A DNA stretch of 64,000 nt from Diplolepis rosae (lineage: Eukaryota > Arthropoda > Insecta > Hymenoptera > Diplolepididae): the NCBI GenBank assembly GCA_030998225.1, contig JAPYXD010000714.1:3720001-3784000 (forward strand). Direction: 5' to 3'. Every line of letters starts with the position of its first letter. Position 1 is the first letter of the stretch. The notes beneath the pieces are model-generated. The model saw only the letters and a list, made by a program, of their open reading frames with translations. It was not told where the DNA came from and searched no databases. This document shows, piece after piece, positions 1-64,000 of the stretch. A program made the position numbers and the translations under genes.

Positions 1-307
1 TATAATATAGAAAAGCGAACAATAAGTATTGCTATAGCAACATCATATCGCTGATTCGTTCATATATATTTAATTATAATCAGATGGTCGAAATACACAT
101 CCCATATTGCTTTATCTATTCCAGCAATAATGTAAGGTTAAATAAATCATAAATATGGTTGTAAAGGCCATTTCTTTTTATCAGTGTGTCTTTTGTGACT
201 CCCAAAAAATGTACTTCATTTCAGCTTCCGAATATCTCAAAAAGTGGAAAATTCTCTAAAAAGTATCAAATATTTGCGTATAAATTGTCCTTGATTCGTA
301 AAGTTAT
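1..307. other. AT-rich non-coding DNA
   Basis: No open frame, promoter or repeat boundary is visible here. By position it lies upstream of the synaptogyrin exon, so it is probably intronic or 5' flanking sequence of that gene. This is inferred from position only. Confidence 0.4.
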
Positions 308-311
308 TTAA

Positions 312-612
312 CCCATTAACGCCTGAACGGACATTTTTTCCCGATAACTTTCCGGCCATAAAAAAAATTATGTAGAAAGTTTTTAAAAAATCCAGCCAAA
401 GTTTTTCTGAAGTCAAATTTCATCTTTTTTGAGAATCTCTCCCTAATTTTTCGATAAAACGTAAGCCTTCATGGTTATTAACAATTTTATTGAAAAAAAA
501 GTGAAATTATCGAGATTGATCACTTTTAAAACCAACGAAACACATGGAAATCGAATTCCAAGAACCGCAGAACTCGTTTTTCTCGCGTCCATAGACATAA
601 ATCTCGAAGTTC
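312..612 (+). repeat. piggyBac-type left terminal inverted repeat
   Basis: This arm of about 300 bp is the reverse complement of 3250-3549. Differences are single bases and short A/T-run length changes. Confidence 0.8.
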
Positions 613-3249
613 ACTTCCTGTTTGTTAAGATTGCGCAGATGTTGCTTTCTGACATAGCTTTACGCGATTTATAATTTATCTGATTTTGACATTTGACCAT
701 AATGATGTAAAAAGTTCATAGTATGACTTGAAAATATGTACTCGGGGGTTTCGAGGATCACTGATCACGAATTTAAAGTTATTATTGAGAAATTATATTG
801 TTTAAACAATTTGTTCAAACAAACTATGTCTCCGTTCAACTTTTATCCAAGCTGCAAAGGAACTTATTTTTTTGAAAACTAAATCTCATGATGACACATA
901 GTTATCGAAAATCAAAAAAACAGCAAGTGAACTGAAACATTTCGACCATTACGATCTTTAATTTATCAATTTTCAAATATTTATAAATCTATTCTTGCCC
1001 GACTTGGTCAAAAGTTTCGCTTTTAAATTCTGATTTTAAATTTCAAATCATCAATTTTTAATTACCTTAATTTACTGAGTTATTAGACAACAATTTTGCC
1101 CTATTTTGAGACAAAATTACTTCCGAAATTTCTGAGTGGGTCACACGAAGGGTGAAAATTTCGCGAATTTTTATTCTTTATTTTAAGAGTGAGAACAGCA
1201 AAGAAACTCACGATTTTAAGTTTTTTTTTTTGAGAGAGCTAACGTCAATTCCACGATTCCTCGTTTACGCAAGGCGTGATTTGAAGGATCGAATCTAAAA
1301 TACGAGAACAAGAACTATATTAACATTTTGGAGTAGATTCGCGCAGTTGCGCCACGAACAAAAACACGTTCTAATTTTGGGGAATTGTCCCTACACCTGA
1401 AAATAATGTTGTTTGACTTTTTGGATCATGGAATAGCTTGCTCTGCCTGTCAAATTACCCCGAGAATACCTCAGTTATTGGATTTCGCGCCCTACCGTTT
1501 ATTTAAAAATTTAGTTAGTTAAGAAGGCATCAGTAAAGTCGGTTCCAAATTTTGGAAATTATGAGCATAAGCTCCCGACGAGGTCATCATTTGCCTTTTC
1601 CCTCCCACAAAAACAAACCACAACTACACTGGACCTTGGTTGACCCAATTGGAATTTATTTAGGGAATTGCAGGGAAGCACCGTGGCAGCGAAGTGCCCT
1701 CAGGGCTCCGACACTGCTCGGCAGAAAGAAAAGTTGTAAGGATGGGAGCTTTCTCCGAGTCTCACTTTTTGCGAGTGCACGGATACTTGCCTCCCGGGTT
1801 GACCATAATCCAGTAGTGTCTGCTCGAGCTTATTGCTCGCTATTTTTAATTCATAAAAGAAGACCCACGTGAATTTGAGAAAAATCCAGTCTACGATAAC
1901 TTTTTTTATTTAAAAAAAAAGTGATCCAAAAAATCCCTAGCAAATAAGGGAGGACCAGGAACCATGGACGATCTGGTTCTCAAAGTAGTTCACCTGATCG
2001 TGAGATGCAAGTGAACATACTCGAGCCCGAGATCTTGAGACAATTTGCTAAACGCCCCGGTGTCGAGACGTGCTCTCACCTTTCTGGGCAGCGCGCCTAT
2101 AATAAAATTTGTGGATCAGCAACCGTGCACGTTACCTCGGTTTTCCTCCTCTCTATTTATTTCCCACCTTAATTAGTATGCGCGCGCCTCAATTAGCGAC
2201 CGCGATCGAGTCCAATTAAATCAATAAATCAAGAGTTTTATGCGCGATGTTTTCCCCCTTTTTACGACCGTTTTCGGGTTGAAAATCAGTATCAGGAAAA
2301 AGCTGATATTCTCTTGATTATGACGATGTTTTTCAAATTTCGAAAAGTCGCATATTTCGTCCCGTGGAAGCATTCAAAAATTGATCTGCACTCAAAAGCG
2401 AAAACGCACCGCGTGACGATGACGAGAAAGCCTTTCTCCCATTTCACCTCCCGCTGGCGTGTGCTACTTGCGTGGGCGAGGGTTCCTATTGGACAGCGGT
2501 GTGGGCAGGCTTGAACGTCGTGTAACGCTTTTTATAATAAAAAGGAGATTTCAATAAATCAACTTCTATTTATCATTGTTAAGTGACCCATTTTCATAAA
2601 TACAGTTATTCGTAATGTTGAATACTAATGGATTTTACGGCACAATGATAATTATCTTTACTTATAATATCAAAAATCTATAATACTTGCAATGTGGCAA
2701 TGATTATAATTATTTATTTAAAATAAAATAACAATTATATTTGCTTATTCAAAATATAATAATAGCTGTATTCACTTATAACCATACAGTTAGGTTCATT
2801 TATTTATACATTACATTTGTTCATTTGGTTATTTTATTTAATCATTAATTAAAACTCCCATACGTGTAAATAAATAAATGATCCTGTTATAAATAATAAA
2901 AAAGAATATAAAAAAAAGTAACAGTGTGGGACGCCCGCCTATCCAGCGGACCATGCCACACGCTGCTTGATCTGAGTGAGTGGTCGGGTGGCAGCAACCA
3001 CAGGTTAGTGTGGCGCTCGCTCAGAGCACGAACGAAAATGTCCGTGAAAAGCAGGCTGCCTCGTTCACGCCGCGTTCACTTCCGGTTTGGAGGCAAATCA
3101 TTAATTGCTGCTCAAATACTGGATCATACCTCGCAATTCTTTTGTGCGAGTCTCGTGGGAATCTACTTGTTCTGAAAGTAATCCTAATTTTGTGGATTTC
3201 TTCCTCTTTTCGTCGCAAAAAGGCGGATACCGAAGGCTGGGCCGTCTCA

Positions 3250-3549
3250 GAACTTCGAGTTTTATGTCTATGGACGCGAGAAAACCAATTTCTGCGGTTC
3301 TTGGAATTCGATTTGCATGTGTTTCGTTGGTTTTAAAAGTGATCGATGTCGATAATTTTACTTTTTTTTCAATAAAATTGTTAATAACAATGAAAGCTTA
3401 CGTTTTATCGAAAAATTAGGGCGAGATTCTCAAAGAAGATGAAATTTGACTTCAGAAAAACCTTGGCTGGATTTTTTATAAACTTTCTACATGATTTTTT
3501 TATGACCGGAAAGTTTGCAGGAAAAAACGTCCGTTAAGGCGTTAATGGG
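3250..3549 (-). repeat. piggyBac-type right terminal inverted repeat
   Basis: Mirror of 312-612. Its outer end is followed directly by TTAA. Confidence 0.8.
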
Positions 3550-3648
3550 TTAAGTAACCGCTATTATATCTAAGTTGTATTACAGCTATTAACAGTTATA
3601 AATAACAAGTCCGAATTTTGTTGTTTGATTTTATCACTTTCATTTCAG

Positions 3649-3796
3649 TTTGTCCAGCTTTTGGACATTCTTATACTTTGTTGGATTTTGTTATTTGACC
3701 AACGCATGGAGCAAATCAAGAAGTCCACAAAATGACTATGGCGTTAACAACGTACAAGGGGCTATTGCTTTTTCTTTCTTCTCAATATTTACTTGG
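3649..3796 (+). CDS. Synaptogyrin, one internal coding exon
   Basis: The exon is bounded by an acceptor (pyrimidine tract then CATTTCAG, ending 3648) and a donor (GTAAGA at 3797). After one phase base it encodes 49 residues containing SFWTFLYFVGFCYLTNAWS and IAFSFFSIFTW. This is the second-to-third membrane-segment region of synaptogyrin, a four-pass MARVEL-domain protein of synaptic and secretory vesicle membranes. The two hydrophobic stretches are the ends of membrane helices, and the polar SKSRSPQNDYGVNN segment is the loop between them. No flanking exons are recognisable in the window, so the neighbouring introns must be long and full of transposons. This is the only clear conserved host coding sequence seen. 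Confidence 0.88.
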
Positions 3797-6068
3797 GTAA
3801 GAAATTACGTTCTATACATACATACGTATATATATATATATACATATATACGTTTCTGTATACAGTGTGTATTGTTTGCATTATGGTGTACAATTTTTAA
3901 TTTACTCAACAGCAGCAGAATTGAATTTGCCATTAAAATAAATACAAGTGAGACAAAGTTTGATTAGAAGCTTTTGAGGACTACTGATTAAGTCAGGAGT
4001 CTTATATAGCAGACCTCCCGAAATAGCAAGGCCCAGAGCTATACAACATGATGTCATACACACTCATATGGGGCATTATTTATAAATAACTCATCTTCAG
4101 AAGTCATGTGTTCGGGTCGTTTTCCAAATTTCACAATTTGTTTGCTCATATGACAGAAGTTTATCTACCTATTTATGGACTTCTACAATGAACCCTTCTT
4201 AAACTTCGTGAAATGGAATTTCCACCTTCTACGCTTGTACTGATGTCTTCAATTAGCTTTAACATCTTTACTGCAAGAGGGAAGATAATTCTATTGGAAT
4301 CTCAAGCACTTGAATAGCCATCTGGTGGCAAAACTGGAAAGCCCTGAGAGTAAGTAGATTTTGACATAAAGTATAGGCCTGAATACATTGGCCGAGTCCC
4401 AAAATGGCCGACCTCCGTGGTACAAACGATATTTTTTGCAAAATACGTCCTAAAGAAGTATTTAAAGTGTCTGTAGAATGGTATTGAGAGTGTCCAATTA
4501 TGACTCGGTGCTGGAATAGGAACATGTTGTAACAATAATATTGATAAATATGATACGAAGGTGGTGGAAAGGGCCGTAGGGGGGTGGGGGTGCAGGGGGC
4601 GAAGCCCCTGCGGGGGGGTTCGGGGGGCTGAGCCCCCCGAATTGTATGAAACAAATTTGATTGAATTTAATAATGTATGGAAAAGTATAAACTTTGATTA
4701 GATTAATTAAATATTTTTCTGGAATGTAAAATGTTTTTTCTTGAAGTTTAAAAAATTTTAGGTACAATTTTTGCGATATTTAGTAATTTGTCACTAAAAA
4801 ACTTCTTTTTAGGTAATTCTAAATTATCTTTTTTATTTATTGATTGACCAAATGTCAGAATTTTTTGACAACAACCTTTCTTCATTTTTTATAAAAAAAA
4901 AATCGATTATTATGGTATTTTGTAAATAAATCAATTTTCTCGTATGCGTAACGCAGAGGCAAAATTAGTTCCAGAAGAAATTGTACAGTTCCAAATAGTG
5001 GGAATATTTTAACAATCATAAAAATGCTGCAGTTGGTTGAGGGGAAATATAATCCATTTCTCGCAACTGTGCAGAGGGCGTAAGGAACAAAAGTAGGACA
5101 TAAGGAACGAAAGTAGGACTTAAGGAAGAAAACAGATACAATATGAACATGCTGGTCGTAAATGGACAACTTTACAGCCGCTCTACAGGGGCTCGAAGTA
5201 CTACTTTAGTGCCTGTTTTGCAAAAATAATTTTTTGAAACGGAATTTCAAGCTTGTTCCACTTTTTAAAGAAGATTAATTACCGAAAAAAGTCATAATCA
5301 TCACCAAGTATTTAGTCGAAAGCGACTTTTTCCGTAGAAAGATTTTCAAATTCTTCCAAATATTTGAATTCATTTGTATTATTTGCGATATAAGAGTTTG
5401 AAATTGTCTACAAGACACCTGTCGAGAACGTATCCCATCTGATACGCGACTAGTGATCCTCCGATAATGTAGGCAGTGACAAAAATTCAAACTCAACTAA
5501 TTAATTTTAAATCATTTATATATTTTATTTTTCAATACTTTTCCAGCATTTCGAGCAAGAATAATCGAAAACGGTCTAAATGAAAAAATTATTGTATAGA
5601 TACATTTAAATCAACATAATCTTAAACCTGAAAGAATTTAAGTTACTGCTTCATTATTATTTCAAGCTGATATAAAATAAGTTTTGCATTAAAATTTTGA
5701 CAGCCAATGTTTATGAGAGAAAAATATTTAAGAATATATTATTATATAGACCACACAAGTTGGAAATATTCACAATTCTTACATGTTCAGAAATATTAAT
5801 GTCTTTTGAGAAATATACCTACCCTCAACGGCCATACTGCTTTTTACCACCAGTGGAGCCCTCGAGATTTCAGATCCCAATAGAAGTGATTGTGCAAGCG
5901 TTATTATGATCTTTATTCCTTTAGACACATTCCTGAACATTTTTCCATCTTAATAAAAAATTACGAATTGAAGTGTTTGTTTTGATTTTTTTGCTTCTCT
6001 TTCACTTTTAATTTTTTAAAAATATTTTAAAAGGAAACTTGATTTACTAGATCGATAATATAAAAATC
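3797..6068. other. Putative synaptogyrin intron or flank, no gene seen
   Basis: About 2.3 kb of AT-rich DNA without a convincing exon. It holds a TA/CA-type microsatellite (about 3815-3855), a GC-rich double hairpin (about 4560-4645) and three tandem copies of a ~20-bp unit reading TAAGGAACrAAAGTAGGAC (about 5080-5130). The longest open frames overlap the GC hairpins and look accidental. Confidence 0.5.
4560..4645. repeat. GC-rich tandem hairpins in AT-rich DNA
   Basis: Runs of G are followed by two near-perfect stem-loops. One is GCAGGGG / CCCCTGC with a short GCGAAG loop. The other is GGGGGGC / GCCCCCC with a TGA loop. The surrounding sequence is strongly AT-rich. Function is unknown. Confidence 0.7.
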
Positions 6069-6074
6069 TTAACA

Positions 6075-6310
6075 AGTAGTGTAACAAAGGGGTTATGACT
6101 CCATTTACCGGTGGATTAGCCGCCGGTCTCTACCTTGCTGGCAGTCGGTATTGCAGAGTGCCAACAGGTGCAGAAGTTGCATCGGTATGCCGACTGGTGT
6201 GTTGTTGTCTTATAGCTGACGCAAACGTTGTTTTTCGACAGTTTCATTGCACTATGTCTGGCACATCAGCTATTTTACCTGCAGATTATTTGCGCTATTT
6301 TGCAAGGAGG
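6075..6310 (+). repeat. Polinton-like left terminal inverted repeat
   Basis: Aligns end to end with the reverse complement of 31365-31607 at about 80% by eye. An open frame of 83 codons runs through it but its product is unrecognised. Confidence 0.75.
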
Positions 6311-6423
6311 TGTGCTTACATGTTAATCAAGAGATGGCGCTACTAACGTTTACCGACAGTAACATTTGACAGTGTACTTAACTTATCAAGCAAGTGGAAT
6401 TCTCACGTTTAGATTCCCTGTTT

Positions 6424-6498
6424 TATATAAACGGTTTTTCATTTTACCACTGTACAACTTAGTGCTTGTGAGTTTATTCTTCCAATTTGATCAGGTAA
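6424..6498 (+). promoter_or_regulatory. TATA promoter and splice donor just inside left repeat
   Basis: A TATATAAA motif near 6424 is followed about 70 bp later by a strong splice donor, GATCAG then GTAAGTATTT, at about 6493. This looks like a core promoter, a short non-coding first exon and the start of an intron. It would be an element promoter, but no clear downstream exon is seen. Confidence 0.35.
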
Positions 6499-6499
6499 G

Positions 6500-7205
6500 T
6501 ATTTATTTGCATTCCCCTTCTACCTAGAACTTTGCTTTATGCATTATTTGGTATAACCGATTATTTTTACTTTTGTTGTGCTCTAATATAATTGAATTTG
6601 TTGTTCAGTGTGATAAAGTTTTGCTGAAGTTTTACACTATATATATTCAGACCATATTTTATAAATAATAATACTTCTGGTATTATTAATTTGAATTCAA
6701 AATTTATTCCTGAATTCAAATACGAACGCGATGTGTGAAAAGCTATCTCCCTGCTAAAGAGAGACAAAACGCACCCTTTGATACCACCGTGTCTATTCCT
6801 ACCATAGCTACACTACCGTCGGAAATTGTGCGCACGGTGGTTGTGAGCGCTATTAAAAATCACTGCTGACTCTGAACCACGATATCTCGGTGAAAAGAAA
6901 AGACAGGACATTTTAAAAAAAACAGTTGGTAAGCTTATGAAATTCCAGGTCTAGTGATGCTCAACAAATATTTTGTTGACCTTCTGAAAATAATGCAGCA
7001 CGTGAGGAGTTAAAAAAAAATTCAAGATTTTCTCAAATTATCTACCTCAACTTTAACTTTTAGCCTGGCCTAGGGAAAGCTTTTCCAAAATCTGAAAATT
7101 ACACGACATAGAGTCTAAAATCTTATCTTTAATTTAAGCCAAGAAAACTTAAAAAATATTCATGGGTACCCGAGATACGATTAACAATTTTCAATCGTAT
7201 CTGAG
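6500..7205. other. AT-rich element interior, no gene seen
   Basis: No recognisable coding sequence. A GC-richer stretch at 6760-6900 could be an exon remnant, but its translations were not recognised. Confidence 0.35.
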
Positions 7206-8054
7206 TTGAATTTTAATCGACGATCACGGTTCTTGACCGGTTTCTTTCTAGCCTCCTTCGTTGAGGCAGGACCGAATTTACTAAATCCACATGCGAGCAG
7301 CAGGCAAATGGAAAAAAAGAGTGGAAATAGTCAGCCATCTGTATCGAGAATCTTACATCAACACAAGCTCCATCCGTATCCTATGTCATTATATTAGGAT
7401 TTGCACGGCGATGATTTCCTGAAACGCGTCAATTTCTGTAATTGGATTCGTAGAAAAATGCGCACAGATGTCTTATTTTTGAGTCATGTGCTTTTTTCTG
7501 ATGAAGCTAACATCGTAAATACGGGAAATGTGAATAGGCATAATATGCCATTTCAACATCTGTGGTCCGTTAATTGTTGGTCCGGCATTGTCGGCGATCA
7601 CGTCATTGGTCCATATTTTTTTGAAGGTCGCTTGACTGAGCAAGTCTACGCAATCTTTCTACAAAATGTACTGCCTCAATTGATGGAAGACGTGCCCTGG
7701 CATGTTCGCATGAACATGTGGATGCTACACGACGGTGTACCACCCCATTATGCTCTGTATTCAAGACAAATGATGAATGAGATTTTTGAACAAAAGTGAA
7801 TAGGACGAGGCGGCCCTGTAGCTTGGCCACCTCGTTTGCTAGATCTAACATCACCAGATTACTTTTTATGGGGTTTTGTCAAAGAACGCGTAATGACGGT
7901 AGCACTTACCACGCCTGACGACATGAAAGAAAGAATACGCCGAGCACGTACCGAAATTACGCCAAAAATGTTGGCTGAAGTTAGACGGTCTTTTCATCAG
8001 CGAATTAACAACTGCTTACAAGTCGAGGGTCATCACTTCGAGCATCTTCTGTAG
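7206..8054 (+). pseudogene. Tc1/mariner-superfamily transposase, broken
   Basis: One reading frame runs 7206-8054 with two in-frame stops, TAG at 7395 and TGA at 7797. The product is a cut-and-paste DDE/D transposase. The N-terminal part has the second DNA-binding helix-turn-helix (QPSVSRILHQHKLHPY). The catalytic core shows acidic motifs FSDEAN, LHDGVPPH and LLDLTSPDYFLWG. The C-terminal end is VEGHHFEHLL. The start and left inverted repeat are missing. A right end reading GTGCCTCATCCTGTA near 8339-8353 may be its terminus. It lies inside the Polinton-like element and is probably a later insertion. Confidence 0.8.
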
Positions 8055-8410
8055 GTAGACCCAAACCAAGGTTACTGAATCCTTTGAGAGTAAGTGTTCC
8101 GATTTGTTACGATTTTTCGATTATTTTCATACTTTGCGTGACTAGAATTACTTTGTGTTGTAGGTACATGGTTCCATTTAAAAAAGTGGAGTTGATCTTG
8201 ACGTAACTTCAGCGCCTCCACCGATAAAAAATAGGGTGGTCCAGTCTGACGGCCTTCTCGAACACTGAAAGTTTTGTCTGACACATTTTCGGATATGATC
8301 AATAGTTTGAGTGTTATCGCTCTGTAACACTTTTGTGCCTCATCCTGTATTTATTAATATTGATTTCTAGTTTTACGATTGAATATAAGGTAAAAGTCAA
8401 AACCTGAATC

Positions 8411-9115
8411 TTAGAACTCTTCAACTTTTTGTAATATTGAGTATTTTATATTCTTTTGGAACCAATCTCCCAACAAAGTCGTATCAAAGATTTCACTCAT
8501 TTTCGTCATAAAGGTCCTTAGCACCACGACCTCTTCATCATTCAACACTTTTCTTAATTTTGCAGCAAGCACACCATAGACTTTTATCGCTTCATATTTA
8601 TTTACAGTGTTTCGTATATGTTGTTGAAATAACATTGAAGCGTTGTCTAAGTAAGCGCCTACGTCTATATGCACATGGTTCAGAATTGCACTTGTTCGCA
8701 GTCGACATTGAAATGCTGTCGCACAATTTACCCAACGCACTCGGTCCTAAATAGAATTAGACTGACCTAAGCCAGTACCTATCCTTGAATACGATTCTAA
8801 GTGAGCACACAGGCTCATTATTTGGTGAATAATATTAAGGCACCTCATTTTTTCAGAGGTCCTAAATAAATCTCGTATTACATTATTTAGTGTATCTAGA
8901 TTCTTACTACACTGTTGCACCCAACGGCTGATGAAATCAACTATAGAAAAACCATTTGGTAGACTCGATATTAAGACTCGTGCTTCATCAATAAGTGGAA
9001 GGAGAATTTGATATTCATTCAGAAAAGTTGTATGATTCCACCGCTTTGTAGGTCTCTCCTCCAGGTTACATTCAAACGACTTGCGCTTTCCAGACATCTT
9101 TGGTAGAAAATTCAA
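8411..9115 (-). pseudogene. Maverick/adintovirus-like PolB-associated N-terminal segment
   Basis: A minus-strand frame runs 9115 to 8411, interrupted once by TAG at 8747-8749. The N-terminal 120 residues include a basic KRKSF start and predicted helices. The C-terminal part has WVNCATAFQCR, then HIDVGAYLDNASMLF, a KVYGVL...KL stretch, and FMTKMSEIFDTTLLGDWF, ending QKVEEF. From memory of arthropod genomes, this order of motifs precedes the protein-primed DNA polymerase (PolB) in Maverick-like and adintovirus-like elements. Here it stops before the polymerase. Enzymatic function is not visible, and the family call is moderate. Confidence 0.5.
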
Positions 9116-9416
9116 GCTTCTACAAATCTTGAAGATGAACTGGATACTATGGTTATGGTACGCTTAAACTATAGTATGTGTAGCTACTTCTAATATTAAT
9201 CTCAATTCGTTACAGAATCATAGGTTTTCACTGTCACCGTGCCTCTTATAGGTAAAGATCCCCACTCTACTAGAACGCCCCCACTTCAGTAAAATATTAT
9301 CAACCTATGATTATACTACACACTAATATATAATTCAAAAAAGCGGTAAGCAAAGCAGCAGAAATTCTAAGCTATAAGATCTTTTTCTCAGTATTTAACT
9401 TTTTTAAATTTTATTG

Positions 9417-9776
9417 TTATCGAAAGTGTTGACGATAGCGGTAATGATGAGAACATCTGACGCGAAGATGCTGACTGGAGCTTCGATGACGGTGATGAAG
9501 ATAAGGACGATTGTGACGATGACTGTGACGATGACGCTGATGATCGCGGTGACGGTGATAATAGCGTTGACGATGACGGTGACCTGCCCTAATTGGGGAC
9601 AACACAGGTGATGGTGTTGGCGGTTGGATGGGTGAGAAGAACGCAGTCATTGTTGGTGATGTCGGAGGTGTTAACGTCTCTAATGGTGTATGAATAGGTG
9701 TCCGCGGAATCTCATCTCTCAGGAAATCGTCTATCCTAATCGGTGACGTTGATGGTGTCGATGCAGCCAAAAGCAT
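9417..9776 (-). CDS. Ser/Thr/Pro-rich protein with His/Arg-rich tail, unassigned
   Basis: A 119-codon frame. The first ~65 residues are low-complexity with many SP and TP pairs (for example TPPTSPTMT and PTPSPVLSPI). The rest is a His/Arg-rich repeat (HRHRQRYYHRHR). The tail comes from an imperfect trinucleotide repeat that reads GAY codons on the + strand. I do not recognise the family. It lies in line with the minus-strand frames at 8411-9115 and 9987-10114 and could be part of the same Polinton-like transcription unit. It may also be only low-complexity DNA that happens to be open. Confidence 0.35.
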   Translation of the reverse strand: MLLAASTPSTSPIRIDDFLRDEIPRTPIHTPLETLTPPTSPTMTAFFSPIQPPTPSPVLSPIRAGHRHRQRYYHRHRDHQRHRHSHRHNRPYLHHRHRSSSQHLRVRCSHHYRYRQHFR

Positions 9777-9986
9777 TAGTCAAGCCATCTTTAAATTAAA
9801 ATCAAACTTTGCTTTATATCTTGAATAAAAGATATTGAGTTTTTATTAAAATATAAATATATAAAATCAATTTGATCAAACATCTAGGATAAACACTAAT
9901 TACTTATCATTAAGAAAAATATGTTATAAACTTACATTGATTTTTATATTTTAGATACAAATCTACTTGGTATTCATTGAAATTAA

Positions 9987-10114
9987 TTATAAAATTAAGC
10001 TAACCTCAGTTTCAAACTCATCATCATTCATTTTATCTATATCATAATAGAATTCCATGAGATCATCATCATCGTCGATCACTGGAAGACAAGCATCATC
10101 TGATTTCTCAGACA
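9987..10114 (-). CDS. Acidic N-terminal exon split by hAT-1
   Basis: On the minus strand the reading ends at a TAA near 9987 and contains a run of five Asp followed by LMEFYYDIDKMNDDEFETE. It is cut at 10114/10115 by hAT-1. The missing upstream part lies at 30491 onward. The duplicated octamer sits on the first codons, and an ATG at 30492-30490 lies exactly at the right-hand junction. A weak donor-like GAG/GTTAGC occurs after ETE. The protein is unrecognised. By orientation it belongs to the host element (Polinton-like), and insertion separated start codon from body. Confidence 0.4.
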
Positions 10115-10957
10115 CAGTGATTCCAGAACGTTGGAGCTGGCGGCCCTCTCCACGCTCCCATGTGGGAGCACACATAATCAAGCGCGCCGTGTCGGTGTCT
10201 TCCCACTTCCTCGCGTCAGTTTCACACTGTCGGCTGTTGAGCCAAGATCGAAAATTATGTTTCTGTCGACTTCGTGCCAGTGGCGCGAAGCAGACAAAAA
10301 ATTAAAAATCGCAAAATATATCATTTAAGATATTACCTTTCTTTCTTAGATATTTTTAAGAAAATTCACCTAAAATGAATATCTTAACATTTTATCTTAA
10401 ATTTCAGGATGATTTAAACACTTAAAAAATCATTTTCTATCGAAATTTAAAGTCAATAAATTTTCAAAGTTTCAAAACAAACTATCATTTTCAATATTTT
10501 TTAGCTATGCAAATCAAATAATTCAATTAGAAAATTATGCGGAGAGTATTATATATGAAGGAATGATAAAATATGATGGAGTTTAAAAAGTAAAATATTA
10601 AAATACTTGAGCAATACATAAATTTCATGTAATTATACACTCGAAATTATACAGTAGAGTTTCTTCCGTGGTATAAGGCACATTGAAAAAAATTTAAGTC
10701 AAATAAAATACTTTGAAAACTTTTTGAAATACGTAATATTATTCACATGTAAATTTCATTATAAAACTGTGAAAAAAAGGTTTCATTATTCAAAAAACCA
10801 AAATTACATCTAAATTTGAATACGAAATTACACTTTGCGATTTCTCTTATATAAAATATTTATTTTGAATAAAATAGTTTTATTAGATCTATAACTTAAT
10901 TCATGCGGTTTTTTTCAAAATTTGAACGTTTATTTAAGAAAAACATGTACAACAGTA

Positions 10958-11805
10958 TTATTCAAAGTATTGCCCATCTGAAGCTATGACTTTTTCCCAT
11001 CTTTCTGGCAATTTGTGGATTCCATCCCAAAAGAACTGCACCGGCTTGGTGTCCAAGAATGAATCAAGCCAATTTTTGATACCCTGTTCTGATGTGAGCA
11101 ATATTCCAGTGAGGGCGTTCTGCATCGACCGGGACAAATGGTAGTCAGAAGGGTCAAGGTCTGGCCTATAAGGCGGGTGAGGTAAAACTTCCCATCCACT
11201 GTTTTCCAAATAGTTCTTAACCGGAATAGCAACATGGGGCCGAGCGTTGTCAAGATGGAAAATTATTGCCTCGTGTCTGGTCGCATATTCCGGGCGTTTG
11301 TCGGCTATTGCTCTCTTCAAACGGATTAATTGTGTTCGGTAGCGTTCTCCATTGATGGTTTTACCCGGTTTTAGCAGCTCATAATACAGCAAACCCTTCT
11401 GATCCCACTAAATACAGAGAATTACCTTTGCGCCATGGATATTCGGCTTTGCCGTTGATTTGGCTGGTTGGCCGGGTTTCGCATATGATTTTTTGCGCTT
11501 GGGGTTGTCGTAGTGGATCAATTTTTCATCACCAGTAACAATCCGATGCAAAAATGACTTCTTTTTGTGGCGTTCCAGCAGCATTTCGGACATGCAAAAC
11601 CGCCTTTCAACGTCTCTCGGCTTGAGTTCATGTGGAACCCAATTTCCTTGCTTTTGACTGTATCCGGCTGATTTTAAACGTTTTGAAATGGCTGCTTGAG
11701 TGACTCCCAAAGGTTCTTCGAGCTCTTCTTGTGTATAGCAACAATCTTCAACGAGTAATGCTTCCAGTTCTTCATCTTCAAACTCAAATTTGGGGTGCTT
11801 AATTA
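10958..11805 (-). pseudogene. mariner transposase (DD34D), broken and 5'-truncated
   Basis: The minus-strand frame covers most of a mariner transposase. In order it shows a helix-turn-helix (GVTQAAISKRLKSAGY), the WVPHEL linker, then TGDEKLIHYDNPKRK with the first Asp, LDNARPHVAI with the second, and DPSDYHLSRSMQNAL with the third, ending VIASDGQYFE. Thirty-four residues separate the last two aspartates, the mariner DD34D spacing. A single in-frame TAG at 11408-11410 replaces an expected Trp. The N terminus fuses at about 11805 with a motif found elsewhere in hAT DNA, so the 5' end is missing. It lies within hAT-1. Confidence 0.85.
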
Positions 11806-11840
11806 ACGTGAGTCCCCTTGCCTCTCACATAACTCGACAT
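11795..11840 (-). repeat. hAT-associated ~40-bp motif, copy 3
   Basis: Inverted copy of the same motif, downstream of the dead hAT-1 transposase. The mariner coding sequence begins at its inner edge. Confidence 0.7.
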
Positions 11841-11942
11841 ACATACTTAATATTTTTCAAATTATACAACAAAGATTTTATCCCCTATTTATTTTTGAGA
11901 TAACCAAACATACTTTTTTAATTAAGGAGGTCAAAAAATTAT

Positions 11943-14139
11943 TTAAAAAGTATCCGTGCCATCCCAAGCAAAGAGAGTCAATCTGTTTTCTATATATTCT
12001 TTTACTTCCGGCTTGTAAAGATTAGCAGAGTCCATCAGGTTGAAATGTTCCCAAGTGATGCGCGTTGTTCTCGCGGTCTCATTTCTAGCTCTTAAAGCTG
12101 ATTGAGTGACACAAATGGAATTGACAGCCCTAATCCCTAATCTATTTCTTTTGCTAGTTTTTGCGTCTGTGAGCATTGAGAATGCTCGTTCAGCCTGAGC
12201 ATTAGAATGAGGAAATGTACGCACGCAACTCAATAAAGATGATAAGTTTGGAAACATTTTTCCTCTTTTGTTTGTGGTAAAGACTCTAATAGCTTTACAC
12301 ATTTCATCAAAAGAAAGTTTAGAACATTGCTCTTTGATTTCAGGACTGAGTTCAAACAAAGATCTCCATTCATTTGCTGTTGCAATTTGGTCGAATGACG
12401 CCAATTTAGGACATATTTTCCACACCCTTACAAATTTAACTATTGACTTTAGAAACGAGTTCAGGCTGGAGAACAGCAACACAACCTAAAAAGTAATCAT
12501 CAAGTGGAAGGCAATTTCGGATTTCCTTGCTTGCAGTTATGTAGAAGTGCAAGCCGTGGCGACGAAATGTATCAACTTAATCTCTACACAAGTTGTTATT
12601 AGCAAGCTGCTGATCCAAATATTTTTGCGTTTCAGCGACTACGTCAATACCTTCAAGCGCCTTTTAATTATTGGCATCTTCAAAATTGACATTCCTCATA
12701 ACATGTAATAACAAATTAACATCTAAAAGAGCGTTTTTGCGATATTTATGGAGAATTCACAAAACAGACTTTGTCGATTGCGGCTGAAGTTCTTGAACCA
12801 TCGTTTCACGTTTTTGAAATATTGCATTAAAAACATTAAACATGTTGAAAGTGAACTTCACGAAAAGAAAAGATGCGAATGTCAAAGAATCTTGCATTTT
12901 TTTCAGCAAATCTTGTGCCTTTTCTACATTTTCAGATTTGAGCACCATTAGAAGCTTAATGATGACATACCAAATTTTTCAAAATGACAACAATGCATTG
13001 ATGACGAACAAGCCAACGAGTTTCACAGTGACTCGGAATCTTCTGGAATACATACTCCAATTCTAAGACAATATTTCGATAAATGGCGGTTCGTTTTGGA
13101 CTAGCATTCAGAAAAATTGGTAATTTTATTACATAACCGACATCTGGGAATGTTGAACAAGAATTTTTTGCTGCGATTGACGAAGAATGCGTGACGCAGG
13201 TCATGTTAATCAAAAGTGAAGTCTTTTCCAATCATTTGGTTTTAAAAGAAGATCTACTACCAGTCATGCCACTTGCGTTATCACATACAAGGCCAATAAT
13301 ATTGGATGAGGGAATTTTTTTCTGTTCTAAAGCTGTTTCGAATACGCCAAAGATTTTAGTTGCGGAATAGTCGGAAGCATCTAAATTAACAAGTTGGAGT
13401 AACTCCACCCTTAACTGCAATCAAACTGGCTCGATGTACCGAACCACTAACGACAGCGATTTCTCCTAAGTTCTGTCGTTCGTTTCGTCTTCATAGACCG
13501 AAAATGATTCTTTTTAAAAAATCTCTGTAATTCTGTTAGTTTCAGCAGCACAAACCACATTATTTGAAATGCTGGAAATTTTACTGGAAGCTAATTTTAC
13601 TTATTTTAGAACCAAAGGATCCATGTCCTGAAAAAGACCTATCAATTCTGATGAAATCGCGAAAAAAATATTATGTTCAAGAAAGAAAGTTGCAATCCTA
13701 ATTTCGGCTTCTTGTACTTTCTCTTTAAAAGTACAACTTTCCGGATTTGTGGAATTTGAAAAACCAACACCAGAGTAATTTTCTGCAAAAGTGTCCATTG
13801 CAGAATAATCAGCTGGATTGAACTCACTACTTTCTCTTGCAAGCCCGTATTCAGCCATTTTGTTCGAGAAAGATTGATTTTTTTGATGAACTACAGTCGC
13901 CTCATGATTTTGAATTTCTAATTTGCCACATAACATTGTTTTATTGCAAATCTTACAATGAAATTATGTTTCGTCTTTTAATATAACGACCCATTCTCTC
14001 CATGGTGGAAATTCCTGGAACCATAATTCCTGGAAATTTTTCATCCTTTTGGACATTTTTTTTTTTTGGTTCTTCAATAGAACTCAACGCAGGATCGATC
14101 AAATCCAGATTCTGATCGGAAGATTTGTTACGACCCATG
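11943..14139 (-). pseudogene. hAT transposase of hAT-1, degraded
   Basis: Minus-strand pieces align in order along the intact transposase at 23677-25887. They run from a start at 14139, through a BED-like finger region near 13930, the VELLQLVNLDASD...CDNASGMTGSRSSFKTK core (13232-13420), a middle section (12956-13231), to the C-terminal dimerisation domain with FPHSNAQAERAFSMLTDAKTSKRNRLG (11943-12482). Several frameshifts and stops separate them, so no full product is possible. It is the transposase of the outermost hAT copy, and its inactivity implies later hAT movement used other copies. Confidence 0.85.
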
Positions 14140-14324
14140 TTGCTAAATAAATTTATATAAAAGAAAGTCATCAGGGTCGGACCGTTGTCTAGGTTGGACC
14201 TTTGCAGTATTTCATATAAGACCACTAGTGATATCTATATGCGAGCGTGGCAAAACTACTCTCGGTGAAAGAAAACTTTTCGGAGCATCGCTCATTACGG
14301 AGCGTCTTTGTCAAAAGTGTTATA
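14140..14324. other. hAT-1 sequence upstream of its dead transposase
   Basis: Contains GGTCGGACC...GTTGTCTAGGTTGGACC. An inverted, related version (GGTCCAACCTAGACAAC) lies at about 30063. Together with 29333 onward it makes the 5' flank of the hAT-1 transposase gene. Confidence 0.4.
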
Positions 14325-16140
14325 CAGTGATCCCAGATCGTGGGAGCTGGCGGCCCCCACCACGCTCCCATGTGGGAGCACACACAATCAAGCGCGCCGT
14401 GTCGGTGTGTCCCCCACTTCCTCGCTTCGATTTCACGCTTTCGTCTGTTGAGCCAAGATCGAAAATTATGTTTCTGTCGACTTCGTGTCAAAGTGGCGCG
14501 AAGCAGAGGACAAATTTAAAATCACCAAATTTATCATTTAGGATATTACCTTTCTTTCTTTGATATTTCCAAAAACATTCACTTAAAATAAATATCTAAA
14601 CATTTTATCTTAAATTTCAGGATAATTTAAACACTTAAAAAATCATTTTCTATCGAAATTTAAACTCAATAAATTTTCAAAGTTTCAAAACAAAATATCA
14701 AGTTCAATATTTTTTAGCTGTGCAAATCAAATAGTTCAATTAGAAAATCATGTAGAGAATATTATATATTAAGGAATGGTAAAATATGATATTGTAGTTT
14801 AAAAAATAAAATATTAAAATTCTTAAGTAATACATAAATTATATCTAATTATACACTCGAAATTATACAATAGAGTTTCTTCTTTGGTATGAGGCAACAT
14901 TGAAAAAAATTTCATTCAAATAAAATACTCAGAAAACCTTCTAAAATACGTAATATTATTCACATATGAATTTTATTATAAAACTGTGAATAAAACGTTT
15001 CAGTATTCAAAAAACCAAAATCACATCTAAATTTGCATACGAAATTACACTTTACGATTTCTCTTATATAAAATGAAAATATAAAATATTTATTTCAAAT
15101 AAAATAGTTTTGAAAAAAATTTTGTAGTACGTGAATCAACTATATCAATTAAAAAATTAAATGGAAAATTGATTTCAAATTAATTAGGAGCAGTCGACCA
15201 GCAATCGAAAGACCTGGGCTCAAATTCCAGCGCAGTCGAAAGCGTCTTTTTTTCCACAGAAAGATTTACAAATTCTTTAATATTTAAATGGAAAATATTT
15301 TTTTTTTTTTAAATAAGAAATTAAGGTTAAAAATCTACATTCCTAATTACATGGTGATAGTAGATGAAAATTCTATACGATGTTGTTGTTAATAATTGGC
15401 TTTAGGGTCCAGAAATGATAACTCAGGAAGTCACATACTTTTAAACATTCCAAATCTAATCGGAGTCCTCATCTCTTATATAAAATGACAATATAAAATA
15501 TTTATTTCAAATAAAATAGTTTTGAAAAAAATTTTGTTGTACGTGAATCAACTATATCAATTAAAAAATTAAGTGGAAAATATTTTATTTAAAAAAAATA
15601 AGTAATAAGAAATTAAGGTTAAAAATCTACTTTCTTAATTACATGGTGATAGTAGATAAAAATGTTCTCATTTTACGTTTTAGTGGCTTATATGCATAGA
15701 CTTTTCAATGAAAAAAAGCAAACACATAAGCAAAATTTTCTAATTGATGCAGTTGATCAAATTTATAAAACAGAAACATGTTTTAATTAATATATTAATT
15801 TAAAGCTTCAAAGATTTATTAACTTAAAATTTTACTTGGAATTTTCCAAGAATTTCACATAATCTCAAAAATGTTTATATTAGGCGAATGCTTTTCAGAT
15901 ATCAATAAATTTCCGTAGTCAATAAATGTTCAAAGTTTCAAGTTAAGGTATTGATTGGAAATTTAGTAGCTTTTTTAGTTAACTATTTTAATCAGTAAAT
16001 TCTTCATTTTCGTAGATTTTTTCAACTTTTTAATTAAAAATTTATGCATAGGCCAAAAAAACGTGAGGTGAAAATTTGGAATCATCGGCCACAATTTCTA
16101 GGCAACAGAAAATTTAATTCGATTGTGGTAGGGCCCTTGC
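14325..16140 (+). repeat. hAT-2 left foldback arm
   Basis: Reverse complement of stretches of 16490-18859. The inner and outer parts pair with two different offsets (coordinate sums near 32610 and 33190). The right arm thus holds about 0.6 kb that is missing here, and about 15470-15664 repeats 15057-15370. The arm therefore suffered a template-switch-like deletion and duplication. A tRNA-like B box (GGCTCAAATTCC) occurs near 15215. Confidence 0.75.
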
Positions 16141-16489
16141 TGTTTTGCCCTGTCAGTAATCAGGTGCTGATCCATTTTTTCAAAAATATGCAATAAGACG
16201 AAAGCGAAAAAAAATAGTTCTAATTATATAATATAAAACATTGTATGCAAGATTGTAGCCAGATCTGAAAAATATTTCTTTGAATGCAATGTATAAATAA
16301 TCTTTTTTCAGAAATTTGGAAAAACATGTCATCCTAATTATATAAAGTCCGTAAATTAATAGTATTCAATAACGATCGTATTAGAATGATCAAGGTAATT
16401 GGCTGATATGCAGCAAATGCGAGTTCAAACCCCTGTACTTCTAAAAATTTTTTTAATCGATTTTATCAAACAGCTAGGACCCTACACAA

Positions 16490-18859
16490 TCGAATTAAAA
16501 TTTCTGTTGCTTAGAAATTGTAACTGGTGATTCAAAATTTTCACCTCACGTTTTTGTGGCCTATGCATAAATTTTTAATTAAGAAATTGAAAAATCTACG
16601 AAAATGAAGAATTTTCTGATTAAAATAGTTAACTAACAAAGCTACTGAATTTACAATCAATACCTCAACTTGAAATTTTAAACATTTATTGACTATGGAA
16701 TTTTATTGATATTTGTAAAAACATTCGCCTAATAAAAACATTTTTAAGATTATGTGAAATTCTTGGAAAATTCTCAGTAAAATTCAAAGTCAATAAATAT
16801 TTGAAGACTTAAATCAATATATTAATTAAAACATGTTTTGGGTTTAAAAATTTGATCAACTGCATCAATTAGAAAATTTTGCCTTTGTGTAAAGCATTTC
16901 TTTTTTTCATTAAAAAGTCTATCATATAAGCCACTAAAACGTAAAATGAGAACTTGAAATTGGAAAAAATGAACTGAAGTTTTATATATACATAAAAACA
17001 AAGTTTTCTTAATATTATAGAGCTCAACTGAATTTTCAAAAAATGTATCTTAAAAACTACCAAACTGTAAAAGAACTTTTATAAAATCATCATAAAATTG
17101 CGTAACTGTAACTGAGTTTCAATTGCATGTGGATGAATTTTCAGTTGCATGTGAGTGCATTGAACTTCAGTTACAAAACGTAAAATTATTCCTATTACAA
17201 GTATCAGTATTTCCAGGTAAACATATACAGAATATTCAACACTTTGGAACTGAAGTTTAATAAAAAAAATTGTTTTTATAAATTTACTAAAAAGTAACAG
17301 AATTTCCTGAAATTCTGTCTAAATTTTGGGAGGCTGTAGCTGAATAAAACTCTACTCACATGTTCTGGGAAATTCCGGTAGAAAATTCTAACAGTGTAGA
17401 ATTCGTACTAGCAATTCTAAGCTAATTTTCATAAATAATCCTTTGTAATTTTATACTGCATATGTACTTACATCTATATCATTAGTAGCATTTAGACGCA
17501 AATATATACTACTTTTTAGTTGATTTACATCAGAGTTATGTGCTAGAAATTTATTTTTATTCCTAAGGAAGTTTTTAGATGATTTACCAATGTTTTCTGT
17601 ACAATTTTATGTAAATTTTCTCACGATATTTTACATTTTTAAGTTTATTCCAAAATAGGGGTCATATGTGCAATATTTTATCCACTGTTTTGAAATATTA
17701 GAAATAAAGATCACTGATGAGGACTCCGATTAGATTTGGAATGTTTAAAAGTATGTGACTTCCTGAGTTATCATTTCTGGACCCTAAAGCCAATTATTAA
17801 CAACAAAATCGTATAGAATTTTCATCTACTATCACCATGTAATTAGGAATGTAGATTTTTAACCTTAATTTCTTATTTAAAAAAAAAAAAATATTTTCCA
17901 TTTAAATATTAAAGAATTTGTAAATCTTTCTGTGGAAAAAAAGACGCTTTCGACTGCGCTGGAATTTGAGCCCAGGTCTTTCGATTGCTGGTCGACTGCT
18001 CCTAATTAATTTGAAATCAATTTTCCATTTAATTTTTTAATTGATATAGTTGATTCACGTACTACAAAATTTTTTTCAAAACTATTTTATTTGAAATAAA
18101 TATTTTATATTTTCATTTTATATAAGAGAAATCGTAAAGTGTAATTTCGTATGCAAATTTAGATGTGATTTTGGTTTTTTGAATACTGAAACGTTTTATT
18201 CACAGTTTTATAATAAAATTCATATGTGAATAATATTACGTATTTTAGAAGGTTTTCTGAGTATTTTATTTGAATGAAATTTTTTTCAATGTTGCCTCAT
18301 ACCAAAGAAGAAACTCTATTGTATAATTTCGAGTGTATAATTAGATATAATTTATGTATTACTTAAGAATTTTAATATTTTATTTTTTAAACTACAATAT
18401 CATATTTTACCATTCCTTAATATATAATATTCTCTACATGATTTTCTAATTGAACTATTTGATTTGCACAGCTAAAAAATATTGAACTTGATATTTTGTT
18501 TTGAAACTTTGAAAATTTATTGAGTTTAAATTTCGATAGAAAATGATTTTTTAAGTGTTTAAATTATCCTGAAATTTAAGATAAAATGTTTAGATATTTA
18601 TTTTAAGTGAATGTTTTTGGAAATATCAAAGAAAGAAAGGTAATATCCTAAATGATAAATTTGGTGATTTTAAATTTGTCCTCTGCTTCGCGCCACTTTG
18701 ACACGAAGTCGACAGAAACATAATTTTCGATCTTGGCTCAACAGACGAAAGCGTGAAATCGAAGCGAGGAAGTAGGGGACACACCGACACGGCGCGCTTG
18801 ATTGTGTGTGCTCCCAAATGGGAGCGTGGTGGGGGCCGCCAGCTCCCACGATCTGGGAT
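16490..18859 (-). repeat. hAT-2 right foldback arm
   Basis: Pairs with 14325-16140. The stretch from about 16950 to 17720 has no counterpart in the left arm. Its outer end is interrupted by hAT-3. Confidence 0.75.
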
Positions 18860-21002
18860 CAGTGTCTCCAGAACGTGGGATTTTTCGGCCCCCACCACGT
18901 TCCCATCTGGGAGAAACACATGCAAACGTGGCGTGTCAGTGTGTCGGCTCTGCTACACGCTGCGGTCACCAGCTTCGTGTAAAGCCGAAGGTGCACGAAG
19001 ACGGACTTCGTTACAATGCTTGAGTTTTCAAGTTATTTTTAGATTTCACGCTTTCGTTTATCGAGTCGAAATTAAGAATTGTATTTTTCTCGAGTACGTG
19101 CAAAAGAGGCGCGAAGCAGACGACAAATTTGAATTTACGAAGTATATAGTTCAAGAAATAACACTTTTCTTCAATTTATTGAAGAAAGTCTGCATGAAAT
19201 AAACATCAGTATGAACTTGGAAAATTTCATGAGTATTTCTACAATTCAAAAATAAACTTTCAGTGAAATTTAGTGACAATAAATGTATATAATTTGAATC
19301 AATATATAATTTTCCATTCAAATTTATATACTTCTTACTAATTTTGTACATTTAACAATTTTTCAATTAGAACAATATTTTCTATCAAGATAAAATGAAC
19401 ATAAAATTCAAGTTCATAATTTATATTTTTAGTTATATGTTAGAAATATTTTCATCTCACATTTTTGTAGCCTAAGCACAAACTTTTCATTCCAAAACTT
19501 AACATCTCTACGGAAATGGAAAATTGTCTAATAGCAGTAGATAAATTAAAAAGCTAAAACATGTGTTTATTGGTATTTCCATATTAACATATAAATATCA
19601 ATCAACTTTAAATTTTACATAAAAATGTTCGTTCGAAGTGTTCAAATCTTGTTACAATTTGACAAGATTTTATGGAGGAGTGCAATCTTTTGGATGAAAT
19701 ATTTTGTAGTTCTTAATTTGTCTGTCCGTCTGAAATCGTAGTAAGATTTGAACAGTAAACAACAAATTTTCCAATAGAATTCAGGATCAATAATAATTGA
19801 TTCAGGAAATACTTCAACTCTGTAGAGCATTTTTGTATTTCGAATTCAAAATGTGTGCTTAAGCCACAAAAAAGTAAGCTGAAAATGTGGATATAAAACT
19901 AATTATGTCATATTTATGTCTTCTTAATGGAAAATACTTTGCATATAATTCTCTAATTCGATATTTTTTTAATGTATGAACATTCAAGAAATTGATAAAT
20001 ATTCCATCTTTTTATAGGAACTAAAAATTTCCGGATAATGCTTTGATTGAGAAAGCTAAAAATTTGTCAAATATTGATATAAATTGCAATTTTACAATTG
20101 CATTATTTTTCAAATGTTTTAACATCTCTTCAATCTTGATAATTCTTACAGAAGTTTATTTCATGTGAGTGACTTTTTCTTTTTCTAATGAAAGATTTCG
20201 TGATTCTAAATTCGGCCCAATTCGTAACATTGTAAAAAGATTTTAAAACTTCATAAAAATTTTTTTTCTGTTTTATTCAAAGTCAATAAATATTCAATGT
20301 TTGGAATCGAAATATTAAGTAAATGATTTTTAATTTCTGGGAATAAACTGCTTTAATAAGACAATCTTTCTTCTTTGTGAGAAATCTCAATTTTAAAATT
20401 AAAATTATACGCATAGGATACAAAAACATAATATGAAAATACTTTTATTACAGAATTTTGAAATATACAAGTTGACCAATTTTTAATCGAGTAAATCGGC
20501 TACTTTAAGCAAAAAATTATGTTAAAAATATTTTATCAAAAAAAAATAAGACACATTAAATTACGGTTTAAAATCCACATTCATAGAATGATGGTAAAAG
20601 CAGTTTAAAGTTTTTTAATCTTACGTTTTAGTGACGTATGCACAGACTTTTAATCAGATAAATGAAATGCTTTATAGACAGTCAAAATTTTCTTATTACT
20701 GCACTTAATCAAATTTATAAAGTAAAAATATTTTTTAATTGATGCTTTCACTCAATTCTTTAAACATTCATTAATTGAAAATTGTACTCAAAATTTAATC
20801 TTGCAGCGTTCCAATATTCCCACAATGTTACAAAATCTTATTAATCATTATTTTAGTCGAATTATTTTCAAACTATTTAAAAAATAAATGTATATATTTT
20901 GATTAAATACTCTGTCAAATTTTACATTTGACTGATCTTGCAAAATTGTTGAAAGTTTTGAATACCGATAGAAGAAACATTAAATGAGATTTTATGTCCA
21001 TA

Positions 21003-22050
21003 AGGTAATGGAACCAATACTCGATCAGTAACCAATACTCGATCACTTCGGTATGAATTCATGTTTATTATGAATTCAAAAGAGCAAAATACTGCAAAAA
21101 AATTGTAACATTTAAAAAAAATACTTAACAATATTATACTGCCCAATTATTATTCAAAAATATAACATAGAGTATGAGAAAAATATTTCCCCTACGCGCT
21201 CGTTGAATTTCGTGCGTTACAGTCGCCTGCGCCGTCGATCAGTGGTGCCGCCAACTCTCATGTGTCCGTGCTAAGTTGGACGATAATCAGGGAAAAGTTG
21301 GAAATATCGCGTGAGAGAAGGCATTACCAGGCCTATGAAGGCTTTTTCTATTATTACAGACAGGTAATTATAATCAAAAATTTGATTAAATATCTAAAAA
21401 ACGCTGATCGTCTTTTGGTATACAAAAAGCGAAGGGGAACCAAAAGTCGATCAGCCTACCGCGATGCTGTGTTCGTTTTTTTTAATTCTTAAAAATGAGT
21501 TTTTTAACTTCTGGTCGAAATTTTATAGTGCTCGATTAGTGAAAACTATAAAAGAAGTGATATTTTTCAAAAATTTTCACATAAATGCTTTAATTTTTGT
21601 ATGTATGTTTTTGAGGTTATATGATTGTTTTGATGTGCATATATACTTTCACAGTGACCTATATTTTAAATTTAACTATGAGTTACAGTACATACTACAT
21701 TAATAAAATAATCATTTGCAGATGGTGAAGATCAGAAAAGAAAAACTTTACTCTCCGTAAAACATCTGATCACAAATGACGTGATCGACTATTGGTCCCT
21801 TGCTGATCGACTACTGGTTTCGCGGGGTTTACGGTGATCGAGTATTGGTACCCAAAAGTTATGTTTTAAAAACGCCTAATTCATTTACAAAACGACACAA
21901 AAAAATTTTCTGCGCCTGGAATTCGATAAAAAAAACCTTTTTCTACAATATATACACAAAAGTTTAATTTATTATTCTAATGCTATACACTTTGAAAGGT
22001 CTTTTTCCGTAACCTACATGGATGCTCATCGAGTATTGGTTCCATTACCT
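21003..22050. mobile_element. MITE, TA target, Tc1/mariner type
   Basis: The ends are AGGTAATGGAACCAATACTC and its inverse, about 23 bp perfect, with TA on both sides (21001-21002 and 22051-22052). The right hAT-3 arm has the uninterrupted site TCCATAAGTGCTT, which proves the insertion. Copies of a GATCGAsTAyTGGT motif recur near both ends (about 21017, 21035, 21786, 21808, 21836, 22029) and could be transposase-binding sites. No transposase frame is present. The open frames at 21262-21492 and 21464-21703 are unrecognised. Confidence 0.88.
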
Positions 22051-22164
22051 TAAGTGCTTGAAGTTCTATATAGAAATATCAACTACAACATTCTCAAATT
22101 TTATAAATAAACTACTAAATTCAAAAAGTTTCGGATTTTTTTAAAAACTGTACAAATTTCAAAT

Positions 22165-22375
22165 ATGAATCAGTCAAAATCTACTGATTATCAGTGAAAT
22201 TTGACTGATTTAAATAACTAAAAACAGGTTACTGTGAATCAGTCAAATTTCACTGATTACTTCAGTGAAAAGTAACTGATTTAACAGTGAAAAATATTGT
22301 TTCCACTGATGATTCAGTGAAAAGGCAAATCACTGATTCAATCAGTGAAAATTTGACTGATTCAGATTTAGAGTG
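22165..22375. repeat. Cluster of AATCAGTGA / TCACTGATT motifs
   Basis: About thirteen copies of an ACTGATT-type heptamer in both orientations within about 200 bp, some forming short perfect palindromes such as ATCAGTGAAATTTGACTGAT. The mirror cluster is at 26868-27072. The core CAGTGA also starts the hAT ends. A subterminal binding array is possible. Confidence 0.65.
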
Positions 22376-22865
22376 TATACAAATTTCAAATATAAAGTGT
22401 ACTCTGTACATTAATCAAACAAATTTAGAAGATGAATATTTTAATAAATATTCCTAAATATTATTGGAATATGATACATATCGATTTAGAAAAACTTCTT
22501 CAAAGTACTCAGACATTTTTCTTATTTTACGACATTTTTGCACCATGTTTGACCTTTGGGTAGGATTCAAGAAAACAATTGTAGACATACTTTCATTACT
22601 TAGTAAAATACTATGAAGACTTGCTTTTTAAATTAAAGCGAAAACTTTTAAAACCTTTAACAATCGGTTGCATAGATTCTGCTCTAATCTTGGACGCAAT
22701 TAGAGAAATAGGTTTTTTTGCTTTTTTTAGATCTAGTTTTTGCCTTAAACATAAAAGAAAGAAAACACATTTGAAATATTAAAATAAAAAAGCTGGTTCA
22801 TTCTTAGAGAATCCCAAATATTCTGAAATAAAACTCCTTTCCACACCACCACGGAGGTAGAGTTT

Positions 22866-23676
22866 ACTAGTAATAGTTCAATAAATTTTATGTACTCTAA
22901 ATAAATTTTTTCGTAATTGCAGAAAACTTATTCCAAATACAAAAATTGTATCTTTAAATGTACAGGATAATTAATTATAAAAATCGTTCGAATTTGAATT
23001 TCAAGGACTTGTACACACTTTCAAGGCACATCGTTTTTCCTTTTGCAAAAATTTTTAAAACTTCTAATTTTTCAAGTAATTGGGAGAAGTTCATTTTAAA
23101 AAAAAATTGTTTTCTCTACTTCCACTCGCGCTAGCTTAACAAATTTTCAGAATTTTACGATTTTATTAATATTGTATTAAGTGTCTACATTTTCTGAAAC
23201 TATCTACAGAAGAAAAATTTTAATACTTTAGTAAAGAAAGTTTTCTGAAAAGTTGTAGCTCAATCAGATTAATAGCCAAAAAGTTACCAATGTTTTAAAT
23301 CGCAAACGAACGGTATAGAGGTCAAATTGGAGACGAAAACAAATAATAATAGCAACCTTCTTTTGTTTTCTTCTAAGATATACTTGATTCTCGCTTTATG
23401 CGTTATTTGAGAAGGCAAGAGTGTGGATTCTTCATATTTTTATCGTAATTCCTTATTGAAAACGGCAAAAGTAAGAATATTATATTATTATTTGGTGATA
23501 CGTGAGTGCTCTTACGTACGTTATTGTTTGATGCTTGTGGGTAAGTTTATTTTGTGAAACTTAATTTGTGTGCAGATTACAAATTATTCACATTAGCTCA
23601 ATTTTATCGACTTTTCATCTTATTAATTCTTTTCAAATAATTCTGTTTTCCTTCGTCGTATAATTTATTGTTCACA
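22866..23676. other. hAT-3 transposase 5' region
   Basis: AT-rich DNA between the left arm and the transposase start, presumably its promoter and 5' UTR. Donor-like GTAAG motifs occur near 23471 and 23541, but the nearest acceptor is too close to define an intron. Confidence 0.45.
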
Positions 23677-25887
23677 ATGAGTAATCCGGTTGACCCAAAT
23701 TCGAGTGTTTTGAAGGACAGCCAGGTTCAAACGAAGGTTGACCACCGTTTGAACTCTGGTTCAAACGAATGTCAACCCGCTAGAAAAGTCATGAAAAATG
23801 CAAAAAACTTTCAGTTGGGATGGTTTGAGGAATTTCCGTCGTGGAGAGAGTGGGTGGTTACATTAGCAGATGAAACAAGATTTCATTGCAAAATTTGCAA
23901 TAAAACGTTGCTATGTGGCAAATCGGAAATTGAAAAGCATGAAGCATCTTTATCACACAGAAAGAAGCAAGAGTTTTCAAATAAATTAGAATGTTATGGA
24001 GTAGTAAGTGAAAATTCTTCTAATGTAACTGCCAATTCTTACAGTGTTGAACCTTGTGTAGCAAGTTCTTCTGCTTCAGAATTCACAAATTCCACGATTC
24101 CGGAAAGTGTTACTTTCAAACAAAAAGTACAAGAAGCAGAGATTAGGATTAGTTTATTTTTCGTAGAGCATAATTTACCATTCGCGATTTCATCAGAATT
24201 GATAGGACTTTTCCAAGATATGGAACCTTCGGTTTTAAAAGACGTTAGATTGAGCCACACTAAAATGGTCCTAGTTGTAAATAACGTCGTATGTGCTGCT
24301 GAAACTGATCGCATGGCAAATATTTTGCGTAAGCAATCATTTTCAGTGTACGAAGACGAAACGACCGACAGGACTCTAGAAAAGTGGCTGTCATTAATGG
24401 TTCGATATGTGGAGCCAACGACATTTTCTGTCAGGGTGGAATTGCTCCAGCTTATTAATGTAAATGCTTCGGATTGTTCTGCCTCTAAAATTTTTGATGC
24501 GTTCGAAAAAGCATTGTCCGGGCAGAAAATCCCTTTATCTAATATCTGTGCTTTAGCTTGTGATAATGCACAGGTGATAGTCGGCAATAGGTCCTCATTT
24601 AAAACAAAATTAAAGGAAAAAAGTCCCCGTTTAATTGTTTTCCCGTGTGTCTCGCATTCGTCAGCAATTGTATCAAAATATGATTTTGCCACAATCCCAT
24701 ATGTAGAGGATTTAATCAAAGATTTGCCAGCTTTTCTTAATGCTAGCTCCAAGCGAACGGCTATTTTTCGATCGATTGTTTTGGAATTAGGAAATGACTA
24801 TCAAAAAATTCCTAGTCATTCTGAAACTCGCTGGCTTGTCCGCTATCGATGTATAGATATTATAATAAAGAATTGGGAAGTTATTCTTCAGTATCTTATG
24901 GTCCTCGTATCTGACAAGGTAGAGAAGGCCAACGACTTGTTAGGAAAAATGCAGAATCCTTTGACACTCGCATATTTCCTATTCTTGAAATTTACTTTGA
25001 ATAGGTTCAACGTATACAATGCGAAATTTCAAAGTCGCGAAACAATGGTTCAGGAACTCCAGCCAAACTCGGGTAAATTCTTCGTATGGATTCTTAGCAG
25101 TTATTTGAAAGAGGGTCTTCTTCAACCGAATTTATTCTTTCAAATCATTAGAAATGTTAACTTTGCAGATCCTAGTAATCAAAAGCCGCTTCAAGACATT
25201 GACGTTGGTAAGGAAACGCGAGAATATTTCCAGCAGCAACTTACAAACAAGAAGTTGCAAATAGTAGAAGTTGATCTATTTCTTCGTAATTGCTTGAAAT
25301 TTTATGTCACAGCAAGCGAAGAAATTCGCAATCGACTTCCTTTTGATGACATCTTTTTGTCTTGCGTTGCTGTTTTCCGGCCTCAAGTAGCTTTCTATGC
25401 TGATCGAAGCGAAACTTTTCCTAGGGTCTGGAAAGTTTGTCAAGATTTAGGGTCGTTTGATAGAATAGGTGTACAAAAAGAGTGGGATTCTTTACTCAAA
25501 ATCAGACAGGAACTCAAAGAAAAGTGGTCGAATTTATCTTTTGACGAAATGTGGTCTAGTATCGGTGTATCTTCGACGAGTACAGGAGAAAAACTTTTTC
25601 CAAATTTGACCTCAGTATTGAATAATGTTCGGAGTCTTCCTCATTCAAATGCTGAGGCGGAGCGAGGTTTCTCCATGCTCACGGACGCGAAAACTCCCAA
25701 AAGAAATCGCTTAGGAAACAGGACGGTCAACTCAATTTGTGTTACTCGATCAGCCCTAAAGGCGAGAGCTGAAACAACGAGCATCACTTCGAAGCATTTG
25801 CAATTAATGACCGAAAATCTATATGAGATGGCAGAAAGTGATAGGGAAAGTGGTTCGTCGCTCTTCGCTCACGAAGGAGAGGATTAA
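23677..25887 (+). CDS. hAT transposase, intact (736 aa)
   Basis: A cut-and-paste DDE transposase acting in the nucleus on hAT ends. The start is the ATG at 23677, in a TTCACA-ATG context; three further in-frame codons upstream have no ATG. A BED-like zinc finger has C71, C74, H88 and H94. The RNase H-like core shows YEDETTD (D227), ALACDNAQVIVGNRSSF (D296) and HSETRWLVRYRC. A helical insertion follows. The C-terminal dimerisation domain has LPHSNAEAERGFSMLTDAKT with E662, then KRNRLG. No stops or frameshifts occur. It resembles the DUF4371/ZMYM-like hAT branch. It lies between 2.96 kb inverted repeats of its own element. Alternatively it is a domesticated gene, but the TSD argues against this. 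Confidence 0.93.
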   Translation: MSNPVDPNSSVLKDSQVQTKVDHRLNSGSNECQPARKVMKNAKNFQLGWFEEFPSWREWVVTLADETRFHCKICNKTLLCGKSEIEKHEASLSHRKKQEFSNKLECYGVVSENSSNVTANSYSVEPCVASSSASEFTNSTIPESVTFKQKVQEAEIRISLFFVEHNLPFAISSELIGLFQDMEPSVLKDVRLSHTKMVLVVNNVVCAAETDRMANILRKQSFSVYEDETTDRTLEKWLSLMVRYVEPTTFSVRVELLQLINVNASDCSASKIFDAFEKALSGQKIPLSNICALACDNAQVIVGNRSSFKTKLKEKSPRLIVFPCVSHSSAIVSKYDFATIPYVEDLIKDLPAFLNASSKRTAIFRSIVLELGNDYQKIPSHSETRWLVRYRCIDIIIKNWEVILQYLMVLVSDKVEKANDLLGKMQNPLTLAYFLFLKFTLNRFNVYNAKFQSRETMVQELQPNSGKFFVWILSSYLKEGLLQPNLFFQIIRNVNFADPSNQKPLQDIDVGKETREYFQQQLTNKKLQIVEVDLFLRNCLKFYVTASEEIRNRLPFDDIFLSCVAVFRPQVAFYADRSETFPRVWKVCQDLGSFDRIGVQKEWDSLLKIRQELKEKWSNLSFDEMWSSIGVSSTSTGEKLFPNLTSVLNNVRSLPHSNAEAERGFSMLTDAKTPKRNRLGNRTVNSICVTRSALKARAETTSITSKHLQLMTENLYEMAESDRESGSSLFAHEGED

Positions 25888-26363
25888 TTCTAATGGCCAA
25901 GGTATGGCGTTAATCAATTTCAAACCCCTTTCTTACTCACAAAATAATGACATTTTATTTCTTATATCAGAGATACGTTCTTTATTCCTTTCTTCGCGTG
26001 CCTCGGGTATGGAAATTGTTTAGTTTTAATTATTATTTTGTGAGTAAGAAAACATACTGAAATTGAGTAATATCACGCTTTGGGCATAAATGAGAGGCAA
26101 AGGGACTCACAATAATCAAGCACCCCAAATCATCCCGAATTAATCAAACTTCATCATTATTTGATTTAAAACAAAACATTTTTGTTCGACGTATACTGGC
26201 ATTTGATAGAGGCAAGCCTGAAGTACGGGCTAGATTTGTAGCGTTTTTTACCACTTTGATTCATTTTTTTCCTTTTTTCTTTTTGCTTGAAAGCAAAAAC
26301 CCTTTTCGTTTCGTAGGACGTGGACTAGGCCTACAGGGGATACCACGTAAAAAAACGAGCCTT
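25888..26363. other. hAT-3 transposase 3' region
   Basis: Contains the conserved motif GAGAGGCAAAGGGACTCAC...AAGCACCCCAAAT (about 26092-26131), also seen at 30367-30408 and, inverted, at 11795-11840. No gene is seen. Confidence 0.5.
26092..26131 (+). repeat. hAT-associated ~40-bp motif, copy 1
   Basis: GAGAGGCAAAGGGACTCAC followed by AATAATCAAGCACCCCAAAT. It lies downstream of the intact transposase. Confidence 0.7.
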
Positions 26364-29319
26364 AAACTCTACCTCCATGGTGGTGTGGAAAGGAGTTTTA
26401 TTTCAGAATATTTGGGATTCTCTAAGAATGAACCAGCTTTTTTATTTTAATATTTCAAATGTGTTTTCTTTCTTTTATGTTTAGGGCAAAAACTAGATCT
26501 AAAAAAAGCAAAAAAACCTATTTCTCTAATTGCGTCCAAGATTAGAGCAGAATCTATGCAACCGATTGTTAAAGGTTTTAAAAGTTTTCGCTTTAATTTA
26601 AAAAGCAAGTCTTCATAGTATTTTACTAAGTAATGAAAGTATGTCTACAATTGTTTTCTTGAATCCTACCCAAAGGTCAAACATGGTGCAAAAATGTCGT
26701 AAAATAAGAAAAATGTCTGAGTACTTTGAAGAAGTTTTTCTAAATCGATATGTATCATATTCCAATAATATTTAGGAATATTTATTAAAATATTCATCTT
26801 CCAAAATTGTTTGATTAATGTACAGAGTACACTTTATATTTGAAATTTGTATACACTCTAAATCTGAATCAGTCAAATTTTCACTGATTGAATCAGTGAT
26901 TTGCCTTTTCACTGAATCATCAGTGGAAACAATATTTTTCACTGTTAAATCAGTTACTTTTCACTGAAGTAATCAGTGAAATTTGACTGATTCACAGTAA
27001 CCTGTTTTTAGTTATTTAAATCAGTCAAATTTCACTGATAATCAGTAGATTTTGACTGATTCATATTTGAAATTTGTACAGTTTTTAAAAAAATCCGAAA
27101 CTTTTTGAATTTAGTAGTTTATTTATAAAATTTGAGAATGTTGTAGTTGATATTTCTATATAGAACTTTAAGCACTTATGGACATAAAATCTCATTTAAT
27201 GTTTCTTCTATCGGTATTCAAAACTTTCAACAATTTTGCAAGATCAGTCAAATGCAAAATTTGACAGAGTATTTAATCAAAATATTTACATTTATTTTTT
27301 AAATAGTTTGAAAATAATTCGACTAAAATAATGATTAATAAGATTTTGTAACATTGTGGGAATATTGGAACGCTGCAAGATTAAATTTTGAGTACAATTT
27401 TCAATTAATGAATGTTTAAAGAATTGAGTGAAAGCATCAATTAAAAAATATTTTTACTTTATAAATTTGATTAAGTGCAGTAATAAGAAAATTTTGACTG
27501 TCTATAAAGCATTTCATTTATCTGATTAAAAGTCTGTGCATACGTCACTAAAACGTAAGATTAAAAAACTTTAAACTGCTTTTACCATCATTCTATGAAT
27601 GTGGATTTTAAACCGTAATTTAATGTGTCTTATTTTTTTTTGATAAAATATTTTTAACATAATTTTTTGCTTAAAGTAGCCGATTTACTCGATTAAAAAT
27701 TGGTCAACTTGTATATTTCAAAATTCTGTAATAAAAGTATTTTCATATTATGTTTTTGTATCCTATGCGTAGAATTTTAATTTTAAAATTGAGATTTCTC
27801 ACAAAGAAGAAAGATTGTCTTATTAAAGCAGTTTATTCCCAGAAATTAAAAATCATTTACTTAATATTTCGATTCCAAACATTGAATATTTATTGACTTT
27901 GAATAAAACAGAAAAAAAATTTTTATGAAGTTTTAAAATCTTTTTACAATGTTACGAATTGGGCCGAATTTAGAATTACGAAATCTTTCATTAGAAAAAG
28001 AAAAAGTCACTCACATGAAATAAACTTCTGTAAGAATTATCAAGGTTGAAGAGATGTTAAAATATTTGAAAAATAATGCAATTGTAAAATTGCAATTTAT
28101 ATCAATATTTGACAAATTTTTAGCTTTCTCAATCAAAGCATTATCCGGAAATTTTTAGTTCCTATAAAAAGATGGAATATTTATCAATTTCTTGAATGTT
28201 CATACATTAAGAAAATATCGAATTAGAGAATTATATGCAAAGTATTTTCCATTAAGAAGACATAAACATGACATAATTAGTTTTATATCTACATTTTCAG
28301 CTTACTTTTTTGTGGCTTAAGCACACATTTTGAATTCGAAATACAAAAATGCTCTACAGAGTTGAAGTATTTCCTGAATCAATTATTATTGATCCTGAAT
28401 TCTATTGGAAAATTTGTTGTTTACTGTTCAAATCTTACTACGATTTCAGACGGACAGACAAATTAAGAACTACAAAATATTTCATCCAAAAGATTGCACT
28501 CCTCCATAAAATCTTGTCAAATTGTAACAAGATTTGAACACTTCGAACGAACATTTTTATGTAAAATTTAAAGTTGATTGATATTTATATGTTAATATGG
28601 AAATACCAATAAACACATGTTTTAGCTTTTTAATTTATCTACTGCTATTAGACAATTTTCCATTTCCGTAGAGATTTTAAGTTTTGGAATGAAAAGTTTG
28701 TGCTTAGGCTACAAAAATGTGAGATGAAAATATTTCTAACATATAACTAAAAATATAAATTATGAACTTGAATTTTATGTTCATTTTATCTTGATAGAAA
28801 ATATTGTTCTAATTGAAAAATTGTTAAATGTACAAAATTAGTAAGAAGTATATAAATTTGAATGGAAAATTATATATTGATTCAAATTTTATACATTTAT
28901 TGTCACTAAATTTCACTGAAAGTTTATTTTTGAAGTGTTGAAATCCTCATGAAATTTTCCAAGATCATACTGATGTTTATTTCATGCAGACTTTCTTCAA
29001 GAAATTGAAGAAAAGTGTTATTTCTTGAACTATATACTTCGTAAATTCAAATTTGTCGTCTGCTTCGCTCCTCTTTTGCACGTACTCGAGAAAAATACAA
29101 TTCTTAATTTCGACTCGATAAACGAAAGCGTGAAATCTAAAAATAACTTGAAAACTCAAGCATTGTAACGAAGTCCGTCTTCGTGCACCTTCGGCTTTAC
29201 ACGAAGCTGGTGACCGCAGCGTGTAGCAGAGCCGACACACTGACACGCCACGTTTTCATGTGTTTCTCCCAGATGGGAACGTGGTGGGGGCCGAAAAATC
29301 CCACGTTCTGGAGACACTG
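26364..29319 (-). repeat. hAT-3 right terminal inverted repeat
   Basis: Inverse of the left arm and free of the MITE, so it preserves the empty MITE site at about 27178. Confidence 0.9.
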
Positions 29320-29332
29320 TCTGGGATCACTG

Positions 29333-30482
29333 GTGTTATGCACTCAGTTGCTTTTTGATACACGAAAAACTTTTTCAGCATCGGTGGCAATCGCCTCAGG
29401 ACTTAAATAGAAGATATGCTATCGTCAAGGTAAGCATATATGTGTTTTATGTGGTTAATATTTAACTAGATAGCAAGGTGAATATTCAATTCTAACCAGT
29501 TTGACTGTGGTGTGCAGCGATGAGGTTATGGTTCTTGTTGTAAACGTAAGACCATTTGTGTAGTCAGGTTTGGACCACCGTAAGTTTGTTTTTAAATCAG
29601 GGCAATAGCGTTGCTGCGTCAATTTTTGATGACGCGAAACGTTAAAAAAGTGATTTATAATCAAATCCACTGAGCCTTCAGCATGCACGTCTCGTGAGAC
29701 CAGCCTTTCTTCCATTCTGACCACACTCAGACCTCTGCAGGCTGCCGCGCCGACAGCTAAAAAATCGAATCGCGGACGGTGCCAAATGAGCAGCACAGTT
29801 TTGACTTCGTCGGATCAGATTGTTCGAGAAGCAACAAAAGCATAAAAAATTAATCCGGAACAATTAAATTGCATGCATTGAATGCAAGAGCGATGTGCAT
29901 TTGAAATGCGCGCGAATTACAAAAAGCTGTTTAATTTGCTAAAATTGCGAGTCCGACTAATGTTTTGTGCGATATTTTGCTTTCCAATTATGCAAAAATT
30001 TAAATGAAGTGGTTGGATTCATATTTGTTCATTTGAATCCATTTCAGCATATATTTCAGCGATGGTCCAACCTAGACAACATGGTCCGACCTTGACAACA
30101 TTCCCCTAGTATATAACATTAAATGCAAGATTGTAGCCGATTATGAAAAATATTTCTCTGAATTCAATGTATACTTAATCATTTTGTAGGAATTTGGGAA
30201 AAAATATCGTCCTAATTATATAATGTCCGTAAATTTATTGTATTTAACAACGATCGTATTAGAATGGTCAAGGTAATTGGTAATATCTTGGTAAAAGACA
30301 TATATTAATATCTATTAGCATCCATTTAGAAGTGAGCAGAGGTGTATTTCTTTTTATGTGCCTTGAGTTATGTGAGAGGCAAGGGGACTCACATTAATTA
30401 AGCACCCCAAATATATTTTTTTCTATTGTGCGCACATGGGAGCGTGGTGGGTGCCGCCAGCTCCTACGTTCTGGGATCACTG
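29333..30482. other. Right part of hAT-1, no gene seen
   Basis: Resumes hAT-1 after the hAT-2/hAT-3 insertion. A segment at about 30125-30280 resembles 16243-16400 in the middle of hAT-2. A donor-like CAAG/GTAAGCATA occurs at about 29430. The minus-strand frames at 29455-29863 have no recognisable product. Confidence 0.5.
30367..30408 (+). repeat. hAT-associated ~40-bp motif, copy 2
   Basis: GTGAGAGGCAAGGGGACTC followed by the AATTAAGCACCCCAAAT half, about 75 bp inside the right end of hAT-1. Confidence 0.7.
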
Positions 30483-30674
30483 TTCAGACATATCCAGAGA
30501 GTTCCAACTCTGGCGAAATCATGCTAGAGTTTCTTCTACCTGCTTCTCTCTACCTCTCCTTTTCAACGTATTCCTTTCAGTTTTTTCTCCCACCACTCGG
30601 ATAAGGTGCTGATGCAGTGCGGTGGTGGGACGGTGCAGTACTGTGGTGGGACGATGGAGTGAGGTGGAGTAGCT

Positions 30675-30854
30675 CATGGGAGTGAAGCCCGCTTTGGAAG
30701 GGGAGAAACACGTCCATGCAAATGTGGGGGAATCACGCAGCCAATTAAACATCCCCCAGAAAACCATGGGAGTGAAGCCTACTTTGGAAGGGGAAAAACA
30801 CGTCCATGTAAATGTGGGGGAACCACGCAGCCAATTAAAAATCCCCCAGAAAAT
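30675..30854 (+). repeat. 90-bp tandem duplication
   Basis: Two adjacent units start at 30675 and 30765 (CATGGGAGTGAAGCC...ATCCCCCAGAAAA), about 90% identical. Each holds ATGCAAAT-like and GTGGGGGAA blocks. A diverged relative lies near 31109. They sit upstream of the split minus-strand frame, so a promoter role is possible but unproven. Confidence 0.75.
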
Positions 30855-31364
30855 AGTTGATCTCGTAGTTCAGAAGTCATAGCTGCTTGTGAAATAATAT
30901 TAAGTCTGAAGGCAAGGAAATTAATGCCAAATACTTCAATGAGGCACCGGAGGCGATCAAGTTATGAAATGACAACACCAAATTTACTGCTTAATAGATA
31001 GTAATTCATAGTTTTGAAATTTCAGCATCTAATCGCTTTAGATATATGAACATTTTATTTCAGAATTTATACGGGCAAAGGGGTAGGAGGGCAACGGGAG
31101 CGCTGAAAGGCTCCATGCAAAAGTGGGGGATCGCATGCTTTTACCGCCATATTTGTTTCCAGTAATTTACCATTGGGTTTCACCCCCATGGAGTAGCTAG
31201 TTCATCGGGAGGGCGCCACTAAAATTTCATGTTACACGGAGTCTTATGAGAGTTGAAACCCCCTGGACATACCTAAAGCTAGAACTAATTTCTGATAGAC
31301 TTAAGAGAAATGACCTCTCCACTCGGTACAGTGGATCAGAACTATTAATAGTCTGTCCCGTTGC

Positions 31365-31607
31365 ATAATAGTGCAAATAATCTGCTGGTAAAACAACTGA
31401 TGTCCCAGACAGAGTGCAATGACAGTGTCCGAAAACAACGGTTGCGCCACCTACAGGACAACAACACATTAGTCGGCAAGGTACGAATCTTACAAACCGA
31501 TTCAACGCCGGTACCTGTTGGCGCTCTGCAATATCGACTGCAGGTAAGGTAGAGACCTGTGGCTGATCCGCCGGTAAGTGGAGTCGTTCCCCCTTTGGTA
31601 CACTACT
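31365..31607 (-). repeat. Polinton-like right terminal inverted repeat
   Basis: Reverse-complement partner of 6075-6310. TTAACA follows its outer end. Confidence 0.75.
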
Positions 31608-31613
31608 TTAACA

Positions 31614-31955
31614 GTATTCGCAATATACGGCATATAAGCTTTCCCTTGCATGCTAGAACAGGCCGGACGGTACGTGGTGGTTCAAAATAGGAATTTACTG
31701 TTCATAATCGTCTACAGGTCCAATTTCTTAACAGATTTAAAATTTTCTTTTCCAGATATTCTCAATCTCAGCTTTGTGAATTTTTGAAATAAGAAAAATG
31801 CTGAAATAAACTTATTATCTGCCAGAATTATTGCAACTGCTTTTATAGAACAGAAATGATTCTATTAATATTTAAGTTAATTATTATAAAAAAATTTAAT
31901 AATTTTTTTTTTATTTTATTTTTTTTCGAAATACTCAACGTTAAATTCTTAAAAA
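31614..31955. other. AT-rich flank, nothing recognised
   Basis: DNA just outside the Polinton-like TSD. No open frame or repeat was identified. Confidence 0.4.
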
Positions 31956-32305
31956 GCCTTCAAAGCATTCTCAAACTTCAATCTTAGTCAATCATAAATA
32001 ATATATATTTTTATTTACAATTTCTATAAACAAATGACCTAATCGGCCGTGTACTCTCTGAAAAAAATTATTTTTCGAACAATTATTGTTGGGATGACTT
32101 TTTTGGGATAATTAACCAACTATATTATTTCAAACATAATTTTTATGACAATGGAGCCTATTTCAACAATATTTAATGAAAAAATCATTTTTTTCTACCA
32201 TGAAACTGCAGATTTTGACATTTTTTTATAGAAAATGTTATCAACAGTTACCCAGATATTCATTTAGTATCTCGTATCTAGATTTCGCATCACTGTTAGG
32301 TTATA

Positions 32306-33150
32306 CACAGTGTGATCTGAAAATAACGGAACTTTTTAGTTATAGAATAAAACAAGCATGGTATTATGTTTCAAAGCTACTATTTATTCAAAATAGGATC
32401 CTGTGCCACAGCTGCTTAAATGGTTGGGACGTCATTGTAAAAAGCTCCTTTCATTGCAATTTTCAGTTTTGGGAACAGAAAATATTCACACGGTGATAGA
32501 TCAGGCGAATAAAGAGGGTGGTCGATGACACAAATCTGTTTTTTCATCAAAAATTCGTTGACTTTTTTGGTTTTGTGAGGTGGTGCATTTTACTGATGTG
32601 GAACAAAACGTGCACAGGCCTTTCTTTTGCCCAAATCTTCAGTTATTATTGTGTAGATTGTACAGTAAGATGAATTTAATTCTTCTGCCAGCATTTTCAC
32701 AGTGAAATTTGCATCGATAGCGATTATTTTACGTACGTTTTCTACTAACTCAACACGATTTGATGCTTCTGGTTGTCCAGGTCTTGGATCATCATTTAAA
32801 TCATCACGGACATTTTTGAAACGTGTAAACCACGTGTAAACTTGAGTACGACTCATACAATTATCACCATAAACTTTTTTTGATACTTCGTAAGTCTCAA
32901 CAAATTTTTTATCGAGTTTGAAACAAAATTTAATATTTTCTCTTTGTTCCATTATGTTTTTACGACATAACCACAAAAACTATTGTCATTAAAACGTGCG
33001 TAATTTTGTGACCTGCCAAGTGATTTGCTTGAACTTGGTTGCACTTGAATGAAAAAAATGTATCTTTCTAACGCTGCCAACGTTTAATAGATGGCGCTAC
33101 GTGTTCTATGATTTAAATTAAAAGTTCGGTTATTTTCAGATCACACTGTG
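32306..33150 (-). mobile_element. mariner deletion derivative, complete ends
   Basis: Inverted ends of about 31 bp begin CACAGTGTGATCTGAAAATA, with TA on both sides (32304-32305 and 33151-33152). The element is 845 bp. It keeps the N-terminal DNA-binding part and a C-terminal remnant but lacks the catalytic middle, so it is non-autonomous. Confidence 0.85.
32590..32976 (-). pseudogene. mariner transposase, N-terminal DNA-binding part only
   Basis: A 128-codon frame beginning near MEQRENIKFCFKLDKKFVET. It contains SRTQVYTWFTRFKN, then DDPRPGQPEASNRVELVENV, then a second helix-turn-helix, KMLAEELNSSYCTIYTII. This is the mariner paired DNA-binding region. It stops where an internal deletion joins C-terminal sequence. 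With no DDE core it could at most bind element ends. Confidence 0.85.
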
Positions 33151-33994
33151 TAGGTGGTTAATTTCCGTGAGAAACGGCTTTTTTGTTTGAAAGAGAGATA
33201 AATCTAAGTTTTTGGTTAGAAAAATGTTTTTATTAATCATATAATAGTATATTGTGCACCGAGAGCGAAGCGAGCTTTTGCACGCCACGTAAAAAGTTGA
33301 ACGGCGTTGAAAATATGAATTTTCAACTTTATACAAGGCACAAACGCCCGTTTTCGCTTGAGGTTCACATACTATTTTGTCCGGCAGCGGAGCGACGGCG
33401 AGTTTTTGCGTTTGAAAATATGCAAAACGGGTTTGAAGTAACTGATGTTCTGTTGGTTGCTATAAGTTATCTGTCAGTTTTGTTCGTTGCGCCTCGAAAG
33501 TTTCGATCCTCCCCCCTTTACAGGCGTGGAGTCGCTCGTTCTCGCTTCACTGACAGACAAATAATCATTGAAATAATATCGTTGGTTAATTATCCCAAAA
33601 AGTCATCCCAACAATAATTGTGGGAAAAATAATTTTTTTCAGAGAGTACACGGTCGATTGGGTCATTTGTTTATAAAAATGATTATAAACAATCTCCATT
33701 ATTTATGTTTGATTAAAATTGAAGTTTAAAAATGCCTTTGAAGGCAATTATGAATCACCTCTGGTCCGAAAAATCAATCTATCTCTGATAAAAGCTCATG
33801 AGATGAGAATACGTTTATAAAAATGTTTAAAACAATGGTAATTGTTGACTTACGTGAATTTCTTGGTTCAAATCATGACTCTTATAGAAAATTAAAAAAT
33901 CGAAATCGACCATCCTTTCAAGAATTTGAATTTGAATTTCTTGCATTCTTTTACGAGAGGTAAGTTTGTTCACAGTTTTGTCTGGAGAATTCAA

Positions 33995-34425
33995 GAAGAA
34001 TCAAATTTAAATGGCTTAAACAAAGCGAAGTTAGTGCCGAATGCTTAGTTCAAATTTGTGATATAAACAATTTATGTTAAATGAACTCATACTGAACGAA
34101 GTCAATGTCCAATGTTTCATTTAGATTCAAAAATAAACAATTTAAATAATTTCACATCAAACGAAGTCAATGGTCAATATTTTATTGAAATTTGGAGAAC
34201 AATCAGTTTAAATAATTCCACACTAAACGAAGTCAATGTCAAATGATTTGTTTAAATTTTAGAGTGGACAATTTAAATAAATTTACACTGAAAAAAGTCA
34301 ATGTCCCATGTTTCATTTAAAATTTGAGAATGAGCAATTGAATAATTTTATACTAAACAAAGTCAATGTCCAATGTTCCATTCAAGTTTGAGAATAAACA
34401 ATTTAAATAATCTGTAATACTATAC
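33995..34425. repeat. 65-bp minisatellite, about six units
   Basis: The word GTCAATG (or a variant) recurs at 34030, 34101, 34166, 34232, 34297 and 34362, a period of 65-71 bp. The unit also carries ACACTAAACGAAGTCAATG and AAACAATTTAAATAAT. Units are diverged. Confidence 0.85.
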
Positions 34426-35202
34426 TTAATTTTCAATAGATACAGCACCCTTTTGGCACCGAGCCCCCACCAGTGTGTCTTAGGTCATCAAAACAAACGA
34501 TTTTACACCAAAATATCGCGGAACAATTTTTGTTGGGCGCCAGACCGACAAGGTCATCTCAGTTCGTTAAAATTAAAAGAAGCAGAAGGGGGAAGCGTAA
34601 GCGTCAGATTCTAAATTAATAGGGAAGGGGGGGGGTGTCCTGGTGGAAACTGGGTGTACAAAAAAAGGGGGGGAACAGAGTCGAAAACGTGAAATCCGGG
34701 AACGTATTATAAAAAAAAGGGGGGGAGCTAACCTTTGAGGTTAGGCTACTTCGTCCAGTACTCAGGAACCAGGGGCTTACTCGATAAAAGACAGAGACAA
34801 GGGGGGGGTCGTAAGATAAAGTGGTCAAAAAGAAAAAGGGAGGGGTAGGTCGGTAACACTTTGGGGCTTTAATTCATGATACGATGCCACTGTGGATGAA
34901 ACTGTGGCCACGTGTCGGTAGGGTTCCTGGAGAGGATAAAATAATGCGGCCTCACCTTACAGAAGGCAGCAATGCCGAAACCGTTGACTGAGGACGATGG
35001 TTTCGTCACCTCTGGGTCCTTATATACTTTAAGAGTCCAATACAAAAGGAAAATACCATAGGCGCGATTTTATTCACGCCATAATTTTCTTCACAAAATA
35101 ACCTTCAACTACTACGGTCGAAATACAAATCTAGCTGTGTCACAATCAAAACACAGAAAAATGACTGAAGACTTCGAACTGACGTAAGTGGAAGAGGGAT
35201 AG
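34426..35202. other. G-run cluster and possible LTR remnant
   Basis: No gene. Four runs of 7-10 G, mostly preceded by A-runs, lie at 34620-34850. On the minus strand TGGCGCCCAAC (34532-34542) matches the start of a tRNA-Lys primer-binding site, so a decayed LTR retroelement in minus orientation is possible. Confidence 0.4.
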
Positions 35203-35508
35203 GTGCGACCAATGGCAAGCGGGGTGAGATGTACAAACGGGGTTGCAACACATTTTTTGACCAAAAATCACATTTTATCCGTCAATCACTCACCGTATTC
35301 GCCTAATATGGCTCACTGTGAATTCTACCTATTCGGAAAATTGCATTTGGCCATGAAAGGAAAACGTTTTGCGTCCATAGAGGCCATCCAAAAGGCTTGT
35401 ACCAACATCCTGAAGGACATTCCGGTCAATGACCTGAAACACTCTTTCGAAAAGCTTTTGGATCGCGCAAAACAGTGTATCGAGGCCGGAGGGGACTATT
35501 TTGAATAA
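35203..35508 (+). pseudogene. mariner-type transposase, C-terminal fragment
   Basis: A 101-codon frame with NHSPYSPNMAHCEFYLFGKL, where the final catalytic Asp position reads Glu or is changed (NMAHCEF in place of the usual DLAPCDF form). It ends RAKQCIEAGGDYFE. The right terminus GGAACGCACCTTG followed by TA lies at 35586-35588. The first two-thirds of the gene are missing. Confidence 0.8.
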
Positions 35509-35586
35509 ATAAACTCGAATTTATCAGAACAAAGCTGCTGTCGTTTCTATTTTAGCTCAGTCTCGTTTATTTTGGAACGCACCTTG

Positions 35587-37692
35587 TAATAATCATAATT
35601 CGGTACATTAGCCTAGACGAGGTGACGGGGCCTGAAATAGGACGATGCTGTCGCTTGCCAGTCGCTCGTACCTTCCTGTCGCTTCCCCTACAGCTGGTCC
35701 GGTGCGCTGATTGGCTGGCGGCCCACTTCTGATATGATCTAGTGCAGAAGTATCGCAGGAGCGTATTGACGAGGAGCCTGCCGTACCCCAACGTCGATAC
35801 TCCTGGTAAAATTTCCAGACTTGAGTCGTCAGTGGTTGTTGCTCCAGTCTCCTTCCCCTCCGTTGACATGCAAAACGTAATCAAAATTTTGGGGACTCCC
35901 TTGCTCATCCATTATATGAGGAGTCTTGCGGGGATCCAATAAAAGGGTGGCATGCCACGGGCCTGGGCTATAGGGGCCTCGCTAGTGAACTGGGGTTCGA
36001 GACTGGAGTTGCCCATGACTCGGTCTTCGAGGTTTCTTGCCAGGCGGAGGAGTCATCTAGGATTCTTGAGGCAGGAAACGCAGCGCGAGTCCTAGGGGCG
36101 TTCTCGAAGGGTGCCCAGTTCATGGGTTGACGTAGTCGGTAGTTGTTTGAAAATAGGCGGCAAAACTTGAAAGTGGCATGTTCGGCAATATGCAGCAAAA
36201 TTGTTGTCTTTTCGGGCTAGACGACAGCGCAAGTCCTGAGTACGTCCTTCAGGTCCTTAATTCCCTCGACGTCCCACGATGCTTTCAGATATACATAAGT
36301 AAATAACAAACAAAAACATGGCAATGAATTCTTAAACATACAATCAATAAAAATAGCCCTTAGTCCTGGAGTACCATGCATCCCTTGAGATACTCTTTTG
36401 TTCGATCAAATCATTCCAAAATTAAACATTCCGAAATTAAATACTAACAAATCATATATTTTGAACTATATACAAATTTTTCCAAATCATTTCAGTCGAT
36501 TATGTCGATAATTAGAAGAGTGTATCATTCACCATGATAACCGAACTCTACCATATCGACCCTATCAACCTGATATATGATATATATTTACAAAATACAA
36601 AAATATTTATTTTTTTATAGAAAAAATTGTTTAAATCAAATATTTTGTTCATGATTGTAAGTTGCAAAAAGTCGCAACGTCACAAATTTCACACTGAATG
36701 TTTATTGATAGTTCCATTTGGTTTATCATTGCTTTGTATAAAAAATTGTGTTATTGAGCTTCCAATAGCTCTCGACATGTATACTGATCATCCGTAGATG
36801 CGATATTATATAACAGAAAACCATTGATCATGGTTTCTATTATCATCTGTATCACTTGGAGTATCAATAAAATTGAACTTATCCCGACGTTAGCTGTTCG
36901 ACCCTACTGAAAAAACCTATATAGGTTCCTACATAGAATCCTATATGTTTATCCTATAGGTCTGACCTATAGGAAAGTGTATAGGTCCAGTCTCTATCAG
37001 AATGATCCCAAAACTAAAATTAATAAAAAATGGAAAATAGGAGAGCGAATATATTGAGATCCATTCGTACAATTAGGATCAGTTAATCACTCAATCATAT
37101 GCACAAAACTTAGACAAGTTGGAAACATTGACTCAGATCATAGGTATTAAGTCTTCACGGCCTTTTTCGTTTATGAGAGCAGACAGCGTAACACTAGGCT
37201 GGGTCTGCTAGCTCTTGGCTGATCACGGAAGTAAAGCGACTTCAAGCATGGTCAGTGATCAAATGGGAGTCCTCACTAATATTTTTATTTTATTTTTATC
37301 CTATTTTATCGTATCTTATCCTACATTATTTTATTTCACTTTATTTAATGTTGTTTCATCTATCTCCTTGCCATTGAACTCTGAACAATTTAAAACCAGC
37401 AACATAATTTGAAATAATAAAAACTTATAAAAAAGCAAAATATGTAACATCACCGCCGAATAGTCCCTAATTGATGGCTCGTCGCATATGTATATATATA
37501 TATATATCGCCTAAAACAAATTATGAAACAGGCATATTCGCGAATTAATTTCATTGATTTCAATTAATTACTTTTAAAAAAGCGCTTGCACGAAATTACG
37601 CTGCCAGTGAGGGCATTAAACTCCTAGAAATATTTTTGTTCATATCCTGCTCTCTGACTATAGGTCAATGCCGTTAACGAAATAAGAACCAG
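35587..37692. other. Intergenic, no gene recognised
   Basis: The 35587-36260 part is GC-richer with short frames on both strands that I do not recognise. 36260-37692 is AT-rich. A cluster of CCTATA/TATAGG words lies at about 36915-36985, and a (TA) microsatellite at about 37487-37507. Confidence 0.4.
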
Positions 37693-38279
37693 CCCTGCCT
37701 GACTAAAAACAAAATGGCGGTTCCTTAGTGATTATAGTTTCTATGTGCGAAGTTTTCTCACCAGAGCGGCGCTGCACGCGGCACGCTCTACAAAAGCATT
37801 GTACTAATAGACGAATATATAAAAAATTTAAAATAATTAAGTTATTGAACAATATGAAATGAAAAAATGTTCCTAAAATGATTCTAGGACATAAAATACA
37901 AATTTTGCATAAATCAATTAGTACAAAATAAAAAAAAGAACACATTAAACTTCGTAAAATATATACTGTGGATACGCATGAAGAATTCTTGAGACCCTAA
38001 ACAAAATTTTTTTTATGTTATCCCCATATAACTGAAAATGTATTTAAAAATAAATAAAAAGTTCAAGCTTCTAAATAAAAGTATTTTCCATTTCTATTTT
38101 CCAGCTTCAAACGAATGAAATGAAAAATAAATATTTTGTAAAGCCTTGTGCTCAATATAAAAAACCATGTGAGGGGAAATATGTACTCAATTAAAAATTT
38201 GTAAATGTAACAAAAAATATTCATTACTATAAAATTTTCTAGTACATATTTTTAACATGTACAGATCGATGATGACTAG

Positions 38280-39043
38280 TTAAGTGTCGCAAAGCTTGGC
38301 TGCTTTTTTCTTCAAGGCGCTAACTTTTTTAATCTCAGCCATTTCCTGTCTTACGAATTGGCTCATCCGTATTTGAAGATAAAATTGAATTATATATGCT
38401 AACATCTCCACAGCTTCATTGGCATGTTCTTTGCATTAAAAACTAAATTTTGTTTCAGATGAAATTAAATCGTCTAGAATTAGATCAAAAGAATTGCTAG
38501 ACCGGCAATGTTTGTTAAGCTTGTATAACTTAACATTTGGATGTATGAAATCTTTATTTATTTTTGCAAATCTACTCAAACTTTCAGGTAACTGATCACT
38601 AGAAAAAGATATCGTATCTGCATGAATTTCAGAAGTAGTCGAAAATGCATTTAAGCATGTCGAACACTGAATGTGTTGTTAAATGTAAGCAGTTATATGA
38701 CCAGTTGTGTAAAAATCAAATAATCTCTAGCAGCTGGTAATGCATAATCGTGCGCAACTGCATCTACAAAATCACTAAAATCAGTGTCTTCACAATCGAT
38801 TATTGCTTTCAACTTTTCTCGAATTTCTTGAATTGCGCTTTTACTATTCGACTGATGTAATTCTTTCAATTTTGAAATTGTTATTAAGGGCTGTGGAGGG
38901 TTGCTATCGAAAGTACTACAATTTCCAAGCTTTGGAGGTTTCAAAATGCTAAAGGCAGCTAATATCTTGTATATTTGCAAGAAGGTTGGTGTACAAGGAT
39001 GATCATTTGTTCCTCCAGCTAATCTGATAGTGCCAAAAAATTT
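38280..39043 (-). pseudogene. P-like transposase C-terminal exon, left arm
   Basis: Mirror copy of 39969-40733, starting after an acceptor (TTTATTTAG). It keeps a Cys codon where the right arm has TGA, but it has its own 1-bp deletion near 38720 and a stop soon after. It encodes FFGTIRLAGGTNDHPCTP, then the helical core. Confidence 0.8.
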
Positions 39044-39968
39044 CTAAATAAAAGGAAAGGAACAAAAAATTAGTGAAACTTTTATACAGTATTGATAATA
39101 TTCCATTCGTAAATCTCATACTGAATAAAATATTTTTATCTTGTTCTGTTAAATTTTCTGAAATTAAGGAAGCTAAAGGAATACTAAATGGATTTTGAAT
39201 GCAACATCAACGACACTATATTTCTTATACAAATCCATTTTGTAAACAAATATAAAAGTGCTTTCTTCGATATTTACATTTCACTGGAAGAATTCGGATG
39301 AAATATGGAATGGATTGAAGGGATATAAAGATAAATTTTGGAATTAAATAAGAACCGTGCTGATTAATATAATCGTATCTGGAAATAAAATATTAGACCA
39401 GATTTTATATAAAGATATTTTATTATACGTGTAAAAAATACTAAGTATAAAGTAATTAAAATAAATATTTTAATATTATTATTATAAACGGTAGTTTTTC
39501 TTTCCTGCAAAACACGTCATATTAAAATGAATAAATATGTATATATGACTTCGGTTATGTTCGACATATTTCGTACAGGGAATATAGATATATTAGATGC
39601 TTTATATAAAATCTGGTCTAATATTTTATTTCCAGATACGTTCATATTAATCATCACGGTACTTATTTAATTCCAAAATTTATCTTTATATCCCTTCAAT
39701 CCACTCCATTTCATCCGAATTCTTCCAGTGAAATATAAATATCGAAGAAAGCACTTTTATATTTTTTTACAAAATGGATTTTTATAAGAAATATAGTGTC
39801 GTTGATGTTGCATTCAAAATCCATTTAGTATTTCTTTAGCTTCCTTAATTTCAGAAAATTTAACTGAACAAGATAAAAATATTTTATTCAGTATGAGATT
39901 TACGAATGGAATATTATCAATACTGTATAAAAGTTTCACTAATTTTTTGTTCCTTTCCTTTTATTTAG

Positions 39969-40733
39969 AGATTTTTTGGCACTATCAGATTAGCTAGAGG
40001 AACAAATGATCATCCTTGTACACCAACCTTCTTGCAAATATACAAGATATTAGCTGCCTTTAGCATTTTGAAACCTCCAAAGCTTGGAAATTGTAGTACT
40101 TTCGATGGCAACCTTCCACAGCCCTTAATAACAATTTCAAAATTTAAAGAATTACATCAATCGAATAGTAAAAGCGCAATTCAAGAAATTCGAGAAAAGT
40201 TAAAAGCAATAATCGATTGAGAAGACACTGATTTTAGTGATTTTGTAGATGCAGTAGCGCACGATTATGCTTTACCAGCTGTTAGAGATTGTTTGATTTT
40301 TTACACAACTGGTGGTATAACTGCTTACATTAAACAGCACACTCAGTGTTCAACATGCTTAAATACATTTTTGACTACTTCTGAAATTCATGCAGATACG
40401 ATAACTTTTTCTTGTGATCAGTTACCTGAAAGTTTGAGTAGATTTGCAAAAATAAATAAAGATTTCATACATCCAAATGTTAAGTTATACAAGCTTAACA
40501 AACATTGCCGGTCTAGCAATTCTTTTGATCTAATTCTAGACGATTTAATTTCATCTGAAATAAAATTTAGTTTTCAATGCAAAGAACATGCCAATGAAGC
40601 TGTGGAGATGTTAGCATATATAATTCAATTTTATCTTCAAATACGGATGAGCCAATTCGTAAGACAGGAAATGGCTGAGATTAAAAAAGTTAGCGTCTTG
40701 AAGAAAAAAGCAGCCAAGCTTTGCGACACTTAA
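39969..40733 (+). pseudogene. P-like transposase C-terminal exon, right arm
   Basis: After the acceptor TTTATTTAG/AG the frame encodes FFGTIRLA.GTNDHPCTPTF, a hallmark stretch of P-element/THAP9-type transposases, then QIYKILAAFSILKPPKLGNC. It continues to KKAAKLCDT at 40733. A single TGA at 40218-40220 interrupts it, where the left arm reads TGT. The N-terminal THAP finger and most of the catalytic domain are absent, so no activity is expected. Confidence 0.8.
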
Positions 40734-41337
40734 CTAGTCATCATCGATCTGTACATGTTAAAAATTTAAAATATGTTAAAAATATGTACTAGCAAATTTT
40801 ATAGTAATGAATATTTTTTGTTACATTTACAAATTTTTAATTGAGTACATATTTCCCTTCACATGGTTTTTTATGTTGAGCGCAAGGCTTTACAAAATAT
40901 TTATTTTTCATTTCATTCGTTTGAAGCTGGAAAATAGAAATGGAAAATACTTTTATTTAGAAGCTTAAGCTTTTTATTTATTTTTAAATATACTTTCAGT
41001 TATATGGGGATAACATAAAAAAAATTTTGTTCAGGGTCTCAAGAATTCTTCATGCGTATCCACAGTATATATTTTACGAAGTTTAATGTGTTCTTTTTTT
41101 TATTTTGTATTAATTGATTTATGCAAAATGTATATTTTATGTCCTAGAATCATTTTAGGAACATTTTTTCATTAAATATTGTTCAATAACTTAATTATTT
41201 TAAATTTTTTATATATTCGTCTATTAGTACAATGCTTTTGTAGAGCGTGCCGCGTGCAGCGCCGCTCTGGTCAGAAATCTTCGCACATAGAAACTATAAT
41301 CACTAAGGGAATCAAGTTCTCGCCGTTGCAGGCAGGG

Positions 41338-42158
41338 AGTCGGATATGGCTGATAAGAACACGTGGATTTGTTTTCCTCTGATAATACTTGCGTTGTCTC
41401 TTTTCTTCTTATCTCTAAATGCTCTTGGTTTGAAGCGTAGGGTTAGTGATGTACACTTATGGTACTTTGAATCCATGCATAACAGATGCTTTTTGTTAAA
41501 AACTTTTATTTTATAGGTGGAAATCCTCCCCCTCGAAACATTTAGAAGAAAATACGTTGAAAAGATCTCCACCTTCGTTAACGTCCTCTTTTAAAAAGAA
41601 AATATTAAAATTTGGAAGTGTATCAACACTGAAATTTTCAGCATAAAGTATTGAAATTTGATACTTTCAAATCAGAAATTTTGAGAATAAAAATTTTATA
41701 AACTTGATATTTTTCAACCCTCTGAGGATTTTCAATGGTTTCTCATTTGGCACACGTAAAAAAAGTCACTTGCACGAAATAAATTGCTCATAGGCTATAA
41801 TTACATACACATACCCAGATAACATTTGTGATTTTCATTCCAAAATCACATGACGATTGGGACATTGGCACAACAAGATTCACACATTAAGCAACTGTTT
41901 TTTTTTAAATTTTGCGCCTTTTTTAGATGCGCGTTAGTATGTTTTGAATTGGTCAATCTCAATGCGTGATCATCTGGTGATGATGAGTCATGTCTATGTC
42001 GAAATCTTGTTACCCTCGTTACTGATGGTAGAATAGGAGCAGCAGCAAAACATATTTTAACGTCCGTATATTTCACATTCACCGCAGATTCGTAAGTACT
42101 TGTTACGTCTATCTAAATCAATCCGCGATTTTTTTATTTTATTACACTATACACTCTA

Positions 42159-42200
<42 letters not shown>

Positions 42201-44142
42201 ATATATATATATATACTAGGCGTATAGTGAAATAGTTGAAACGGTGTAAGTCCACGAAAAAATCTAACCCCAAATCTTTTTTGCTTTTCATTTATTTACT
42301 TTAAACGATTACAATGAGTAGACTTAAAAATTACGCATTATTCATTTTTTCATGTCAATAAACGTGATTCAAATACGGATTACTTTCACTTTTCAAAAAG
42401 AGTGAGTAATATTACTTGTTGAGTGATACGATTTGTCCACGATTGAATATGCGTTAAAAATGATAAAAGAGTAGAATTAAAGACTTTTTTTATTCCTTAC
42501 AAAATTAATCCAGCGATGAATTACACTGCAAATATATTATGTTAGGTTAAACATTTATTTTTCACATTTTGCTGTTATAAAAATAATTATATTTTCAGAT
42601 TCCCGGATTTTTCATCAAATGGTTTTCAGATTTTGTGATTCTCAGATTCTCGGGTTTTTTATCAAATCGTTTTCGTATTTCGTCGATTGTTTCGTCAATG
42701 GGCTCGGATCTCGGCATTCGGATCGCAGATTGTTTTGTAAGTTTTGTCTTTCGAATTCTTTGCACGTGACAAATTTGAGAAATGATAGATTTCCCAAACA
42801 GCACCATTGTCTATTAAACGTCATGTGATGGTATGTATACGTGACAATGTTTCGGGTTAATTAACAACTAAACCCGCTGTTATGGTTTACATAAAAGCGT
42901 TTACAAGATTTCACAAATTCCCTTCGTAAATGGATTTTTATAATAGGAAAGAAAACTTTTAAATCATGATCGTTTCGCTTTTTACATTTTATTCAGATAT
43001 GTAGATATTCGACGGTTAAAACTTTCATCTTGCCTCTCTTTTGCTCTTTAGTAATCGCCTATATGTACAGAAGCTTTAGAGTAAATCACACGAGTGATTC
43101 TCTTGTGAATCTCGAGTTATCTCAATGTGAGCTCATAGTGGTCATACAACTGTATATGTATGTGAGCTCACATGTGATTCACTTGACGATGTGCATGTGA
43201 TTTCGCATGTAAATCACAAGTTTTATCTAGGATATTTATGAAAATAATAATCAGTTGGTTTGTAATCTTATTTCATAGATTATAAGTACATGAAAGCATA
43301 GAATTAGTGAATGTTGGAATATAAGTAAAAATAATCAAGCAATATAATAATATATTCAGGATAAGACCTTATGATTATATGTATACAAATGATAACACAG
43401 GCACACGAAAAAAAAGGTCTTGTCCACCAGACGAGATAAACATTTCTACACCGAGAAAAAATCCATGCTTTTAGTGTATGGTACTGACCCCTACTTTTCA
43501 AGTTAGCACAAAGTCGATCCATGAAAATGATTCTCTTTGAGTAAAGTAAACAATCATATTACATAAGTATGAATATGCACTCATTCCGTGCTTTTCAGAC
43601 ATGTACTACCAGGCCATGCCCGCTAGGGTGTTTCACAAAAAAAAATTTTTTGTTTGTCCGCGGCAGTATCGCGACAATTGGTTTCTGTAGGTAAGAAAAT
43701 ACTTACCTAATTTTTTCAGATTAAAAAAAAAATGTAGAGGTCGCGAGCATCAAATTTATGTAAAAATTAAGATTTTTGTAGTTTTCATTTTTTAAAAGCT
43801 TAAATATTAATTATAGAGAAATACTCGATAGATGAAAATGGTCGATAATACATAGCACGAAACTGTTATTTTACAGCTAATTGAAAAAGATAATAATTGG
43901 TCCCGGTAGTGGTCACAAAAGGCATGATTTCGTAGTAACATAAAGAGATAAAGACACAATTGTATCCCTAAACATTTTTTATAAGGATTGAAAAAATTAC
44001 GGGATCTTCTCCTTACAATAGGGAATAAACTGTTATGAAGATAAGAGGAAAAATTTTAAAACGAAGCGCAAGAAAAAAAAATATAAATAAAAAAACAAAA
44101 AATTATTTGATAATGCGGCTTATAATGGCTTTTTTATCATTG
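41338..44142. other. Intergenic, no gene recognised
   Basis: Contains a long (TA)n microsatellite (about 42160-42225), a cluster of GTGATT/AATCAC words (about 43085-43215), and an imperfect internal repeat at 42600-42670 (CTCGGGTTTTTTATCAAAT-like). Short frames here have no recognisable product. Confidence 0.45.
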
Positions 44143-44994
44143 TGTCACGTCCCGCGACGTATTTGAATGTATATAATACACACAGGCTGGTTTGAGTTAG
44201 AAATCTATGAGAAAATCGATAAAGGGGAATAGGGAGTAGGGGAAGTAGGGAGCAGTATAGGGCCCCTTCTCCTCTAAGAAGATATGACTAAGTCACGATT
44301 TTCGCTGACCATCAATTTGTATGAAAAAATATAAAAGAGGCCCACACCAAGAGAAAGCAGTCAGTAAATTCTTCGTCTAGTTCGACATATAAATTTTCCT
44401 TCGGATTTATAACCGGTCTCGCGACAATAGTCCAGTGCGGCATTTCAATTTAACTTCGAAAATCTCTGAGTTTGAGATTAATAAAATTCGACCGGGACAA
44501 TTTAAAATCAAAGTTCGGGAGTCGTAAAAGTCATCGTAGACTTGAATAGATCTTGTAAAGATCTTCGAACAGTGTCGTAAATTTGAATCACCGCCCTTTA
44601 CGGAATATACCTGTGCGGCCTATAACTCCGTCTCTCTCACACACTTGGAATACACCTGTGGGGATCCAGTACTTACAACTCACCGCCGTGTGGATTAAAC
44701 CTCAACACAACTTACGAATCATAAAGGTACCGAACCTCTCTCTCTCTATCTTTATTCTTTGTCTCTTTCTCACCCACGTACCAACCAGCCTGTGCCTACA
44801 TTATACAAGAATTGTCTTAACGAATGTGTATTCTGACCTTTTAACCAATAAAATAAATTCAATTTGTATTATTTTCATAATTATTGTGTCTTTCATTGAC
44901 TTATCCTCATCCCTAAGCGAGGATCATTCGATCCTAACTTAAAACGAGGAATCTTCGATCAAAGTAAGTATATTTGCGTACTTGTGACGTAACA
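44143..44994 (+). repeat. LTR-A 5' LTR
   Basis: Starts TGTCACGTCCCG, the same opening as LTR-B's LTR, and ends GACGTAACA just before the primer site. It contains TATAAAAG (44330-44337), an Inr-like TCAGT (44361-44365), AATAAA (44847-44852) and a donor-like AAAG/GTAAGTATA reading (GTAAGT at 44964). The exact 3' border is inferred from the TG...CA rule. Confidence 0.75.
44330..44365 (+). promoter_or_regulatory. LTR-A core promoter
   Basis: TATAAAAG followed about 31 bp later by TCAGT, the arthropod initiator consensus. Confidence 0.75.
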
Positions 44995-45008
44995 TACATC
45001 CTTTTTTC

Positions 45009-45026
45009 TGGTGCATCGGCCGGGAA
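45009..45026 (+). other. LTR-A primer-binding site (tRNA-Gly)
   Basis: TGGTGCATCGGCCGGGAA is fully complementary to the 3' 18 nt of a eukaryotic tRNA-Gly(GCC) including CCA. It lies 14 nt after the LTR. Confidence 0.85.
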
Positions 45027-45368
45027 ACACAAGTCAATTGAAAATTAACACATTGATTATTTCTAGTGAATAAATAAATGATTATAAAATATTATTTCAA
45101 CTTGTAACTTGAAATTTCAATAAAATAGATTTGTTAGATCACAAAGGGATTTGACCTTGAGGCTAACCTTAGTGATTTAATAATCAAATCATTTCTTTGA
45201 AATTTTATAATTTATATAAATTGTATAAAATAAAATAAGTTTGAAAAATCACGCAGGGATCTGACCTTGAGGCTAACCTAAGTGATTAAGTAACTTATCT
45301 TATTTAAAAAATTATTCTAATTTGTTAACTAAGTTTTGATTTAAGTTAATACAAACAAAAAAAGAACC

Positions 45369-45455
45369 GCACACGAGAGTATAAGTCCCTTTTGGGTACC
45401 TTGAACGGTCACCATTGATTACGATCATTGGGTAGGGCAAAGTTCGAAGTGCTTG
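45369..45455 (+). promoter_or_regulatory. Conserved leader RNA block, LTR-A copy
   Basis: About 80 nt shared with 47317-47394 in LTR-B: GCACACGA...ATAAGTCC, TTGAACGGTCACCAT, GGCAAA..TCGAAGTGCTT. Non-coding in both, so a packaging or translation element is likely. Confidence 0.65.
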
Positions 45456-45956
45456 TGATTGTATTGTTTATAACTTTAATTTTAACTCTGTTGTCACGTC
45501 CCGTGACTATCAATATTTATTTACAAAACAATATGTGTAAAGTTAATAATTTGAAAATATTAAACATGTAAAAGCAACAGGTATCTCTATATATCGATTG
45601 ACGAAAAACCCTAAATGTCTAGACATAACGAAATTGTATTCATTGGAGAACCCCATCGGAATGCGTTATAATGAGTTATGTACACAAACCATTAACCCTC
45701 CACTTCTTGCATAGTCCATTCACCTAAGGAAAATAGGGAGGCTAGAGGAACACGCAGGAAAATTTAGAAGACCTGTTACTGAGTGGGACTAAAATTAGAA
45801 TCTTGTCGCTATGGATACAAATTGAAGAAAATGTTGAAATCTTCGTAGAAACAATTATGGTCTCATCTGGCTGGAAGAAAAGCTTTTAGGGAACATCTTG
45901 CAAATGTCATGTCAGTATCGATCGAAAAATGGCGGATATCAACCGAAAAAACAGTC

Positions 45957-45995
45957 TATAAAAGCACCTGCAAATCCGCAAATCTCCAGTGACCG
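45957..45995 (+). promoter_or_regulatory. LTR-B core promoter
   Basis: TATAAAAG with a CCAGTG initiator-like sequence about 30 bp downstream. Confidence 0.75.
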
Positions 45996-46344
45996 TCGGA
46001 CCATCTTCAGAATCGCATCTCTTCTCAGAAAAGTAACAAGTTACCGTCAGACCATCTTGAACTTCAGATCTCTCTCAGAAAAGTAACAACCCCGGAATTC
46101 TCTCAGAAAAGTGACTCTCGAAAAAGTGACTTCAAGTTCGGTACTCCATACTTTTCTTAGAAAGCAAATTCAATCGTCACTCATTTCCATCGGTTTATCA
46201 GTTCATTCGTCATTGTGAATATCAATTGGATTATCAGTGCTGTTTAGGAATTTAAATATTGGATCTACATAAATTATCCTCATCATAGTACCCAGGGGAC
46301 ATAAGGATTTAGTGGACTCGAATCACTAACATAAAGCATTTACT

Positions 46345-46350
46345 GTAAGT
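46345..46350 (+). promoter_or_regulatory. LTR-B splice donor in the LTR
   Basis: GTAAGT downstream of the predicted start site. LTR-A has GTAAGT at the equivalent part of its LTR (44964). It would supply a 5' exon for spliced accessory mRNAs. Confidence 0.5.
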
Positions 46351-46650
46351 ACCAAATTTTTATTAAGTCTCTAATTTAACTTGAATATATCTATAAATTC
46401 TCCCCTTTCATTTTCAAGCTGCTTCCCAGGAGGAATTTTCAAGGGGAATTTCTATCACATTTGTATTCAAAATATTTAAATAAAAGGGTTAATAATTGTA
46501 ATATTCTTGAGTTTTATTGTTGGCTATCCTCAACCCTTGTTTCGGTTAAGATATCTTTCCAGGTTTCTTTTCCGAACAAAAAACGAGGAAAAATAAATAA
46601 TATAATAAAAGGTGGGTAACCAAGACGTTACAAACCCCTTTTATTATTTT

Positions 46651-46669
46651 TGGTGCATCGGCCCGGGAA
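46651..46669 (+). other. LTR-B primer-binding site (tRNA-Gly, one extra C)
   Basis: TGGTGCATCGGCCCGGGAA. It equals LTR-A's site with one additional C at the eleventh to thirteenth base, so it pairs imperfectly or with a variant tRNA-Gly. It starts 18 nt after the LTR. Confidence 0.8.
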
Positions 46670-48229
46670 ACTATAAGCCAACAATAAAAAGAATAAGGCA
46701 ATAAGAATTAATTGAATATTAAATTAAATTCAGTGCTTTTTTCAAGTGAAAATTTTTTTTTTCTCAGAATAAGATAAAATAATAATTTTATTATATGAAG
46801 AAATGAAAATTCCCCCTCTAATTAGATATTAAGGAAACTGTACAAAATACGACTTATATTTCAAGTGGAAAAAGTGTTTAGTGCTAAAAAATTGAAATTT
46901 AAATAAACAAAAATAAATGAATAGAAAGAAACTAAATAAAATCTTTTTTCAAAATTTTAATTAAAATTATTCGCAAATTTTAAATAAAACTTTTTTGTAA
47001 ATTTTGATTAAATCTTTTCCGAAAATTTTAAATAGATTTTTTTTCATAAATTTGAAACAAATTTTTTCGTATGTAATATTTAATTAAAATTTTTTCGCAA
47101 ATTTTAAATAAATTTTTTTTTTTGTGGCAAATTTACTTATTCATTTTTTTTTAAACACTTATTATAACACGATATTTTTATTTTTATTTTTGAATTTCTG
47201 CGAGTACACAGATTATTCAGGGCTTGTGCTTGAGTCATCCTTGTCTAATCTGGTACTGCAAGAATTCATCATTTGTTAACTAGGATTAAATTCAAGTTTT
47301 AAACAGAAAAAATAGAGCACACGAAAACATAAGTCCACTTTGGATTCGTTGAACGGTCACCATAATTTGGGTGTGGCAAACCTCGAAGTGCTTACATTTT
47401 ACTGTTTTCAACTTTTATTTTTTCTCTATTTGACAAAAAAACTGACACTTTCAATTTCTTGACGATTATCAGAATTCTGTAAGTATCTGAATTAAGCAGG
47501 AAATTTGTGCTTGAGTCGAGCCTAATTAATTTGATACTACAATAATTCTGATTTTCGACTGCCGTGATTTCTGTGAATCGTATAATTACCCAAGATTCTG
47601 TGCTTGAGTCTAGCTTGGCTAATTTTTAATCACAGAAGGATCGAATAATTGAAACCACAAAATAGGATATTAAAATAAAAATTTATTTTTATTGATTTTT
47701 ATTCCTGTGACTGAAATTTGTTTTGGGATATAACTTTTCACCTTGTGGGAAGTTATATTAAACAGCGATCAGCGAATTGCGCGCTCAGCTATCCCCAAAC
47801 TAGAGTTTCAGAAGCAGATTAAGAATTAATTTAATAAATTTTGTATCTGAAGTTTCGATTACTCTAATCAAAAATTTGTTTAAGGATATAGCTTTTCACT
47901 TTCGTGGAAGGTTATATTAAAAAGCGATTAGCGAATTGCGCGCTCAGCTATCCTTAAATTAGAGTTTTTGAATTTTAGAATTGCAATTTTTCCTATAAAA
48001 TTACACAAGTACACTATACATCAAATTTTTGTAACAAGGTATTTCTTTTTTAAAAATCAGAATTAAGTAAAAACTTTCAATAAAACAACAAGTAAAATAA
48101 ATTCTATAAATAAAAAAAAAAAAAATGAAATACGTATATTTGTAAATTTATTTGAAAAAAATATATATATATATATGTACTATATCAAAATATACATAAC
48201 TCATATTTTGTACAATACTGTATTTCTAC
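46670..48229 (+). promoter_or_regulatory. LTR-B long structured leader
   Basis: No coding sequence in 1.56 kb. It holds the block shared with LTR-A (47317-47394), three copies of GTGCTTGAGTC (47226, 47507, 47600), and two ~84-nt units (47725-47808 and 47883-47967). Each unit pairs GGATATA...CTTTTCAC with GGAAG.TTATAT and ends GCGAATTGCGCGCTCAGCTATCC. Repeated hairpins suggest RNA packaging, dimerisation or internal initiation. Before them the leader is very T-rich. Confidence 0.6.
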
Positions 48230-48745
48230 ATGTCTTTACCCCCAGTTAGATATACTCTTAAACGTTCCCGAGCAGGAAAACATATAGATGAGTTGAAATT
48301 ACCAACTTGCTAAATAGGAGAAATAAAAAACGACGTTGAATTTTCCGATTTATTTGAGCAATTGTTAGAGAAAAGAAGCAATTATATAAAAAACAAACTT
48401 TCGCGTAATTTAGGAAAGGAAAAGGATACAAAAATCGAATCTGTACCAGAAAACTTTGAAACGAAAAATCCCGAACCTGAATTAATATTGACTGAAAATA
48501 AAATTTCTGAATATCTACCCCCAATTATCGAAACTTTAAATATTTTCTCTGACTCGGAACCTGAAGCAAACTCGAGTCACTTTGTTCATAATAAAGATAA
48601 AATATCAAGTATTGAGGTTATCAGCATATTCTCAGATTCAGGATCTGAAACAGAAATTGAGGAACCCAGTTTTGCGCAGAATAAAATTTTTCTACCCAAA
48701 ATAACAAATATTTGCAGTTTAGGAAAAAAAATAAAGTTAAATTAA
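48230..48745 (+). CDS. Small acidic leader protein ORF with in-frame UAA
   Basis: An ATG at 48230 opens a basic 27-residue segment (YTLKRSRAGKHIDELK) ended by TAA at 48311-48313. The same frame then stays open to 48745 for about 140 codons. That part includes DLFEQLLEKRSN, two similar acidic motifs (IFSDSEPEAN and IFSDSGSETEIEE) and a basic end. The repeat of the SDSxxE motif and the kept frame suggest real coding. The TAA may be a mutation, or separate the ORF into two. No family was recognised. It lies 100 nt upstream of gag. Confidence 0.45.
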
Positions 48746-48847
48746 TTAAAGATTTTTAAGAAAAGAAAAGTTATTCTATTTTTGAAAAAAAGGGGTGATA
48801 TTAATAATATCAAATAAATTTATTTCCGAAAAATATGAGAAATATCA

Positions 48848-50509
48848 ATGTCGGTTCCATCACGAGACAGCAGTAAAAAAGGCACCATAACTCGTAGTCA
48901 AGCAAGGAAAAACCCAACTTTAGCAAAAGAAGTTGAAGAAAGTTCCCAAGTACCACTTAAACCAAAACGAAAAACTCAAGAAGGAAATCTACAATATTCC
49001 GAATCTTCAAGTAATTTAGATCAAACTGATCTTTTAGATATTAGCATAGGAAGTATTCCTGACGCTGAAACTAGTACTTTAAACAAATCAATTATTGACA
49101 CAAAAAACCCTAAGAGTCAATTTGTTGATAAATTTAAAACTTTTATTAAACGCAATAATAGTATAATTATTGCAGGTGATCAGTATAACGGTACACCCCA
49201 AATTAACCCTTCATTTGACGATACCATAGGGGATATAACACTCAGAGAAAAATCAATAATTGAAAGCATTACAGCAAACTCAACCTTGTGTGATAGAACT
49301 TTATGCCCAGATCAATTTGGTAATATTTCAAATAATAAAATTCTCACCACACCTCAAAAAAGATACGAATCAATAGATCCATTCGAAACAAAATCACAAC
49401 TAAATAGGACTCCAGAATCATTCAATCAAACAACAATATTTAAAAATCCAAATCTAGAATTTGAAAAAGTCCAAGAAACTTTACCAAATAAAATCAATGA
49501 AATTGCACCTGACGACTCTGCAAATATCGAACAGGCTTTTGATTCGCTAAAATCTTCACACCCGTCTTCAACCTCCAGGAAATCTAATAAAGAAATTTTA
49601 GCAAATAATTTACCAAATAATAATCTAACAACACAACCTACAGAAATGATGAATTTACCTACAAATCAACAAGTATCTCTACGAGATGCGTTAGAGATTG
49701 TCCCATACTTTGATGGCTCAAGTAAGGTACCATTGACAATTTTTATCGAAGCCTGCAAAGAAGCTAAAGAAATGGTCCCCAATGCAGAAGCTAATTTAGT
49801 AAAATTATTAAGAAGCAAACTTACAGGTGAAGCCAGAAGATGTATAATAGGAAATTATTATAATAATTTAGAAGATTTTATTTCAAAACTAAAAACAATT
49901 TTTTCACCATCAAAAACCGTATACCAATTACAAGGAGATTTAGGCAGGATATACATGTGGGAAAATGAAAGTGTTTTATCTTACGCAACACGCATACAAG
50001 AAATAGCAGCAGAAATCCTAGAATGTCATAAACAAAATAATAATGGCAAAGAAGCTGCTGAATTTGAAAGAAATCTGGAAAGAGACGCAATCGATTGTTT
50101 TCTACGAGGTTTAAAACCAGAATTGGAAATACGAATAGGAACAGCCAATAAATTTGACGAAATAGTAGAAAGAGCAATACGAGAAGAAAGAAATTTAACA
50201 GCCAGAAACGAACTGCGAAGAGGAAATAGACAACATTCACTAGTCCAAGAAGTTGAAAAATCATCACATAATAGTCGAGATTTTGCAAAAACAAATAAAA
50301 TAAATTTAGCACGAGAAGAACTAATAAAATGTCAAATCTGTCAGAAAATAGGCCACACAGCAGCAACCTGTTTTCAATATGTTCAACAGTTAACAAATAA
50401 AAATTCACAAAGCAATCAGTTTATAAATAACTTGACTAGACAAAATAATCAATACCAGGGAAAGAAGCAAGGTCAGGGAACGCAGTGGAGACCCCCACAG
50501 AGATACTAG
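48848..50509 (+). CDS. gag: Gag polyprotein of LTR-B
   Basis: A 553-aa structural protein that would form the cytoplasmic particle and bind element RNA. Residues 1-270 are Ser/Asn-rich and variable. Residues 275-455 match the retrotransposon Gag domain of LTR-A (QVSLRDALE, LTGEARRCI, YQLQGDLG, MWENESVLSYATRIQE, CFLRGLKPELEIR). A CCHC knuckle lies at C495, C498, H503 and C508. The frame ends with TAG at 50507-50509, and pol continues in exactly the same frame. Readthrough would yield Gag-Pol. The start is the first ATG, after a stop. Confidence 0.92.
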   Translation: MSVPSRDSSKKGTITRSQARKNPTLAKEVEESSQVPLKPKRKTQEGNLQYSESSSNLDQTDLLDISIGSIPDAETSTLNKSIIDTKNPKSQFVDKFKTFIKRNNSIIIAGDQYNGTPQINPSFDDTIGDITLREKSIIESITANSTLCDRTLCPDQFGNISNNKILTTPQKRYESIDPFETKSQLNRTPESFNQTTIFKNPNLEFEKVQETLPNKINEIAPDDSANIEQAFDSLKSSHPSSTSRKSNKEILANNLPNNNLTTQPTEMMNLPTNQQVSLRDALEIVPYFDGSSKVPLTIFIEACKEAKEMVPNAEANLVKLLRSKLTGEARRCIIGNYYNNLEDFISKLKTIFSPSKTVYQLQGDLGRIYMWENESVLSYATRIQEIAAEILECHKQNNNGKEAAEFERNLERDAIDCFLRGLKPELEIRIGTANKFDEIVERAIREERNLTARNELRRGNRQHSLVQEVEKSSHNSRDFAKTNKINLAREELIKCQICQKIGHTAATCFQYVQQLTNKNSQSNQFINNLTRQNNQYQGKKQGQGTQWRPPQRY

Positions 50510-53500
50510 GTGCTAAGCCTAAATCAACAAGGTAGTAGAAACAACTATAGAGATATAAATAGCTTTCCATCCCACCCTAATTTTTCCCAAGGAAACAGAT
50601 TTAATCAAAACCCAAACTTCAATCGAAATACCCAGAATATGTATCGCAATTTTAACCAAAATAACCAAGGTCGAAATTTTAATCAAAATCCAAATTTCAA
50701 TAGAAATTCTAATCAAAATCCGAATTTCAACAGAAATTTCAATAGAAATTTCAATCAAGGACCAAATTTAAACCAAGGTCAAAGTTTTAATCAAGTTCAA
50801 AATCAAGGTAGGCATTTCAATCAAAACCCCTATTTTAATCAAAGACCAAATTTTAATATGAATTACAATGAAAATAGAAAGCAAAATCCAAATTTTAATC
50901 AAAACCCAAATCAAGGCCAAAATTTTGAAGTTATTTGCTATTCGTGCAATACACCAGGACATACATCTAGGAATTGTAGCAAGAAAATAAATACTAATCA
51001 ACAATTACCACAAGAACCACAACAACAACAACCACTACAACAACAAGAATTTAATCATCAGGAAAACTCCAATGCAACTGAAAAACTTAATTTGAATACA
51101 AGTAATACAATTCCTCATATAATTCTATCAGCTGAAGGATTGAAAAATCCTATACACATGATGATTGATACAGGAGCCGGATCAAATTTAATCAAACAAC
51201 AAGCAGTCAAAACAAACGTAAAAATAAATAAATACGAATGCCTAAAACTAACAGGCATAAATGAACATCCTGTATTTACACTTGGCCAAATAACAATCGA
51301 TATTTTCGGCTACCTGACCACCCTCAACATAATACCGAACGAAGTACCTATCGAACATGATGGTATACTAGGTAGAGAGTTTTTCAGAAACAACAATGCA
51401 AAAATTAATTATGCAGAGAAACAACTTGAAATAAATGATAAAATTTACCCATTTGAAATGCAAGAAACTATATTAGTACCAGCAAGAACAGTTTCAGATT
51501 TTTATGTGAGAATTAAAAACAGTGAACAAAAGCAGGGATTTATTCCACAATTACACTTATGCAATGGAGTTTATTTAGGAAATGCAATTGTTTCTAATAA
51601 TAACAATAAAGCGTACCTGAAAATATTCAATACAAATACACAACCTCAAAGATTAACTATACCAACTATTGAATTGATAGACTTTGAAGAACTATCAATA
51701 CATGAGAAAACAATAAATCAGAATGACAGAAAATTTAATTTAGGAAATGAAAAATTTAATTTTTCGCAACAAATTTTTAATGATTTAATTACTCAGACAA
51801 ATGATTATCACCAATTATTCAATATTTCAAATAAAAATCGAGAAAACGAAATTAAAGAATTATTAAGATTAGATCATTTAAACAAAGAAGAAAAACAACA
51901 TGTTGAAAATTTAATTGAAAGATATGCAGATCGATTCCACATACCAGGAGAACCATTAGGAGCAACAACTGTTTTACAACACAACATTCCAACAACAGAT
52001 GATCAACCGATATTTTCAAAACAATATAGATTCCCTCCGGTACATAAAGAAGAAATTTCACGTCAAGTAAATGAACTAATTGAAAATAAAATTATTAAAC
52101 CCTCACAATCACCATATAATACACCTGTTTGGATTGTACCTAAAAAATTGGACTCACATGGAAATAGGAAATGGCGAATGGTACTTGATTTTCGCAAACT
52201 CAATGAAAAAACGATTGGAGATTCTTACCCTTTACCAAATATAATCGATATTTTAGATCAATTGGGATCTGCACAATATTTTTCCGTATTTGATCTTGCT
52301 TCCGGATTTCATCAAATAAAAATGAGCCCTGAAGACTCTCATAAAACAGCTTTTTCCACCCCTTATGGCCATTATGAATTTGACCGTATGCCATTTGGTT
52401 TAAAAAACGCACCAGCTACCTTTCAACGATTGATGGATTTAGTTTTAACAGGACTTCAAGGAACTGAATTATTTGTCTACTTAGATGACATTGTTTTATA
52501 TGCAAATTCTTTAGAAGAACATGAGGAAAAATTTAACAAACTAATGGAAAGATTAAGTGGAGCAAATCTCAAATTACAGCCAGATAAATGTGAATTTTTA
52601 CGCCCAGAAGTTGCTTATTTAGGACACATAATAGACAAGGAAGGAATACGACCAGACCCTAAAAAACTAGAGGCAGTAAACAATTTTCCGATACCAAAAA
52701 ACCCTAAAAATATTAAACAATTTTTAGGATTAGCTGGTTATTACCGAAGATTTATTGATGGATTTTCTAAAATTGCAACACCCTTGAATCAACTTTTAAA
52801 GAAAGATGTAAAATTTTATTGGTCTGAAAAACAACAAGAAGCATTTGAACTTTTAAAGGAAAAATTGTGTGAAGAACCTCTTTTACAAAGACCAGACTTC
52901 TCACAACCTTTCATTTTAACAACTGATGCGTCAGGATTCGCTATAGGAGGAATACTTTCTCAAGGTAAAATAGGTAAAGATAAACCTATAGCTTATACTT
53001 CTAGATCATTAAATGATTGTGAGAGAAAATATGATACATATGAAAAAGAAGCATTAGCAATTATTTATTGTGTAACATATTTTCGCCCTTACTTGTATGG
53101 ACGAAAATTTACCTTGGTCACAGACCATAAACCATTAGTATGGTTTCAAAACTCGAAGGACCCTTGCTCACGAGTAACTAGGTGGAAATTAAAATTGGCA
53201 GAATATGATTTTGATGTTGTATACAAAGCAGGTAAAACTAATGTGAATGCAGATGCTTTATCAAGAAATCCTATAGATTTAGAAGATATTGAAAACAATG
53301 ATATAAATGATAAAAACAATATTGAAATAAATTTAATTGAACAAGGAAATGCAAAATGCATATCTAGGTTTAAACGTGGAAACAAAGCACCAGAAATAAA
53401 TCTTACATGCAATGAAGAAATAAATTATGATATTATTGAAGAAAGAAAAATTGATGAGAGGAATTCTAAAGAAACTAAGGAATTTATGAACGGAGAAAAT

Positions 53501-56209
53501 TTAATTAAGAATAAGAATAATCGAAGAAATTATGATGAATTAAAATATAAGGTTATTGAAGATGGAAATAATGATAAAATTGGAGGAAATGAACAAATAC
53601 TGATAAACGATGGAAACTTAATTAAGAATATGAAAGATAAGAAATATAATGATGATATAAATTATGAAGATTTTGAAAAACGCAAAGCTTGTGAAAATTT
53701 TAAAGATATTGGACAATTAAACGAAGAAACTTTATTTAAAAATGTTGATAATAAAAAACGTTATTATGAGGATATTGATGAAGAAAAAATTGATAGAAAT
53801 GATACTGAACAATTATTAAATGAAGAATATTTACTGATAAATGATAAAGACAATGATAAAGACAATGATGAAAAATGTTGTATTAAATTGAATATTAAGG
53901 ATATAAAAAAAGGAGCAGTTTATGAAAATAATGAAAAAACTATTGAACAATTAGACGAAGAAGATTTATTTGACATAATTAATAAAAGATTGATTAATGT
54001 AATAATGAATAAAATGAATAATGAGGAAAATGGAAACACTTTTTGCAAATTGATCGATGAAGGAAATATTTCGGAAACATTTGTTTCGCAATTTTTGAAA
54101 TATGTCATGGATTCAATTCCAATTTTATTAGAAAATAAAAATAAATGCTATGCTATGCAAACAAGGAGTCAGTTAAAAAATTCAAAGAAGATAAGTAATA
54201 ATAATGAAGATTATATGAAAAATAAATTATTAAGAAATGTTGAAGTAACGAATGAAGTAAAAAGGAAACGTGGAAGGCCACGAAAAATTATTCAGGAAGT
54301 AAAATTACAGGAACAAATTAAGAATAGAGGTAGACCCAGAAAATGTATAAATAAATCACCTGAGATTAATAAAAAACGTAAATTTACGGAATCAGAAGAC
54401 GAATCCGATTCTGATCCAGATTATGATATTAAGCAAAAGCCAAAAGCAAATAAGAAGAGGAAACATTTTAAGAAAGATGAAGAATTAAATGAAGAAAATG
54501 ATTTTGAAACAAATTCTGATTTTTCAAGTGAAGACGAAAAAGAAGAAATCCAGGAAAATTTTCAAAATGTAGAACATGAAAACGAAAACGAACAACCGGA
54601 TATACCAGAAATAGAAAATTCTGAAAACTCTGATGATTGCGATTTTACAGAAGAAAGGCCACCCCCAGAGCCACCCCCTGATCAACCTTCAACATCTGGA
54701 TTGCCTAGAACACAGAAGAATATAATTGAATGCCGCGACCAATTAACAATGAGAAAGGATAATTATGCATATTTTGTAACTAATAAAGGAGAAGCTCGTG
54801 ACGTAGGTTCCAAACTTCTAGAAAAACGTGGAAAATTACCAAAATTTAAAAATTTACAAAAAGGAATAGTTACAAAATTACGGAAAGGACATCAATACCA
54901 TTTTGGACTTCCAATTGAAGATGAATTTAAGACAAGTCTAGGGGAAACGACTAAAGATATTAAGTTGGCAATTTATTCCCTTCATTCCATGGTAGAGGAA
55001 TTGAATCTTAAATCATTAAGTATTGCAAAATCACCACATATCAACAATGTTTTGTGGGAAGAAATTTTAGCCACATTAAAAATAGCATTTTTAAATTCTA
55101 CAGTCAAAATAATAATTTGTATTGGTATCATACAATACCCAACAAAAGAGCAAAGAAATCAATTAATCGAAGAAGCTCACTCATCTGCTATAGGAGGACA
55201 TAAAGGAGTAACAAAAACTTATAATAGAATCAGACAAAGATACTATTGGGAAAATATGAAATCGGACATACAAAAATATATACAACTCTGTTTACAATGT
55301 CAACTTAAAAAACTTGTTCGGGTCAAAACAAAAAACCCTTTGATAATTACCGATACTCCAGGAACAGCATTTGAGAAAATTTCAATGGATATTGTTGGAA
55401 AATTACCAATAACTTCAGCACAAAATCAGTATATACTTACAATTCAGGATAATTTTACTAAATACTCTTTAGCAATCCCACTCCCTAATCATCAAGCGGG
55501 AACAATAGCAGATGCTTTTGTTAAGAAATTTATTTGCATATATGGCTCACCAAAAGCAGTTTTAACAGATCAAGGAGCAGATTTTCTAAGCAATTTAATG
55601 AGAAAAATGGCAAAGCGATTTCGTATACGTCAGTTTAAAACTACTGCTTATCATCCTCAATCAAATGGATCATTGGAAAGATCCCACCACGTTCTTAAAG
55701 AATATCTTAAACAATTTATTGAAAATAATGCAGAATGGGATGACTGGATTGAATTAGCAATGTTTTCATATAACACGAGTGTTCACGAAGGAACAAAATG
55801 CACACCTTACGAATTAGTCTTTGGGAAATTAGCACGTTTACCATCTAGCGATCCTTTACCGGAACATGAAAAAATGGAAACTTATGATATGTACATGACA
55901 AAATTAATTACAAAATTACATGAAATGCGTGGAATAGCAAGACAAAATTTAATAGCAGCGAAAGAAAAATCGAAAGAATATTATGACAGAAAAATTAATC
56001 CACAAAATTTTAAAATCGGAGATAGTGTATTTTTACTGGAAGGTGGAGAACTAAAGAAGTTCGAAAATCAATACTCAGGACCATACGAAGTACTTGAAAT
56101 ATTAGGAAAAGGAAACATAAAAATTTCAGTCAAAAATAAACCTAAAATCGTTAATATTAATAGACTCAGACTTTCATACATAACCCCAAAAAACAACCAA
56201 TCAGATTAG
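50510..56209 (+). CDS. pol: Pol polyprotein of LTR-B, in frame after the gag UAG
   Basis: A 1899-codon frame numbered from the codon after the UAG. It opens with Asn/Phe/Gln-rich repeats (about 20-135) and a second CCHC knuckle (C143, C146, H151, C156). It then has an aspartic protease with DTGAG (D220), and reverse transcriptase with YLDD at 657-660. RNase H begins with TDASG at D806. A ~480-residue Lys/Glu/Asn-rich insert follows (about 930-1420), with two GRPRK AT-hooks and an acidic run. Integrase has zinc ligands H1557, H1564, C1594 and C1597 and a DD35E triad D1627, D1687 and E1723. A GPY/F module lies at 1857-1859. No ATG is needed if made by readthrough. No stops occur. This is Ty3/Gypsy (Metaviridae) domain order. 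Confidence 0.95.
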   Translation: MLSLNQQGSRNNYRDINSFPSHPNFSQGNRFNQNPNFNRNTQNMYRNFNQNNQGRNFNQNPNFNRNSNQNPNFNRNFNRNFNQGPNLNQGQSFNQVQNQGRHFNQNPYFNQRPNFNMNYNENRKQNPNFNQNPNQGQNFEVICYSCNTPGHTSRNCSKKINTNQQLPQEPQQQQPLQQQEFNHQENSNATEKLNLNTSNTIPHIILSAEGLKNPIHMMIDTGAGSNLIKQQAVKTNVKINKYECLKLTGINEHPVFTLGQITIDIFGYLTTLNIIPNEVPIEHDGILGREFFRNNNAKINYAEKQLEINDKIYPFEMQETILVPARTVSDFYVRIKNSEQKQGFIPQLHLCNGVYLGNAIVSNNNNKAYLKIFNTNTQPQRLTIPTIELIDFEELSIHEKTINQNDRKFNLGNEKFNFSQQIFNDLITQTNDYHQLFNISNKNRENEIKELLRLDHLNKEEKQHVENLIERYADRFHIPGEPLGATTVLQHNIPTTDDQPIFSKQYRFPPVHKEEISRQVNELIENKIIKPSQSPYNTPVWIVPKKLDSHGNRKWRMVLDFRKLNEKTIGDSYPLPNIIDILDQLGSAQYFSVFDLASGFHQIKMSPEDSHKTAFSTPYGHYEFDRMPFGLKNAPATFQRLMDLVLTGLQGTELFVYLDDIVLYANSLEEHEEKFNKLMERLSGANLKLQPDKCEFLRPEVAYLGHIIDKEGIRPDPKKLEAVNNFPIPKNPKNIKQFLGLAGYYRRFIDGFSKIATPLNQLLKKDVKFYWSEKQQEAFELLKEKLCEEPLLQRPDFSQPFILTTDASGFAIGGILSQGKIGKDKPIAYTSRSLNDCERKYDTYEKEALAIIYCVTYFRPYLYGRKFTLVTDHKPLVWFQNSKDPCSRVTRWKLKLAEYDFDVVYKAGKTNVNADALSRNPIDLEDIENNDINDKNNIEINLIEQGNAKCISRFKRGNKAPEINLTCNEEINYDIIEERKIDERNSKETKEFMNGENLIKNKNNRRNYDELKYKVIEDGNNDKIGGNEQILINDGNLIKNMKDKKYNDDINYEDFEKRKACENFKDIGQLNEETLFKNVDNKKRYYEDIDEEKIDRNDTEQLLNEEYLLINDKDNDKDNDEKCCIKLNIKDIKKGAVYENNEKTIEQLDEEDLFDIINKRLINVIMNKMNNEENGNTFCKLIDEGNISETFVSQFLKYVMDSIPILLENKNKCYAMQTRSQLKNSKKISNNNEDYMKNKLLRNVEVTNEVKRKRGRPRKIIQEVKLQEQIKNRGRPRKCINKSPEINKKRKFTESEDESDSDPDYDIKQKPKANKKRKHFKKDEELNEENDFETNSDFSSEDEKEEIQENFQNVEHENENEQPDIPEIENSENSDDCDFTEERPPPEPPPDQPSTSGLPRTQKNIIECRDQLTMRKDNYAYFVTNKGEARDVGSKLLEKRGKLPKFKNLQKGIVTKLRKGHQYHFGLPIEDEFKTSLGETTKDIKLAIYSLHSMVEELNLKSLSIAKSPHINNVLWEEILATLKIAFLNSTVKIIICIGIIQYPTKEQRNQLIEEAHSSAIGGHKGVTKTYNRIRQRYYWENMKSDIQKYIQLCLQCQLKKLVRVKTKNPLIITDTPGTAFEKISMDIVGKLPITSAQNQYILTIQDNFTKYSLAIPLPNHQAGTIADAFVKKFICIYGSPKAVLTDQGADFLSNLMRKMAKRFRIRQFKTTAYHPQSNGSLERSHHVLKEYLKQFIENNAEWDDWIELAMFSYNTSVHEGTKCTPYELVFGKLARLPSSDPLPEHEKMETYDMYMTKLITKLHEMRGIARQNLIAAKEKSKEYYDRKINPQNFKIGDSVFLLEGGELKKFENQYSGPYEVLEILGKGNIKISVKNKPKIVNINRLRLSYITPKNNQSD

Positions 56210-56247
56210 AAAGAATTAAAATTAAATAAAAATGATTGCAGATCACA

Positions 56248-56421
56248 ATGGAACCAAAACATCGCCAACGCATTGATTTATTATGTGATTTAATCGTTCG
56301 TCAAGTTGATATAAAAGCATTATGGCCATATTTATTTCTAAATGGGATATTTAACTACGACGACTACAATGTACCAAATTGGTCTAAAGATACAAAAAAA
56401 TTCAGAAATAATGAGACATAA
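56248..56421 (+). CDS. CARD-like accessory ORF
   Basis: An ATG at 56248 opens 57 codons. The sequence HRQRIDLLCDLIVRQVD, then ALWPYLFLNGIFNYDDYN and VPNW, resembles helices 1-3 of insect CARD domains as found at the N terminus of Dronc-type initiator caspases. CARDs mediate homotypic binding in apoptosis and innate immunity. It ends at TAA (56419-56421). The frame then stays open for about 70 codons to a run of 16 A (56627-56642), and a further open stretch in a shifted frame reaches 56740. A GTAAGT...TTGTAG pair (56429-56492) looks like a 64-nt intron but does not remove the stop. An acceptor-like TTGCAG lies just upstream. Family call is tentative. Confidence 0.45.
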   Translation: MEPKHRQRIDLLCDLIVRQVDIKALWPYLFLNGIFNYDDYNVPNWSKDTKKFRNNET

Positions 56422-56739
56422 TTTTTCTGTAAGTTTCTAACTTACAAGAATTTTAACGTTGACAAAAGAATAATTTTTACATTGTATTGTAGAGTGGGAA
56501 ATCAAACAGTAATAGCTACAAGAAATATAGCAATAATAACCGAAAATAAAGCAGAATTTGGACAAATAAAATTGATACAAGAACATTATGACTTTTGTGA
56601 AGAAAAATATGAAGATTCAATAGCTCAAAAAAAAAAAAAAAACTAAACTCCAAAATAAAGGTAGTCAAACTATATCTCAAACAATTGTTCAAAAGAAACT
56701 ACAAAAACTAAACAGAAAACAATTTTCAGGACATTTATA

Positions 56740-57451
56740 AACCTTTACACATAAGAAAATTCCATCTGCGAATTCTATCTAAGATTATAAATTTTCTTTC
56801 AGGTCACATATTAATACTATCTGTTTTTCTTTTTCTAGAACATAACCTGCAAAGAAGTGACATATGGAAAAATGTTATTTCTTTTCAATTTTATCATACT
56901 GCTTAACTCACTTTTTGCCTACAAATCTAACTTTAGTGAATATAATTAAAAATAAAATTCGAAAATTCGAAAGGGCTTTACTTTTAAAGTATTGAAAAGA
57001 AATTTAAGTTTTTTGATGAAAAAGGCACTTAATGACTTACATAGCCATTTATGAAATACACAGTTTATACAAAGAATGGAATTAAGTACACAGAACTTTT
57101 CAACCGAACAACACTAAATTCATTTCAACAAAACTTCAATCAAAACTTTATTGGACTCAAATTGTGAGAAGTAATAAAATTTAGATAAAAACTGATATTA
57201 TGATTGATTGAACAGATTAATAGTTTTTATAAATAACGAATTGAACAAAAATAAGGTAGAATTAAATTTATTCCAGAAAGTATTATTTTACAAAGGAGTC
57301 ACTCACAAATAATACAAATAATCAAACATACTTACCTTTAGTAAATAAGACTCCACTTACTTTCAAACAAAATTTGAATAAATCAAGAGAATAACTTACA
57401 AATTGAGGAAAACATTTTTCTTTGAATCTTAATTGAATCACATTTTACATA
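56740..57451. other. Between accessory ORFs, no gene seen
   Basis: AT-rich with an acceptor-like TTTCTTTCAG near 56803. No frame of note. Confidence 0.4.
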
Positions 57452-57920
57452 ATGACTCCAACAAGTGAAAATCCTCCAACAAATTTTTCAAGATATATAG
57501 ATGGTGTTTGTCCACAAGATCATCCAAGAGCTTATCAAATTCTCTTGAATTTTTCATGCATTTCCTTATTACCGGAAGTAGAAAAAATATACGTCCATAA
57601 AATCACAATGTTCAAAATTTGCGAATTATGATATCTACAGATACATATTCCTTTTCGCTTCAATTATAACCTTGAAAATTCTTGGCATTCAATAGTAAAA
57701 AAAAAATGAAGTTATAAATACAAAATGCCAATTTTGCGAAACAAAATTAGTAAGACGATTTCAACCAGCATATGAATGTTTAGATTGCATAGAGCAATAT
57801 TTAGATCATATTGGTAGAATAAACTTAGGATATGAAATCAAAGTAAAAAATCATTGTTTGTTTGCGAATATTACGAACGAAATACATATAAACGAATTAA
57901 ATGGAATTGATGTAATTTGA
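57452..57920 (+). pseudogene. Broken accessory ORF with zinc-binding segment
   Basis: An ATG at 57452 starts 59 codons (NFSRYIDGVCPQDHPRAYQI) closed by TGA at 57629-57631. The same frame continues open to a run of A near 57697-57706, and coding resumes in another frame at 57708. That last part has CQFC then CLDC 18 residues on, a zinc-ribbon-like arrangement, ending 57920. One stop plus one homopolymer shift break it. It could be decay, assembly error at the A-run, or recoding. No family recognised. Confidence 0.45.
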
Positions 57921-58018
57921 AATAATTCTGTCAAAATAATTTGCATATAATTTATAACATAATATTTAAAAAATTAAAGTTAATTTAAAATATTTTCAAA
58001 AAAAAACTACGAAAATTC

Positions 58019-58028
58019 TGTTTCAGAA
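58019..58028 (+). promoter_or_regulatory. Splice acceptor before dsRBD ORF
   Basis: TTCTGTTTCAG ends immediately before AAAATGG, the start of the dsRBD ORF. With the GTAAGT in the LTR it could produce a subgenomic mRNA. Confidence 0.5.
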
Positions 58029-58029
58029 A

Positions 58030-58470
58030 ATGGAAGGAAAAATTGAAGGCAGAAATATTACAATAACCAACAGTCCAGTCCAAACTATACATGAAATAAG
58101 CTTAGAATATGACTTTGACGATCCAATATTTGAAGTTGTTCAATGTAATTCGTCAAATCATATCCCAATATTTGTAGCAACATGTAAAATTCAAAAAAAT
58201 TCAAAAATGTATGTAAGTATAGGAGAAAAGTCAAAAACAAAAAAAGCATCTAAACATAGTTCAGCACATAAGTTATTAGAATCTTTGTATAAAGACTATT
58301 TGTTTACCGAACGAAAAGAACCTGAAATTAAATTCGAAAAATCTATGGAAAATGAATCAGAAAAAGTTATGTTATATAAATGGACCGGCACATGTGAAAG
58401 ATGCTATCAAAGGGGTCACAAACCAATGAATTGTACTGCGCCAAAGCGAAATAAAAAGTTCATAGAATAA
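58030..58470 (+). CDS. dsRNA-binding protein with CCHC zinc knuckle
   Basis: An intact 146-aa frame. Residues 15-90 match a double-stranded-RNA-binding domain. Helix 1 is SPVQTIHEISLEY, followed by the PIFEVV strand that starts the beta sheet. A loop and strand follow (HIPIFVATCKI), then strand YVSIGE. Helix 2 carries the RNA-phosphate-binding lysines (KTKKASKHSSAHKLLESL, K69-K75). A linker follows, then a knuckle C122, C125, H130, C135 and a basic tail. Proteins with a lone dsRBD often bind or shield dsRNA. In viruses they can suppress Dicer-dependent silencing. It is the last ORF before the first polypurine tract. Role in silencing suppression, RNA packaging or translation is inference. Confidence 0.85.
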   Translation: MEGKIEGRNITITNSPVQTIHEISLEYDFDDPIFEVVQCNSSNHIPIFVATCKIQKNSKMYVSIGEKSKTKKASKHSSAHKLLESLYKDYLFTERKEPEIKFEKSMENESEKVMLYKWTGTCERCYQRGHKPMNCTAPKRNKKFIE

Positions 58471-58600
58471 ATAAAAATAAAAGCGAATATGAAATTTTTA
58501 TGACTACGTGATGTGACACACTATTAATAAAGGAAAAATAAAGTAAGTAAATGGAAATTAAACAAGTTTGAACATGTTGATTTTATCCCCATGTCCAAAC

Positions 58601-58633
58601 AAAAAGGGGGGAGGTGTCACGTCCCGTAACTAT
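58601..58633 (+). other. Internal polypurine tract plus LTR-start copy
   Basis: AAAAAGGGGGGAGG followed at 58615 by TGTCACGTCCCGTAACTAT. The final 19 bases match the true LTR start at 18 of 19. About 45 bp upstream of the tract also resembles the sequence before the real tract at 60149. Confidence 0.8.
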
Positions 58634-60148
58634 TACAAATGCGACTTAAAAATAAGAAATTTTTTCTCTTTCTTGAAATTATATTAATTCACATTTAACC
58701 TGCATGGAAATATATTGGAAGCAATTGATTATATTCACTGATTATGTATTTGTTCGATTAATTCAAATATTTGATATAATATTGATAAAAATGATCATAA
58801 ATGCATGTTCGATATTGTATACCAGCTTTTATATTACCAGAAAAGTAATAATAACAAAATGTAATGTATTAAAATAAAAAAATGTTAGTAGCGTTTAGTA
58901 AGTAACTAAAGGTTGGCTTTGAATGCTGTTACTCTATAATTAATGATATTAGCGAGAAAACTTGACGAATTTGCTTAATGGCGTAATCTAATACTTATGT
59001 TTACGAAGTTCAAAAAATATGCTTTATACATTTTACATAATATATCTTGTCTATATTTGAATTATATCCAAATAAAAATTTAAAATATGCGCAAATTAAT
59101 GTTTTTGAAAAATATGTATGTAGACAAACTTATAAAACATTTCATGTGACAAAGTGAATTCTTTTTCAAATAGATAAATGTTGAATTGAAAACTATACTG
59201 AATTATTTAAAAGACGAAATAGTATATGCTCGACGATAAAAAATTTATTCATAAAAAAATGAATTGAAATTAAAAAAAAATGAATTGAAATTAAAAAAAA
59301 ATGCAAAAATAAATACAAACATTTATGCGTGTAATGAATAACAATTTAATATCGTAATTCATTTATATCAATATGAGCGTAGTTATTTCATTATAGACAA
59401 ATAATGTTTATTCGAAACATATGCTGAATTATTTAAATAAAAAATAAAAATAGAACGAAATGTGTATGTGTATGTATGCAAATTCATTCATTAAATTAAT
59501 AATGAAGCAACAAAAATTTTTAAAAAAATTATGTGTGTAATAAATGTTTCTCTTATATTCAAAAATAAAGGGCATTTTACGGAATTATATTTAGCCATAT
59601 TTAAGTATTTATGAAATAATTGAAATTTATTCATTAATATGTAGGTTTTAGGGTTTTGCGAACAAGAATTTGTAAAATGCGCTATCGTACTAATTGCAAT
59701 TAATGAATAAAAATTATACAAAATCAAAATCTCACCAAAAAAAAATAATTTTAACGTTTTGCATTATATTCATTTAGAATTATGTTTGTCCAAATATTTA
59801 AGATAATGTATCGACATATCTTGTAATTGTATAACAAGCTTCAGTGTATTCATTCTAATTACTAAATATTTAAACATTTCGGATTATAACAATTGTGTAT
59901 GTTATCGGTATAATTGTGAAAAAATACTTCTATGTATCAAAACTCAATGTATTCAATCTAATGTATTAGCAAAGAACACAATTATTAACCTAATAAGTTC
60001 GTGTCAATGTAAATCACGAATGATAAGAATATCTCTTGATTCATTTTGTCAAAAGAAATTTTGATATTAACAAAAGTTTAATTTGAATCGATTATTTAAC
60101 TTGGTTGCGAAAGTTCCAACACGGTCATTACATCCCCGTGTTCGAACT
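58634..60148. other. 1.5 kb segment between two polypurine tracts
   Basis: AT-rich and non-coding, with a 20-bp tandem ATGAATTGAAATTAAAAAAA near 59258. It begins like an LTR and ends like an internal 3' end, but the middle does not match the flanking LTR. It may be a relic LTR plus partial element captured by recombination. Confidence 0.5.
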
Positions 60149-60159
60149 AAGGGGGGAGG
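60149..60159 (+). other. LTR-B polypurine tract
   Basis: AAGGGGGGAGG directly before the 3' LTR, the plus-strand primer. Confidence 0.9.
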
Positions 60160-61300
60160 TGTCACGTCCCGTGACTATCAATATTTATTTACAAAACAAT
60201 ATGTGTAAAGTTAATAATTTGAAAATATTAAACATGTAAAAGCAACAGGTATCTCTATATATCGATTGACGAAAAACCCTAAATGTCTAGACATAACGAA
60301 ATTGTATTCATTGGGGAACCCCATCGGAATGCGTTATAATGAGTTATGTACACAAACCATTAACCCTCCACTTCTTGCATAGTCCATTCACCTAAGGAAA
60401 ATAGGGAGGCTAGAGGAACATGCAGGAAAATTTAGAAGACCTGTTACTGAGTGGGACTAAAATTAGAATCTTGTCGCTATGGATACAAATTGAAGAAAAT
60501 GTTGAAATCTTCGTAGAAACAATTATGGTCTCATCTGGCTGGAAGAAAAGCTTTTAGGGAACATCTTGCAAATGTCATGTCAGTATCGATCGAAAAATGG
60601 CGGATATCAACCGAAAAAACAGTCTATAAAAGCACCTGCAAATCCGCAAATCTCCAGTGACCGTCGGACCATCTTCAGAATCGCATCTCTTCTCAGAAAA
60701 GTAACAAGTTACCGTCAGACCATCTTGAACTTCAGATCTCTCTCAGAAAAGTAACAACCCCGGAATTCTCTCAGAAAAGTGACTCTCGAAAAAGTGACTT
60801 CAAGTTCGGTACTCCATACTTTTCTTAGAAAGCAAATTCAATCGTCACTCATTTCCATCGGTTTATCAGTTCATTCGTCATTGTGAATATCAATTGGATT
60901 ATCAGTGCTGTTTAGGAATTTAAATATTGGATCTACATAAATTATCCTCATCATAGTACCCAGGGGACATAAGGATTTAGTGGACTCGAATCACTAACAT
61001 AAAGCATTTACTGTAAGTACCAAATTTTTATTAAGTCTCTAATTTAACTTGAATATATCTATAAATTCTCCCCTTTCATTTTCAAGCTGCTTCCCAGGAG
61101 GAATTTTCAAGGGGAATTTCTATCACATTTGTATTCAAAATATTTAAATAAAAGGGTTAATAATTGTAATATTCTTGAGTTTTATTGTTGGCTATCCTCA
61201 ACCCTTGTTTCGGTTAAGATATCTTTCCAGGTTTCTTTTCCGAACAAAAAACGAGGAAAAATAAATAATATAATAAAAGGTGGGTAACCAAGACGTTACA
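60160..61300 (+). repeat. LTR-B 3' LTR (1141 bp)
   Basis: Same sequence as 45492-46632 except a G for A (in CATTGGGGAACC) and a T for C (in GAACATGCAGG). Preceded by the polypurine tract. Confidence 0.92.
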
Positions 61301-61932
61301 CTGTTAAGGAACAGAATATTTTTATTTGCAAAAATTGTCCAAGGATCTGAGCTCGAGCCTAACTTGTCCAGTCTAGAAAAAAAAATAAATTGTGCATAAC
61401 TCGAATCTTATCTGATCCTTGTTATAAACAATTTTATTTATTTAAAAACAATTTATGACTCAATAAATTAATAAAATAGATCATTTTAATTTACAGGACA
61501 CACGTGGTTGGTACAAAATATATATATATATATATATATATTGTTATAATTTTAAGAAATGTATTATTTAACATTATAATTTTACGAAAATTGAGCGATT
61601 ATTTATTTATTTGAATATTTTATAGAATTATATTTTTATTTTATTATCTTATTTCCTAATAAAAGAATAAAAATATTAATTATTGTTATAAACAAATATA
61701 AATAATTAAATTATATCTTGAAATTATTATAATTTTTTTTTTTTGAATTTTAATAAATTAAAATTATATTTTTACTAATTTCACTTTATTTACAAACAAA
61801 ATTTTACATGTAGTTTTTTTAAATTGTTATAAACAATCGATAATTAACAATAAATAATGAAATAATGATCAAACCATATCAAGTGAAAATTCTAGTAAAA
61901 CTAGCGGATTTCATTCAAGTTTCTATCCAGAT
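61301..61932 (+). other. LTR-A leader, continued
   Basis: Begins with the second TSD copy CTGT. It holds a GATCTGAGCTCGAGCCTAAC motif resembling the GATCTGACCTTGAGGCTAAC repeats at 45150 and 45257, and a (TA) run near 61520. No coding is recognised before gag. Confidence 0.6.
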
Positions 61933-63057
61933 TTGAGCATTGTGACAGGATCTAGTAATCAAGATCAAACATTAACGAACGAGTTATCTTATTTTGACGG
62001 ATCTAATTTGCTAAGCTCAACGGTAATAACAATAGAAAATAGAAATTTAAAAGAAAAATTGAAAAACTCATTGGCACGCGACTCTCTAATTAGTAACAAC
62101 GATAGCGACGACGACAAAAGCGATACAGAAGTCATAAATCAGGATAATCCCGTAATAGTAAACAACGAAGAGATGGCCGTAGCCATACCTAACAGCCAGC
62201 AGGTATCCTTACGCGACGCGCTAGAGGTGGTCCCTTTGTTCGACGGAAGTAACCTCCCATTGTCCCATTTTATTGAGGGTTGCATGGAAGCAAAGGCAAT
62301 GCTGCCGACACCTGCTGCCCAAGAAAATCTTGCACGTCTATTGAGAGGTAAATTGTCTGGTGAGGCACGAAAATGTATTTTTGGGTCAACGTATGCAACA
62401 ATAGAGGAATTAATAGAAAAATTGAAAAGAGTATATGCCCCTGCGAAAAGCGTATATCAATTGCAGGTAGATTTAGGTAATACATTTATGTGGGAAAGAG
62501 AAAATGTCCTTTCCTATGCTGCTAGAATTAAAGAAAATGCTGATAGAATAGAAGATGCTCACAGACTTAATAATGACGGTCAGGTAGATAATGCTTTTAA
62601 ACAAAATTTAGAAAGAGATGTAATTCAATGTTTTATACGCGGTTTGCGTCCTGAGTTAGAAATTCGTGTGGAAGAAAAGGACACATTTAAGGAAGTAATT
62701 AATGATACAATAGACATAGAACGAAGATTGGCTGCAAGTTCTGCACTGCGAAGAAATAAAAATACTGATTATTTAAAAACCGAAGAATCAACTAATAATA
62801 ATAAAAATAATAAAACCACCCGATTCAACGTAGCACTTGAAAATAAAACTATTTGTTTAATTTGTAAAAAACCAGGTCACACAACTGAAAAATGTTTTCA
62901 TTTAAGTAAAGCTCAAGATGCAGTTATTAACAATAAACAAAAAAAAATTTTGCATCCTAACCAACAAGGATATAGTAATTTCAATGGTCAAAGAAGTAAT
63001 AATAATAATAATTTTGCAAAAACAATTACAATAATTTTCCAAATAACAATTTTTTAA
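61933..63057 (+). CDS. gag: Gag of LTR-A (no in-frame ATG at 5' end)
   Basis: An open frame of 374 codons whose core matches LTR-B Gag at roughly half of positions: QVSLRDALEVVPLFDGS, LSGEARKCIFG, VYQLQVDLG, MWERENVLSYAARIKE, CFIRGLRPELEIRV. A CCHC knuckle reads CLICKKPGHTTEKC. The frame opens after a TGA near 61857 without an ATG; the first in-frame Met (MAVAIPNS) is at about 62172, so the start is lost or supplied otherwise. Coding then shifts by one base near 63013-63030 into an Asn-rich frame. Function is as for LTR-B Gag. Confidence 0.85.
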   Translation: MSIVTGSSNQDQTLTNELSYFDGSNLLSSTVITIENRNLKEKLKNSLARDSLISNNDSDDDKSDTEVINQDNPVIVNNEEMAVAIPNSQQVSLRDALEVVPLFDGSNLPLSHFIEGCMEAKAMLPTPAAQENLARLLRGKLSGEARKCIFGSTYATIEELIEKLKRVYAPAKSVYQLQVDLGNTFMWERENVLSYAARIKENADRIEDAHRLNNDGQVDNAFKQNLERDVIQCFIRGLRPELEIRVEEKDTFKEVINDTIDIERRLAASSALRRNKNTDYLKTEESTNNNKNNKTTRFNVALENKTICLICKKPGHTTEKCFHLSKAQDAVINNKQKKILHPNQQGYSNFNGQRSNNNNNFAKTITIIFQITIF

Positions 63058-63479
63058 GAAATAAAAATTATAATTTTAATAATAACAACAATCATTTTTT
63101 ACAAAATAGAAATAACAATTATAGGAACAATAATAATAATTTTTTACAACAAAGATACAACAATAATAATAATTTTCCTAGAAATTTTTACAATAATAAC
63201 AATAATTTTAATAATACTAATAGACAATTGAATCCAGGACAGTATAAAAACTTTAACTCAGGACAGTTTCAAAATCGAAATAAACCATATGAAAATAGAT
63301 TTTTACAAAATAATAACACTCAACAAAATTCAAATTATACTGAAATAATTTGCAATTACTGTAAACAACCCGGTCATTTAGTACGAGACTGCAAGATACG
63401 ACCAAATAACCAATCACAAACAGCTAATCAGGAAAACTCCAAAGCTCTCCCCAGCACGGATGCACTGAGGAAAGCATAA
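63020..63479 (+). pseudogene. LTR-A Asn-rich tail with second zinc knuckle
   Basis: In the -1 frame relative to gag, an Asn/Phe/Gln-rich stretch leads to CNYCKQPGHLVRDC, equivalent to the N-terminal segment of LTR-B Pol. It ends with TAA at 63477-63479. The layout mirrors LTR-B, where the equivalent segment follows a UAG. Confidence 0.75.
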
Positions 63480-63554
63480 ATCGAGAACGACTGGTATCCA
63501 CTTCTAACGATCATACAACAACAACAATAAATATTTCAAAGTCCACTTCAATTC

Positions 63555-64000
63555 CATCAATTATAATATCAACGGAAGGTCTAAAAAATCCAACACACAT
63601 GATGATTGATACTGGTGCTGCTCGAAATTTAATTAAACAAAAGGTTCTCAACCCTGAAGTACCCATAAATAGCCAAAACTATTGAAACTTACAGAAATTA
63701 ATGATTTACCACTTTACACGTTAGGACAGGTAAAAATAAACATTTTTGGTTATCCAACGATATTTAACATTATTCCCAATGAAGTCCCAGTAGAAGAAGA
63801 TGGAGTATTAGGATCAGAATTTTTTCAAGATAACAGTGTGAATATAAACTATACTTCAAAATGCTTAGAAATTGAGAACCACTGTTACCCTTTTAAATCT
63901 ACCAATACATTTACTATTCCAGCTCGAACAGTTACAACATTTTATGTTAATATAAAAAATACAGAAAAGAGTGAAGGGTATGTACCTCGATTACATATCC
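63555..64000 (+). pseudogene. pol: LTR-A retropepsin, broken, runs off window
   Basis: The frame with MMIDTGAARNLIKQK (catalytic DTG) matches LTR-B's protease but stops at a TGA near 63685. The following sequence (IFGYPTIFNIIPNEVPVEE, then GVLGSEFF) continues in another frame to the window end. The element is therefore not able to make Pol. Confidence 0.8.

Follow-up and report, generated by a model that had tools for sequence, protein, structure and literature searches.

A Ty3/Gypsy-type retrotransposon with an accessory gene for a double-stranded RNA-binding domain protein

Insect viruses carry RNAi suppressors built on a double-stranded RNA-binding domain (dsRBD). Animal retrotransposons, which are themselves targets of small RNAs, may do likewise. 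A compact candidate is found in the 64,000-nt stretch of DNA analysed here (hereafter the window), in which a young Ty3/Gypsy-type LTR retrotransposon of ~15.8 kb (45492-61300) displays open gag, pol and accessory ORFs. One of the latter (58030-58470, + strand), coding for 146 amino acids, was originally predicted to combine a full dsRBD with a CCHC knuckle. The ORF belongs to the element as a true accessory gene and, should its product act as we propose below, the element may disarm cell defences in the manner of certain insect viruses.

Assignment to the Ty3/Gypsy group follows from the LTR pair, the target site duplication and the protease-RT-RNase H-integrase arrangement, that is, from domain order rather than from a tree. 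The 5′ LTR (45492-46632, +) and the 3′ LTR (60160-61300, +, with a polypurine tract just upstream) differ at 2 of 1141 positions when compared within the window, and they are flanked by the duplicated target site CTGT (45488-45491 and 61301-61304). A stretch resembling a primer binding site (46651-46671, +) is presumably tRNA-Gly-like with one extra C. The gag ORF (48848-50509, +, 553 aa), named from its position and a sub-threshold knuckle, stops at a TAG, and pol continues in the same frame (open frame 50510-56209, +; the ORF listed there has its first ATG at 50639). At 50507-50512 this TAG is followed by a G, gag and pol being in one frame. The sequence suggests that Gag-Pol may be produced via stop read-through rather than frameshift. 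In pol, a CCHC knuckle is followed by the protease motif, RT and RNase H, then by a long charged insert containing AT hooks and finally by integrase. Pfam cut-offs are exceeded by the knuckle and by the RT, RNase H and integrase domains, while the protease was recognized by eye from a DTGA motif together with profile matches below cut-off. The charged insert (53270-54970) contains an AT_hook match of 21.9 bits (Pfam cut-off 17.4).

The 3′ boundary of the element required some attention. A relic made of a polypurine tract and an LTR start (58564-58633, +) is 80% identical to 60111-60178 over 70 columns, and its LTR-like start at 58615 stands 1545 bp before the true 3′ LTR start at 60160. It may be what is left of an older LTR or else an additional site for priming the plus strand. 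A separate element ending at 58615 and containing the dsRBD ORF was considered and excluded, because the relic spans only ~70 bp and because the near-identical LTRs and one target site duplication bound 45492-61300. The predicted location of the ORF, behind pol and ahead of the 3′ LTR in a recently inserted Gypsy-type element, is thus borne out with 60160, not 58615, as the start of that LTR. The ORF may have been brought in by an older recombination. Outside the element, an LTR-like start at 44143 and a similar primer-site stretch near 45010 lie upstream and a gag-like frame (61861-63057) lies downstream; 51108-51203 and 63549-63643 share 80% DNA identity over 98 columns. From these resemblances the element seems to be nested inside an older related Gypsy element (44143-45491 and 61305-64000). 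The 3′ part of this outer element extends past the window end. A search of the whole window against Rfam at gathering scores gave no match.

The 146-aa ORF is intact from ATG to stop at exactly the predicted position, and its product can be divided into a dsRBD (residues ~16-88), a linker and a CCHC knuckle (residues 122-135). Residues 16-86 match the Pfam dsrm profile (PF00035) over the whole model (1-66 of 66) with 31.1 bits and an E-value of 3.5e-7, above the gathering cut-off of 23 bits. Used as a single query against PDB sequences with phmmer, the protein retrieved Loquacious (E 0.0022); a profile of 21 family members retrieved it first with an E-value of 5.1e-6, followed by TARBP2, Staufen and others. 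dsRBDs contact RNA through a KKxxK motif in helix 2 and a GPxH loop. Here the helix 2 motif is present (K71, K72, K75), and the loop has its histidine (His44) with no Gly-Pro ahead of it. The knuckle was identified by direct reading as CX2CX4HX4C (residues 122, 125, 130 and 135), none of the Pfam knuckle models being listed for the window protein. For this ORF Pfam listed dsrm, a weak match to Dicer_dimer and no env-type domain, and on these profiles an envelope ORF was rejected.

The predicted fold agrees with the profile. Given 26 family sequences including relatives of ~40% identity, AlphaFold produced the alpha-beta-beta-beta-alpha topology of a dsRBD (helix 16-26, strands 33-39, 47-56 and 59-64, helix 71-89), with pLDDT values of 84-96 in 10-residue blocks over residues 21-90 and a whole-protein mean of 72.8. 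A model from a poorer alignment of 19 sequences, many of them fragments, had a mean pLDDT of 38.0 and was unusable. Foldseek returned 10 PDB matches at E ≤0.001 and 458 at E ≤10; judged by their titles, the best 50 of these 458 belong to dsRNA-binding, RNase III or Dicer-family proteins, Loquacious leading the list. Superposed on the dsRBD of 1di2, the model reaches a TM-score of 0.87 by target length (rmsd 1.7). In the Foldseek viral library, six matches were found at E ≤0.001, led by a DRBM protein from Tipula oleracea nudivirus (137 aa); the seventh match (E 0.0015) comes from iridovirus Liz-CrIV and is likewise a DRBM protein, 173 aa long. A lack of any dsRBD match, which would have told against the original prediction, was thus looked for and not observed.

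Relatives of the protein are numerous. A first protein search returned 19 sequences and a second 59, each including the window's own, which leaves 58 relatives, 57 of them at an E-value of 1.2e-4 or better and one (P0059) at 0.077. Among relatives covering the positions concerned, the helix 2 lysines are kept in 32/39 (K71), 33/39 (K72) and 34/39 (K75), the successive knuckle residues in 28/34 (C), 32/33 (C), 28/32 (H) and 27/30 (C), and the loop His44 in only 18/32. Fourteen of the 58 were scanned with Pfam: ten reach the dsrm cut-off (P0002-P0006, P0008, P0011, P0024, P0025 and P0040), including P0024 and P0025 at ~40% identity, three fall 1.5 to 3.4 bits below it (P0027, P0032 and P0035) and P0026 has no match. 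For P0035 another dsRBD model, DND1_DSRM, scores slightly better than dsrm, likewise below cut-off, and zf-CCHC_3 matches below cut-off were found in P0024, P0025 and P0027. The 90%-identity cluster containing the window protein has seven member sequences from three contigs, so that near-identical ORFs are on record, perhaps originating from the same genome. In a viral contig collection, four stretches fit a pattern and none is a relative. The profile, the predicted fold and these relatives together exclude a chance ORF and uphold the claim of a full dsRBD and a CCHC knuckle in one ORF. That this is a genuine family of dsRBD proteins is, in our opinion, nearly certain, and on profile, predicted fold and conservation the predicted product is a small RNA-binding protein with one dsRBD, a variable linker and a CCHC knuckle.

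What would such a protein do for a retrotransposon? We consider suppression of RNAi to be its main role with a probability of about one half. The protein would coat dsRNA arising from sense and antisense transcription of the element or from structured regions, and the coated dsRNA would not be cut into siRNAs by Dicer-2 and its partner Loquacious; the knuckle would presumably add affinity for the element's own RNA. We propose such shielding because of the likeness to iridovirus 340R and DCV 1A. The 340R protein of IIV-6 (173 aa) binds siRNAs as well as long dsRNA and prevents processing by Dicer-2; it suppresses RNAi via its dsRBD, its C-terminal part also being required (PMC4231766). Like 340R, the window protein is small, with one dsRBD of ~70 aa, a C-terminal extension and the helix 2 lysines (PMC4231766); unlike 340R, it is borne by a retrotransposon, ends in a CCHC knuckle and is known here from sequence and model. 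The Liz-CrIV protein retrieved by fold has the same size as 340R, a likeness of size and not an established identity of genes. Like viral-type RNAi suppressors, the window protein is small and has one intact dsRBD, yet a dsRBD alone is not predictive of suppression because 340R also needed its C-terminal part. In addition, insect retrotransposons are silenced mainly by piRNAs, without any need for dsRNA. A block of Dicer-2 may consequently bring the element little.

The main rival to dsRNA shielding, which we hold to be rather unlikely, is a role akin to that of nucleocapsid (NC). The dsRBD and the knuckle would bind the folded genomic RNA of the element as a chaperone or packaging factor and aid its dimerisation, packaging or reverse transcription. 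The knuckle indeed looks like that with which pol begins (21 bits, cut-off 20.8) and like the sub-threshold knuckle of gag. Moreover, in P0002-P0005 the C-terminal part (residues 115-146) is better kept than the linker, with 31, 30, 24 and 25 of 32 residues against 13, 14, 15 and 12 of 26. Gag and pol, however, appear to have their own knuckles already, a dsRBD brings nothing obvious beyond NC, and RNAi suppression is known for a small dsRBD protein from an insect virus. A second rival accepts the RNAi pathway as target and changes the means: the dsRBD would bind Dicer or partners of the Loquacious/R2D2 type and divert them instead of hiding RNA. The dsRBDs of Loquacious and TARBP2, both Dicer partners, are by profile and by fold the nearest solved structures to that of the window protein. 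Loquacious and TARBP2 have three dsRBDs, whereas the window protein has one, together with a knuckle, and is encoded by a mobile element. The retention of KKxxK, which marks RNA-binding rather than pairing-only dsRBDs, speaks against such mimicry, and we deem it improbable.

Whether the ORF does anything for the element at all was approached through its conservation. Neutral evolution was simulated 400 times per relative, to the observed identity, for seven chosen near-full-length relatives. The ORF was still open with its ATG in 6, 5, 1 and 5 of 400 runs for P0002-P0005 (67-74% identity) and in 0 of 400 runs each for P0024, P0025 and P0035 (40%). These sequence-based simulations favour constraint, although survival of open frames is a biased measure because the database lists open frames only and because long relatives were chosen. 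A test of conservative replacements (BLOSUM) was weak, since 49, 7, 59, 88, 82, 67 and 52 of 400 simulations equalled the real pairs; the replacement pattern thus lends little support to selection. A host or viral dsRBD gene captured by the element and carried without any present role would account for the many fragmentary relatives, for the complete set of helix 2 lysines and knuckle residues, seven in all, in only 10 of the 58, and for the shortening of an adjacent ORF in the window copy (see below). Against such a passenger stand similarly built open frames at identities as low as ~40% and the simulations, biased as these are toward open and long frames, and we see only a slim chance for it.

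Suppression of RNAi also supposes that the protein is made. The 5′ LTR contains a TATAAA at 45957 and a 5′ splice donor-like ACT|GTAAGT (GT at 46345), and there is no ATG between 45960 and 46350. With the transcription start taken from the TATA box and exon 1 assumed to be 360 bases long, a leader of this length was free of ATG by chance in 32 of 2000 shuffles at the dinucleotide level and in 3 of 2000 plain ones. A candidate 3′ splice acceptor, TTCTGTTTCAG (58016-58026, +), ends three bases before the ATG of the dsRBD ORF, from which it is separated by AAA. Its tract is weak (6/12 pyrimidines), and a stricter acceptor rule is passed by 22 other sites between the LTRs and failed by the candidate. 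Residues upstream of the ORF start are present in 8 of the 58 relatives, six of which keep Phe-Gln-Lys, as encoded by TTTCAGAAA; those of P0047 are in another frame and read as the same DNA would, and those of P0002 are Phe-Cys-Ser-Arg-Lys. Signals placed in this way would join the AUG-free LTR leader (donor 46345) to the acceptor just before the ORF, and the dsRBD protein is probably translated from this putative spliced subgenomic RNA.

The shortened neighbour is a 57-aa ORF directly after pol (56248-56421, +), the first 49 residues of which correspond to the first half of a family matching the CARD profile (PF00619). A search with this ORF returned 52 proteins, four of them with a precomputed PF00619 label; full-length relatives have 92-97 aa and match CARD. 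Thirteen of the 52, chosen for length, were scanned with Pfam: six reach the CARD cut-off of 23.9 bits (P0062, P0072, P0078, P0087, P0102 and P0106), P0067, P0097 and P0105 are up to 0.5 bit below it, P0104 and P0100 have weak matches, and P0079 and P0085 have none. The window copy is neither full-length nor matched by the CARD profile, Pfam giving no match on the frame around 56248-56421: only its first 49 residues align with full-length relatives and the second half was not found within the window. String tests detected the second-half motif in 17 of the 52 relatives and a tail like that of the window copy in 8. A profile of the family found nothing significant in the PDB (best E 0.12, Dronc); the 14 PDB entries returned include caspase-9, CED-3 and RAIDD, but E-values in the same range were obtained for Sly1 and a plasmodial surface protein, so that the CARD reading rests on Pfam. 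The longest contig given for P0111 (CARD family) and for P0010 (dsRBD family) has 8294 bases in both cases, and P0111 also matches window positions 56733-56918, beyond the CARD start. This is an indication, not proof, that both genes occur together in another copy.

It is tempting, if doubtful on balance, to see in these two genes a counter-defence cassette carried by this Gypsy lineage between pol and the 3′ LTR. The dsRBD-knuckle protein would act against Dicer-2 silencing and the CARD-only protein would block caspase activation in cells with an active element. In the window copy the first of these genes is intact and half of the second has been lost, while relatives with a full-length second gene exist. 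A viral precedent is offered by GIV-CARD, a 91-aa protein with a CARD for which inhibition of apoptosis was reported (PMC4457926); its size is close to that of the full-length relatives, and it comes from an iridovirus, a DNA virus, of fish (PMC4457926). If confirmed, the CARD family would represent a gene with which a retroelement targets cell death.

Retroelements with additional ORFs or domains are already known, as exemplified by bdelloid ORF3s, helicase LINEs and plant accessory ORFs (PMC7264820 for the latter). Bdelloid LTR retrotransposons carry, like the window element, additional and diverse ORF3s, and ORF3s of LTR elements are read from spliced messages; theirs are without reported dsRBD, the terms dsRBD, dsRNA and RNAi being absent from the available text of that paper (PMC5408684). 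The insect TRAS LINEs contain a viral RNA helicase domain (PMC5563155), for which weak silencing suppression in a plant assay has been cited (PMC6338049). They too are insect retrotransposons with an accessory domain; unlike the window element, they are non-LTR elements with the helicase in ORF2 and no dsRBD. Closest are the accessory ORFs of plant Tekay elements, also Ty3/Gypsy, whose models weakly resemble DRBM folds (TM 0.35-0.37, E 0.04-0.25) in maize and sorghum, with no such likeness given for sunflower, and for which modulation of silencing via dsRNA binding was already proposed (PMC11728184). Unlike the Tekay 5′aORF, the window ORF follows pol and has a sequence-level dsrm match above a curated cut-off (PMC11728184). 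The original statement that no third ORF of a Gypsy element had been described with a dsRBD must be qualified by this weak Tekay likeness (PMC11728184), and it stands for animals within the listed open-licence literature: the titles and abstract openings listed from open-licence PubMed Central showed no dsRBD or CARD ORF in any animal LTR retrotransposon.

Other short frames and mobile elements were noticed in the window. Two more short open frames, 57437-57631 and 57699-57920 (+), separate the CARD piece from the dsRBD ORF. The second of them, 73 aa long and containing two CxxC pairs, weakly matches C1_2 (E 0.0013, sub-threshold). Three short ORFs after pol gave no significant match to PDB sequences (best E 0.62, 1.5 and 1.2). 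Away from the Gypsy element, frames of hAT-type transposases at 23641-25887 (+) and 11943-12485 (-) contain Dimer_Tnp_hAT above the Pfam cut-off, the former being open over 748 codons.
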